Shown one piece after another: positions 1 to 64,000 of a stretch of 64,000 nucleotides of DNA. Source of the DNA: Hydnum rufescens UP504. Its lineage: Eukaryota; Basidiomycota; Agaricomycetes; Cantharellales; Hydnaceae. The position numbers and the translations under genes were made by a program. The notes under the pieces are model-generated. The model was not told the origin of the DNA, made no database searches, and worked only from the letters and a program-made list of their open reading frames with translations. The first letter of the stretch is position 1. Each line of letters opens with the position of its first letter. The stretch lies in NCBI GenBank assembly GCA_014904985.1, contig MU128958.1:82632-146631 (forward strand). Reading direction: 5' to 3'.

Positions 1-115
1 CCAACACACAACGACGTGACCTACAGCACCTACGCCAACTACAACAGCATATGGCACTTGCCAATGACGATGAACATACAAGCCACCATGCCAATGAGGC
101 CAGACACCTGCCACT
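1..115 (+). repeat. 26-bp minisatellite fragment
   Basis: This stretch aligns with the exon-like minisatellite at about 1893-2093. Units of roughly 26 bp contain AACGACGTGACCTACAGCAC-like sequence and end in GCC. The match stops near 115, where a truncated family-A LTR begins, so it is a remnant of the same array cut by that LTR. No coding frame survives, because a 26-bp unit shifts frame at every repeat. Confidence 0.55.
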
Positions 116-413
116 TAACTCCATGGACTCATGTGGGGAATGAGGGAATGACAGGTGCCAACAAGGGCGCCAATGCTGCCACTGGTTGACTACCCAGCCC
201 ATAGCCCGCTGGCCGAGGCCTGATAGAGTGAGGGCAATAATAATAAGAGAAATGCCAATAATGGCAAGGATGACAATAACCCCCATAGTGAATGGAGGGA
301 GAGAGGAGACAAGAGCATTTGACGAAGTAGGCACCATATGATAGAGTCGATGAACAATGATACTCCAACAGGTAAGTCCTTAGGCAGAAGCAAATGTCAA
401 TTTGATCCTGACA
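116..413 (+). mobile_element. Truncated family-A LTR fragment
   Basis: The sequence matches the right-hand part of the full family-A elements at 23246-23983 and 9718-11348 and ends in the family terminus TTTGATCCTGACA. The left end is missing; homology begins near the CTCCATGGACTCATG segment. Reading on the minus strand, it still shows the membrane-segment part of the small ORF found in complete copies, but the frame is not closed in the usual way. Confidence 0.7.
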
Positions 414-501
414 CTGTGGGCATTGTTGCTGTTCATTCATTTGCATGTTTCTGTTCATGTGGTCATATGCAGGGTGTTGTTCGTGGGTGGGACAGCTTGG
501 C

Positions 502-609
502 CTAGAGGAGTAAATGAAAGTGTTAGTAAGAATTTTAAAACCTGTGCAAAAAGAGCAGCTTTCACTGCTCTTTTGCACCATGGTATCTATTGGGGGGGGG
601 GGAACTCAC
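502..609 (-). other. Predicted intron 1 of array, H2 hairpin inside
   Basis: On the minus strand it begins GTGAGT, has a TTACTAAC branch-type sequence and ends CTCCTCTAG (108 nt). It holds the hairpin at 544-578 (GTGCAAAAAGAGCAG with its complement, one bulged base) and a run of C/G next to the 5' splice site. A second hairpin (about 621-648) lies just upstream of the donor site. Confidence 0.6.
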
Positions 610-745
610 TTTAAATAGTACCACATGCCACCACAGCAGGCGTGTGGTTCCTGGGGCCATGGTCTGTCATTTCTTTTGGTTTTGGCTCTTGCTGTTCAGG
701 CCCTTGTCATGCAGCAGGTTTTGGTCTCGGGCCTTAGACCATAAT

Positions 746-849
746 CTAAAATTATAAAAGCTATGTTAGTATAAGACTTCAAAGTGGTGCAAAAAGAGTA
801 GCTTGGGCTACTATTTTTGCACTATTGTATGTACTGAGACAAAACTTAC
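746..849 (-). other. Predicted intron 2 of array, H2 hairpin inside
   Basis: On the minus strand it begins GTAAGT, carries TATACTAACAT as branch sequence and ends AATTTTAG (104 nt). The hairpin at 787-822 is a variant of the family (GAGTAGC/GCTACT instead of GAGCAGC/GCTGCT). The arms changed together here, apart from one C-to-T at a stem position. A GACCACACACCC hairpin (855-886) abuts the donor site. Confidence 0.6.
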
Positions 850-967
850 CTTATGACCACACACCCGCATTAGTGGGTGTGTGGTCATGGTTGTGCGCTG
901 GGGCTGGTGCTGCTGTTGCTGCTGTGTCGTGGTCATGCGGTTGCTGGGTGTGGCTGCATACTTGCAA

Positions 968-1610
968 AATTCAACACCAGCAATTGCTGATACCCAAGAA
1001 GTGCCCAAGTGCTGAGGCTACAAGTACAATCCAGATTAATAGCAGGCATGTAGACATATAATATATAATATATAATAAATATTTGTTTCCAAATGTGAAG
1101 AAGAGGATGATAATGAGCCAGAGCTAAATAAGGTGTGATATGGCTAATTGAAAAGTGGATTGGGCCACTTCTATGCATCAGAATTGGCCAAAATTTGAAT
1201 ATATTGATGGTATATATTTACTCTACATGGGCGATGAGTTATATTGGATGTTCTGGGCATTTTCAATTTTTCACACCTTCAATTCCCTATCTAGGGAATT
1301 GAAGGTGTGAAAAATTGAAAATGCTCTTAGAACGTCCAATATAACTTGTTGCCCATGTAGAGTAAATATATACCATTAATATATTCAAATTTTTGGCCAA
1401 TTCTGATGCATAGAAGTGGCCCAATCCACTTTGCAATTAGCCATATCATGCCTTATTTAGCTCTGACTCATTATCTTCTTCTTAGGATTTTCTTGCACAA
1501 ATATTTATTATATAGTACTTATTTCACATCTACATGCTTACTATTAATGTGTACTGTGCTTGTAGTGTCAGCACTGGGTGCTTCTTAAATACTGGCAATT
1601 GCCAGCATTG
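968..1610. repeat. Palindrome with nearly no spacer, arms about 320 bp
   Basis: The axis lies between 1290 and 1291, with a two-base spacer between AATTCCCTA and TAGGGAATT. The arms match closely from about 1070 to 1510 and more loosely to about 968 and 1610. They include paired TTGGCCAATTCTGATGCATAG-type sequence and the CTACATGGGC segments. The arms continue, at lower similarity, into the hairpin and intron modules on both sides, so this is the core of a larger inverted structure. Confidence 0.75.
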
Positions 1611-1711
1611 AGTTCGCATCTTCCTTCATATCTCCGCAACCAAAACAAGCAACCACCTGGAAAGGCAAGCACATGACCACACACCTGCCGCTGTGGGGGT
1701 GTGGTCACAAG

Positions 1712-1816
1712 GTGAGTGTTCTCCCTAGTAGATACAACAGTGTACAAAGAGCAGTGAAAGCTGCTCTTTTTGTGCTCCTTTGAATCTTTTTACTAATATA
1801 TCTTGTATTCTTCTAG
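1712..1816 (+). other. Predicted intron 3 of array, H2 hairpin inside
   Basis: Begins GTGAGT, has TTTACTAAT as branch sequence and ends TTCTTCTAG (105 nt). The hairpin at 1743-1773 has the GAGCAG/CTGCTC core. A GACCACACACC...GGTGTGGTC hairpin (1675-1706) ends six bases before the donor. Confidence 0.6.
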
Positions 1817-1892
1817 ATTGAGACCTGGGGTCCAAGGCACAATGAAAACACACAAAATGAGGGCCCAAATGGCAATGCCCCAAGTGAAGACA

Positions 1893-2093
1893 CACCAAAT
1901 GATGTGACATACAGCAGCACGCCAATGACACAACACACGCCAAATGACGCAACCTATGGCAGCGCGCCAACAATGCAACACATGCCAACACACCAACGAC
2001 GTGACCTACAGCACCACGCCAACGACACAGCATATGGCACTGTGCCAATGACATGACATACAGCACCATGCCAAATGAGGCCACACACCTGCC
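1893..2093 (+). repeat. 26-bp minisatellite in exon-like body
   Basis: Consecutive units each look like AATGACNNNACCTACAGCACCACGCC, mostly 26 bp with shorter 18-bp variants. Because 26 is not a multiple of three, successive units fall in different frames, which argues against a conserved protein product. The array ends directly in the CCACACACCTGCC hairpin (2081-2108). Confidence 0.6.
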
Positions 2094-2119
2094 ACGGCAG
2101 GTGTGTGGTCCTATATAAG

Positions 2120-2224
2120 GTAAGTACCTAGCCCAGTAGCTACAGCCATGCAAAAAGAGCAGCTTTTGCTGCTCTTTTTGCATGGTGTTTAATTCTCAAC
2201 TAATTTCCAAGTTTTATTCTGTAG
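2120..2224 (+). other. Predicted intron 4 of array, H2 hairpin inside
   Basis: Begins GTAAGT, has TCAACTAATT as branch sequence and ends TATTCTGTAG (105 nt). The hairpin (2147-2184) has perfect 17-bp arms, CATGCAAAAAGAGCAGC and its complement, around a TTTT loop. It follows the CCACACACCTGCC/GGCAGGTGTGTGG hairpin by only a few bases plus TATATAAG. Confidence 0.65.
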
Positions 2225-2447
2225 GTCTCAACAACCCCTGCAAACGAATACTGATGCAAACCCCCCTGTAACCCCCTTATCGAGACCCGAACAACAGGGT
2301 GCCCGAACAACGGGGCTCCCATGCAAACCCCCATGTGAGCCCCTGTGCAAGCCCCGTACGAACTGCCATACAAACTGCCATACATACAAGCCAGAGCCCA
2401 TGGCCTCAGTACCCCACACCACCACAGCAGGTGTGGGGTACTAGAAG

Positions 2448-2554
2448 GTATGTTTTATTTTATTTCTTATCTTTGTGGCACAAAAAGAGCAGCATAAGCT
2501 GCTCTTTTTGTGCTGCATTAATGTTTAACTAACATTTCTTGTTTATTTCTTCAG
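2448..2554 (+). other. Predicted intron 5 of array, H2 hairpin inside
   Basis: Begins GTATGT, has TTAACTAACAT as branch sequence and ends TTTCTTCAG (107 nt). The hairpin GCACAAAAAGAGCAGC/GCTGCTCTTTTTGTGC sits at about 2477-2515. The upstream exon-like body (2225-2447) ends in a CCCCACACC...GGTGTGGGG hairpin at about 2412-2438. Confidence 0.65.
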
Positions 2555-2729
2555 ATCCTAGCCCAGAACCCCGCATGAACCCTCAAATACACCCACCGAA
2601 CAACACACTGTGAATGACCCCCACAAATGAAAACGCGGCCTCGAGGGAGCACCCAAATGGAACTGGCCCCAATCGAGGCATGTGGGTATATGCAGGTGGC
2701 GTGACCCACATGAACCATCCCCCCTGTGG

Positions 2730-3011
2730 TGGCAGACCCTGGGGGGGGGGGATAATATGTATATAGTGTAATATGTATATAATAATAGTAGTAATAATAA
2801 TATAATCCAATAATAAAAATAATATAATCTGGCACAGCCATGGATTGGCCAATAGATGGCCCAAAACTGAATTGGAATAGCCTGATTTCAGCCGTAAGGT
2901 CTGGGGGACCTATTAGGTACCATTTTCTGCCCCGAAAGTGGTACCTAAATTAGGTCCCCCATGTGACTGACCAGCCTGGCCATTGAGCATCAATGTCATC
3001 ATGATGACCGC
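2730..3011. other. AT-rich spacer with 58-bp hairpin; no gene seen
   Basis: An AT-rich tract (TAATA/TATAT runs) covers 2750-2830. At about 2903-2960, GGGGGACCT...GGTACCA pairs with TGGTACCTAAATTAGGTCCCCC, forming a long hairpin. No coding region is seen. The last bases (CATGATGACCGC) join the chromovirus sequence beyond the LTR inserted at 3012. Confidence 0.5.
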
Positions 3012-4391
3012 TGTAAGCGGGAAATGAAGGGGGGAATCCAGCCACAGTCCATGATATGGAATCGAAGAATGAAAAGAAGGGACCACAGGATCAATCCGAA
3101 TGTTAAGGCTTGAAGGAAGGAAGGTCTTTTTGGATAGAAATCTAAAGCTGTAAGCAACACCTGCTCAAGCAATAGAACAAAGAATGAATATGGGTCACAA
3201 AACCACACCCTAAGGCTCTCCTCTTGAGGCCCTAGACAAAGTGTAGTAGTCTTGGTGGAATTCACCCAAGGAACCAGCGGCAATACATCAGTGCCTCAAA
3301 ACTGGGGAGGGGGAAAACTATGGAAATTCGCATCTCCTGCACTTAATATACATTCACAGGAAAATGCTATGGTAACCGGAAGAAAGGTGGGATTAAGGCG
3401 AAAATGATGAAAAAGAAATCAAGTCAAAAGCTTTAAAACTGAAGGAGATATTCCAAAATCAAGTCAGAATAGGGGAATATGGCTTAACCAAGCTATTCCT
3501 CCTCTCCTACTGCACAGAATCCCTTAGGGAATGGTGGAACTGGTCATCCTAGACGTACCCTTCGTCGGATATAAGAGGGGCAGAGAATAATTGCCATTAA
3601 TAATCAAAAAAGCGGAGGCAATAATGAAATGAGACATGGGGGAGTTAAATTGTAGAGAGCCGAGTTTTAATCCACTCGTTTTGCCCTTGGTACCATTGGA
3701 TGCGGACTGTCGACAGCTTTCTAGGTGTGCTTGTTCCGAACGAATTGGATCAAAACTGACTCAGAAAATCGAAAAATACTGAAGGGATATATGAAACACA
3801 TAGTAAAATCGATCTGGAAGGTGCAGTTTTGATTCGTTCGTCTCGTGTTTGGTATCGCCGGAAAGGTGTGAATCGTAGCTTTCTGGGCGCTATCTTGTCG
3901 AGTCGATCCGATCAAAACTGAGAGAGATATTCCGTGTTTACTCCTTGAGAGCACCGCATTAGCCCCTATTTGTCATGTGACAAGTCCGCAAGTCGGAATC
4001 AAGGCCCGGGTGTGTAATCTGTTGTATTACATAATCACAATTCGTTAGAGTCGCCCTTGAGGCAACAGGAAGCGTGTATCAGAAGTGGAGACTGATTGAA
4101 GGTCAAACAAAGCAAGCAAGTTGAATTGCTATTGCCACATTGAGGTATGGCAGAAAAACGTGGAATTTGGGGTGGCCTGTTGAAGTGCCGCAGATGAACA
4201 ATAAATTGGTTCGTGCGCAAACAAAGGAATGGCACAGATTCATGGGTATTAGGCGTATGGGATTCAGGCTTGTTCTCAAATGAATGACAGCGTGGGAATT
4301 GACATCCAGATTGACATAGAAAATGGTTCATTTGTTTGAAAGATTGTCCTTGGATAGGGTTTGTATGTAGTAGGGATTTGTCCCTCCAACA
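3012..4391 (+). mobile_element. Family-B solo LTR, copy B1 (CpG-rich)
   Basis: A 1380-bp unit that begins TGTAAGCGGG and ends CCCTCCAACA, flanked by the 4-bp duplication CCGC (3008-3011 and 4392-4395). Copies B2 (18902-20254) and B3 (35224-36599) share this sequence throughout. B1 retains many CpG dinucleotides where B2 and B3 mostly have TG or CA, so it is probably the youngest of the three or lies outside the methylated zone. No internal coding region lies next to it, so it is a solo LTR or a comparable 1.4-kb element. Confidence 0.75.
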
Positions 4392-7300
4392 CCGCCTCAA
4401 CCCCAGAACCAATAATGGCAAGCCCCCCAACCCACAGCATCACAATTGAAGTCTATGAAGCCGAAGACTTCATTCAAGCAGCCAGTGATGAGAGTGCAAC
4501 ACTCTATGCATGCATTGTCACCAATCCAACCCATGCACGAACCGCATCAGTGGTTTGTGACACTCCCCCCACCTCCACATTACCCAAATCAATCCCCATC
4601 GAGGAATGCCAAGACCTTGCACAATGACTCCCCCTGGAATACCATGAATTCCATGACATCTTCACCAGTACAGTGGCCAGCTATCTACCGCCACATTGCA
4701 AGTACAACCTTCAATTCGATATCGAAGAAGGACACAAAGTACTGTGAGGCCCCATATACCCAATGTCAGAAAGTGAACTTGCAGCACTACACGAGTTCAT
4801 GAATGAATTCCTTGCAAAAGGATTCATATGCCCTTCAACCTCCCCCACAGGCATGCCAATCCTCTTCACGAAACAGAAAGGTGGCAGGCTTTGCCTTTGT
4901 GTTGATTATCGAGCAGCACTCAATTGCATCATGAAAAAGAGTCACTACCCCATCCCCCTCATCAACGACCTCCTCAATTGCCTTTGCAGCACCATGATCT
5001 ATACGAAAATCGATCTTTGTGATGGCTACTACAACATCAGAGTTGCCAAAGGACATGAGTGGCTCACATCATTTTGTACATGGTACAGTGCCTATGAGTG
5101 ACTCATAATGCCAATGGGAGCAGCCAACTCCCCAGCACAGTTCCAGTATTCATGAACAACTCGTTCCAGGATATGGTGGATCTGTTTGTCATCATATATC
5201 TTGATGACATCCTCATTTTCTCCAATTCGCGAGAAGAACACCGCAAACATGTTCACCATGTACTACAACAACTCCACAAAAGGAACCTTCGTGCCAAGAT
5301 CTTGAAGTGCACCTTCCACACAGACACTATCAAGTACCTCGGCTTCATCATCACCCCCTTCGGGCATCCAGATGGACCCTACGAAATTTGATGTGATCCT
5401 AAGTTGGCCCACACCCACCTCAGTAAAAGAAGTCCAGTCATTCCTAGGCTTTGCAAACTTCTACTGCCACTTCATCGCAACCTACTCAGACCTCACGCAC
5501 CCCTTAATCTGTCTCATGAAAAAAGACAAAACCTTCACATGGAACGAAGAGACCCAACAAGCTTTCAAAAGCATCAAAAATGCCTTTGTATCAGCCCCCA
5601 TCCTCCACCACTTCGACCCTGAATTACGCATCATTGTAGAAACTGATGCATCTGACTATGCAATTGCCGCGATCTTGTCACAAATCAATGAGAACAACAA
5701 AGTTCGACCTGTTGCGTTCTGCTTGTGATCAATGCAAAGCGTGGAACTGAACTATGACATCCATGACAAAGAACTCCTCATGATCTTCGATGCCTTTTGT
5801 GCCTGGCAAGCATACCTCAAAGGCCCTGCTCACACGGTTTCCGTCATTATGGACCACAAAAACTTGGAGTACTTCACCTCCACGAAACTCCTCACTCGTC
5901 GACAAGCATGATGGTCAGAATACCTCTCCTCCTTTGACTACATCATCATCTATCAACCAGGACGACTGGGAGGAAAACCAGACGCCCTCACAAGATGCCC
6001 TGATGTTTACCCACCCAAGCGAAATGAGGTATATGCAACTGCAAACCCACAAAACCTCCAAATGATCATTCGTGACACCAAACCTCTTGATTCGGACACA
6101 GCTCTCAGTGCATACTTAAGAGTGACCCTTGATGACCACCCTCTTGACTCTGAAATGACTCTCACACTGATTCGCAAAGGCACTTGCGACGACACCCTAG
6201 CAACACAAGTGTGTGAACACATCGAGACCACCAAAGGTGACTCAACAGCCCCCCCCACCTTCTTCTCACTCTCAGAGGATGCGACATTGCTACTACGCAA
6301 AGGACGCGTCGATGTCCCCGACTATCGCGATCTCCACCTCGACATTCTTCACACTTCACATGACCACCTCCTTGTGGGCCACCCAGGCATTCACAAAACC
6401 ACCCATCTTATTACGCGGAAATACTACTGGCCAGGACTAACGAAAATGGTCAAGGCATATGTACGATCTTGCGTTGTATGTGCTTGCATGAAATCCTCAC
6501 ACCATGCTGCATATGGCCCCCTCAAATTCCTCTCCATTGCTGATCAACCCTGGAACTTGATCATGATGGACTTCATCACTGGACTCGCACCCTCCTCCTC
6601 ATTCAACTCCATCCTCATTATTGTCGACTGATTCACAAAGATGGGTCTCTTCATCCCCACACTCATGACACTTTCTGCAGAAGGACTCACCAACCTAGTC
6701 ATCAATTGGGTCATATCCAAACATGGAACACCTGCCGACATTGTCTCAGATCATGGCTCACTTTTCATTTCCAACTTCTGGAAATCACTTGCAAAGAGAC
6801 TTGGCATCAAACTCAACCTCTCAACTGCGTATCACCCTGAGACTGATGGCCAAACCAAGTGCCTGAACCAAATCCTCAAGCAGTACTTGCAAATCTACGT
6901 CAACTGCCTACAAGACAACTGGGTGCTACTTCTCCCCCTCACAGAGTTCGCATACAACAATACCAAGCACTCCACGACAAATGTGACACCCTTCTTCGCG
7001 AATAAAGGCTTTCACCCCAACCTCGAGATCAATATCAAAGCAGTGCCTTCGACTGAGGCCAACCAAGCCGTGCTTGACCTTCACAATGTCCACAATTATG
7101 TTTGCAACCAGCTCACAATCACACAACAACAAAACGAACAACAAGTAGAGGGATCACGACCTCCTTTCCCCACTCTCAACATCAGCAATCAGGTATGGCT
7201 CGACACGCACAACATCAAAACAAAGTGACCATCAAAGAAACTTGACCACAAGAAACTCGGTCCCTTCCCTGTCACCAAGAAAGTTTCAACACACGCATAT

Positions 7301-7640
7301 CGCCTTGGTCTCCCTCGCGCCATGAATCAAATCCACAACATCTTCCATGTGTGACTACTCGAGCCCATTCACCCTGATCCCTTCCCCAATTGCACCCAAC
7401 CACCTCCCCCACCTGTTGAAATTGACGGCGAACTCGAATACGAAATTGCAGAAATTGTCAACAGCAAGATCGATTGTCATGCTGTCGCAGTAACAGCTTA
7501 GTCTATCACATATGATGGTCTGGCTATGAGCACACCAACAACAAGTTTAGCTGGCTCCCAGCAGCAGAACTCACCAATGCCCACAAAGCAGTAATGGACT
7601 TTCATTGCACACACCCCGAAAAACCAGGATGAGAAGTACT
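4392..7640 (+). pseudogene. pol: Chromovirus pol (RT, RNase H, integrase, chromodomain), broken
   Basis: RT motifs include LCVDYRAALN (about 4897) and the catalytic YLDDILIFS (about 5200). RNase H begins with VETDASDYA (about 5637) and continues at MDHKNLEYF (about 5850). The integrase has an HHCC zinc site (GHPGIHKTTHL to SCVVCACM, 6376-6490), a core Asp in MMDF, SDHGSLF, and YHPETDGQTK carrying the catalytic Glu. A chromodomain-like tail spans about 7420-7640 (LEYEIAEIV, then SWLPAAELTNAHKAVMDFH). Breaks include in-frame TGA codons (for example before GPIYPMSE, before SMQSVELNY, in RRQA-WSEYL, in VD-FTKM and before PSKKLDHK), where related elements mostly have Arg, plus single-base frameshifts near 5148 and 5365. 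Most stops are explained by CGA to TGA change. The protein would not be made as it stands. Confidence 0.85.
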
Positions 7641-7686
7641 CGACCTGGCAGTATAAAAAATTGTGACACTGCACTTTCGTGACCAT

Positions 7687-7840
7687 ATCTCTCTTACCCT
7701 ACCCACATCTCTCTACCTCTCTCTCTCCACATCTCTCTACCTCTCTTCCTCTCCACATCTCTCCTCTCTCTCTCCACATCTCTCTATCTCTCTTCCTCTC
7801 ACCATATCTCTCTCCCACATGTCTCTATCGCCCTGATGTT
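7687..7840. repeat. CT-rich microsatellite
   Basis: An imperfect CT/ACATCTCTCTAC-type tract follows the chromodomain region directly and separates pol from the antisense gene of the same element. Confidence 0.8.
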
Positions 7841-7945
7841 TCTTGACTTCCTCCTCTTGTTTCTTAGTCTCATCTTTTCTTCACCCTTTTCCTCTTTTTC
7901 TTTTCTTCTTACCCATTAAAACTCCAGTTTACTCCCCTCAGAGTG

Positions 7946-9081
7946 TCAGAAAACAAATGAAAATTTTAATTTTTTACTCATCGCCCCCCAACTCACGCTG
8001 CTCCCTTGCAATCTCCTGCCCCACCTCAGCATAAGCTGCAACATCCCCCATCGCTGTTGCACACCATGCATGACACTTGCCCGCAACTTTGCCACAGCCA
8101 AACCCCGCTCCAACTCCCACACCCTCACCTCCTCCAGCTCCACCACTGTGGATGCCTCCACAGCTGCCCATCGCGCAAGAACCATGCATTGTGCCAACTT
8201 GGGCATCAGGTTGTCGGCCCACGTCTCCTCTGTGCACTTCAAGAGACTCTCAACCCACAGAAGCAAGTCACCCATGGAAAGCTCAGGTGCAACCCCAGGC
8301 ACCCCCCAAGGCACCTCCTCCTCAACCCCCTCCGCAGGAGAAGGCAAACCCTTCAACTCAGGCGATGCAATGTGCCATTGCCTGGAAGCCCACGAAGGCT
8401 CCTCGCTGCCCTCAGCAACCTGCTTCAGGTGCCAATGACCCACTGGCACCAGGGAACACTTCTTGTTCCACTTGGCACATGCCTGGCAGCGAAACTGAGG
8501 ACCAGACATGCACAGAGGTTCCTCCCCCTTCTTACCACCTGCCACCCATTGAGCATGCACAGATGCGCACCAATTGCACTAAAAACACCACATCAGCGAC
8601 ATCGCAACTTCAAAAAATTGTACTCACCATCGATGATCCCTCATCCTTGCCCAAACCCAAAGGTGCATCTTTCGATGCACCCCTCGACACCTCTGCCACA
8701 GCAGCACACCAAGCAACGTCCTCGGCCTTGCACTGCACCTCAGCATCAAGATGACATGCCTCCTCTAATGCATGCACCGCCGCCTCTTCCTGAGCACGAC
8801 GAATGCCCATGTCATTCTTGATCCGTTTGATGCACAGATGCCAACCCGCAAGCTCCAACCCCATCTCAGGCATGAGAGGTGAAACCTCGGGCATCTGACC
8901 TTGCAGTTGCACCTGCCGCATTACCACAAATCAACGCAACTTACAGAAAACAGAAAAAGTTTTCATCACTTACCTCCCACTTCACCAACTCAACCTTTGT
9001 GGTTGCAACTGCCTCCTCAGTCTGGAGAATCTCCATCACTGCCTTCATCTTGATCAAAGAAAGAATAGCTTCATCGGCCAT
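7946..9081 (-). CDS. Antisense three-exon cysteine-cluster protein within the chromovirus
   Basis: Spliced exons 9081-8974, 8912-8628 and 8578-7946 give one 341-aa frame. Introns of 61 and 49 nt have GTAAGT...GCGGCAG and GTGAGT...TTTTTAG borders, both in phase 0. Exon 1 encodes an acidic/helical start (MADEAILSLIKMKAV). Exon 2 is Ala/Glu-rich and may form a coiled coil. Exon 3 opens with CNWC, followed by a single Cys and CQACAKWNKKC, a possible zinc-binding cluster, then a long Ala/Leu/Glu-rich helical tail. It lies antisense between the chromodomain end and the polypurine tract. The splice signals and frame are intact although pol of the same element is ruined. I do not know its function. 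A DNA-binding or accessory role is only a guess from the cysteines. Confidence 0.6.
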
Positions 9082-9229
9082 GTCGATGATGATGGTACAG
9101 AATCAGAAGTGAACGCGACAAACCCACCCTTTATAGTAACCACCACAGCAACTGCCAAAACCACCAAAACACCCACCTCATAAAACTCGAGTTATGCACT
9201 TCAAGGGCTTTGTGCTCAAAGGGGGGTAC

Positions 9230-9692
9230 TGTTATGAGTTCATACTCGTAACCTCAGCTTACATATGCAGAATAACCAAACCAATCATGCCATCACAGTG
9301 ACCTTCCCCCTTGCCACCATTGTGCCTTCCTCTTTCAGCATTTCCTATTATATACATCCCTCCTTTATTCAACACCCCTTTATCCATAAAGCCTTGTGAT
9401 CTCTAATAGTATAAGTAGTTACTTGATGTACACTCACTCTTTAGAAGATCAAGAATATATTGTCAACTGATTGAATTCCCCTTTTGCGATCTCAGTTATC
9501 GCTTGTGACTCTCATCTTAAACCCTTTGCATATTAAGTCTCAAGAAGCCGGTCTTCCTCGTACGTACTTGTCTCTCATGACTTATGTAATCCCCACTTCG
9601 TGACTCCCTCAGTCAATCGCCTTAAGGGCATTTCCTTGTATTCGACTTCGATTATGTCATCATATCTTTCACCTTGAGTACAACCCTTAACA
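9230..9692 (+). mobile_element. Chromovirus 3' LTR (family G)
   Basis: A 463-bp LTR with TGTTATGAGT...CCCTTAACA termini, preceded by a polypurine tract. It contains numerous CpGs. Diverged solo copies of the same family, lacking CpG, lie at 16815-17209 (reverse) and 37325-37686 (forward). The next bases (ATGCATGTCTACTAGTG) belong to the left arm of palindromic element P2. Confidence 0.8.
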
Positions 9693-10255
9693 ATGCATGT
9701 CTACTAGTGTCTAAATTTGTCAGGGTGACACTGCCATTGAAGCCACAAACAGAAAGAGGAAAGAGATTAATTAACCACACACTATTGCAGTGGGAATCCT
9801 GAGTATACACCACACAACAAGGGACACACAAGTCTCACACCTATCACAGTGGGAATCCTGAGAGATCAAAACTGGTGATCCCCCAACTGTGAAGGGCTAT
9901 AAATACTACTTCCTGCACACAGCCACCAGCCTTCCAGAGCCTTCCACCATCTTCCATAACCTTCTGGATCCTCCTAGAATGCCAGCTCCACAGCGCATCA
10001 GTCAGCCTCCACAGCCACCATCACTAAGCCTCACTAAGCTGACACAGCCATGTTACGAATCCTGTGCACACCTCCACATGGCTATGCCCCAATTTCCATA
10101 TGTATCCCCCTTAGCAAATGTACATCCAAGGCAGTGTACACCTGGGTACTCCAAAGGTGTCCAAAGTGTCAAAGGACCATAATGATGTGGATGGAGTATG
10201 GATTGGGACAGGTGGTGTGGATTCAGGGACTGGGGGCAGAGGAGGAGGAGGGGAG

Positions 10256-11043
10256 TGTCAGGATCAAATTGACATTTGCTTCCGCCTAAGGACTTACCTG
10301 TCAGAGTATCATTCTTCATCAACTCTATCATATGGCACTTACTTCTTCAAATGCTCTCATCTCCTCTCTCCCTCCATTCACTAAGGGGGTTATTGTCATC
10401 CTTGCCATTATTGGCATTTCTCTTATTATTATTGCCCTCATTCTATCAGGCCTTGGCCAGTGGGCTATGGGCTGGGTAGTCAACCAGTGGCAGCATTGGC
10501 ACCCTTGTCAGCACCTGTCATTCCCTTGCTCCCCATGTGAGTCCATGGAGTTGCCAATCCAGAGTCCCCCTCCTCCTCCTCTACCCCCAGTCCCTGAATC
10601 CACACCACCTGTCCCAATCAATACTCCATCCACATCATTACAGTCCTTTGACACTTTGGACACCTTTGGAGTACCCAGGCATACACTGCCTTGGAAGTAC
10701 ATATGCTAAGGGGGATACATATGGAAGTTGGGGTGTAGCCATGTGGAGGTGTGCACAGGATTCATAACATGGCTGTGTCAGCTTAGTGAGGCTTAGTGAT
10801 GGTGGCTGTGGAGGCTGACTGATGGGCTGTGGAGCTGGCACTCTAGGAGGATCCAGAAGGTTATGGAAGATGGCGGAAGGCTCTGGAAGGCTGGTGGCTG
10901 TGTCCAGGAAATAGTATTTATAGCCCTTTGCAGTTGGGGGATCACCAGTTTTGATCTCTCAGGATTCCCACTGTGATAGTGTGTGGTTAATTAATCTCTT
11001 TCCTCTTTCTGTTTGTGGCTTCGACAGCAGTGTTGCCCTGACA
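10256..11043 (-). mobile_element. Family-A LTR, copy A3 (nested, reverse)
   Basis: A 788-bp copy in reverse orientation, TGTCAGGATC...GCCCTGACA on the plus strand, with the 5-bp duplication GGGAG at 10251-10255 and 11044-11048. It is inserted into copy A2 of the same family, so the family was active at least twice at this spot. It carries the small membrane/proline-rich ORF at 10332-10709. Confidence 0.9.
10332..10709 (+). CDS. Small membrane, proline-rich ORF in family-A LTR (copy A3)
   Basis: This 125-codon frame is open in three family-A copies (here, 18490-18867 and 23530-23907). It starts MALTSSNALISSLPPF, has one strongly hydrophobic segment at about residues 18-40 (GVIVILAIIGISLIIIALIL), then a Trp/Cys-rich loop and a Pro-rich tail (PPPPPLPPVPESTPPVP). 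It runs antisense to the TATAAATA box of the LTR. Maintenance of length in three copies is suggestive, but recent shared ancestry could explain it. The function is unknown, and it may not be a real gene. Confidence 0.4.
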   Translation: MALTSSNALISSLPPFTKGVIVILAIIGISLIIIALILSGLGQWAMGWVVNQWQHWHPCQHLSFPCSPCESMELPIQSPPPPPLPPVPESTPPVPINTPSTSLQSFDTLDTFGVPRHTLPWKYIC

Positions 11044-11734
11044 GGGAGTCTGGATTGGCAACTCCATGTGGGGAGCAAGGGAATGACAGGTGCTGACAAG
11101 GGCACCAATGCTGCCACTGGTTGACTACCCAGCCCATAGCCCACTGGTCAAGGCCCAATAGAATGAGGGCAATAATAATAAGAGAAATGCCAATAATGGC
11201 AAGGATGACAATAACCCCCTTAGTGAATGGAGGGAGAGAGGAGACAAGAGCATTTGAAGAAGTAGGCGCCATATGATAGAGTTGATAAAGAATGATACTC
11301 TGATGGGTAAGTCCTTAAGCAGAAGCAAATGTCAATTTGATCCTGACAAAATTAGAACAAAAGCATCTGCTCAGGGGGAGATCATTAGATGGTGTCTAAT
11401 GGTGTCTAATTCAACACTTGTGGTACTCTTGTGGATGTGTGCACAGTAATGTCTAAATCAAACTTTTTGACATAAGGGCCCCTGCTCAGGTGACATCATT
11501 AGGTGGTGTCTAATGGTGTCTAAATCAAACATTTTGACATAAAGGCACTTGCTCAGGTTGCAGTACTAAGAGATGTCTAATGGTGTCTAGATCAATAATT
11601 GTCAGACCATTGCAGATGTGTGTCTACTAGTGTCCAAATCAAAACAAAGGCAACTGCTTGGACAACATCATTAGGTGTCTCATGGAGTCTAATGCTGTCT
11701 AAATCAATAGTTGCTCCTGTGCATGTCTGTCTAC

Positions 11735-12095
11735 TAGAGATGTCTAGAGATGTCTAGCATGTCTAGAGATGTCTAGGCATGTCTAGAGATGTCTAGGCAT
11801 GTCTAGAGATGTCTAGCATGTCTAGACATGTCTTGACACATCTAGACATGTCTTGACACATCTAGACATGTCTAGGCATGTCTAGACATGTCTAGGCATG
11901 TCTAGACATGTCTAGGCATGTCTAGACACATCTAGACATGTCTAGACATGTCTAGGCATGTCTAGACACATCTAGACATGTCTAGACATGACTATAGACA
12001 TGTCTAGACATGCTGAGACATCTCTAGACATGCTGAGACATGTCTAGACATGCCTAGCCATCTCTAGACATCTCTAGACATCTCTAGTAGACATA
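11735..12095. repeat. Array of self-palindromic 10-bp units at P2 axis
   Basis: About 36 units of TCTAGACATG and variants (GAGATG, GGCATG, GACACA). The core TAGACATGTCTA equals its own reverse complement, so the array reads alike on both strands. It sits at the centre of P2, between the two inverted arms. Confidence 0.85.
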
Positions 12096-12887
12096 CATGC
12101 ACAGGAGCAACTATTGATTTAGACAGCATTAGACTCCATGAGACACCTAATGATGTTGTCCAAGCAGTTGCCTTTGTTTTGATTTGGACACTAGTAGACA
12201 CATCTGCAATGGTCTGACAATTATTGATCTAGACACCATTAGACATCTCTTAGTACTGCAACCTGAGCAAGTGCCTTTATGTCAAAATGTTTGATTTAGA
12301 CACCATTAGACACCACCTAATGATGTCACCTGAGCAGGGGCCCTTATGTCAAAAAGTTTGATTTAGACATTACTGTGCACACATCCACAAGAGTACCACA
12401 AGTGTTGAATTAGACACCATTAGACACCATCTAATGATCTCCCCCTGAGCAGATGCTTTTGTTCTAATTTAGACACTAGTAGACATGCATCCACAATAGC
12501 ACCATTATTATTGGATTATTATTGGATCTAGACAACATTAGACACCTATTAGTACTGCCACCAGAGGTCTTGGGCTCAAAATGTTGATTTAGACACCAGT
12601 AGACACACAGTAAGGATGATAAACACCTCTAAGGCTCCAGAAAATATCTTATTAGACATGCCTAAATTAGACCTGTAACACTCTCCAGCCAGTGAACAAA
12701 CCCTCCTGGGCAGTGCCTGTGGTGGGCTATTTTAGACATGTCTATATAGTGAACTTGAAAAAAAATTCCCCAAAAATACCCCTCAGGCATGTCTTAGACA
12801 TGCCTATACTCAGAACACCTCTTAGGTGGTTTGCAGATGCAAACTCAAACCACCTAAGAGGTACTATTTTGAGGGGTGCATTAGGTG

Positions 12888-13329
12888 GCAGGGGCATCCA
12901 ATTAGCATTCTAATCTGAATCACTGGTTCAGAGAACTATACATCTCATAGATTTGATCTTACTGGATCCCTCTTGTCTCTGTATGCAGATCATCTGAGGT
13001 AAAAAATTCTCTAAAGACCTACAATGGGCTGTAGTTGGTATGCACAAAGACATCTCCTGCTCAGTCTCGTATAGAGACTGAGAGAGCGCTCTATCCGAGA
13101 CTGTATATGGAGTGGATAAAAAGAATGTTACATAATAGATGTCGTATGTCACTGCATGAGTATATGCTCTATTCAATGTGTTATTAGCACATCCAAAAGA
13201 ACAGGTGCCATTAGCTTCCCTTGGACTTGGAAACAAGGGGTGGCCTTGCATTCTTTCACAAGGGAATGTGGATGTCAGTCTCCATATTCCTCAGGACTAT
13301 CAGGGTTCTGCTGAATACAGGTTATTGTC
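12888..13329. other. Spacer with no gene recognised
   Basis: No repeat family or convincing frame is seen between the right end of P2 and the Tc1/mariner relic. A short inverted segment around 13063-13082 (CAGTCTCGTATAGAGACTG) could form a hairpin. Confidence 0.4.
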
Positions 13330-14215
13330 CAGTATCTGAGCACAACCTTTGAATCTACACCAGATACATATCTCAATGAACTGCAAATGGATGTTGGAAA
13401 TACTTGTGGAGCTCCACATGTGTCCCTATCTACAATATGGAGAGCATTTCAGCAAAGTGGACAGAGGAAAAAAAAGGTATGCCCACATAGAAATATTGAC
13501 AATTTGTCTAATGTGAATTTTTAGATGACACAAGCAGGGATCCAATGTGATGAAGACCTTCACATAGCATTTCACAAAAGGATGGCAGAGATGTATGATC
13601 CTGAGCAGCTTGTCTTTGTTGATGAAAGTACATATGACCTACAGACATCATTTCATGAAGATGGGTGGGCATTCTCTGGCTGATGAGCTGTGAAATGCAC
13701 CTTTTTCATTTGGCAGAAAAAGTAATATTCTCCAGCTTCTGACTGCTTGCTCACCACTAATATCCATCCAGATGATCTCTTCTACCTACACTCTTGAGTA
13801 AGAGCATGTTGTATTTTCAGATCTGGGAGGGAGCCTTTAACTCTGAGGCATTTTTGACCTTCATTAAAGATCTTCTTATGCAAATGCAGCCATTTCCCAC
13901 ACATAACTCAGTAATCATGATGGATAACTGTCAGATTCATAAGGATCCTCATATCCTTGAAGCAATTACAGATGTGTATGTGTTTTAATTTGCAAAAATG
14001 AGACATTCTAACCTTGGATTCTCTACAGAGGTGTGTGATATGAGTCCTTACCACCATATTCCCCTGGTTATAACCCAATTGAGCTGAGCTTCTTGGTGAT
14101 TAAGGCATGTATTTGTCACATGGAGAGAGATTTCAGATTGCTGAGTCAGATGGTACCCTTATTGGTCTACTTTATCAAGCTGTAAACACTGTCTCTGCAG
14201 AGAAGGCACAGGCAT
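13330..14215 (+). pseudogene. Tc1/mariner-type transposase relic
   Basis: The N-terminal part reads as a helix-turn-helix region (YLNELQMDVGNTCGAPHVS, LSTIWRAFQQSG). A likely 43-50 nt intron follows, then RMAEMYDPEQLVFVDEST with the first catalytic Asp. SVIMMDNCQIHKDPHILEA (about 13900-13960) holds the second Asp, and a degraded stretch corresponds to the PYSPGYNPIE block. Stops and frameshifts break the frame (for example at 13680 and 14040). The IS630/Tc1 family cuts at TA, but I could not identify terminal inverted repeats, so the element ends are unknown. Confidence 0.7.
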
Positions 14216-14385
14216 GGTTCTCATGGTCAGGGTGATGATAAAATTTTTGTTACTTTGAGTTCACTGGAAATGAACTAGAAGGGAGAATTATACAATGCAT
14301 ACCTGTTTGTGCACCTTGAGTGCTTCTTTGCAACACTTCTCTAAATCAATCTGACCATAACAATAGAGGCAGTTTGCCAAAGGCT

Positions 14386-15393
14386 TCAGCATCTGGCACA
14401 TCTCAGCAAGTTGAGATGCTGAGGATACAGCAACAAGATGGTTGAGTTGGTGATTACCAGACAGGGTGAGGAACTCTGTATACTGCTGCCACTGTTCACC
14501 ACATGAACCCTGTTTGTCTGAATTGAGGGAGCATAGCCAGTCATGGATGAATGGAAAGTCAGCAATATCATCAATATCAACATTAGAGCTGGGCTAAATA
14601 TTGTTCATAGATTTTGTGACAGGGGCTGAGGGCCATTCAATGGAGGCAATTTGCCAGTTGGAGGGTATTGCTGTGCTACAGGCCCAGGGGGATAGATGGA
14701 CATGAGATTGGGGTATTGGTAAGCCCAGTGCTGGGCCATTGGTGGAGGTGCATACATAGGGTAGTTATGGAGAAATCCATTCATCCCAAACATCACCATG
14801 TTCATTAATGGTGAAGGGAAACCTGTAATTTGCATTGTGTCCTGCCTAGTTCATGCTGCAGCTGCCTTTCTATGCTTCTTTGGTATGAAGTCATTGCCAT
14901 AGATCCTTTCCTTTATGGAATCAGGAATCAAATTTATGGTAGCAGGATTGCTACTAGATCTTCACCAATTTAAAAGATATACCTTTGCTTCCACTTGCAT
15001 ATTGGGGGACACTTCTAAGGAATAGCTGTACCAAATTTCAAGGGAAATGGATGCACAGAAATCTTGTAATGTGAATCATTAGGTGTAACATAGTTAATTG
15101 TCATGGAGATGCAATTCCTCAGCAGGTTTTTCTCTACCTTTTTCATCCTATAAAGGTCCAGAAACTTGTATAATTCCTTGGTGACACTTATAACATGATT
15201 TTTCATTGTTGATGTGAAAACATGGCTGTTTCTTTGGTGGAGAAAACACAGTGGTCATAAAATATTCAATCTCTGACACTGAAGGAATGGATAGCTGCAT
15301 GGAAACAGGCAAAGGTTTGAAACAAGAGGTTGGAGAAGGAATGGAGGGAGACCTGTGCCCAATGTCATGCTGAGGGCTTATGTCCACCACCAA
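14386..15393 (-). pseudogene. Fragmentary minus-strand ORFs, origin unknown
   Basis: Three open pieces lie in order on the minus strand: 15393-15148 (SPQHDIGHRSPSIPSPTS), 15206-15015 (TKELYKFLDLYRMKKVEK) and 14835-14605 (a Pro/Tyr/Met-rich stretch, YPMYAPPPMAQHW). They do not join without stops and could be the decayed exons of one gene. I recognise no domain. The low CpG content matches the surrounding mobile DNA. Confidence 0.3.
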
Positions 15394-15599
15394 GGGTCAC
15401 TATCCAGCTCCACAAAGACATTTTCACATTGTTCTCAGGATGGGGGTGAAGGTGCAAGGGGTGATGGTGCTGGAGGTAGCAGAGGGGGTGGGAGTGACAA
15501 AGCTTCAAGTTCAGATGGAAAACGCAGTATCAACAACAAGTATGAGGATGTGGCTCAAGGACCAGTAACAGCTGAAATGGACCCTGTTCAGTAATTTCC

Positions 15600-16814
15600 C
15601 TCATCCTCTAACAGTTTTGCTTATTTTACTACACTACTATACCTAATGCAGCATGAGACACTGTGCTACAAGCTCATCAAACTTTTATGACAAAATTCAA
15701 ATATTTGCATCAGTGAGAGAGGAAATATGAAAACTGGCTCCTTGACCAGTGAAAGACTGTACATCTTTAACATATTTCTTCAAAATTTTTAAATGGCTGG
15801 TTGGGGAGGTATAAACAAAGAGAGTCAAAAGTGGCAAACATTGCAATGGTTTTGTGGGTCACTGTACAAGTGAGTAAGGGATATCACCCAAATAGGGCCT
15901 AAAGCTAGGCTTACCTCAGTCTTGTATAGGAGCACTGAGGGAAGCCACTTGGAGACACCCAAGGATCTATACAGTCTGTACTAAAAAGGAAATTCCTTAT
16001 ATGGTAATGTCTATTCTTGATTACTCACAGCCATGGCAGGGCTTCCATAGGCCAATTTCAGGTTTACCCAGACCTCCATCCCCAGAGCTTCTTGGGGGCC
16101 ACCACCTTCAAACCCCCAACATTTTTGAGGGGGACCCAGTGCCAAAAAAAATAAGCCCTAGCAAGGCTGATTTCTCAAGCACAAAACCAAGAGTAACCCA
16201 GGCAAACTCATATAAATTAGACCTACCTAGGTAAAATGTACCTATAGAGAATATCATACCTAACTAGGTACCCTCAGGTGATTGCCTCAGGTGGTCCAAG
16301 ACCCACCAAGAACATTCCACCTTTTTCTTACTGGTACTACTGCACTCAAACATTCTCATACTTTCATGTGCTTTCCCTGAACTCTTGTAAATGCTATAAA
16401 AGAGCAAGCCTGGGATTGCCAACAAGTACATGGAACACTTTTACAACATCAGGAAACCAGACAGCTGGTTTAGAGGCTCTAGAGCTAACAAAGCAAGCAA
16501 AGCAGAACAAATGTCTTACCCTAATATTGAGCATCTAGAGCACAGGTTCTGGTTTGATACTTTGTATCTTTTGCCACTCTGGGCACCTCTAATCACTTTG
16601 GAAATTTGCATTGTATACAATCAAAATACTTTATTAATGGTGAGGAATATAATTACATAATTATCTAGACAGCAAAAAAGGGACCAGGCCAGGTATGGAT
16701 GGATGGGATACATACCAAGAAGGGACAAATAGTCCAGAATAGTATTGCCATGGCTCAGGCTTGGAGTTGGCTTGAGCCACTAGTTGAGCCACCCCAAAGC
16801 TGAGTTGAACCAGA
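15600..16814. other. AT-rich region with no gene recognised
   Basis: No sustained frame or repeat match to other parts of the window was seen. Short open frames at 16278-16660 have no recognisable motif. Confidence 0.4.
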
Positions 16815-17209
16815 TGTTAAGGGTTGTTCATGGCTTGGGGAGGTGATTATGTAATCAGGCCAAGGACAAACAGGAGTCCCTTAATATGATTGATGAGGGG
16901 GCTTGTGAAGTGAGGATTATGTAATGTTGCAGAAGATGAGAATGTGGAGGAATGAAGCAAAGGAACTGTATTCTCAGGGAGACTTGAGATGAGAGGAGGA
17001 TTGGTGAGAAGAGACAATCACAGAGACATATATTCTTGATCTTCTAAGGAGCTAGAGTACAAGCAGTAGCTACTTACATACCAAGATCAAGGGAGGATTG
17101 GTAAGGAGATTATTAAGGAAGGTGGAGGTGGATGTGTGGCACTTATGTAGGAAGGCCATGACATCATGTGATGTGCTTATGTATGAGGTTATGAGTATGA
17201 CTCATAACA
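16815..17209 (-). mobile_element. Family-G solo LTR, reverse (CpG-less)
   Basis: A 395-bp copy, TGTTAAGGGTTG...GACTCATAACA, which is the reverse complement of the chromovirus LTR type. It is flanked by the perfect 5-bp duplication CCAGA (16810-16814 and 17210-17214). It contains essentially no CpG, in contrast to the 9230-9692 copy, so it is an older insertion. Confidence 0.85.
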
Positions 17210-17447
17210 CCAGACCAATCCCTAACTGAATGGATTTCAAAGCTGTCCAGGGGCCAAGCTCAAGCAGAGTCACAGCAACACTGGCCCAGAACCTGGGAGG
17301 ACAAGTGAGGTGGAGGAGTTGGCTCAAACTAGGGCCAACACAGGATCAGGTCAGTTCAACTTGGCTTCATGGCAACTCTCAACTTACATATCAAGCAGAC
17401 TTCAAGCTTGAATTACAGCCACACTGGCACAAGGGCCTCAATGAGAC

Positions 17448-17662
17448 TGTTAGAGTTTGGGGTGGAAGTGAAGAATATGAAGCACAGTGAATTGTGGCAC
17501 AGAGTGCTCATAATATACATAATATACATATGGGCTGTGCATAGGGCATGTTACATGGGATTCAGACCTACATGGATTGGCTGCCCAAGCCTAGCAAGAA
17601 AAAGAAAGAGTTGGACTGTGGATGTCTCAGGATGGTGTCTGCACCAGCAGAATATCCTAACA
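17448..17662 (-). mobile_element. Copia-1 3' LTR
   Basis: This copy is intact and shows the order that is disrupted in the 5' copy: ...GATGTCTCAGG, ATGGTGTCTGCACCAGCAG, AATATCCTAACA. It served as the reference for placing the P1 and LTR C insertion points. Confidence 0.8.
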
Positions 17663-17669
17663 CTCCCCC

Positions 17670-18160
17670 TCAGACCAAGCACATACCCAGATCCTCCCTA
17701 AAGCTCCAAAACTTTGGGCATAGGAGAGCCTTTGTAAATATATCAGCCATCATTTCTTCAGTGGAGCACCAGAGGATGTCAATGGTCTGAGATTTGATGG
17801 TCTTGCATATGAAATGGTGCTGGATGTCAATGTGTTTGGAATGCACATGGAACTCCAGGTTATATGCAAGGGCAATTGCAGATTGATTATCTAAGAAGAG
17901 CTTGCTTGCATCTGTCTGAGGGAACCTGAGACCATGGAGGAAACTGCATAACCAAATTGTTTCCTTTACTGTGTGCAATGAAGCCATATACTCAGCTTCC
18001 ATTGAAGATAGTAAGACTGTTGGTTGTTTCTTGGAGACCAAGCAATGGTGCCACCACCAAGAAAGAAAGCATAACCATAAATTGAGTGACAGTCTATAAC
18101 ACTGGATCCCCAGTTGGCATCTGAAAATCTGGTGACAGTAATTCTGGCTTAGCCACCAAC
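17670..18160 (-). pseudogene. Copia-1 RNase H region
   Basis: Reads SSMEAEYMASL, LFLDNQSAIALAYN, KHIDIQHHF and MADIFTKALL, the standard copia RNase H and C-terminal blocks, down to the polypurine tract. Its upstream continuation is at 20301 because LTR A4 is inserted between CCAAC duplications. Confidence 0.8.
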
Positions 18161-18489
18161 TGTCAGGGTGACACTGCCATTGAAGCCACAAACAGAAAGA
18201 GGAAAGAGATTAATTAACCACACACTATTGCAGTGGGAATCTTGAGTACACCACACAACAAGGGACACACAAGTCTTGCACCTATCGCAGTGGGAATCCT
18301 GAGAGATTGAAACTGGTGATCCCCCAACTGTGAAGGGCTATAAGTACTACTTCCTGCACACAGCCACCACAGCCCATCAGTCAGCCTCCCAAGCCACCAT
18401 CACTAAGCCTCACTAAGCTGACACAGCCATGTTACGAATCCTGTGTGCACCTCCACATGGCTATGCCCCAACTTCCATATGCATCCCCC

Positions 18490-18867
18490 TTAGTGAATAT
18501 ACCTCCAAGGCAGTGCAGGTCTGGGTACTCCAAAGGTGTCCGAAGTGTCAAAGGACTGTAATGATGCTGATGGAGTAGGGATTGGGACAGGTGGTGTGGA
18601 TTCAGGGACTGGGGGCAGAGGAGGAGGAGGGGGAGTCTGGATTGGCAACTCCATGGACTCATGTGGGGAGCAAGGGAATGACAGGTGCTGACAAGGGTGC
18701 CAATGCTGCCACTGGTTGACTACCCAGCCCATAGCCTGCTGGTCAAGGCCCAATAGAACAAGGGCAATAATAATAAGAGAAATGCCAATAATGGCAAGGA
18801 TGACAATAACCCCCTTAGTGAATGGAGGGAGAGAGGAGACGAGAGCATTTGAAGAAGTAGGTGCCAT
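18490..18867 (-). CDS. Small membrane, proline-rich ORF in family-A LTR (copy A4)
   Basis: A 125-codon frame collinear with those at 10332-10709 and 23530-23907, with the same hydrophobic segment and Pro-rich tail (PPPPPLPPVPESTPPVP). The B2 insertion lies upstream of this start codon, so the frame can also be read from 18975 with unrelated residues added. Function and expression are unknown. Confidence 0.4.
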   Translation of the reverse strand: MAPTSSNALVSSLPPFTKGVIVILAIIGISLIIIALVLLGLDQQAMGWVVNQWQHWHPCQHLSFPCSPHESMELPIQTPPPPPLPPVPESTPPVPIPTPSASLQSFDTSDTFGVPRPALPWRYIH

Positions 18868-18901
18868 ATGATAGAGTTGATGAAGAATGACACTCTGATG
18901 G

Positions 18902-20254
18902 TGTAAGCAGGAATTGAAGGGAGGAATCCAGCCACACTCCATGATATGGGATTGAGAACAAAAAGAAGGGATCACAGGGTCAATCCAGGTGTTCAGGTCC
19001 TTGAGAAGGAGCAGTCTTTGGATGGGGGAAATGTACTGCTCTGATAGAGACGATCTAAACAGTGAATGAAGGGATCAAATCACACACTAAGTCCTCCTCT
19101 TGAGAACCTATCAAAAGCATGATAAGTAGTGCTTGTGTTGTGGAGTTTACCCTTGGACCAGTGGCAGTTTGTTAAGCCTTCAAAACTGGGGATGAGGGGA
19201 AAGACAATGGAAATTCACATTTCCTGCACTTAATATACATCACAGAAAAATGCTATGGTAACTGGAGGAAAGGTGGGGTTAAGGCGAAAGTGATGAAAAA
19301 GGAATCAAGTCAAAAGCTTCAAAACTGAAGGAAATATTCAATTAACAAGTCAGAATAGGGGAATATGGCTTAACCAAGGTATTCCTCCTCTCCTACTGAA
19401 CAGAATCCCTTGGGGAAAGGTGGGATTGGTCTCCCTAGATGTACCCTCCATCGGACATAGGGTACCAGAACCATAATTGCCTTTAGTAATCAGAAAGCAG
19501 AGGTAAAAGTGAAATGAGACATGGGGAGACTAAATTACAGAAAGCCAAGTTCTAATCTGCTTGTTTAGCCCTTGGTACCATTTAATGCGGATTTTCAGTG
19601 TCTTTCCAGGGTGGTTGTTACTATCAAATCAGATCAAAACTGGTGGAGATATTTGTGAAATACTGAAGGATAGTGTGGATCATTAGGTAAGATCGACCTG
19701 GAGGATGCAGTTCACATCCGATAAATGTGTGTGTGGTACCGTTAGATAGGTATTGATTGTAAATTTCTGGGCGCTATCTTTTCAAGTTGATTTGATCAAA
19801 AATGAGGGAGATATTCGCGAAATACTCCTTGAGGGTATTGGAATAGCCCCTATTTAACATGTGACTAATCCGCAAGTTGGATCCAAAGGATTAGGCAATC
19901 TTGATTATATAATTGGGACTCATATATGGCCCTTGAGGCAATGGCACAGAACATTAGATTGAGCATCAATGAAGGGGGCAAGTTGAATTGCCAAAGCCAC
20001 AATTGGCTGGACTTGAGGTAAATACAAAATCAGATGGTCTGTTGAAGACCTGGAGATGGACAAATAATTGTCTTGTATACAAGGTGGAGGAGAAGTGAGT
20101 GGGCCACAGTTTTGAAAGAGGGGAATCTGTGCTATTTAATAATAAAAGGAATGGCAAGAGATGGAAGGGATGGAGTTGAATATATTGGATTCATTTGAGG
20201 AGGTAGTTGGGCAGTGATACAAATTCTATGTGGTAGGGATTTATCCCTCCAACA
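18902..20254 (+). mobile_element. Family-B LTR, copy B2
   Basis: A 1353-bp unit, TGTAAGCAGG...CCCTCCAACA, with the 4-bp duplication ATGG (18898-18901 and 20255-20258). It is nested in A4. Compared with B1, CpG is strongly reduced, with TG or CA at many corresponding places. Confidence 0.85.
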
Positions 20255-20300
20255 ATGGGTAAGTCCTTAGGCAGAAGCAAATGTCAATTTGATCCTGACA

Positions 20301-23051
20301 CCAACAGTATCATACTTGATACCATAGTCTTTCATTCCTTGGAGATAATGAAAAATACACCCAACAGCATTCCAATGGTGCTTAGATGGGTTAGATGAGA
20401 ATTGACTTAGCATTTGAACTGCAAATGCAATATTGGGTCATGTCCCCAAGGCTGCATACATAAGTGAGCCAATTGCAGCATGGTACAGTGTCAGGTTGAC
20501 AAAGATGTCAGTGTCAGTTGTGGCTTGAATGGCAATAGATGGGTCCAATGGTGTTGAGATAGGGCCTGCATCACTCATATTGAATAGTTTGAGCATGTGA
20601 TGTATATACTGCCCTTGTGACAAGGTTATACTCTTGGTTGCTGGGTCAGACTTTATTCCAATACCAAGGAATAGGCTGGGAATGCTCCAGGTTGACTCAA
20701 ACATCTTCCCAATCTTGTCCATTGTGCAGTTGGCTCAGTGTGTGGTTGTTCCCATGATTATTGCATCATCACCCCAGATAGCAACTATGTCAAACTCTTT
20801 GCCATCTTTCCTGACATATACAGTGGTCAGCATCAAGTTGAGAGAATCCATTTGAGCTAACTGCATTGTGGATCTTGTGGTTCCACTCACAGCCAGACTG
20901 CTTGAGGCTGTAGAGGGTCTGCCTAAGGTGGCACACCAGATCTGTGCTGTCCTCATAGCCTTCAGGTTGAACCATGTGGATGTTCTTGCTGAGGTTGCTG
21001 TTGAGATATGCTCCCTTAACATCTAGCTGTCACATCTTGAGGCTCATAATGGCTGCCAAGGCCATAATGATTTGAAAGGACTCAAGTCACATAATGGGTG
21101 AGAATGTCTTGTTAAAGTCTTGGCCCTGGATCTGGGAGTACCCCTTGGCCACAAGTCTTGCCTTGTACCATGTGAGCATGCCATTCACATCAAATTTCTT
21201 GTTGAATGTGAACTGGTTTCCAATCACCTTTCATCCCACCAGTAACTTTACCAGTTCCCAAGTCCCTTGCTCACACAGCTGGGAGAGCTCCACCTGGATA
21301 GCTGCCTGCCATTCAGGCCATACTGAGGATTCTCTGGCTTCCTTGAGTGTCTGAGGTATGTCATATATGGAAGCTTCACCAGCCAACATGGCTATTGCAT
21401 AGGAGCTGGTCTCCTGGTCTGCAGCATCCTGGATGTCAGGTGCTGACTGCTCTTGCTGCACAGGTATGATATTCTTGTGAGCAAGTGGGTTGTGGAGATG
21501 TAGGTAGTTGATTTCCTTTCACATGCAAGTCATCTCATGATGGGTCAGTAGCTGGACAAGAGCTGGGATGGATGATGGTGAGGGGACCTTAGTTGGTTTG
21601 GATTCAAGGTTGGATTTCTCTTGAAGCTGTCAGTGCTCCCCCTCAACCATAGAATCCATTGGGGTCAAATGACAAATAATCTCTACCCCAAGTACATTTT
21701 GTTCTCCTGCAGGGGGATTGTCATTGAAGGATACATTATGGGACACCAAGACCCAGTGTGTGTGTGAGTTGTAGTATCATATGGCATGTGGTCCATCCTC
21801 AAAGCTGACAAATAAAAATTTGTTAGCTTTCAGTGCTAATTTAGATCAGTTGCCTTCATCAAACACATACACTTGACAGCCAAACTCATGCAGATGCATG
21901 ATGTCTGGCTTCTTTCCAGTCCACACCTCTAAGGGCATCTTTCCCTCCACTGCAGCCATAGGTGATCAGTTTCAGATATATGTTGCATATGAGACTGCTT
22001 CAGCCCACAGTGAGTACAGTAGCTCTTGGGCAATGAGCATTGCTCTTGCAAGTTCAATTAGGGTTCAGTTAGGACATTCAGTGACCCCATTCTGTTGTGG
22101 TGAGTGTGGTGCCATTGCTTGCACCTCAATGCCCCCATTCTGCCATCCATTCTGACATAACTTTGTTGATGAGTTCTCATCTGTTATCAAAGTGGAACTT
22201 CTTTGGATGGCACTCCAGCTGGTTCTGGATCATCGCAACATGTTCTTAATGGCAGTGCTGGCCTCCAATTCCCCCCTGAGATACCTAATGGTGATGTGAC
22301 AAGAGTAGTCATCCATGAATGAGATATAATATTTATTCCCACCAATTGACAAGGTACAAGCTGACCCCCATATGTCTGAGTGTGTTAGGTTGCCCAGGTT
22401 CTCTGCATGATGCAAGGCCATCTTTGGGAATGGCTGTCAGTGGGCTTTGGCTTGTATGCAGGCTGTACAGGTGAGTAACAGTGTTGATGACAGATCAATG
22501 TTGAGGCCAGTGATGAGCTTTGCCCCTGCTAGTTTCTTGAGACCTGATATAGATAGGTGTCCAAACCTTTGGTGCCACTCATCCCATGAAAGGGGTCATG
22601 GCAAAACAGTCAAGTTCAATGTCTCTGGGGTCCAGGTCCTTGCACATGCATTCACCAGGTAGACTTGCTAGTGTAGTGTGCCATGGGCCATGACTTGGCC
22701 CATCTGGTGATGTAGAGTGACTGTCTGATTAAGGTAGTGGGCTGATCCACTGCCAATGTTGATCTTGCACACTGATAGTAAGCAATTCTGTGCACTCAGA
22801 GCATAGATAATGTCACAAAGAGTAATTGGGATTGTCAGACCATCAACCTTTGAGTCCAGAAGGACAGTGCCATGGCCAAGACCTTCAAGTTTCATTTCAT
22901 TGCCAAAGCCACCAATGGTCAATTTGTCAGCCTTGAAGTCTTTGAACATGTTGTGCTGTGTGGTGATGTGAGAGCTGGTGCCAGAATCAGAGAGCCAATT
23001 GAGTTTGGAGAAGCCTGAGAGGGGATCAAAGGTGCTTGTCAGGTATGCCAT
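20301..23051 (-). pseudogene. Copia-1 protease, integrase and RT region
   Basis: From right to left: protease with LSDSGTSSHIT (about 22975); integrase core around SDIWGSACT and SFMDDYSCH (about 22380-22310); RT N-terminal block WPEWQAAIQVELSQL (about 21280); and the catalytic region, which reads VAIWGDDAIIM (about 20770), where copia RTs usually have YVDD or HVDD. TGA stops and frameshifts occur throughout. CpG is virtually absent, so many of the lesions may come from methyl-C deamination. Confidence 0.75.
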
Positions 23052-23245
23052 ATCTGGTAATTCTGTGATTGCCTACTTTGCTGTCTCACCACCTTTCTTC
23101 TCCTTTTCCTTTTCCTTCTCCTTCTTTTTCTGTCAGGGGCCCTGGCCCTTGAGACCTCCCCCTTTTGCCCAGCATTTCTTCTTCATATGGCCAGGCTTCC
23201 TGTAGTTTTCACGTGGGGCTGCTGATGTGCTCATGGCCCCACTGG

Positions 23246-23983
23246 TGTCAGGGCAACACTGTCATCGAAGCCACAAACAGAAAGAGGAAAGAGATTAATT
23301 AACCACACACTATTGCAGTGGGAATCCTGAGAGATTGAAACTGGTGATCCCCCAACTGCAAAGGGCTATAAGTACTACTTCCTGCACACAGCCACCACAG
23401 CCCATCAAGATGACATATCTCCATCACAGACACAGCCCATCAGTCAGCTTCACTAAGCTGACACAGCCATGTTATGAATCCTGTGTGCACCTCCACATGG
23501 CTATGCCCCAACTTCCATATGCATCCCCCTTAGTGAATATACTTCCAAGGCAGTGCACATCTGGGTACTCCAAAGGTGTCCAAAGTATCAAAGGACTGTA
23601 ACAATGCTGATGGAGTAGGGATTGGGACAGGTGGTGTGGATTCAGGGACTGGGGGCAGAGGAGGAGGAGGGGGAGTCTGGATTGGCAACTCCATGGACTC
23701 ATGTGGGGAGCAAGGGAATGACAGGTGCTGACAAGGGCACCAATGCTGCCACTGGTTGACTACCCAGCCCATAGCCTGCTGGTCGAGGCCCAATAGAATG
23801 AGGGCAATAATAATAAGAGAAATGCCAATAATGGCAAGGATGACAATAACCCCCTTAGTGAATGGAGGGAGAGAGGAGATGAGAGCATTTGAAGAAGTAG
23901 GCACCATATGATAGAGTTGACACAGAATGATACTCTGACAGGTAAGTCCTTAGGCAGAAGCAAATGTCAATTTGATCCTGACA
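23246..23983 (+). mobile_element. Family-A solo LTR, copy A5 (complete)
   Basis: The best complete copy: 738 bp, TGTCAGGGCAAC...GATCCTGACA, with the perfect 5-bp duplication ACTGG (23241-23245 and 23984-23988). It separates gag from protease of copia-1. TG...CA ends and 5-bp duplications support an LTR; the matching internal region is not in this window. Confidence 0.9.
23530..23907 (-). CDS. Small membrane, proline-rich ORF in family-A LTR (copy A5)
   Basis: A 125-codon frame that starts MVPTSSNALISSLPPF, followed by the shared hydrophobic segment and Pro-rich tail. Differences from the other two copies are a few substitutions and no stops. It runs ant­isense to the TATA-type sequence near the left end of the LTR. 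No known family is recognised. Confidence 0.4.
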   Translation of the reverse strand: MVPTSSNALISSLPPFTKGVIVILAIIGISLIIIALILLGLDQQAMGWVVNQWQHWCPCQHLSFPCSPHESMELPIQTPPPPPLPPVPESTPPVPIPTPSALLQSFDTLDTFGVPRCALPWKYIH

Positions 23984-24670
23984 ACTGGGCCATTTCCCAT
24001 GATTGAACATCCATGCCTGGTTTGCAACTTCATTCTGCTTGGCCTTCTCATGCTTGTGACAGTCCTCAATGATGAGTGTAATAATTTCTGAGGGGGAGAG
24101 CATGGCCTTCATTGTCCCCTGGGCTCCTAGGAAGGATGAGGTAAATGTGTCCCAGGATTCCAGGAGAGATGACACAAGGAGCATTGCAAAGTCACAATAC
24201 AAGAGTGGCTCACCCATAGCATGGAGTGCCTCCTGGGCTTGTCAGAATTTCACAATGTGGTCAATCATTGGTGTGCCCTCCTGTGCCACAAGTCTAAAGA
24301 GTCAGCATCTCACTGATAACATGCCAAGTACACCCCTTGGTTCCTTCATCTCCTTCAGCTGCTCCCACATCTGGTGGGCAGACAATGCCCCCATGAGGCA
24401 GACCAATTTGGGGTCACTAACAGCAAGTCAAAGTAGTGATTGTATCTGCTGGTCCTTTGCATCCCAAGCTTTCATTGCTGAGGTCTCTGTTGGTGTCAGT
24501 TTCTTGCCATTGGTAGGCACAGGATGCTTCTCTGATCCATTGATCACACTCAAGAGATCTGCAAGACCCAAAAGAGCAGTAACACAGGATTTCCATGCAA
24601 CCCAATTATCACCTTTGAGTTGGTCAATGCATGTGAATCCTGAGATTGTGTCTTTAGAGATGGAGGACAT
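23984..24670 (-). pseudogene. gag: Copia-1 gag region
   Basis: Starts MSSISKDTISGFTCID, followed by LKGDNWVAWKSCVTALLG, which matches the start of copia gag proteins, then LSAHQMWEQLKEMKE and LLESWDTFTSSFLG. Two in-frame TGA codons (after SVRC and after HIVKF) and a junction with A5 end the frame. The zinc-knuckle part is not intact. Confidence 0.7.
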
Positions 24671-24727
24671 TATAATGGTAGGGTGCAGATATATAGTTCT
24701 TCAAATTAGCAAAATGGGCCTATAACC

Positions 24728-24911
24728 TGTTAGAGTTTGGGGCAGAAGTGAAGAATACAAAGCACAGTGAATTGTGGTGCAGAGCACTCATAATATACAT
24801 AATATACAGATGGGCTGTGCATTGGGCACATTACATGGGACTCAGACCTACATGGATTGGCTGCCCAAGCCTAGCTAGAAAAAGAAAGAGTTGGACTGTG
24901 GATGTCTCAGG
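24728..24911 (-). mobile_element. Copia-1 5' LTR, first part
   Basis: Matches 17448-17640 in order (TGTTAGAGTTTGGGG ... GATGTCTCAGG). Palindrome P1 is inserted after GTCTCAGG. The remainder resumes at 29376 and again at 30969-30992. Confidence 0.8.
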
Positions 24912-27900
24912 CACCTAATGCACCCTCAAAAAGGTACCTCTTAGGTGGGTTCTGGTTGCATTGGCAGTTGACCTAAGAGGTGGTTTTTATATAGGCATGT
25001 CTAGGCAGTGTCTAAAGGTGTTCAAAAGATGAAAAATTTCCAAGTCCCTATAGTAGGCACACCTATCTGTGCCTGCCACAGGCGCCACTCCCAGGCTTTT
25101 TAACTATTTGATAGGCATTCTGGGGTTGATTTAGGCATGCCTAAATCAGTTGTGTCTAATGATGTCTAGAGCTTAATTATTGACTTTGAATTGAAGAGGC
25201 CTATCCAGGGTTGATTTAGACATGCCTAAATCAGTGATGTCTAGTGATGTGTAGAGTCAGGTGCTGCTACAGGGGTTTTACAATGACTTGATGGACACCC
25301 TGCAGTTGATTTAGGCATGCCTAAATCAGCTGTGTCTAGTCATGTCTAGAGCTTGCTATATCTCATTAGAGTTTCCTGGTGTGTCCATGAGGGCTTAGTA
25401 TGCAGTGTGTCTAATTGTGTGCCTAAGCAAGTCTAAGCATGTCTAGGGGTGTCTAAGCTTGTCTGGGCATGTCTAGGTGTCTAGGCAGGTAACTTGGGAC
25501 TGAGTTTAGTACAAATATTATGTAATTATTCCTAAATGGTATCCAGTTACATAATACATGTATCCTATCTTAAAAAAATACCAAAATGCAGAAATTAAAT
25601 GAAGTACATCCAAAGAATATTTAGGCATCCAGCCCAATGGGGGCCCAGGACCAGGGGGAGGTGCCTGGGATGGATGGATGGACCCCTGGGGACCCTGATA
25701 AAGTGAAAAAATTAGGCCCAGGGCCAATGGTTAATCCCTGAAACAATGAGGGCAGGAAGAACAGCTCTGGAACCACCAGGAGGTTGCCGGAATCTTAGCA
25801 CTGAGAGAATCGGTTTGAAATTTGGCACATGACTAGAGACCATCTGGCTGCAAACCATATTAAAATTTCAGCCAAATCCATGCATTAGTTATTGAGATAT
25901 GAGGCACACAATTTGGATATTGAAAATTGATTTTCTCCTCCCATTGAATAGCTGGGGACTTGAAAATTTACAGGGAGCATAAACATATAGTGTACTAATC
26001 ATGTGCCAAAAATTATCCCAATCCATCCAGGTTAAGGCAGTGAACTGGACAGGGAGTACCAGAACCACTGGAAATTTCTGAAAAAGAACCACATGTGCAG
26101 ATCACTCTGAAAATTGGCACGTGATTAGAAGCTCCTTAGGTGAAAATCATATAATAATTTCAGCCATACCCATCCACTAGTTATGGAGTTATGGGCCAAA
26201 CAGTTTGAACATTGAAAATTAATTTACTCCCCCTACAGACAGGATATGAACTTGAAATTTTACATGGGGTATTGCCATATGATGAACTACATATGTGCCA
26301 AAAATCAGCTTTTTTGGTTTACTTTTAGGCATGCCACTCCCTTGGCAGGAAAAATGGGAACAACACCCTACCATGAATGTGGGCCACTCCACCTCAGGCC
26401 TAAACTGGGTGGAATAAGCTTTGATTAGTATGACCCTGACTATATCCAAAAATAGAATGAATTGGATGTGTGGAAGTGCCTGAAATTGAGGGGGAGGGGG
26501 AGGAAGATCAAAAGGGAATTACATCAAATGTAGAGGTGGGGTGGCTCTGATATTATACCACTAGTCTAGCACATATATAGGGAGTGCACATACCAAATAT
26601 CAGCCTAACTGGACTCCATTTAGGCACTGCTCTGCAGCCCTCCCCCCAAAACAACAATTTCCCCCCCAGAGTCTTCCATCCATGCAATGGCCCTGAAAAT
26701 TCACCCTTTGGTCATCCAAATACATCTATAACATCCCCCAAAAATTCAAATTCATGACTCCAGTGTGAGAGTTTCCATAATATTTTCAAGTTTCACTGAC
26801 ATACCCCCTCCAATTGGGGCACTTCCAGAGCTCTAATCACTCCCATTTTTTGTAGGCCACACCCGGCCACCATTTGAGGCTCAGGCCCAAAATTTCAGCC
26901 CATTCTAAGCACTTTTGACATTGGTCACATGACCAAGATCCTCCCCTCCCCCTGCTTCACTCAGTGATCCAATCTGTATGAAAGTTGTTGCTATCTGTAG
27001 TAGTAGTATGTAACAGTGTATGATTCAAATTTCAGAACATCCCATGCAATATTGATTGAGTTATTCAAGAAATATTCTAGATCTATTCAATTTGGGGGTT
27101 AGAGGTATGGTATATAGTGAAATTTCACTACATACAATATCTCTAACCCCCAAATTGAATAGATCTAGAATATTTCTTGAATAACTCAATCAATATTGCA
27201 TGGGATGTTCTGAAATTTGAATCATACACTGTTACATACTACTACTACAGATAGCAACAACTTTCATACAGATTGGATCACTGAGTGAAGCAGGGGGAGG
27301 GGAGGATCTTGGTCATGTGACCAATGTCAAAAGTGCTTAGAATGGGCTGAAATTTTGGGCCTGAGCCTCAAATGGTGGCCGGGTGTGGCCTACAAAAAAT
27401 GGGAGTGATTAGAGCTCTGGAAGTGCCCCAATTGGAGGGGGTATGTCAGTGAAACTTGAAAATATTATGGAAACTCTCACACTGGAGTCATGAATTTGAA
27501 TTTTTGGGGGATGTTATAGATGTATTTGGATGACCAAAGGGTGAATTTTCAGGGCCATTGCATGGATGGAAGACTCTGGGGGGGAAATTGTTGTTTTGGG
27601 GGGAGGGCTGCAGAGCAGTGCCTAAATGGAGTCCAGTTAGGCTGATATTTGGTATGTGCACTCCCTATATATGTGCTAGACTAGTGGTATAATATCAGAG
27701 CCACCCCACCTCTACATTTGATGTAATTCCCTTTTGATCTTCCTCCCCCTCCCCCTCAATTTCAGGCACTTCCACACATCCAATTCATTCTATTTTTGGA
27801 TATAGTCAGGGTCATACTAATCAAAGCTTATTCCACCCAGTTTAGGCCTGAGGTGGAGTGGCCCACATTCATGGTAGGGTGTTGTTCCCATTTTTCCTGC

Positions 27901-29375
27901 CAAGGGAGTGGCATGCCTAAAAGTAAACCAAAAAAGCTGATTTTTGGCACATATGTAGTTCATCATATGGCAATACCCCATGTAAAATTTCAAGTTCATA
28001 TCCTGTCTGTAGGGGGAGTAAATTAATTTTCAATGTTCAAACTTGTTTGGCCCATAACTCCATAACTAGTGGATGGGTATGGCTGAAATTTTTATATGAT
28101 TTTCACCTAAGGAGCTTCTAATCACGTGCCAATTTTCAGAGTGATCTGCACAGTGGTTCTTTTTCAGAAATTTCCGGTGGTTCTGGTACCCCTCGTCCAG
28201 TTCACTGCCTTAACCTGGATGGATTGGGATAATTTTTGGCACATGATTAGTACACTATATGTTTATGCTCCCTGTAAATTTTCAAGTCCCCAGCTATTCA
28301 ATGGGAGGAGAAAATCAATTTTCAATATCCAAATTGTGTGCCTCATATCTCAATAACTAATGCATGGATTTGGCTGAAATTTTATGGTTTGCAGCCAGAT
28401 GGTCTCTAGTCATGTGCCAAATTTCAGACCGATCTGCTCAGCAGCTGAGATTCCAGCAACTTCCAGTGGTTCGGAGCTGTTCTTCCTGCCCTCATTGTTT
28501 CAGGGATTAACCATTGGCCCTGGGCCTGGTTTTTTCACTTTGTCAGGGTCCCCAGGGGTCCATCCATCCATCCCAGGCACCTCCCCCTGGTCCTGGGCCC
28601 CCATTGGGCTGGATGCCTAAATATTCTTTGGATGTACTTCATTTAATTTCCGCATTTTGGCATTTTTTTAAGATAGGATACATGTATTATGTAACTGGAT
28701 ACCATTTAGGAATAATTACATAATATTTGTACTAAACTCAGTCCCAAGTTACCTGCCTAGACACCTAGACATGCCCAGACAAGCTTAGACACCCCTAGAC
28801 ATGCTTAGACTTGCTTAGGCACACAATTAGACACCTCCTGGTGATGGTCAACCTGTTCTAATTTATCCACTAGTAGACACACTGCATACTAAGCCCTCAT
28901 GGACACACCAGGAAACTCTAATGAGATATAGCAAGCTCTAGACATGACTAGACACAGCTAATTTAGGCATGCCTAAATCAACTGCAGGGTGTCCATCAAG
29001 TCATTGTAAAACCCCTGGAGCAGCACCTGACTCTACACATCACTAGACATCACTGATTTAGGCATGTCTAAATCAACCCTGGATAGGCCTCTTCAATTCA
29101 AAGTCAATAATTAAGCTCTAGACATCATTAGACACAACTGATTTAGGCATGCCTAAATCAACCCCAGAATGCCTATCAAATAGTTAAAAAGCCTGGGAGT
29201 GGCGCCTGTGGCAGGCACAGATAGGCGTGCCTATTATAGGGACTTAGAAATTTTTCATCTTTTGAACACCTTTAGACACCACCTAGATGTGCCTATATAA
29301 AAACCACCTCTTAGGTCAAATGCCAATGCAACCAGAACCCACCTAAGAGGTACCTTTTTGAGGATGCATTAGGTG
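24912..29375. mobile_element. Giant palindromic element P1 (4.46 kb)
   Basis: The two arms (24912-27122 and 27123-29375) mirror each other about the axis GTGAAA/TTTCAC with no spacer. The ends are CACCTAATGCACCC and ...GATGCATTAGGTG, and the element is flanked by a perfect 8-bp duplication, GTCTCAGG (24904-24911 and 29376-29383). The inner arm is almost identical between halves; the outer part differs more, and the right arm has about 42 extra bp near 28831-28880. No transposase frame is present, only mirrored short frames. An 8-bp duplication is known for hAT, P and KDZ-type transposons; which one mobilised P1 is undecided. Confidence 0.8.
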
Positions 29376-29394
29376 GTCTCAGGATGGTGTCCAT

Positions 29395-30968
29395 TGTGGA
29401 AGATAAAAACATCCAGTATCAGAAAATGCAAAATCACACCACTTCCACCCTTTGCACAATCACATGACCAATTACAAAATTAATTATGGCTACATGCAGA
29501 AACCAAATTTGTTCTATAACTCCATCAGTTTTGATTAGAAACACTCACTCATATAACTCTTGGAAAGCTGCAATTCACACTGTTAAAATGGTACCAAAGA
29601 CAAGTCAAACAGACCAAAACTGCACTCTCCAGACTGATTTTACTGTCAAAATTCAAATCTCCCAGTATTTAATGAATTTCTCCATCAGTCCACATCCAAT
29701 GCACTCTAAAACACTGCACCTAGAAAGATGTTAAAAATCTGCATCGAACAGTACTGAGCATCCCAAGAACAGATCAAAACTGCACTCTACAGAATGATAT
29801 TACTGATAAAATCAACACCCACCAGTATTTTACAAATGTCTCCATCAGTTCACATCCAATCTGCTTGAAACCACCACACACAGAAAGCTGTTAAAAATCT
29901 ACATCAAACAGTACCAAGAACACCTATTTTGGATACAAACTGCTGTCTCTGAATTGAATCCCACCCCATGCACTTGTTCCTATTATTAACCAGTGACAAA
30001 AACACCTTAACCACTGGACTAGGCTCAGATTAATCTCCAAAACCCAGAGATGTCCCTTAATTTTGCTTCCCATGAGCTCCAAGACACATCACAAGACCAG
30101 TGACATCATGCTCCAACTACTCCACAAGCTCAGCAAATTACTGACATCATTCCTTTCATAATTCCTTTTGTTCTCTTTATGAATGACATCACTATGACAT
30201 CACACTTTATGGATGACTCAGCTATGACCACATTATGACATCATTTTGTTATTACTCTTCTGTTCTACTCCACTATGATCTCATAGCTTTATTACTCTTT
30301 TGTTCTTGCTCCATGCACAGCCACCTTCAGAAAGGTATATAAGCTAGCAGATTTTCTTGTACCCCCCCATCTCCTCACTCTGGAAATAAACCACTGTCAA
30401 CTACTGTCAACCATTCTGCTTATAATCTAAAGAACAGTCTATCCAAAGCCATCTGGAGCTAAGTCATCTTCAAGGTTGTTGAGACCAAGCTACTGGAAGC
30501 CCTCTACACAAAATAATAGGATAGTTGCAGAACCTAAGGTTAGAGTTGCTGGACATCCAAGGAAAAGTAAGCATAATGAAATACAAGTCAGGAAAGAAGA
30601 AAGAACCATACAAATGAGACTAACCAAGCACTGACCAGTCTATAACCCACATATATCTGCATTTTTACCAGGAGGATGTAAACAAGAACACACAAATATC
30701 AGTAAATGAACCAACACAACATGAACAACATATAAGCCTTCCTACAAGCATCCCCTTCCTATAAGCATCTATGATATATCATTGACTATAGCTAGTCCAT
30801 ATCACATCCTATTCTCCACTGAACACATACACATCTTGCAGAGAGTGATCAACCATTGAAGTGAACCAACCCATTTGAATAATAACAGAAACACAGTCTC
30901 CCATCTACACACTGGCTGAATCATATTTTGATTTGACAGCCATTGGAGCTCCCAACCCTTCTTCTATA
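29395..30968 (-). mobile_element. LTR C, diverged family-B-like LTR
   Basis: About 1574 bp, TGTGGAAGATAAAAAC...CTTCTATA, related to family B in reverse orientation (shared TCAAAACTGCA and CTCCATCAGT blocks). It is inserted in the copia-1 5' LTR. The flanking CCAT (29391-29394) and CTGT (30969-30972) are both expected from one original CCGT duplication after CpG decay on different strands. A TATATAAG box at about 30336 precedes a plausible start. The end positions are inferred. Confidence 0.6.
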
Positions 30969-30992
30969 CTGTACCAGCAGAATATCCTAACA

Positions 30993-31383
30993 TAGGCCTA
31001 AGCTTCTGTAGGGGGCAGGGGTGGTTCAGTACTATCCCCCTACAGGTGACATGATACTCATCTAATGCAGCTCACTGCCCCTGGTTGAGCACACAGTGCA
31101 AATTCAGAAGCCACTGGAAACCATGCTTTGGGTGTTAGTGGGAGTGAGAGCATTGGCAAGTGACAATGGCAGGTGGACAGAGTGAGGGGGGGGGAGTGGT
31201 CAAGGGAGGGAAAAGTGGGTTGAACATGAATGAACAAGGAACAGATGCAAAAGTGACCAAACAATCAGCAATAGAGATGGTTTTCAAACTCCAATTGGGC
31301 ATCTCCAATATGCCCAGAATTTTTTTAAGGCAGAAGCAAAGTAACAATGCCAAACAAAGCTGTGAAAGCCACCAAAGTAAATT
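30993..31383. other. Spacer between the two copia elements
   Basis: No gene is recognised. A hairpin, TGTAGGGGG...CCCCCTACA, spans about 31006-31046. A short minus-strand frame (31264-31058) has no known motif. Confidence 0.4.
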
Positions 31384-31778
31384 TGTGAGAGTTACAGCAT
31401 TTGAGTAGAATTTCCCCCTGGTTACTAAGCAGACAAGAAAGAGTTCATATTGATGAGACTTGAGACACTCAGGTGAATAAGCAGCAGCAGGAAGAACACT
31501 AGAAGTCCTTGGGATTTTGTGGGCTCAAGCCTGTCTTTTATACTATTTACATGAGGCACAGAAACACATAAGATGGGGTAAAACATGAAGTAAAAGTCCA
31601 ATTGTCAATGATGGTGGCAAGAAAGAAATGGGGTAAAACATTGCTGGTGAAACCTAGCTATAAGATCCAAACAGTAGATTGGTGAATAATGATTGGTGAG
31701 GCCATTGGCATAGCCTCATGGGGTCATGCTTGTCTCCATCAGCACACCTGGTCATTTCCATAATTCCTCATTCCAACA
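31384..31778 (-). mobile_element. Copia-2 3' LTR (no CpG)
   Basis: A 395-bp LTR ending ...CATTCCAACA, followed by CTCCCCCTCAAG, the complement of the polypurine tract. I see no CpG in it. Ten CpG sites present in its partner at 37959-38351 all read TG or CA here. Confidence 0.85.
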
Positions 31779-31858
31779 CTCCCCCTCAAGTGCAACATAA
31801 TCCAAGTCCAACTGCATGATAATCTGATTTTTCAGCCCCAAGGGCTTTTGTAAGAATA

Positions 31859-32990
31859 TCAGCCATCATAGTCTCCATAGGACAATAAATATACCAAATT
31901 GAAAGTCCTGTCTTTAATAATCTCACAGATAAAATGAAAATGGATGTCAATATGTTTCATCTGGGCATGATAATTGTCACCCATTGTGAGCTTCAATGTG
32001 GCTTGGTTGTCACAATACAGAGTCATGGCTTTGAGCCAGATGTGAAATATTTCAGCAATGAGGCCTTGTAGCCAAATGGCTTCCTTGGCTGCCCGCATCA
32101 CAGCAACATATTCTGCCTCAGCCATCAATAGGATAATTAATTCTTGTTTTCAAGAACTCCATGAGATGGTTCCTCCATCAATCAGGTAAGCATATCCTGT
32201 AATAGTGCAACAGTGCTCCTGTGTTGCTCCATCCACATCCATATACCCAAGTAAGTCATGATTCTTCAATCCATATGTTAGGCTAACATCTTTCATGCCT
32301 GATAGGTACCATATAGCTTGCTTTGCCACTTCCCAGTGTGTGGGTCCTGGCTTGTCAAGGAATCATGATAGTGTTGATACTGCAAAAGTAATGTCTGGCC
32401 TCATGGCCATGGATGTGTACATGAGGCTTCCTATGGCCTCACAATAAGTGGTCCACTTCATATGTTCAATTTCTTCAGGATTCACCATGGGATCCTCTTG
32501 TGTGAGCATGGCCCTGGGTTCCATTGCCATATTTATGGATTTTGAGTCACCCAAAGAGAATCAGGCTACAATTGAATCAATGTACAACTTTTGCAACAAT
32601 TGGATTGTTCATAATTCACAGTCTCACTTGATTTTAATGCCAAGTAGCTAGTGAAGTGGGCCTAAATCAGTAATTGGGTATTTATCATTGATCTTTCACT
32701 TGTATTCATCAAGCAATGCCCTTGACAGGCCTGTGAATGTGCAATTGTCAACATGAATTGCAAGAATAAGTTCCTCCCCATTGACTTGCATATGGAACAC
32801 ACCCAGATCAGTGTGGCTAGCCCTGAAAGTGAGATCATTAAGGGCATGTGAGAGGGAATTGTACCAGTGTCACCCAGCCTGTTTGAGACCATACAAGGTC
32901 TTCTGCAGTCACAGAATCATATCTTTCCTCTGGGGTTTGTACTCAGGGGGAAACTGCATATAGATTTCTTCATTTTTGTCAAGTTCACCA
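31859..32990 (-). pseudogene. Copia-2 RNase H and RT C-terminal part
   Basis: RNase H reads MMAEAEYVAVMRAAKEAIW, LYCDNQATLKL and KHIDIHFHFI. The RT catalytic box reads LILAIHVDNCTFTG (about 32770-32730): the usual HVDD has become HVDN, and GAC-GAT to GAC-AAT is exactly a CpG to CpA change. MAMRPDITFAVSTLS lies at about 32410-32363. Stops are frequent. Confidence 0.75.
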
Positions 32991-33027
32991 TTGAAATCAT
33001 GAAATCAAAAAGAGTTGATATCCCAAT

Positions 33028-33195
33028 TATGGTTGCTGAAGTCAGGTTACAAACCCTGGAAACCTGAGTTCAAACCTGAACCTGACCTGTGGTCAGGTTC
33101 AGGTTTTGCCAATTGAGGAGATTCAGGTTTTGGTTAAGTTCAGGTTTTGCCCAAATGGGGAAAAACCTGACCTGAACCTGACTTTGGCAACCATA
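33028..33195. mobile_element. 168-bp hairpin MITE with 8-bp duplication
   Basis: Terminal inverted repeats TATGGTTGC...GCAACCATA enclose internal inverted copies of CAGGTTCAGGTT. The perfect 8-bp target duplication is ATCCCAAT (33020-33027 and 33196-33203). It sits in the RT region of copia-2. The 8-bp duplication suits hAT-type mobilisation. It has no coding capacity. Confidence 0.85.
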
Positions 33196-33203
33196 ATCCC
33201 AAT

Positions 33204-35223
33204 AATTTCCTGTGGCCAGTGCAATAATCATCTGAAAACTTGCAAGTCACACAACAGGGGAATAGGTTTCATAGTAGCCAACACTGTAAATTTGGGAAAA
33301 ACTGTGGGCAACTAAACATGCCTTGTATTTAAGAATGGTCCCATCTGCCTTTCACTTGATTTTGAAGATGAGTTTGCAATCAACAATATTTTTGTCTGGT
33401 GGCCTTGGAACTTCTTCCCAAGTTCCAGCATCTTTGACAGTCTTGAGCTCAATATCTATAGCTTCTTTCCATCATGGCCAATCCATTTATGACTTGGCCT
33501 CTTCCAGAGATTTTGGATCTTTGTCAATGTCTTGGATCATTGCAAAAACTGCATCATCAAATTATATATGATAGATGGCATCATTTATGAGAGAAGTGGA
33601 ATCCTCATCAATATTATCACCACTCCCCCTGATGCTGGGAATTTGAGAGTCCAGCTTTGAGTGCATATACCCATGCACCATTCCTTCACCTTGTGTGAGG
33701 CATTGTATGTATTGGGAGGGTTTGGGAGCATGTGTAGATCATCATTCAGGTTCAGCAGGCTGAGCCTTCCTAGGTGTGGGAGGAATTTCAAGGGGATGGG
33801 ATGGTTGAACAGGCATGGTGGGCTTAGATATCATGCTCTTCTCATCATTGGAATCATTGGGTTGAGGAGTGGAAGATATAGTTGGTGGGAGGGGTCCTTC
33901 TGGTGCAGACTGCCTTGGGCTTTGATTAGGCATATCAAGAGAGATGTCAATTGTTGGTGAGACAAATTTAACATTTCATTCAATGGAAATTTTATTCTTG
34001 CCTTTCCAATAACATCCTATGAGCATTCAGGCTGTCATTATCATAGCCCACCCAGAAGGCCTCATTCATGTATTCATCAAGTTTTGATCCAGAGTTGTTA
34101 TGAACCCAGACTTGTTGGCCCCAAATAGGGACATTCACAAGATTTGGCTTCTCCTTTGTAAGTCATTCAAGAGGCATTATGTGGCCTGAGACATGCATAG
34201 AGGTGCAATTTTTGAGCCAAATGGCCCAATTCACAGCTTCTCCCCAGAGATTCTTTGGCAATTGGGACTGGTGAAGAATAGTGTGAGTTCATTTGAGAAT
34301 CTGCCAATTCAAGGATTCAGCAACTCCATTGTGCTGAGGGGTATCATGGGTGGTTAGTCTTTGTTCCATGCCCTGATCCTGTAAGAATTTCAAAAATGTG
34401 GTACTTGTGTACTTGCCTCTGCAGTCAGATCAAAGCCATTTAATTTGGACTCCATGCTGTGTCTTTGCCCAAGCTGCAAAGTCTTTGTAAGCATTGAGTG
34501 CCTCATCTTTCATCTGTAGTAACTGGAGCCTTGTATATCTTGTTGCATCATCCATAAAAGTGATATAATATGAACATCTGCCCAGCAAATTTAGAGGTGA
34601 TGGCCCCCAAACATCCATGTGAATTTCCTCTCCAAATGAGGAAGTGAGTGGAGCTGTCTGCTCTTTCTTTATTGCCTTTCACATGGCCTTGGCATACTCA
34701 CAAGAATTGCAAGAGAAGTCTTTGATGTCATCAATTAATTCAACACCCTTGATAATGTTGTTTTTGACAAGCATGCATATTGTGTCCATGGAGATATGGG
34801 CCAGCTGCTTGTGGAGTTCTGAGAGTTTTACTGTCTTGGGTTTAATGCTGACTGCCACATTAGTGTGTTCAACTTTGTATAGGCTGTTATCACCTACTGA
34901 AATATTTCTGATGATGACTCCCTTGGGATTTTTAATCTTGCATGAGTTCCTGTTGAATAGGACATTGTGGCCTGCCTTCATAATGTGATTTATTGAAATG
35001 ACAGTCAATCCAAGTTCTGGGGCATGGGGAGCATTGCATAAAATAACTGGGGTAAATTTCCCCTCATTCAGCACTTGAATTTTTAAGTCACCAGCACCAA
35101 CAGCATAGAATATACATTTGTTGGCTGCAGTAATTGGGCAAGGTTCAATGGGATGGTAATTGATGGACTGCTCCCTATATGGCAACATATGCCTTGTTGC
35201 CCCTGAATCATATATTTCAGCAT
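33204..35223 (-). pseudogene. Copia-2 RT N-terminus, integrase and protease
   Basis: The protease reads AEIYDSGATRHMLPY (about 35215). The pre-integrase zinc part has LHKQLAHISM and FSCNSCEYAK (about 34815-34700). The integrase core includes MDVWGPSPLN and YYITFMDDATRYT (about 34618-34540). RT starts with AIDIELKTVKDAGTWEEV (about 33450). TGA stops occur at many sites. LTR B3 separates this region from gag. Confidence 0.8.
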
Positions 35224-36599
35224 TGTAAGCAGGAAGGTTAAGAACCAATCCAACTACTGTCCACAATGTTGAGCTGGGGACAAAAGAGGGAATCACAGAA
35301 CTAATCTGGATGTTCAGGTCTGAGTGGGGGAAGGTCTTTTGAACAGGGGGAATTGCTTGTAAGTCTGCACTATCCAAGCAATTGAAAATATGGAGTCTTG
35401 TTGGTTACTATATCACACCCTAAGAATCTCCTCTTGAGACCTTAGTTAAAGTGTAGTTAGAGTAGTCTTTTCAAGTGAGAAATCACCCAGGAACCAGCAG
35501 CAAGTCAGTGTGCTTCAGACTGGAGGGAGAACTGTTGAATTTGTGTGCTAGCTGCACCTAATATACAATCCAGACTTTGACTCAATAGAAAGTGAACAAG
35601 TCGAACTTAAGGTACATATAGGGAAAAAGAAATAAAGTTAAAATCTTCAAAACTGATGGAGATATTCCAATTTAAAGATAAAAGGGGAGATTGACACATT
35701 ACATGCTATTCCTCCTTCAATTCTGGACAAGTTCCCTTAAAGAAAAGTGGAATAGGTTGCCCTGAGTGTCTTCTCCATTAGAAATAAGAGGGTCGGAAGT
35801 AATTCACTATTTTGGAAGGTGGAGCAAAAGGGGGAGTCATGAGGAGGGAGTTGTCTTGTGAAAAATGGAATTCATGTCTGATCATTTTTCCCTTGGTACT
35901 GTTTAATGCAAATTTTTAACAGCTTTTAGGGCATGGTATTTGCAAACAAATCCGATAAGAATTGGCTTCTAAAATCAATAAATACTTCCTCAGAGTATGA
36001 ATCATGGAAAGATATTGGTACAGGGACCGCATTTTTGATCCATTCATTTCGTGTTTGGTACCATTTGATAGGTACAATTTGTATATTTCTTGGTGCAGTC
36101 ATTCTGAGTCGATCCATTCAAAACTGATGGAGAAATTCAAAAAATACTCCTTTAGAGTTGTGCAACCCCTTTCTGGATCATGTGATGGATCTGCAAGTCC
36201 AGAATCAGAACTAGGCCTGGTCCGCATCATTACATAATCACAATCCATCACCCTAAAGGCAGTAGGATGACTTGAAGGAACAGGCAAGTCAAACAGTCTT
36301 GAAGAAAGATGGCAAGTTGAATTGCCTTGTCCAAAGAAAATGGACTTGATGTAGGGCATAAACTGCCCCTTTTTGATGAGGACTGTTGAAGCCTGATGGA
36401 CAGTCAATAAATTCACTGGTGTTCATGGTAAAGGAATGAGGCAATATTATGAGTTGATAAGGGGTAGGAATCCAATAGATTCTTGAATAAATGAATGATG
36501 ATGGAATTAAATGAGCAAGGTGACAAGTAATTGATTCATTCATAAGGAAAATAGGCCTCAGATGAGGATTTTATGGTGTAGGGATTCATCCCTACAACA
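35224..36599 (+). mobile_element. Family-B LTR, copy B3 (CpG-poor)
   Basis: A 1376-bp unit, TGTAAGCAGG...CCCTACAACA, lying between gag and protease of copia-2. A clear 4-bp duplication is not visible here (GCAT on the left, GTGT on the right). Compared with B1, most CpG positions are TG or CA. Confidence 0.8.
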
Positions 36600-37883
36600 G
36601 TGTAGGCAGGGGATTTTGTCTGTTCATTCATTATGGCTGTGACATCCAGCTGTGGCTCAACAGCCCCAATTGTAGCCCATGCCTTGATGTCAGCATGTGC
36701 AGTTGCAGAAGTGCTTTCCTTAGCACCCATCCTAGAGCTCAGCAATCCATGAGGTCCCTGCCCTTCCTTTCCTCCCCCTTTCACCCAACAATCCACTTTG
36801 AAGTGTCCCTTTCAGTGGCAATTAAAGCACTTGACATTCCTCTGGCCCTTCCTCTGCCTGTTGGCATGAAAGGCCTCATCATTACTCAATTTGGCTTTTC
36901 CCTTCTTCAGAGTTCACCAATCATACTTGTCCATCACAAGTTGAATTACCAAATTTGGCATAATAGGCATGTCACTGAGCTCTGTGGCTGCCATAATTGA
37001 ATTTATCATATTATTGTAGGAGTCAGGGAGTGATCCTAGTAGGATGTTTCCATACTCTTCATCCATGATAGTGGCACCCTTGGTTGCCAACTGCTCCTTG
37101 AGATCTGACAATTTGTCAAAATGCACACAAATGTCATCATCCATGCCACAGCAAGTATTCTGCAATTGTTTCCATAGATTGACCAGAATTAATTTCAATC
37201 ATCCTTCATACAGAGCCCAGAGCTGATCCCAGACCTCCTTGGCCTTGAGTCCAGCCTTAATCTGGCTGAATACCATATCCAGGACTGAGCCAGCCACAAG
37301 CTGTTTGGCCATGGCCTCATCCTTTGTTACAAGTTGTACTCACAACCTCTTACATAACCCCATCATGTGACCTCATCCCCCTTGCCTTATTGTACTTCCT
37401 CCCTTATTGTCCTTGATCTCTATATAAGTAGCTATCTATGGTACTCTAGCTCCTTAGAAAGATTGAGAATATATGTCTGTACCTGACTCTCTTCCTCATT
37501 CATTCTCTCTTGTCTTAAGTCTCTTGGGAATTCAGTCCTTTCACTCCACTCTCTGTGTTCTTGTCTTCCATGACATTACATAATCATTTGCTTTGCAAAT
37601 CCACTCATCAGATATATTAAGGGCTTCCCATCCCTACTTGGCCTGATTACCTAATCACTCCCCCATACTAGGAATGACTCTTAACATCCTTCTTCCATCA
37701 AGCCTCTGGCATAAGTCCATCAACTGTACCAGCAGCACTACAATCTGATGTAACCACATCACTCATAAGGTGCTCCAGCAGCCCCTTCACATTGAGGGCC
37801 CACATAATCCAGTCATGGTATGTGACCCAGTTCATACCATCTGCCACCAATTTTGTAACCCAAATCTTGAATTTGTCACTCAT
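36600..37883 (-). pseudogene. gag: Copia-2 gag, split by LTR G3
   Basis: Begins MSDKFKIWVTKLVADGMNW at 37883, is interrupted by LTR G3, and resumes at 37324 with AMAKQLVAGSVLDMVFSQIK. CVHFDKLSDLKEQLATKG and NILLGSLPDSYNNMI follow, then a zinc knuckle CFNCH-KGHFKVDCW with a TGA in it. The TGA is most likely a former CGA (Arg). The C-terminal end borders LTR B3. Confidence 0.75.
37325..37686 (+). mobile_element. Family-G solo LTR, copy G3
   Basis: A 362-bp unit, TGTTACAAGTTG...GACTCTTAACA, with the perfect 5-bp duplication TCCTT (37320-37324 and 37687-37691). It is inserted in copia-2 gag, in the same orientation as the chromovirus LTR, and has no CpG. A TATATAAG box lies near 37422. Confidence 0.85.
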
Positions 37884-37958
37884 AGTGGTCTTTTCTAGTC
37901 ATGGAAAAAATAGGGGTAAATGTGTTTCTTTAAGAGAGCAACAATGGGCCCATAACCT

Positions 37959-38351
37959 TGTGAGAGTTATGGTGTTTGAGTAGAATTTCCCCCTGGTTAC
38001 TAAGCAGACAAGAAAGAGTTCAGATTGATGAGACTCAAGAAACTCAGGTGAATAAGCAGTGGCAGGAAGAACACTAGAAGTCCTTGGGATTTTGTGGCTC
38101 AAGCCCATCTTTATACTATTTACATGAGGCACAGAAACACATAAGATGGGGTAAAACATGAAGTAAAAGTCCAATTGTCAATGATGGCGGCAAGAAAGAA
38201 AAGGGGTAAAAGATCATCGGTGAAACCTAGCTATAAGATCCAAACAGTAGATTGGCAAATAGCGATTGGCGAGGCCATCGGCATAGCCTGACGGGGTCGC
38301 ACTTGTCTCCGTCAGCATGCCCGGACATTTCCGTAATTCCTCACTCCAACA
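37959..38351 (-). mobile_element. Copia-2 5' LTR, half CpG-less and half CpG-rich
   Basis: A 393-bp partner of 31384-31778. The first ~227 bp (37959-38185) contain no CpG. The last ~165 bp contain ten: GGCGGC at 38187, then sites to 38334. The switch marks the edge of the CpG-depleted island. Confidence 0.9.
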
Positions 38352-39071
38352 TAAATGATAAGTTTCTGCCCTAAACTTTGATGTGCTCTGGAGTGCTGTC
38401 GGGTTTCCTGATGAAGATCCTTCCTGCTATTTCATCTGAGCATTTAGGGCCCTCCAATCAGCCGAATCAACTCATGCTTGCTTAGTAATCAAAGGGGAAA
38501 ACATCTTTTTATAGTGTAGCCTTCACTAGAGACTATCTGGCAGGCAGAGATCCACTTTTTCATATCAATTTCTCTGAAGAGTAGCCGAAGAGTCAACCTA
38601 TGGCTTCACCTCCCTGCTCTGAAAATATGGGTTTAACAGACAATCCACTGCAGTAACATTTATCCAATACATCTTGATGATAGATGCTATCCTTTCCTTG
38701 TAGCCCCCGAGAAAGTCTAGCGTGCCTAGGCCTAGTAAGCCCAAAGTGGCCCTCCGGATGCTTCTGCTACAATATAAGGAGAAGATAAGGAGTTACGCTT
38801 AATGGTCCAGGAGAGATCAGCTACCTGTGTAAGTGCCAATTATGAGGGAGCAAAAATGGGAATCAAGACCATGAGCCGAGTGAATGCACCTGGATGCTGA
38901 TAACAACGAGGACCAAATTGGGGCCATAGATCACCGAGCTACATAGAATGATGCCGAAGGAGTTACACTAGGGAAAATAGCAGGAACTAATGAGGACCAC
39001 ATCGAGGGCGAGACGCAGGGGTCAATATCAATGCCACTTTGAATGTGACCTGAGAGTCGCCAGAATGATAA
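38352..39071. other. CpG-normal spacer with no gene recognised
   Basis: First stretch to the right of the mobile island. CpG is frequent again. Short frames only; none shows a known motif or the Gly-module pattern. Confidence 0.4.
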
Positions 39072-39610
39072 TTAGGACCGGCTATTCCGCACAACCTCAG
39101 CAACCGTCGCTTTCCCACCATCACCGGCTTCTATGAGGGAACAATAAGTCAGAAGGGATGAAGAAGAGTCTTAGGATTGTGTTATCTCTCGTACCGAGAT
39201 CCCCATCTCTCCAATCGCGGGGCAACAAGACCCTTCCGCCACGTCCTCCAATCGCGACCTCACGGTCCCCCGAGTGTGGAGGAGAGGCTTTATCGAGGGT
39301 ATAATGGTAATTATACCGTGTCCAAAAAAAAAACCTTGCAGCTCACCCGACGGCTGTGACTGCAGTCCCCCCTCGAAACCAATATCACCCCCAGCTCCGC
39401 CTATGGCTACAGGGCCCTCAGCATCTCCCCCAGCACCAGCCGCTGTGGAAAGGTTCTAGGCCATAAATGGGGGGGGATGTAACTTGGTTGGGAGAGATGA
39501 TACTTACTTGCTTTGCGCGCGGGCATTCTCGACCCTGGAGGCTGTGAAGAGGGTGGAGTGTGATGCGGAGGGGGTGATTGAAGGTAGTTCGTGTTGGGGT
39601 TGGATGCCAT
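39072..39610 (-). CDS. Gly-module family protein, member 1 (116 aa)
   Basis: Exons 39610-39508, 39442-39347, 39287-39195 and 39130-39072 give one open frame. All introns are phase 1 (GTAAGT...TTCCACAG, GTGAGC...GATAAAG, GTACGA...CCTCATAG). The first exon is Pro/Ser-rich (MASNPNTNYLQSPPPHHTPP) with no signal peptide. Exon 2 has TAGAGGDAEGPVAIGGAGGD, exon 3 has EVAIGGRGGRV and exon 4 has EAGDGGKATV. It shares exon order and intron phase with the other members to the right. The family and function are unknown. The second 3' splice site (AAAG) is the weakest call. Confidence 0.6.
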
Positions 39611-39951
39611 GATTAACGACAACTTCAAGTTGAACAATTGTTTCGATAAGGACGCAGTGGCGAGGGATCTCAAAGTAGAATATCTTTCCCTCACAGCAGG
39701 CAGGCATTAACCCACATGGAAGGAAATATCGCCAATATCTTCACCAATGCAAGTCACTACACCATATATGTTACAGGACGCAAGCTTTGGCTTTTCCCTT
39801 TTCAAATAAAGCACTGGAAATAAACCCCCACAAAGGGGGATCGGGTTTTGCACCTATATTGCGAGCACGGGAATGGAAATCAGAGCCCTCTGACTGTTTG
39901 AGGCAGGGAGAAAAACCTGCCAGGACTTGGTGGAGGAGATCTTCCATACCT

Positions 39952-40195
39952 TTAGTGTCCCAATGGGATATTCAGCGTGAACGTGAGTGTTATTGAGGTA
40001 CCGATCGTTTGAAGCGTCACTTGGCGGGGGTGACTCAATGCCAGCTGTAGGGGTGACGGATGCCGGGCAAAGCCAACGGGAAAGAAGCGCTGTATTAGAA
40101 AATAACTTGGATGAGAGGCGAGCCACTTCTGGTGAATCCACATTCGACGAAGACTCAAACGACTTTTTAGAGTTTGGGGAGATAGGCAGAACCAA
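39952..40195 (-). pseudogene. Isolated first-exon fragment of the Gly-module family
   Basis: Starts MVLPISPNSKKSFESSSNVD; its SSNVDS segment matches the first exon of the pseudogene copies near 54776 and 55101 (TCGAATGTGGATTCAC). An ACTAAAG|GTATGG donor-like site follows, but no module exons are found downstream before the next gene at 39610. It is probably a leftover of a duplicated member. Confidence 0.4.
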
Positions 40196-40882
40196 TCACT
40201 GGATAAGACACGCAACTTCAAGAGCTTTGAAGCTAACGTACTTTTCAATGCCTGAAAATCTCGTGAATGTGGGGCTTCGAAGTTTCTTTCTCTATAAAGG
40301 TGAGAGAACTGTCTTCATTGGCGCATGTCACTAGGCTATGTATCGAAGCACATCCTAGGTTCCTCCCTTCTAGAAACGGGGGTGCAGATGGGAAGCAAGC
40401 CTTTTTGAACATGATTTACATAAAGGGTGACCCCAGTTAGCGCCTACGTACGGCAGAATCTGGCAGATATCCAGGGTCGTGCAATGCAAATCATATGTGT
40501 TATCGCATTTCAGTGAGAACCCGGGGATAGACATGATGAGAGAGTATACGAGAAGAATGACCCAAGGAGACGGCGTCCCAAAGCCCATCAAGAAAAACGC
40601 GCTGGCTTCGGCCATTGCCGTCTTCGAACACCTGTTCCTTAAGAGGACCTATCTACAGAATTCCAATGTCAGGGACACCGTACCAGCTAATGGGTCATAT
40701 TTCTCCATCCTGACCCCAGAACTCAAAGGTATGTTTCTGGGTTCCTTTCGCTGAAGGATAACCGTGGTCTTTTCATCTCAATTACCCTCCCTTTTAACGG
40801 GATTTTCGATTTGTACCGCAAGATCGATAATCCCTACCTACATTGGGGCTACTTGGAGGCAGCACCCTGACATCCGCACGAA

Positions 40883-41795
40883 ATGGCGAGCACATCTCCT
40901 TCTAACCCCTCAAGACTACACATCTCCCATCAAAAAATGGATTCCAACGCCCGCTCACGCTTTCTCAAACGACTGGCCAAGGGTTTTCAAGGTACGAACT
41001 CATCGGAATTCAGCTCCCCTCCAACCCACTGACACCTCTCTCATCATAGGTCCACGCCGATTCGTCCAGCTCTTTTCAAAACAATTGTCTTCCCCGGATT
41101 TCTCGCTAGTAAAGCGTCCCCTTGATTCTGCCGAGCTCTCACCGCAGGTTCAGCCTTCTGAGGAATCTTCCCTAGCCCTGCCTCGCGTTGAGTCCACGGA
41201 CCACACTCAATCCAGACAATCTCAAACGGCGTTTGTTCAATCCCCACCCCCTGTACTCAACCCGAACTACGACTATCCTCTGCCCACGCTGAAAATAAGT
41301 AAGATATCCCCCCGAGTCACATGTACCCAAGTGCTAAACTCTTAGCAACAGAAACTGGTAGTGGAGGATCTGCTCAGGGTCCGATCGCAATTGGTGGAGA
41401 CGCTGGCGATATTGGCTACATCAACGAGAGGCCAAGAATTGACCTGGCGAACTCGGGTGAGCAGCAAGGTTTGTTTTCCTTTGGTAACCAGCCTCCTTTA
41501 CTACCCCACTCTCGCTATGGCCACACACAGGGATTACAAAGATCGCGATCGCGGGACGTGGTGGAAGTGTTGGCGCCATCAGCACTCTGATCAATTTGCA
41601 ACAAGAATCTCATCATGTTGATATTGGTGAGTGGTCTCAATGGTCATTTCATTCCCTCTCGCTCATGACTCTATAGAAACTGGTGTAGGCGGAACAGCCA
41701 ACTCGACCGAGATCGTGGGTGATACTAATACCCCCGATGATTCTTGGGCGCTTGGGCTACATAGAATTTCCGGTGTGCATGAAGGATCACCATAA
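40883..41795 (+). CDS. Gly-module family protein, member 2 (227 aa)
   Basis: Five exons (40883-40991, 41050-41298, 41346-41456, 41531-41626, 41677-41795) read in one frame with four phase-1 introns of 47-74 nt. Exons 1-2 encode a basic, Ser/Pro-rich N-terminus (MDSNARSRFLKRLAKG follows an upstream Met) with no membrane segment. Exon 3 has TETGSGGSAQGPIAIGGDAG, exon 4 has IAIAGRGGSVGA followed by STLINLQQ...VDI, and exon 5 has ETGVGGTANS. It is the longest and cleanest member and lies on the plus strand, opposite to member 1. The role is unknown. Repeated Gly-Gly pairs suggest a flexible or beta-type repeat. Confidence 0.7.
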
Positions 41796-43240
41796 AGGCT
41801 CGTCCTCTGGCCCGACTCTCACTCCTGGCGGTGCGACCCCGTCATTCCCGATAACTCAAAGGCGTGAACATCTTTCCATACTTTTGATTCCGAGCTGCAA
41901 ATATTGGGAATAGCAATTCTCGCATTCAATTGGATTTTCGAGTGGGAACCCCGAGGAGGCCTCATTGTGACCACTCGCGCGCTTCTGCTGTCCATACAAT
42001 GCGGAAAAATATAGGCCCAGCTATCAAGTCCGAATAACCCAGAGAAATGATCGACTGAAAGTGCCAGCTAACGGTAGCCTGAAAGCAGGTCCCTTGGGTC
42101 CATCGAGAACTCGCGGTTTGTAACCCAAGCCAGCATTTGGGGGTACAGCTTCCCCATAAGACAGGTATACATCATTAATTATATTTCAATCAACTTGAAT
42201 CAGTTTCTGAAATTCTGAATTCAAACCATCCCGATTAAGTTCGGCCCGACTCGGCCCGGGGGCCCGTACGCGAAATGGAGGGACTGAAAGTGGAAGCAGG
42301 ATTGTAGGTGTGGACAGGGCGTTCTCACCTCGCAATCCGTCACATCATACTTGTGAGTCGAGTTTATGTACGTTAGTAGTCTGGTCATCTTTCAACTCCG
42401 AGGTCTGCCACTGTTACAGGGGCCCGCGGCCGCAAACTGTAGCTTCATTTGCTGCAGCGATAGCACATGAGGAATGCAGATGAGATCCATTTTTCACTCC
42501 TTTCCCCTCCTGCTAACCCAAGTACCCCTCGGTATCGTTTATCGGAAACTGAAAGAGGCATGCATTAGTAGGGGCCTGGAATCAACATTCCGTGACCCCC
42601 CTCAAGAATATCTTACCTCAACCCCCATCCTAGCGCGCCATCTCACATTCGCGGCCGATAAACCCCATGCCCTATGAACCGTGGTAATATCAGCAAACAT
42701 TAGGGTCAATTCACCCCGCGCATATGCCTGTGCGGAGATCAACACCAATCCCGGCCGGCCTCCTCGGAGTGTTAATTTGCTATGCACACTGACTCCCGGA
42801 CACATTTCACCAAGCAAACCACATGCCCTCGTGGAAGCATATCAAGCTATCAGAGGCTCAGCGCATTCACTGTCTTGGTTGATACCTTTGGATAGTTTCG
42901 GTATTCTAATTGCTGTTTTACCCCTATTTCCACAGTTGCAGAGACACCTCCCACGGCCTGCCACACTTACGTATCTGTGATACGTGCTGTTATCCCCTCC
43001 CTCTTTGACAGACGCCAATGTACTACCCACCTGACCATGTCTAGAAATCCAATTCATGGCTTGTCTATTTCGCCTCTCCGGGAGCTTCCCGGACATATCA
43101 CGAGGTCATAGCAAAATGTTCTCCGCTGCTGGTGTCACACGTCCTCTGGCCACCCATTGCTGGGTTAACTCAGATAACTGTCGCGTCACAAATTGTTTTC
43201 TTTGCTAGACTTTGCGTGGGTGCAGTGAGTCGTTGGAATA
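41796..43240. other. Intergenic region with duplicated-flank traces
   Basis: No complete gene is seen. The GAGCTGCAAATATTGG segment near 41891 resembles the sequence after other family members (for example 49225-49250 and 52360), so flanks were duplicated along with the genes. A minus-strand stretch at about 42980-42900 has Gly-Arg-Gly and GNRGKTAI-like residues that may be a decayed module. Confidence 0.35.
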
Positions 43241-43755
43241 ATGGATAAGAATCCAAGAGCTTCTGTTTTGCATCAGCTCGACACTCTCATACTGTCTAAT
43301 GGTCGCTCGACTTTCGCGTCAACCCGTAGCCCTAGCTCCATCAGTGATGTCTGTAGCCCCACGGCTGCTGCTATCATGGTACCAACTACTGAGTTGTCCG
43401 TTGCGCAAAAGTCCCTAGCATCTCGAGCGAGGACCTCAGCTTCCTTTGGGAAAAAGAAAACAGGTATTTCCCTGCTATGTCTACGTCGTCCCCTATCCAG
43501 TTGACAAGATAAAATCCTCATCCCTGAGTCGGCCCCTCGTCACACAGAGACCTATCTAATTCCAACACAGAAGAACTCTATTGGATCTGTCTCTTCATTC
43601 CCGCTGCAAGACTGGTTATTTCCGAGTGGTGCACCTCTACTGGTATTGCAAAGACTGTCACTGTCACTCCCAAAATCCGAGTGTTTAGGGAGGGTACGGC
43701 CGACACATTGACGAGGGAGGAGATCAAGCAAGAAAGGCCTCGATTCTCGGTCTGA
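43241..43755 (+). CDS. Predicted two-exon gene, 135 aa, unknown
   Basis: Exons 43241-43463 and 43571-43755 join in phase 1 across a GTATTT...CCAACACAG intron (107 nt). The protein starts MDKNPRASVLHQLDTLIL, is Ser/Ala-rich in the first half, and has EELYWICLFIPAARLVISEW in the second. No module of the Gly family is present. The MD start and phase-1 intron resemble that family, so it may be a diverged relative. Alternatively the frame is accidental. Confidence 0.35.
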
Positions 43756-44085
43756 CAGGGAGCGAGACTCAACACCGACGTCACATGCCTCTCCGCCCGC
43801 TCCCGAAACATGTTCGAAACGCAAGGGCTTGAATCCCTACTTGGACCACAAGATCCGGACACGAGGCGAATAATGTGTTTGGTTCGGCGCAGCAGTCCAG
43901 ATCCTCTATGATTCCTCTATCGACCTGTTCGGTTACGTTTCTGTAGTTGGTGGTTGTGGAAGCGGGGTATCGCGGGCTGGAATTGCAGGATCATCCAGAG
44001 CTGGAGTACATCCGCTCGGTGGGAACGGAACCAACCATTCTCGGTCAAAGGAGTTGCCACGTAGTCCCGCGTTGAGGAGCCCCCG

Positions 44086-44576
44086 TCACCCTCTGAAGTT
44101 CGTGCTGCTAAGAATGATAATCCCCACCTTGACTCGATGGCGCAGACCCTCGACGTCCCACTTTCCCTCCCACTTCGCGTTTGTCTGTCCCGTCCACAAA
44201 TCGTAGTTGTCTATTGCATCCCCCGCATATACATCTCTAACTTCCAACACCCTCAGTTTCGAAAGCATTAGCCAAGATCGACCACACATTCTCGATTCCC
44301 CCCAATCGAACGATATCTTTCACATCGGCTGATTTGACAACACCTCATGCCCTTTGACACCAGAGCTGGGTCCCCAAGCATTTTGTTCATGTCCGAGGCC
44401 TCGTTCAATCTCAATGTCACAGATTCTGGGGTGGTGTCCATTGCCAGTTCTTGACCGCTCTTTTGATGGTTTTCTGGCGGCGCCGAACTCGTATTCCGTG
44501 AATGCTTCCCGTCTGCTGCCAATGCATCCGTATGCAGATCTTCCACCATATCTCCCAACTCTTCTGTCTGATCCAT
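44086..44576 (-). CDS. Predicted two-exon gene, 132 aa, unknown
   Basis: Exons 44576-44344 and 44251-44086 join in frame across a 92-nt intron (GTGTTG...AACTGAG, with GGCTAATGC as branch sequence). The N-terminal half is acidic (MDQTEELGDMVEDLHTDALA). The C-terminal half reads VLEVRDVYAGDAIDNYDLW and then a Trp/Lys-rich segment. No known domain is recognised. The 3' splice site is weak, so confidence is modest. Confidence 0.35.
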
Positions 44577-46471
44577 TATTATTACCGCGTCACCCAGATC
44601 GAAAAATCGGGTTTTGCAGACGAAAGTAATGAGACTCCGCCTCCCCCTTGCCGCTTACGATTTTGAGCCAGAAATTCAAGCGTCTCTTCTCCCATTCTTG
44701 AATCGGCCCTCTCAACAATATAACCAGTGACTCAAGATCATGAATTTATGCTCAGGGCGTCAAGATATGGGCTTGCTTTACGAAACAGCCTCAAAGTGCA
44801 TTCATGGCCTGAAGAAAGAGGATCGGACGCCCAGTGTAGCTCATGGTGAGATGGAAGCGATCGGTGGCGATTGCATTGCCATGTCGGAATCGCTCGTTGC
44901 GCTTGAAACTTTATTGTCATGGCTCGTCTGCTAGCTAGGTGATGCGCTTGTCGTGTCCTCCCTTACTTTTTTTTGTCTACTTAATCTACAACATGCGACA
45001 GGGAGGATACACCTTTTGTACATTGGACTGTACCAAACATAAGCAGCTCATGGCGATGTACGCCTCGAACCCATTTAATCCCCCCATCAGCGGGATTCCA
45101 AGGTACCTGGCTTCACCACGAATTAAATGCGTTGAACGGAATGGCGAGAATTCTTACGCGACCATCCTGACATCCAACTGCAATTCGAAGCCGAGTCCCC
45201 TCAACTGACGTAATGATGTACTGAGCGAGTGTGGAAGGATGAAAGAGATACGTCAGAAATGATCTTTACATACTGTACCATTTCGACCGACTATTCAGTC
45301 ACGCAGTCACACGTACACCCCTGTGAATTGAACCAAATCCGGGGGTTGTCACACGTCGCAAGGCGGTGAACTGACTTTTGGGGGGTGGTCATAGATCACT
45401 CAAAACTAAACCACACCTTTACTTAACTGCTTCTGAGCACTAGCAACCCACAAACTAGATACTGCATGGGGAAAAATCTGAAAAAAAAGCTACGTCCACC
45501 ACACCTGAACCACTTTCATCCGGCGCCAAGGAATGCCTGCGCGACCCTTGTGAACCGGCATGTCATGCATACAGTTGTTGGGAAAGACAGCAAATGGAGG
45601 GGCTATGGCACATTACCAACGTGGCCAGGAATGAATGAATTCACCCGTCATCACATGTTGGGGGGGCCGGATGCAAATCTTTATGCCACGGCACCACGCT
45701 CAAAGATTGTGAATAGTTGGTCGAAACGGCACAGCGTACTAAACACTGTTCCACTTGCATCTACAGACCACGAAGTCAACTAGCGGAGCCAGAGCCGAGC
45801 CCACAAAGGGCCGAGCCATTGCAGAGAATAGGCATTGGGAAGTCAAATCCCATGTGAAGATCTCGACATCCGTGGACGATATCAAGTACAAGCATCATGA
45901 AAATGGCCATAATAGCCCAGTGGCCTTAGTTGGGTAAACACTGGATCATGTGATGATTGTCTGGAAAAACAGTCACGACAATATAAAGGGGTGGCTGCTA
46001 TGACTCCAAGGCACTCACGCAGTACGTACCCAGCACCAATGCTACCTGTGAGCTAAGAGAACATGGGCGTCGAAAGTGGGACCAAAAAATGATCCCAAAG
46101 AGCGGACCAGGTATGGTCTAGATCCTCCCAGCCTGCCCTGTCGATTGTTCACCAAGAATGACCAAAGGATTGAAGTACCTCAACAAAAATCCAATACTGT
46201 AATTCTTGGAATTTCTATTAGGGAAGGGAAAGCTGTGCTCCTTAATGGGAGACCATCGCCAGAAACCCAGACAGGGCTGCTTAGTTTAAAAAGGGAAGAT
46301 CAGGACTCGACACTGGTACAGTAATACCCTCCTTATTTGCGCTGATACAGCCCACTGACACCTGTCTAGTCAGGATGCTTTTACCATAATGTCTCTTCAA
46401 TTCCTTTGGAGCTGGGTGCCCCTCACCCAGCGACATCGCCAGGCTCCTATTGTTCAAGTTGAGAGATCTCA
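44577..46471. other. Region with only short, unsupported frames
   Basis: Frames at 44740-44934, 45466-45783 and 46076-46324 show no motif, no consistent splice pattern and no similarity to neighbours. I do not call genes here. Confidence 0.35.
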
Positions 46472-46998
46472 ATGATGGGTTCATCCGAATCATCCCCCTC
46501 AGTCGCAGATGTGGATCGCACTGAGTCACCTCCCCCGATGGATTATCCATTGTCACCGGACCAAGGAAATCCCTCCTGGTATAGTAAGGATCATATCTCC
46601 CCCATCACTCACCTCCTATTCATTGTTTGGGGCCTTGCTTTAGCAACTGGTCATGGAGGAGATGCCGTGGGGCCCGATAGCACTGGTGGAGATGGTGGCA
46701 ATATTGACTTCACTGGATTGATGTCAGAGAACCCTCGTGAGTCCACAGATGCTTTGGTAGATGTGGATGCAGCATCCTTACAACCATGGGTTTGTTATAG
46801 CCTCTGTTCTAAATGCAGAAAATCGCGCGATTGGGGGAAGGGGTGGCAATATCAGGATGCCACACGAGCCAACCGGTCCCACCATTATGAGTAAGACCGA
46901 CAAACAGTCAATTTCTATTCTCTCTGGCTGATCAACCTTCAATAGGCACCGGCCAAGGGGGAATGCACGAACTTCAGACCCCCCGTATCAATGGATAA
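46472..46998 (+). CDS. Gly-module family protein, member 3 (109 aa)
   Basis: Exons 46472-46583, 46644-46736, 46819-46890 and 46946-46998 form a single frame with three phase-1 introns (GTAAGG...CTTTAG, GTGAGT...AAATGCAG, GTAAGA...TCAATAG). The first exon is Ser/Pro-rich and acidic (MMGSSESSPSVADVDRTE). Exon 2 has TTGHGGDAVGPDSTGGDGGN, exon 3 has AIGGRGGNIRM and exon 4 has STGQGGMHE. This is the shortest member. The donor GTAAGG was chosen over GTATAG because it gives phase 1 and an open frame. Confidence 0.6.
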
Positions 46999-48154
46999 TA
47001 ACTTGGTTGTGGAACATCTTGAGCCGCCTTGGAATTGGCTATGCATCCAAGGGTGCATTGGCATAGGATGACTTCACAGTTTAGCCCTGATCTGCCTCTT
47101 AACTCCGTGCTGTTATACCCTCTAGTTGGCTCCTTTGCTATTGCACGCAAATAGACGACCTGAAGGGCTCCACAGTTTGTTGTTTGATTCTAGCTCTTAA
47201 ATGTTCACAAGTGTTTCCAGGTGGCCGTGGCCTATTGCACTGCGGCGTTACTCTCCCTCGCTACATTCATCAAAAAATTCGTCCAATGTGAAATTGGGCG
47301 GATCAATAATGCCTTGTGCTAACTATTTTCGATTTCTTATTTTCCGCCGTTTGGCGAATACGAGGCACCCTGTCCTTCATTCTGTGTTCATTGGCTCTCT
47401 TCCCTATGCGTAACGACAGAGTCGCTAATCATTCCGGTTCTAGGGCAAGAACAATGACATGTCTTGGGGTGGCTCGAGCTTAAGGCGCTGGCGGAATTCT
47501 TAATTTGACCAGTTTTGAGGCACTTTGAGGCGAAGAGCACTTTAGGCCTGCTCGAGTCGTATTATATTTCGGGGCCACATCCCAAGACCGCAGGGGAATG
47601 TAATGTTGATCCTCTTTCAACTTACGAATTTTATCATGAGACCTGCCTCGGAGGGCTTACTTCTATCGCTCATTTGGTTCTGGCGGCGCCAGTAAAGAGT
47701 ACTACAGTAACTCTCGGACTGCTGCGCCGGGGATGTTAGTTGCAGTTCCTGTTTTCCTGAGCAACGCAATCCAAGTACGCATGGTAAGTCAAACTAAGAG
47801 TGGCCCCAGTTGGGGGGCGGTCACAATTTCTACCGGATTCTTCAGAATAAGAGGGGTTTGGTGGGGTTGGGCAAGAAGATCCTGCGGATCACTTGCCCAT
47901 CCTGTGCTCTTGTCAATTATCATGAGACAACGGACGATAGGAACCGAGGCCACAAGTCCTGTAAGAGGACTGGACACTAAACACAGTGGGAGCTAACTCG
48001 GATTTAGAGACACCCGAACGACAGACAGTGAAGAAGAAGTAAGATCGGGTAGAAGCGGGAGAGCCGGGCCAAGGACAGAAAGCGAGGGTGATATCAATAC
48101 CACAATAGATGGACGGGCAATCCTATGCTCCAAGAGTTCTCGGGGTTGTTTACC
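46999..48154. other. Intergenic region with no gene recognised
   Basis: Short frames only (for example 47201-47413 and 47733-47996). A plus-strand stretch at 48040-48110 could be a relic of a Gly-rich module but has no intact splice borders. Confidence 0.35.
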
Positions 48155-48867
48155 TCAGTTAGGGCGACTGGTCGCATTTCCGCCTGCCGCATTTCCACTG
48201 GTTGCATTTCCACCATTGCCAAAATCTAAGAGCAAGTCGGGTCAGAGAGAATGAAATTACTCATAAAATTGGTATCTCTCACGGATATCAACATTCTTCT
48301 GGTCTTTAACTTCTCGGAGAAGGGTGATCAGCGACGGCAGATCAGCCCCTCCACCCTCCCCACCAATCGCCGCCGAAAGAGGTTGTCCCTTGGTCTTTAA
48401 GGCGGTGACTATGACAAAGAGAGTAGCAATGAGGATGGCATGTCTACCGTATAAAAACCTAGTAGCTTACCTAGGCCCAGGGTATCTCTTCCGGCTCCTC
48501 TAGGGCCAAGTTGGTTACCGGGCCCCCCAATGGCGAGGGTGGGATGAGTAGCATGGCCTCCATCACCGAGCGCTATGACAAGGCATTTAGCGCTTGAAGG
48601 AATATGATGCAGTGGGTGGACCATACATAATTTGAGGAGACCTTGGTCGGCAGTTGAAGTTGGCTGGTTATTTGGACCTTGCCGGACAGGTGGACCCTGC
48701 TGGGCGGCCGGGCCAGGCCAGGCGTTTGGACCATGCTGGGCGGCTGGATCATACTGGCTAGTTGGACTTGGCTGGGAGCCTCGATCTCTGTTCGGAGGGG
48801 GTGTATCCGCCCTTGGACCCGCGGGTGAAGAAGTGTATCGAATAAAGTGCTGTATGCGTGAGCCCAT
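48155..48867 (-). CDS. Gly-module family protein, member 4 (179 aa)
   Basis: Exons 48867-48627, 48572-48471, 48408-48283 and 48225-48155 read in one frame with phase-1 introns. The first exon is Pro/Gln/Gly-rich with repeats of GP spaced by 7-12 residues (AAQHGPNAWPGPAAQQGPP). Exon 2 has ALGDGGHATHPTLAIGGPGN, exon 3 has AAIGGEGGGADL followed by SLITLLREVK...VDI, and exon 4 has FGNGGNATSGNAAGGNATS. The Ser/Leu...VDI tail of exon 3 parallels member 2. The role is unknown. An upstream Met at 48981 is in frame, but 48867 fits the other members better. Confidence 0.6.
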
Positions 48868-50261
48868 GGTGAGGTCCTTGGATGAGGGAGCCTGACGTGC
48901 TAGTGCAAGACCTTGCTTAGGTGGTATATGTTCGCGTATCAGCACAGTTGCCTTGAATTTTCCCTCCTTATATGGGACCATTGGCCCAGTGGCAGATCAC
49001 TGGAATATGTATCCAGTGCAAGGTCTTCATTGTTTCTATTAGACCATAAATAAAGTGCATCTGAGGGGATGGTGAGCACTCTTCGCCTGTGAGATAGTAC
49101 CGTCCCATTACGACCGTAGGTGTTGAGGTATCCATCGGTGGCGGGGCGTCGGACCTTGATTATGTAAAACAGGAGTTTTCCGGTCACTTTTCTCGAATGT
49201 GACTGGACAACGAACACTTTGAATCTAGAGCTGCAAATAATGGCAAAGCCATGCGAAGGCAGAGTAGAGTGTGACCTGAAGAAGACGTTTTGCGAATCTA
49301 CACTTCATACGTAGCGTATCAAGGCTAAATGCACTAATTCGAGAAAGCTCGAAGTTTAGGTGTGGTATAGCAGGTAATGTGTTGGATCTAGCTTTTTCTG
49401 CAAGGCTCCTACACCAATCGATTATGGAGCGTGTATTGGAACCAAGCCTTTTCTGTATCCCCCCAGGCGCATGCCTGAGACTTGGATTCACTACTCGGGA
49501 GCGACTTGGCGGTAACATAATAGATATATAATCTTTCTCCCTCTGGCTATTCGACCCGACCCTGCCACTGTTGCAAAGTTATTTGTCCATCTCTCTTATT
49601 TCGAACGCCCACCAGTACCACAGGAATGCAGGAGTAATCGTGTGCTCCTCGGTGTAATGTTTCTCCATTTCCGCTCAGCAGTCATCCCTCAAACCCGTCT
49701 CGGGGCTATACAACCTAGCTTTTTGAAGTTCACTTTCTCTTTTCAAGCCGTAAGCTTCCTCAGAATTGCAATGAAAATGAATGAGTAATCAGGCAAATCA
49801 ATTCCCGTACTCTTAGCGCCCGGCCGAGTATATAAATTTGATCTTGTGTGGCGTTCTGGGCCCTGGAGAAACACTTCGTGGCCAGGGTCACTCCACGTCA
49901 TTCCCCTTTGGGTATGACTCGTTTTCAAATTCAGGTCAAGGAGAAGGGCGAAGATGACCATAGCTGGGTGTATCTGCTCCCTGGAAATGACGTACCGTAC
50001 GCCGAACGAGTTGGTGTAAACCCATGGTAACCCGGCAGAGGTTGTCACCCTCGTGGTTTCCTCGCGGTATAATCCAAAAGTAGCAGTGGACGGAGCGGCA
50101 CGCGAGAATCAGATACCGCGAGGGGTGGCTTCTTGTCAAGAACGAAAGGGAATCGAGCCTATGAATCGGACGAATACAACTTGGCCACTGAACCCAAAGA
50201 TATCTGAACTTGATCCATATATTCAAGGCATAAGCCATGATAAGCCCGCAATGAGGTGTCA
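48868..50261. other. Intergenic region with family-flank remnants
   Basis: The minus-strand frame 49518-49225 ends in sequence like the 3' end of member 6 (TGCCATT-TTTGCA...TTCAAAGTGT), so it is probably a duplicated gene tail. Frames at 49743-50048 have no motif. No complete gene is called. Confidence 0.35.
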
Positions 50262-51087
50262 TCATTCATCCTGCATCGGATACACAGGTGGCACAAGATT
50301 GCCAGGATCATTACTATCAGTTTGATCATGCGTGGTCTCTGTGGACTCTGCATTTCCGCCTTCGCCGGTTTCTAGGACTCGCTAGTCAGAGGGAGTGAAG
50401 ATGACCTTTATAGTTGCACGTATCTCTCTCACCAAAGTCAACGTCCAAATAGGTTCGTTGCGCATCAAGCAGCATGCCGAGTGACTGAATTGTTCCACCA
50501 TGTCCTGCTCTTGCTTCTACCACTCCGGTCCCTGCGCGCGAAGCGGAGGCCATAAAGAGGGCGTAAAGATAAAGATGATGCAGCCATCAAATTTCTACCT
50601 AGCGACTTACCCAGGTTTGCTGAATCCTTTCCGGACTTCGCGTCAGGAGCGCCAACGCGAATATCGCCGCCGTTACCACCAATGGCACGGTGTCCCTTGG
50701 CAGTTCCTCCCCCTCCGGTTTCTGCGACGAAACGGTAAGTCCTTGGAGACATGTGATGATGGAATGGGGGAGATAGTTACTCATTTTCATCGACCCCTTA
50801 GGAGATTCGTGCGCCGGCGGCAATCCGGATGATAGCGATGTAGAGGGCAGTTGATGTTGCGCCCATGGAGTGTGGTTCGGACTCGGGGGCAGAAGTGGCT
50901 GAAAGCTTCCTGCGACCGCGAATGATCCCCCCGAGGGAGCGGGATTGACGGGGTTGGGGGAAGCCACTGTCACATCCAAAGAAGGATTTGGCTGAGACAA
51001 GATGCTCAAGATCTGAGCGAGCTGCTCAGGTGAAAGCGAATTCGGTGGGGACTCCATTAAGAGCTTTGCTAGATTGGAGGGATCCAT
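50262..51087 (-). CDS. Gly-module family protein, member 5 (208 aa)
   Basis: Exons 51087-50781, 50721-50611, 50531-50433 and 50371-50262 give one frame. Introns are all phase 1 (GTAACT...GTCGCAG, GTAAGT...GCGCGCAG, GTGAGA...AGTCCTAG). The N-terminus is MDPSNLAKLLMESPPNSLSP, followed by a Ser/Pro/Asn-rich stretch. Exon 2 has TGGGGTAKGHRAIGGNGGDI, exon 3 is diverged (GVVEARAGHGGTIQSLGMLL) and exon 4 has ETGEGGNAEST. The pseudogene at 53941-54776 is its closest relative by first-exon sequence. Confidence 0.7.
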
Positions 51088-52355
51088 ATTTGACTAAGAG
51101 ACACGCGGCGCCAAGGGGTTTTAAGCCAAAGAACTTTGCACTGGTTGCGTGAGCTTGGTTACCCCCTCTGAATGCAGTGCGCTGACGTCGTCGTTTTCTT
51201 TAGCGCACGCCCCGCCAGGCTGTGTACCGAGGCCCGAGGGGTCCCCCATGTTGAACGGAGGTGTTCAAAAAGGAAATAGGGACCTTGGGAATATAATCTC
51301 CAAACAAAGGCCCACTAAGCGCCCAGGTACGCGATTTTCGAAGCAGTAAGGGGACCATGTGGTTCAGGTGGAGATACGTGCATGTAGCGGGACTTGCAGA
51401 TCAAATATGTCGAGAAGAATTGCCCACAAAACAGCGTCCTCAACACACGAGTGCCTCTAACACACGTCAAACACGTGATCTTGGCAATCACGACAACAGT
51501 CGACAAGGTATCGCGTCGGGGGCATGAACCCTCTGTTCTGTATTCGGGAAAAATTGCAGCTGACTTAAATATCGGCTCTAAACCAGGTTCACAAAGGGAG
51601 CTGTGATTATGGATTGTCATGAAGGCCAATTGTCTGCCAGCGCATTCCAAGTGGCTCCAGTAGTGATCAGATAAATGGCCTTCTGGTTCTGCCTAAGAAG
51701 CAATAACAATCGTGTTTTTCCCATCCTAGAACTCCCCGGCGAATTGTTTCTGACGCATATATCCCCCCCTGTGCGTCAGGGGTATAAGATTTTAGTCATT
51801 TGAGACCAATGATATACGTAAATGCATATGGGAGGCTTTGTTTCTTCTTTTCACGGGTTTTGCGTTTATAAAATGAATACCGCTCTGAACTGACAATCCA
51901 TAAGAGTCGGGGGCTGAAATCAGACTACGTGAAATGGTTACATAACACCTCCTTTACTTAGATAGGTAACCTCCCCTTACAGAAGATGTAAACTCTCCGG
52001 GGTCATCTATTGCTAACGTTGGGGGTTTGCACTTCCGTGGTCTACGTGTGTGTCTTAGTGCTCGGGAGGGGGCCTCTTACAATTACTTCAAGATCCTAAC
52101 ATAGCCTCTACGTCGCCCCTTTTGTGAAACGCATGCAGAAAGGCAGGATCGTGAAGATAATGATACTTGGGTGGCTTGAATTATGTGGAATCAGCACCGA
52201 TGGGTCATGGCCACCCAATAGCCCGGTGCGACAGCTGCGTTACGCATTCATAAGGAAATTAAGGGGATTGCGCAGCTATTATTAGTGGCGCATGCGGTGT
52301 CACGTCGGAGGAGATAGGAATCAAGGCCGCGAGTTGGACATTTGACACTTTGAAT
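51088..52355. other. Intergenic region, duplicated at about 55.2-55.75 kb
   Basis: The segments AGGCTGTGTACC (51218) and CACAAAGGGAGCTGTG (51591) to CGCATTCCAAG (about 51650) have counterparts near 55214 and 55659-55724. No gene is recognised. A minus-strand frame at 51650-51315 has no motif. Confidence 0.4.
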
Positions 52356-53134
52356 TCAGAAATATTCCAATTGCAAAGAATGGCATAGGAGGGACACCAC
52401 TCTGGCATAGGAAATAGTACAGTGGGGTCTCGTGAAGCGCCGATCAACACGGAAAAACAAGAAAAAAAAATCAACGCTGCTTTGGATGCACGGGAAATCC
52501 CAGAGTGGTTTACGAGTTCCCAGAAGGGTTATACTGTCATTCACGGGTACGAGTGCTTTTCCCCCGGGGCCAGATTCTAAAAAGGAATGATTAGGATGAG
52601 GGTATGAAGTGACTCTTAGTAGGACCGCATTATTTCTCTTACCAATATTGGCCGTTTCTTCAGGTGGCACCACAATATTTCCAGCGTTCCCTCCCACCGT
52701 CATTCCCTTGAGGTTTTCTGTAGGCGGGGGAGAAACTGGTCCGGGCGCGTAGCGCTAAGTATACGGTATCCAGCACGAATGGGCGTTCTGGCTCACCTGA
52801 GTCCGTTGGTATTTCCTTGGAGACAGTAATGTTTCCGCCGTTACCACCAAAGGCGGACTTGCCCTCGGCGTCTCCTCCGCCACCGCTCTCTGCGCCAAGG
52901 CACAATGGAATAAATTGGATGCATAGAACACGGAGAGGGACGGTTTTTACTTATCGTTCGCGGCGTAGCCACGGGGGCCGGCGAAAATCCCTGCGGGACT
53001 GAAGTAAAGGGTGTCTGAGAGTGGGGGTACGATGCATATTCCGGTTTCGGTGTTTTCGTAAGGGCCTGGTCTGAGGAGTCTGATTTATTGGCCCCCAGGC
53101 TCGCATGCAGCACGTCAAGGAACCATGAAGACAT
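52356..53134 (-). CDS. Gly-module family protein, member 6 (190 aa)
   Basis: Exons 53134-52951, 52889-52797, 52717-52643 and 52576-52356 form one frame with phase-1 introns (GTAAAA...TTGGCGCAG, GTGAGC...CGCCTACAG, GTAAGA...CTTTTTAG). It starts MSSWFLDVLHASLGANKSD. Exon 2 has SGGGGDAEGKSAFGGNGGNI, exon 3 has MTVGGNAGNIVV and exon 4 has ESGPGGKALV followed by a longer tail with PCIQSSVDFF and LLCHSLQLEYF. PCIQSS is shared with the pseudogene to the right. The tail may contain a further unrecognised intron. Confidence 0.65.
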
Positions 53135-53940
53135 CGTTGAAGTTGAACAGTGTTGGATCAGGACTTGGTGAGGTCGCTATCCAAGAGAAATCAAGTTACA
53201 AGGGATTTTTCAGGCAATCGAGTTGCACTGCCATGAAGGTTTAGCGCGATGTAAACAGAGAAGAAAATCATCTTATCAACCCAAGCCACAGGGCTATGCC
53301 AGGCGGCACAACGCTTTCATTTTACCATTTCAAAAAAAGGTGCTCTGGATCTGGATGTCCTCCAAAGATAATTCCATAACAGGGCCGACAAGCGCCTAAG
53401 GTCGCAAAAAATCTCCTCTCACATGAGACGGGGATGAGGAGGGGACTGCTTAACTTACCCAGCCCAACTGGGACACAAAAATTTGAAAGAAGCAGGAACC
53501 GTGAAAACCGAAGGAATGAGCGCTTAGCCTAGTCTCAATTTGTTTAGAGGCGAGGCGCCGGCGGGAAATTTGCATCCGGAACCCAACCGCGCCCGATCCT
53601 CAACCCACACTCGTGAAGTTCAGACCGGCTCCACTGGATCCAAAGCCTCCGTCAGCATAGACACATTCTAGCGATTTGGCGTGTGTATCCGATGCCCTCT
53701 AGTTATACCGGACGGTGAAAGGCAACAATAGGGGAATGCATTGTGTGGCACCCATATGTACAGATGGGTAGAAATCCTTTCGGTAGGGCGGCTCCATGTG
53801 CCCTAATAATACCTTGTTTGGCTATGTCAAACGCTTGCGAACGCACGCGTTGAATGCAACCTGCTTGTCCCCACTGTCGGTGAATGAGCAGCGGTAGCGG
53901 CGAAGAAATGGAGGGATCAGAGGGGGTGGAAAGAAGAAAG

Positions 53941-54776
53941 TCAGGTCCTAGTATCGATACTGCTTTGGATACACGGGCAAGTCCAGGGCAGTCTAAGGCC
54001 CGTGGGAATTGTTGCTATCATCGCGATCTCGTTGGGCTCTGCGTCTCCACCAACGCCAGTTTCTGCGCGGAGTCCTTAGCCAAAAGGGGGAGCGAAGATC
54101 ACGTTCAAAACGGCGCGTATCTTACCGAGATCAACTCTCGAAAAGTTTCGCTGAATTTGAATCTTAGTCAGCATACTGGACGAACCAACGTTCCTATCTC
54201 GTCCGATTGCGATTGCAGTTCGGCCCCCTGCGAATAAAGCGGAGGTCATAAGAAATGTAGCAGTAAGGCGATGCATTCACTAAATGCAACCCTGCTGACT
54301 TACCCAGGTGTGCTGGATTCTTTGTTGGCTTCCCTTCGGTGGCACCAACACTGCCTCCGTCACTGCCAACGGCAAGGAAACCCTTAGCAACTGCTCCCGG
54401 ACCAGTTTCTTTTCCAAAGTATTATGAATCAATCAATTGAAGGCATACGACGATGTGGTGAGTATTTTCAGTGACCCGTTGGAAATAGGTGATATGGCGG
54501 GAATATGGGTGGTAATGATGGAACGGACGCATGAAGTTACGAACAGGGAGTACAGTTCGGGGGATTGGATGGATCAAGGCCACCTGCAGTTGGGGGTGAG
54601 GTGATCCCCCAGAGGGTTGGGAGAGGCGCCGGCAGGGTTGGGTGGGTGAAACCATCGTTAAAGAAGGATCCTTCTTGGGCCGCAATTTGGACAACAGCTC
54701 AGTGAACCCTGTGTGAATCCGCGTTCGGCGAGGTCTCGATCACTTTTAAGAACTTAGCGGGATCGGCGGAATCCAT
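53941..54776 (-). pseudogene. Gly-module family pseudogene (member 7)
   Basis: Exons 2-4 (54408-54304, 54227-54126, 54062-53941) remain open and in phase 1: TGPGAVAKGFLAVGSDGGSV, then AGGRTAIAIGRDRNVGS, then ETGVGGDAEP with an LPWTCPCIQSS tail. Exon 1 (from 54776, MDSADPAKFLKVIETSPN) hits a stop after a small frameshift relative to member 5. The donor site after it has CT in place of GT (AAAATACTCACC against AAAATGAGTAACT). So the modules are intact, but the start of the gene is broken. Confidence 0.65.
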
Positions 54777-55228
54777 CATTGGGTAAACGTCGCGCGGCAA
54801 AACACTGTGCAGACCCTGCCGCAGTAGGTTAGCGACATATACACTCTGCCTGTGCACTTGGGGTTTACGTGTAAGCGAGGGAAGTCACTAGGCTATGTAC
54901 CCACCCACCTGCGGTTGGGGATGAGGTGATCCCCCAGAGGGTTGGGATAGGCGCCGGCAGGGTTGGGTGGGTGAAACCATCGTTAAAGAAAGATCCTTCT
55001 TGGGCCGCAATTTAGACAACGGCTCAGTGAGCTCTGTGTGAATCCACATTCGACGAGGTCTCGATCAATTTTAAGAACTTAGCGGGATCGGCGGAATCCA
55101 TCATTGGGTGAAAGTCGCGCGGAAAAACACTGTGCAGACCCTGCCGCAGTAGGTTAGCGACCTGTACCTCTGCCTGTGCACTTGGGGTTTACGTGGAAGC
55201 GAGAGAAGTCACTAGGCTATGTACCTAC
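54581..55228. repeat. Tandem duplication, 325-bp unit
   Basis: Copy 1 (54581-54905) and copy 2 (54906 to about 55228) share sequence from CACCTGC(A/G)GTTGGGG to GTCACTAGGCTATGTACC with scattered substitutions. Each holds the broken first exon of the Gly-module family (start codons at 54776 and 55101) and its upstream region. The GTCACTAGGCTATGTA segment also recurs at 40325. Confidence 0.85.
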
Positions 55229-56020
55229 GGACAAGCCCTAGATTTTCCCACATTGAACAAAGAAGCCAGAATCGGAGCAACTGCCTTATAAGGATGGGTT
55301 TCTTTAAGGGGAGACCAAGGCGCTCGCTACGTATATTCCCCAGGCGCAATGCAAATCATATGCATCATGGGAGGTCGTGTAGTACTCGTGTAATTTGGTT
55401 GATAATGCCCGGGGCAAGCGTGGCCAGCCGCGTGGCCTTAGACCTGAGAGACTGCCAGGTGAATTGCACACGAGCCGTCCCCACGACCCGCGGCAAACGG
55501 CGTCAAAGATGGCGGGCACGCGATTTCAGACGACACCAAGGAAACAGGCAGCCACAGGGACCGTTGAAGTTCATTAGATAGATATACATCCCCTATGCCG
55601 AGGCAGTGGGTCGAGGGAGGTGTTATCTTCTGCCCGGGACAATTGTGACCGACCGCCACAAAGGGAGCTATGGAGTGAGCTGTGGATTGTCGCGGAAGGA
55701 AACCGTCAGATAACATATTCCAAGAGAAGTTCTCTACCTTCGGAGATTACAAGGACAGCATTACTCTTACATCGTTTCATCCGTGAATCTTCGAGTGCAT
55801 CACTAAGTTGAAATTAATTTAGCCTCCTTAATACGGCCACGTATAGCGCTTGAACACGAATTGAAGAGCGAAGGAGGCATACGTTCATGACCTGGTATCA
55901 ATTAGGGGTGTGTTTTCGACTGGATCCAATTTGAGATGGAGGCGGGAACGTCCGTTGTGGCAGTGCTGAAAGTACGGCAATTACCACCAATATAATTACC
56001 ACTATTCAAAATTTTAAGCC
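55229..56020. other. Intergenic region before GRWD1
   Basis: The first half shows similarity to 51.2-51.65 kb (duplicated flank). A plus-strand frame at 55219-55581 is Arg-rich with no motif. No promoter element upstream of 56021 could be identified with confidence. Confidence 0.35.
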
Positions 56021-57838
56021 ATGTCGAAAAGAGCGGCCATAGACGGAGTGGCGAATGACGGACAGCCGTTCCAGAAAACGCGGGCCTCGGCGAAAGATGG
56101 TTTCTCTACCGCAAAACGACCATCTCTTCCGGCGGTTGATGATGGTATGGGCGAGTTCGAAGACGAGTGGGAGGACGACATTGAGAGCGATGAGAGCGTC
56201 GTTGATCGGGCCGCAGAAGAGCTAGGTGGTGAGTGGTCTGATGAGCTGTTTCCTGAGCTCGCCTCAATTGATGAATCTTATCAATTCGATCCACTGCGAT
56301 TGTTTAGATTTAGATTTGGAAGATGAAGTACTCCCCGCTGTGGAGGAGGAGGACGAAGCACCGCCTACGGAATCAGTATATCTTCCCGGGAGCCACGTAC
56401 TTGGAGAAGATGAAATCCTGGAGCCCGATCAGTCTGTCTATGAAATGCTACACAGGATGAACGTAACATGGCCATGTCTTTCTTTCGATATCCTGCGCGA
56501 TGCGTTGGGCGACGAGCGACGAAGGTATCCTGCGACAGCGTACGTTGTTACCGGGACACAAGCCGATATTGCAAAAAATAACGAAGTAATAGTAATGAAA
56601 ATGAGCCAGCTGCATAAAACCCAACGCGACGATGGTAGATAATGTCTCTTTGCGGCTGAATTATTGATGGATTTATCCTAATCAATTCACGTTCGATATC
56701 GCACCTATAGATTTCTCGGATGATGAAGACGATGAAGATGATGCCTCAGTTGACGAAGATGCGATATTAGAATTCCGCTCTATTCCCCACGTAGGGGGCG
56801 TAAACCGCGTCCGGGCCCAACCTCTTCCTATGAACGCAGGCCTTCCACCGGTTACCGACCCATACCATGTCGCAACCTGGGCGGAAACAGGCAAAGTCCA
56901 CATCTGGGACGTTCGACCCTTGTTAGAATCCCTGGATGTGCCGGGATACTCGATCGATCGAACACGAACAAATTCGCCTGTGTTTTCCGTTGTGGCCCAC
57001 GGACGCGCGGAGGGATTTGCACTGGACTGGTCCCCCCCTTCATCATCGCCGTCCTCGGGAGACGTAACATCAACTGGGTCGAGACTGCTCTCTGGCGACA
57101 TCCACTCCAAGATCTTTCTCACATCTACGACCCCATCTGGGTTTAATACTGCACCCCAGCCATTTGCCTCGCATACTTCATCCGTGGAAGACTTGCAGTG
57201 GTCACCCAGTGAATCGACGGTATTCGCGTCGTGTTCGAGTGACCGCAGTATTAGAATTTGGGACGTAAGAGTGAAGGGGCGAAAAAGTGTTGTGGGGGTT
57301 CAAGGTGCCCATGACAGTGATGTGAATGTCATCAGCTGGAATAGGGGTACAACGTACCTTCTTGCAAGCGGGGGAGACGAAGGAGGGATCAAGATTTGGG
57401 ATCTTCGCAGCTTCAAAGGGTAATATCGGGCTTACTTGTTATGATTCCTCCTTTGCTCATGGACATATATTCCTCTCCGTTTGCAGGGTGTCTACACCGG
57501 CTCCTGTCCCGGTTGCCTCCTTCACGTGGCATTCGGCGCCAATAACATCGATTGAATGGCATCCAACAGAAGACTCGATTTTCGTGGCCGCAGGGGCAGA
57601 CGAGCAAATAACATTGTGGGATCTTTCTGTCGAACAGGACGACGACGAAGCGGGAGCTGCGACGAAAGAAATTGTAGGTGCCGATGGGCAGAAACTCAGA
57701 GACGTACCGCCACAACTGTTGTTCGTGCACCAAGGCCAAAAGGACGTGAAAGAGGTGCATTGGCATGTACAAATTTCAGGCGCGGTGGTATCTACAGCAG
57801 CGGATGGGTTCAATATTTTCAAGACTATCTCTGTGTAA
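56021..57838 (+). CDS. RRB1: Glutamate-rich WD-repeat protein, ribosome assembly chaperone
   Basis: Exons 56021-56228, 56308-56634, 56711-57419 and 57487-57838 give 531 aa, close to yeast Rrb1 (511). Intron borders are GTGAGT...TGTTTAG, GTAGAT...CCTATAG and GTAATA...TTTGCAG. After a basic start ([10 protein letters not shown]) comes an acidic region, then the CAF1C-type block [20 protein letters not shown] (about residues 114-133) typical of this family, an Asp/Glu run, and WD repeats: [10 protein letters not shown]...[27 protein letters not shown] and [20 protein letters not shown]. Known relatives bind ribosomal protein uL3 and act in nucleolar 60S assembly. The 3' end overlaps the convergent gene below by a few bases. 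Confidence 0.9.
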
Positions 57839-59128
57839 CACGTGAACGTATGCAGGTGTGCTTTGGATAATCAGCGGAAAGCAGAATATAGGAGGGTGGC
57901 AACATATGATAAGTATCAACGGCTACAATGTTTACTTGAGTGCGGTGCATCCCTTCAATACATCCCAAGGCTATTGTTTCCTTTGGGCGAACGAATCTGT
58001 CGAAGAGAGTCAGCTTCATTCCTACTGTGTGCATCGTGTCGCGAACCTTTTGTATGTTCTGCGAGGCAGCCAAGGTCAATATTGAGTCGCAGGATACAAG
58101 AAAACGGCGTACTTTTTGTAAGATATCGAAAAGAATCGCATAAACATTCCGGATGTCATGCATGTGCTGTCGGGCCATGAATAATTGCTTTTCATCATGA
58201 TCACGCAGGGAAATCTGAATATGAAGGGAAACTCCTTAGTAGCGAGGATCAGCAAAAGAGGTGGGGAAGGGACGAACGGCGTAGTCCTCGACGTTTGGAT
58301 ATTTAATCAGTTTTGAGGCCAATTTTGCACGGTTCAGATGCTGGTTCCGTGAAGCATCTCGAAGATTATAGGCGCTTTCTTGAGCGCGAGTCAATTCGTT
58401 CAAAACCTCTGGCGGTTCATATGATTAGTCATGCGGAAAAAATATGCTTAGGTCGTCGTAATGTCATGCCTTCTTGTATTTGAACACCTAGTACGAAGAC
58501 ATCAGGAGGTGCGTGCCCGGTCTCCTTCTCTTCTAGACGTACCGAAATTATCTCCGCTGCATGCAGAAACAAGGTCATTGAGCACCAAAGAAATTGATAA
58601 GGATCCTAAAGACGTACTCCTCGATTCTGATAAATGGAGATGTCAGGTCGACAAAAATGCCATGTAGACAAGACATACCGAGGCATGGTAAGATTGATCC
58701 ATCTTCATGGTACAGTGAATATAATTCAGACTGAAGCAATGGGAACCAAACTCACAATTTAACCTTGTCCTGATGAAGATACATCAGTTTCAGAAGTTCA
58801 TATGTGACCTGTGAATGATACTCACGCAAAGGTCGATCATGTCCTCGAATTCATTCTTATTCCGCTCCTGGACCTTCCTTATGTGATGGTTGGGTAATAC
58901 ACGTTGTGGATATATTGCACCACCAGGACTGCGGTGATCAGTATCGGCTTCACCATTCGAGATATCTCCGGTTGTCCGCTTTCGCCGCTTTGCGTCTGGT
59001 TCTGAGGTCGACGTTGAGGGAGGAGGATAAACTCGGGTGTCGGTAGACAACGCGGCGTGAGATATATGATATTCCGAAGCAGGTTCATTTGTTTCGTCGA
59101 TTAGGGCCTGCAACTCTCTGCACATCAT
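57825..59128 (-). CDS. Multi-exon gene, convergent with GRWD1, not identified
   Basis: Several frames line up on the minus strand. Exon 59128-58826 ([20 protein letters not shown], then Lys/Arg-rich) ends at GTGAGT. A later exon (about 58423-58278) reads [20 protein letters not shown] and [16 protein letters not shown] terminal exon from 58214 reads [20 protein letters not shown] and [14 protein letters not shown], probably with a 54-nt intron at GTACGC...CTCGCAG, and ends near 57825. The middle exons (58.4-58.8 kb) are not resolved. The protein looks helical and charged. It seems conserved in style, but I cannot name it. A start upstream of 59128 is possible, because GATGTGCAG there could be a 3' splice site. 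Confidence 0.5.
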
Positions 59129-60748
59129 AAGTGATTATGTTTACAAATAGACGAGAATCGAAGCTCACAGGATCTGGGGAAATATACAAAGAATGAAGAG
59201 GCCACACTTATGGAATGTTGGAAGAGAGTATGCTGACCTTGCTAGGAAATGTTACGAAAATGACTTGCTCTGCCGTCACCGCGACCTTACGGTTGAACTC
59301 CTATGAGGTGTGCAGTGTCAGAGTTAGATTGAAACAAAGTCCCGTGATGGAAACAAGCCTGAATCTTGCTCGCGGTTTCAGGGTCAAGGGACATTGGAGG
59401 AACTGCAGAAGCCATGCTTATGGTTTAGCAGGACCCGTAGGAAAATAAACACGGGAAGCGCAAAATGCCGAGTTGAGTTCCTGTTTATTTACTCATTTTG
59501 CCCTTTTCCGGGGTCGTATGAATGGCTGAGACCCGTACAGAGGAACGCTTCCCAAGATGTGAGGGCCCCTATCATCTAGTGAACGGCACGGTGGCGACAC
59601 AAACTAAAAATCGTCATCTGAATCATCAGCTGGCAAGGACGGTGTCGCTTCGTTCTAACTCTCCAGTGATCGAAATATACACTCGCAATTGGCCTTAGGG
59701 CCAGTCTCTTCCCTTGTCTCCTGGTATTCTCACACCATGGGAGTCACAGTAACGGGTTTTTTCCATCACACGTCTATCCAGTTTAGGGATAACAGCATAC
59801 GGTACATGTACGGGGTGCTCTTGTCACTAACACCCGCCTTCCCCGAGGAGTTGGCATCGTGCTATGTCGGGGCCAATGCGGATCAAACCAAGTCAGCCGC
59901 CTGCAAGCTCCTCTAGCCAATTCTTGAATTGATTTCGGTATAGCTAATAATATTGTGCTCTACGCCTCCCTTGGCCAACGCGTTACGTACTGTCCATTGC
60001 TTCCAGGTTCTCATAATGAAGACTTGCTGGTGTCCAACGCTGCAGTTGGAGCTGTGACAAAGAACAAAACAGACCGTCACTGGTCCACCGCATCTTCCGC
60101 TCGCGAAATCGCTAGTGGTCCTCGCCTGTACTGTGATCAACTTGACCCATCCCCGAAGTAATTATCTACAGTTCTCGGGCTGCACCACTTCTTGCTTAGT
60201 ACATAACAGCGGGAAATTTTGAAAACATCTCCATTTACTTGCTGTCCACCATTCTCAGTTCCAATCCTACAGGACATTAAGACATAATGGAGATTGATGA
60301 ACATTTCCGGAAACCGTCCTCTCGTCGAGCCTGTCCACAGGAGTAGCGGGCAAAATGTCTCAGGCACAGAGGAAAGCCGTCTATCTGGAGCGATGCAGTG
60401 CAAGTTCTACGAGGTTGGAAGGAACAATAAGTCATGATACTAGCACACTTGGGAACCCGGCGGCCCGTTCGTGGTCTTGGCTGCTTTCCGAATTGCAGGA
60501 AGCAGCTTATGGTGCGTATAGGTCCTATGGGACCTGAGACGGCGTGGCTCATGCTGGTTCCGGGTCTCCCATTGAATACGACGAGGCACAGCAAGGCAGG
60601 TAACTGCAAGAGAATCTTAGTGTTTCTGGCGACGTGGGAACATTGTACGGATCTTGAAACAGAGCTAAGGCAGGAAGGAGAGATGGACGGGCCACTGCTT
60701 GCTTTGTCGGCAAATACCGAACCAAATAGAGCCAAATGCAATACGACC
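59129..60748. other. Region with only short, unsupported frames
   Basis: Plus-strand frames such as 59215-59448 and 59689-59916 have no motif or splice pattern. The 280-aa frame 60434-61276 overlaps the ORC4 start region, and its first half has no recognisable domain. Confidence 0.35.
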
Positions 60749-63700
60749 ATGGGTGCGGAAAAATCCAAGCGGAAATTAGCAGACGAACTGGATGTAAGTC
60801 CTTCAAAGCGTACACGAAGTAGCGGTGCAGCCCTGTTTTTCGTTCCCTTGGAGGGTGCGCCTGGTGCGAAGCCAACGTCTGTACCACCCCGCAGACGTCA
60901 GCCGTCAAGTACGCGATCTTCCAAACACTATTCCCATTCATCTCAAAAGGCGCGTGACTTTAACACGGATGGGAGAGGCGTCGCCGCCACGCCCGCAAAC
61001 ATCCTATCGTTCTTCTCGAAAGGCGCGTACGTCTGCAGACGGACCGAAATCCACCCGCTGTCCTACCGAAAGTTGCCAAAACCCCGCCTCGAGAGTCTAG
61101 TTCAGCCGACACGGATGGAGATTCGATGCCTCTTATTATTGATGAATCCGAAATGCAGGTATCCGGAACACCAAATGCGAAACGACGCAAGGTCATTGCA
61201 GATAGTAGTTCTTTTCCTTCAGGGGGACCTCGATATTTTATGGAAGCCGTGGAGATTACGACACCAGGATCTTTGACCCAGGTGGGCCTATCGCGCAGTT
61301 TTGAGATAATGCCTAGCCCGAACCACGTCTCCCCATCACGAGCATTGAGCATGCGAATAGCATCCCGAAAACAGCCCAGGAACAGACTCCTTTCGGATGA
61401 CGATGATCATGGTGTGGATGAATTATTACTAGTACCACGATCATCCAAGCGCGTAGGCCGTTTTTCGCTGGCCTCCGGATGCCACCCAAATGCGCTCCCC
61501 TTCCGAGAAATCTGCGACCACCACTTCACCACCTCCACGGAAATCCTATGGTGGAGTATCTCGAAGACGGAGCCCGACGGGGATAGTGTCTGACTCCTCT
61601 CCGTTGAAATCAAGCCCTTTGAAGAGGGCACGTATTGTCTCTCCCGGGGTTGAGGATTCCGATGTGCATCATGCTCATTTTTCAAAACAATTGGCAAGCT
61701 GTTGCTAACCCAACGTGAACTTCTAGGCTTCCTCTCCTCAAGAAAGGCATTATAGGGAAGGAAGCACTTCGCCTGGACCGTCGAGAATTTCCCGTGGCCG
61801 AATGTCCGTCCCGGCTCCTTCGTTTGATTCTTACGACTCTGACGATTCTGTGGCGATTACACCGTCACGCCCTTCAACATCCCGGTCGCCTATTAAAAAA
61901 TCATCGCCATCTCACGCTAGGGTCTCGTCGACCCAATTGTCCCCCTCAAAGGTGTCCATGCAAACCGCTTCAAATCTCTCCCCGCACCTTCAGCCCTTCC
62001 TCGAGGCTCAAAAACGCGCTTGTCTAACCGCACTTGCAAAGCCACCCCTGCTATCTTCCCTTTCTCATGACGATGATGCGGTGCGTGCGGACGCGGTGAC
62101 ATTCGCCTCTATCGTCAATCTCCTCGAAGGAACAATCGACAGAGGTGAGGGTAATAGTTGCCTTGTTCTTGGTCCTCGTGGCAGCGGAAAAACAAGGGTA
62201 GGCCTTAGCCTCCAGGTCTTGGTCTTTAGTTGGAGTTCACGCAAATACTCTCCAGATTGTACGAGAAACGATTTCACAACTAACACTGTCAAGGACATCG
62301 GAGGGAAACAAATCATCTTCGTCCGCCCAAAAGTCTGCATCTCCTATTGTCGTATGGCTCTCGGGTTATGCACACACCAACGACAAGCTTGCAATGAAGG
62401 AAATTGGCCGCCAGCTTGTGTTGCAGACCGGGTCGAAGGATCTGGGCATTCCAGATGACAATGACAGAGATAGCGAGGACGAATTCGAGACAGATAAAGG
62501 TTCAGCAGGCTTAGCTCATCTTAACTCAATATTGGTATGTCCAATATTGGTTTTCTTCAATGAAGGTGTGCATGTTTTTGTTGATGACACGATTCAATAG
62601 CCACCTGCATCCCACTTATCGTCGATCGTCACTACTTTGTCATCGTTGCCCAGGCCAACGATAATTATTCTGGATGCCTTTGACCTTTTTATGGGCCACG
62701 CGCGTCAAGCACTGCTATACTGTCTCCTGGACACTGTTCAGAATTGCCGAGCGGGAGAAGGGAGGCAAGGTGTTGCAGTGATTGGCATAACCTCGCGAGT
62801 CGTGAGTAGCCATATCACTTGATCACTTGATCACCAAAGCACTTTTATTTATGCGCTTGAATAAAACTGGACAGGATTGTTTGAATATGTTAGAGAAACG
62901 TGTCAAATCTCGTTTCTCACATCGAATTATTCGATGCTCGCCCCCTTCGAATATTTCGGCATATATGACCCTCGCGAGGGCAGTATTGAAGACGCCACTC
63001 ACTGATGCTGAAGCAAAATTGATCCAAGACTCGGACGAGGATGTATCAGAGACCTCGCTTCTATCATGGCGCACTGCCTGGGATCGGAGCATTGATGTGC
63101 GTTGTTCTTACCCCCATATATCGACAAATTAAAATGACAATCATCAGGAACTTTTGGATACTCGCGAGGCTCAACGCGTATTTAAGGAGACATTTGAACT
63201 AGTGCGCGATATTGGTCTTCTGTGTCGGATACTTGTAAGTCCAAGGAGTGTCTGGATATCGATATGGCACTACATTGGTCCACAGACACCAGCACTACTT
63301 GAACTCACTCCGACGTCCCCTTGGATCACGCCTGCTAATTTCGTTTCATCTGCGCGCCAGCAACGTGCACCAGACCGTTTCCCATTCCTCTCCGGTGAGG
63401 CGAACGATTTTGATTTGTTGTAGAGAGCGGTTTAGATCACCATCCTCTAATCATCCAGAATTTTCCTATCCATGCTTGTCGCTGATGGTCGCTGCCAACC
63501 ATATCCATACGGGCGGCCATGAAACACTTACGTTTGAACATCTCTTCGATACCTTCTCACGCGCAACGAAGCAGTCGTCCAGTGTGAATGTCAGTCTTGA
63601 TGGTGTTTCTATTGGATTGCAGACGCTTCCGCGAGAGATCTTATTCGCGGTCAGTTCTGCGTTTGTGGGATTCCCTGCCTTATTGGCTTTCTATGCTTAA

Positions 63701-63891
63701 TTGCTCGATGCACACAGGCTTTCGAGTACCTCATTTCGATCGGTATATTCAAGCATTCTGGTACTTCGTCATCGTCTACTGCTCGCCAGTTTGTGAGGTA
63801 TCGATGCGAGGTCGACAAGAAGGACATCAAGGCGGCCCTGGATAAGAAGAACCACACGCAACTTAAACGGTGGTTTAGTAGGGCAACGTAA
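60749..63891 (+). CDS. ORC4: Origin recognition complex subunit 4 (AAA+ ATPase)
   Basis: The downstream part is well resolved: exons 61727-62197, 62256-62534, 62601-62801, 62875-63096, 63148-63234, 63286-63394, 63459-63649 and 63718-63891 join in frame after an exon ending at 61663. Walker A is GPRGSGKT (62171-62194) and the Walker B-like segment is IIILDAFDLF (about 62660). WLSGYAHTNDKLAMKEIGRQ and CLNMLEKRVKSRFSHRI are typical ORC4 blocks. The C-terminal winged-helix part includes LPREILFAAFEYLISIGIF. The N-terminal part (MGAEKSKRKLADELDVSP, then Ser/Pro/Arg-rich) is long and disordered, as in fungal ORC4. Its exon joins between about 60800 and 61460 are not settled; a 43-nt intron at 61414-61456 is one option. 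ORC4 acts in origin recognition and MCM loading. Confidence 0.85.
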
Positions 63892-64000
63892 TGGAATGCA
63901 AGGCTGACTCTTGTTGGCCAGCCCACTCATGTTTCATGGTTTATCATATGGTGCCATTTCGAATGGCCCATGGCCCGTCTGGTGGATTTCATCCATCTGT
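63892..64000. other. ORC4 downstream region, truncated by window end
   Basis: Too short to assess. No motif is seen. Confidence 0.3.

What the first reader, a model, noticed from the sequence alone, without database searches (positions are those of the whole stretch)
39072..55228. Cluster of unnamed genes built from phase-1 Gly-rich module exons
Six genes on both strands and one pseudogene share a layout: a variable Pro/Ser-rich first exon, then three short exons carrying TGxGGxAxG, AIGGxGGxI and ETGxGGxA patterns. All introns are phase 1, so any module exon could be skipped, swapped or duplicated without frame loss. Each reconstructed member has a length exactly divisible by three, which is strong support. 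I do not recognise the family. It sits right beside a mobile-element island and is flanked by duplicated debris, so it may be expanding quickly.
Basis: seen in the sequence. Interest (0 to 1): 0.88.

Follow-up and report, generated by a model that had tools for sequence, protein, structure and literature searches.

The report
Glycine-module genes matching immune-receptor tips
A hedgehog mushroom carries a cluster of small genes built from glycine-rich protein modules resembling the one at the very front of many of its own immune receptors, so they may be partners of those receptors, but this has not been tested.

Summary
The window lies in Hydnum rufescens UP504 (Cantharellales). Six four- or five-exon genes and one broken copy share a variable N-terminus and three Gly-rich modules; all 19 modelled introns are phase 1. 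Intronless database contigs of about 1 kb cross every modelled junction of g2 and g6 relatives, so splicing is very likely real. No Pfam match (four of six proteins scanned).

New: the module resembles something. A single phase-1 exon of the same pattern (TGxGGx[AG]...GGxGGD[VI]) is the N-terminal exon of many NLR immune receptors in this genome. It is present in 17 of the 20 best-scoring NACHT genes, and 69 of 73 such exons found genome-wide lie just upstream of NLR sequence. A profile of NLR exons run over 2137 window peptides places ten family modules in its first eleven hits. On contig C40 an intact stand-alone gene lies about 400 bases from a Gly-NACHT-WD40 receptor.

The layout parallels HET-S/NWD2: one motif on the receptor, several on a separate small protein. 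Best explanation, at about even odds: an NLR partner family acting by homotypic Gly-module assembly. Binding, assembly and cell death are untested, no effector domain is recognised, and no NLR was found near the window cluster.

The parts
39072..39610 (-). g1: 4 exons (39508-39610, 39347-39442, 39195-39287, 39072-39130), 116 aa; Pro/Ser-rich N-terminus plus modules 1-3
   Evidence: Model; open in all five copies compared; dN/dS
39611..40936 (.). Spacer of the divergent pair g1/g2, duplicated with it; longer in the C139:97-101k copy
40937..41795 (+). g2: 5 exons (40937-40991, 41050-41298, 41352-41456, 41531-41626, 41677-41795), 207 aa; cationic amphipathic stretch at the N-terminus, then modules 1-3
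   Evidence: Model; intronless relatives P0124-P0126; amphipathicity
46472..46998 (+). g3: 4 exons (46472-46583, 46644-46736, 46819-46890, 46946-46998); third module frameshifted relative to the L071 paralogue
48155..48867 (-). g4: 4 exons (48627-48867, 48471-48572, 48283-48408, 48155-48225), 179 aa; relative of the stand-alone genes on C40
50262..51087 (-). g5: 4 exons (50781-51087, 50611-50721, 50433-50531, 50262-50371), 208 aa
   Evidence: public models P0001 (paralogue) and P0132 (3' part)
52356..53134 (-). g6: 4 exons (52951-53134, 52797-52889, 52643-52735, 52356-52576), 196 aa; no close second copy found in the genome
   Evidence: intronless relative P0130; genome search
54000..54779 (-). 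g7: broken copy (stop in its first exon), with degenerate modules 1-3
54905..55125 (-). Partial repeat of the 5' part of g7, 93% identical over 221 bases

Best explanation
The window genes encode small stand-alone proteins that repeat, in their C-terminal part, a Gly-rich module that is probably homologous to the N-terminal module of this fungus's NLR receptors. Most likely they are partners or adaptors of those NLRs. An activated NLR oligomer would bring its Gly tips together, and these would recruit or template the multi-module protein by like-with-like assembly, as NWD2 does with HET-S. The variable N-termini would set the outcome; in g2 relatives a positively charged amphipathic stretch could touch membranes. 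Shown: the gene models, splicing in relatives, the NLR exon and its position, the shared pattern and intron phase, and one neighbouring receptor and stand-alone gene. Inferred: homology rather than convergence (likely), binding, assembly, and any death or immune outcome.
For: The Gly exon is found in 17 of the 20 best-scoring NACHT genes. Of 73 such exons found genome-wide, 58 lie 144-209 bases upstream of a scored NACHT on the same strand and 0 on the wrong side or strand; 69 of 73 are upstream when a linker/P-loop query is added. A profile of 19 NLR exons puts ten family modules in its first eleven hits among 2137 window peptides, best E 0.003, while the best reversed peptide has E 4. Ten of 12 stand-alone first modules beat all 500 shuffles of themselves. 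Both kinds of exon are phase 1 on both sides, and the NLR splicing is seen in intronless P0019 and P0059. On C40 a Gly-NACHT-WD40 receptor and an intact stand-alone gene are neighbours. The receptor-one, partner-several layout is that of NWD2/HET-S (PMC9815663 section 6).
Against: No recognised effector domain in the four proteins scanned. No NLR on C50, C139 or C502 among the 150 NACHT matches scored of 279, nor the 150 linker matches scored of 259. Most E-values are weak (0.003 to 1.4 for the ten). Modules 2 and 3 beat all shuffles in only 3 of 6 and 2 of 6 cases, and in the reverse direction only 5 of 19 NLR exons do. hhalign of the family with P0019 has E 5.7e-4 but probability 29%. Single-sequence genome searches do not join the two sets. 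By eye, the C40 stand-alone modules are not especially like the tip of the NLR beside them. Constraint on the proteins is weak.
Confidence: 0.5

Rival explanations
1. Exon by-products or decoys: N-terminal NLR exons (phase 1 on both sides) were captured and duplicated into short genes that have no dedicated signalling role, or that only dampen NLR assembly by capping Gly tips.
For: Phase-1 exons move without frame loss. Six of ten g2 copies are broken or partial. dN/dS of g1 is 0.52-0.89 in nine of ten pairs and 1.5 in the closest pair.
Against: All five g1 copies are open, four g2 copies are open, and dN/dS of g2 is 0.40-0.57. Spliced-looking relatives exist in the databases. The pair g1/g2 is kept together through duplication.
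Confidence: 0.23
2. Convergence: both sets are low-complexity Gly-rich sequences of separate origin, and the stand-alone proteins are structural or condensate-forming proteins unrelated to NLRs.
For: Single-sequence searches do not connect the sets. The reverse profile test is weak, 5 of 19. A phage-associated protein, P0134, shows a similar pattern at E 8.8. Predicted structures have very low confidence.
Against: Whole-window ranking against reversed peptides, the shuffle test, the same motif order, the same intron phase, and the concentration of the NLR-type exon upstream of NLRs, 69 of 73.
Confidence: 0.17
3. Small secreted proteins for the mycorrhizal partner.
For: The genus is described as ectomycorrhizal (start of the abstracts of PMC4858670 and PMC12892097 in the listing), and the proteins are short and variable.
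Against: By eye no N-terminus has the hydrophobic core of a signal peptide; no predictor was run.
Confidence: 0.05

Closest known systems
HET-S/NWD2 two-component amyloid signalling of Podospora anserina (PMC9815663 section 6; PMC10197012 passages)
   Same: One short motif at the N-terminus of an NLR, several copies in the C-terminal part of a separate protein, and one neighbouring pair with a NACHT-WD40 receptor (C40).
   Different: The motif is Gly-rich; no HeLo or other known effector domain; three modules carried by separate exons; the window cluster has no NLR found nearby; amyloid folding unknown.
Amyloid-like NLR motifs of Agaricomycetes (NLR05/08/22/29/44 and others, PMC9815663 sections 19 and 28)
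   Same: N-terminal position, dozens of NLRs per strain, Agaricomycetes.
   Different: Described as HRAM-like with hydrophobic residues and a G[DN] pair; words for glycine richness do not occur in the main text. The motif logos are in figures that I could not see, so overlap with one of these motifs is not excluded. Almost no partner-side motifs are reported there.
Gly-rich polyproline-II / polyglycine-II bundles (PMC8409303 abstract and section 10)
   Same: Dense Gly; GGX phasing in 7 of 20 NLR tips.
   Different: The stand-alone modules do not show the phasing (0 of 12); each module is short; no structure is known.

Membership tests
NLR/partner amyloid signalling system (HET-S/NWD2 kind) | A short motif at the N-terminus of an NLR, before the NACHT domain | tested here: met
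   17 of 20 sampled NLRs; 69 of 73 exon places
NLR/partner amyloid signalling system (HET-S/NWD2 kind) | The same motif repeated in the C-terminal part of a separate protein | tested here: met
   Pattern shared beyond composition for module 1 (10 of 12) and in a whole-window scan; weaker for modules 2 and 3
NLR/partner amyloid signalling system (HET-S/NWD2 kind) | An effector domain (HeLo or similar) in the N-terminal part of the partner | tested here: not met
   No Pfam match at E 1 or less for g1, g2, g5, g6; g3 and g4 not scanned
NLR/partner amyloid signalling system (HET-S/NWD2 kind) | The partner gene is adjacent to an NLR gene | tested here: inconclusive
   Yes on C40; no NLR found on C50, C139 or C502 in capped searches
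NLR/partner amyloid signalling system (HET-S/NWD2 kind) | The motif forms templated amyloid | not testable with these tools
   Structure models have mean pLDDT 35.6 and 32.6
Known fungal motif families HRAM, PP, sigma, PUASM | Match to the family profile | not tested
   The profiles were not at hand; only the text descriptions were read
NLR (NACHT STAND) proteins | NACHT or related nucleotide-binding domain | tested here: not met
   The stand-alone models are 109-208 aa with no such match in the four scanned
Polyglycine-II bundle proteins | Regular GGX phasing | tested here: inconclusive
   7 of 20 NLR tips, 0 of 12 stand-alone modules
Small secreted proteins | N-terminal signal peptide | tested here: inconclusive
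   None seen by eye in the models; no predictor was run

The most novel reading that the evidence does not exclude
Hydnum NLRs signal through a Gly-rich tip that assembles by a Gly-helix (polyglycine-II-like) or other packing rather than the beta-arch amyloid of known fungal systems, and a cluster of dedicated multi-module partner genes has evolved with it, including the divergent pair g1/g2 in which g2 bears a cationic amphipathic stretch as a possible membrane-acting end. I know of no such receptor-to-partner coupling in fungal immunity.
Probability: 0.13. Interest if true: 0.9.

Novelty: new variant of a known kind. Interest (0 to 1): 0.7.

Why it matters
In Basidiomycota, NLR-side motifs are abundant while partner-side motifs are seldom found (PMC9815663 section 28). 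Here one species has dozens of NLRs with one kind of Gly-rich tip and a short list of stand-alone, multi-module genes with the same kind of module, some with spliced-looking relatives in the databases. That makes the question of what basidiomycete NLR tips bind directly testable.

Tried and rejected
Known domain: no Pfam match for g1, g2, g5, g6 (g1 and g2 scanned in an earlier version with slightly longer module ends). Fast expansion: most copies are roughly 70-85% identical and many are broken. Positive selection: not claimed; dN/dS is 0.52-0.89 in nine of ten g1 pairs and 1.5 in the closest pair (8 nonsynonymous, 2 synonymous changes), 0.40-0.57 in six g2 pairs, and 0.43 in one g3 pair that includes a frameshifted tail. 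Structure prediction gave no usable model, so no fold search was run. P0134 and its IMG/VR relative L099 look like convergence. NLR homologues elsewhere: one search found 4586 and listed 120; 112 have a P-loop by my pattern and only P0019 and P0059 have two or more Gly motifs before it. Many listed proteins look like unspliced reading frames, so absence in other fungi is not shown. One search scored only the 7996 candidates that shared most words. From memory only, from no call: I believe Gly-rich NLR N-termini occur in Mycena. No description of such a motif turned up in my searches of the CC-licensed PMC library or in term look-ups in three papers; figure logos are not held.
Full report
WHERE IT IS. 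The window is G000:C50:82632-146631 in a genome of 63,185,524 bases in 539 contigs. Proteins named Hydnum rufescens UP504 match it: P0129 contains the first three exons of window g2, P0131 the start of window g6, P0132 the end of window g5, and P0127 and P0128 match the C139 copies and lie on a public contig of 171339 bases, exactly the length of C139. C50 is 297412 bases here; the public contig is listed as 301414. I take the species as settled.

THE OBSERVATION. Motif scanning, frame reading and explicit exon models confirm six genes and one broken copy. Each has a variable, mostly Pro/Ser-rich N-terminal part, then module 1 ([ST]GxGGxAxG..AIGGxGGxI), module 2 (AIGGxGGxI) and module 3 (ETGxGGxA), with departures in single members. 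All 19 introns in the models are phase 1; the phase was partly assumed when sites were chosen. Ten aligned family members keep 14 invariant columns, 11 of them Gly. The last module of g3 is frameshifted relative to L071, and the g5-like copy in L072 has a frameshift in its first exon.

SPLICING AND EXPRESSION. Public model P0123 equals, letter for letter, the model I had made for the C50:201k copy; that copy was one row of the query. P0124, P0125 and P0126 (contigs of 958-1017 bases; 71-75% identical to g2) run uninterrupted across all four intron positions, and P0130 (contig of 935 bases) across all three g6 positions; P0130 moved my g6 intron-2 acceptor by six codons. The database does not state the sample type; spliced transcripts are the likely source, and processed gene copies a less likely one. 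Against: public models P0129 and P0131 differ from mine downstream.

PARALOGUES AND SELECTION. Relatives lie at C50:33-46k, C50:185-202k, C139:96-140k and C502. g1, spacer and g2 recur together as a divergent unit at five places, the window included; in one of them the spacer is longer and only part of it aligns. All five g1 copies are open with the revised sites, two with GC donors; four g2 copies are open (one with a GC donor and an early stop near its end) and six are broken or partial. NG86 dN/dS: g1 0.52-0.89 in nine of ten pairs and 1.5 in the closest; g2 0.40-0.57 in six pairs; g3 0.43 in one. Intron distance for g1 is 0.03-0.34, of the size of its dN (0.03-0.40). I read this as weak constraint.

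THE LINK TO NLRS. A DNA pattern for AIGGxGG hit 42 places, against 7 for the control pattern, some outside the clusters. Of five such loci that I read, L010, L027 and L035 have one Gly-rich exon directly before an NLR P-loop; Pfam gives NPHP3_N at 2.1e-18 and 4.7e-17 for the two tested, L010 and L035. I then took the 20 highest-scoring PF24883 matches (150 scored of 279 candidates), read 560 bases upstream of each and found the exon in 17 of 20: L079, L087 and L096 lack it, and the one in L097 is frameshifted. Two NLR-exon queries give 73 distinct places. Of these, 58 lie 144-209 bases upstream of a scored NACHT on the same strand and 0 on the wrong side or strand; 57 of the first 103 NACHT rows but 1 of the last 47 have it, so it marks one class of NLR. 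With a linker/P-loop query (150 scored of 259) the count is 69 of 73. Intronless proteins P0019 and P0059 start with a few residues, then the Gly module, then NACHT.

IS IT THE SAME MODULE? A profile of 19 NLR exons (16 from the sample plus L010, L027, L035), run with bias correction over all 2137 reading-frame peptides of 20 or more residues in the window, ranks family modules first to fifth and ten of the first eleven; E runs from 0.003 to 1.4 for these ten, and the best reversed peptide has E 4. With bias correction off, ten of 12 stand-alone first modules beat all 500 shuffles of themselves (g4 and g6 do not); modules 2 and 3 do so in 3 of 6 and 2 of 6 cases; in the reverse direction 5 of 19 NLR exons do. 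hhalign of the family with P0019: E 5.7e-4, probability 29%, 26 columns. Single-sequence genome searches in either direction do not connect the two sets. Homology is likely, not proven.

A RECEPTOR AND A STAND-ALONE GENE SIDE BY SIDE. On C40 an NLR has its Gly exon at 39551 (TGHGGAAADGGIGGRGGDVHLHSHN), its NACHT at 39817-40290, and in the same frame an open WD40 stretch to a stop at 43240-43242; 39831-41349 was not read. About 400 bases on, in convergent orientation, lies an intact g4-like stand-alone gene at 43654-44267; matches to a second copy lie at 48056-48663 (not read). By eye its modules are not especially like that NLR's tip. P0059 shows the splice joins of a close relative of this NLR.

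HOW IT MIGHT WORK. Step 1, shown: NLRs carry one Gly module at the tip and separate genes carry three. Step 2, inferred: NLR oligomerisation clusters the tips. Step 3, inferred: the clustered tips recruit multi-module proteins by like-with-like contact. Step 4, inferred: the N-terminal part acts. In five g2 relatives it holds a stretch like GLLKRLxKAF..PRRFV with net charge +4 to +7; its hydrophobic moment is reached by 9, 1 and 6 of 1000 shuffles in g2, P0125 and L071, but by 93 in P0123 and 418 in P0124; the six other N-termini tested show nothing. Amyloid or another Gly packing stays open: 7 of 20 NLR tips and 0 of 12 stand-alone modules show GGX phasing, and structure prediction was uninformative.

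LITERATURE. PMC9815663 (abstract, sections 6, 19 and 28 read; term look-up) sorts fungal NLR motifs into nine classes; its text does not use the words glycine or Gly-rich, but its logos are not held. PMC4986451 and PMC10197012 (passages seen) do not mention glycine. PMC8409303 (abstract and section 10 read) covers Gly-rich helical bundles. PMC10890737 was seen in passages only.

VERDICT. The family is real, spliced in relatives, and tied by pattern, exon phase and one neighbourhood to the NLR repertoire. The partner function is my best explanation at about even odds.

Noticed in passing
window 40937-41795 and 52356-53134: Public models of window g2 (P0129) and g6 (P0131) read through introns that the intronless relatives remove, so the deposited annotation of both looks incomplete.
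   Followed up: partly
G000:C40:39551-48663: A Gly-NACHT-WD40 receptor with highly alike WD40 repeats beside two stand-alone g4-like genes; the second copy was not read.
   Followed up: partly
genome G000, PF24883 rows 104-150: A second, lower-scoring NACHT class almost without the Gly exon (1 of 47 rows against 57 of 103).
   Followed up: no
L073 and L076 (C50:185k and C139:107k): The two g1 copies differ at about 10 coding sites, 8 of them nonsynonymous; they may be alleles or a recent copy.
   Followed up: no
window 1-38000: Mobile-element island: integrase zinc-binding piece at 6062-6631, a weak integrase-core match at 6641-7228 (below the curated cut-off) and a copia-type piece at 34679-35377; most 2-kb bins have lower GC than the cluster.
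   Followed up: partly
window 56226-63700: CAF1C_H4-bd and WD40 matches at 56226-57838 border the cluster; a sub-threshold ORC4 C-terminal match lies at 63248-63700.
   Followed up: partly
P0134 and L099:2950-3252: A small Gly-rich protein with a similar GNGGDA..AIGGNGGDAG pattern, with a relative on an IMG/VR viral contig; probably convergence.
   Followed up: partly
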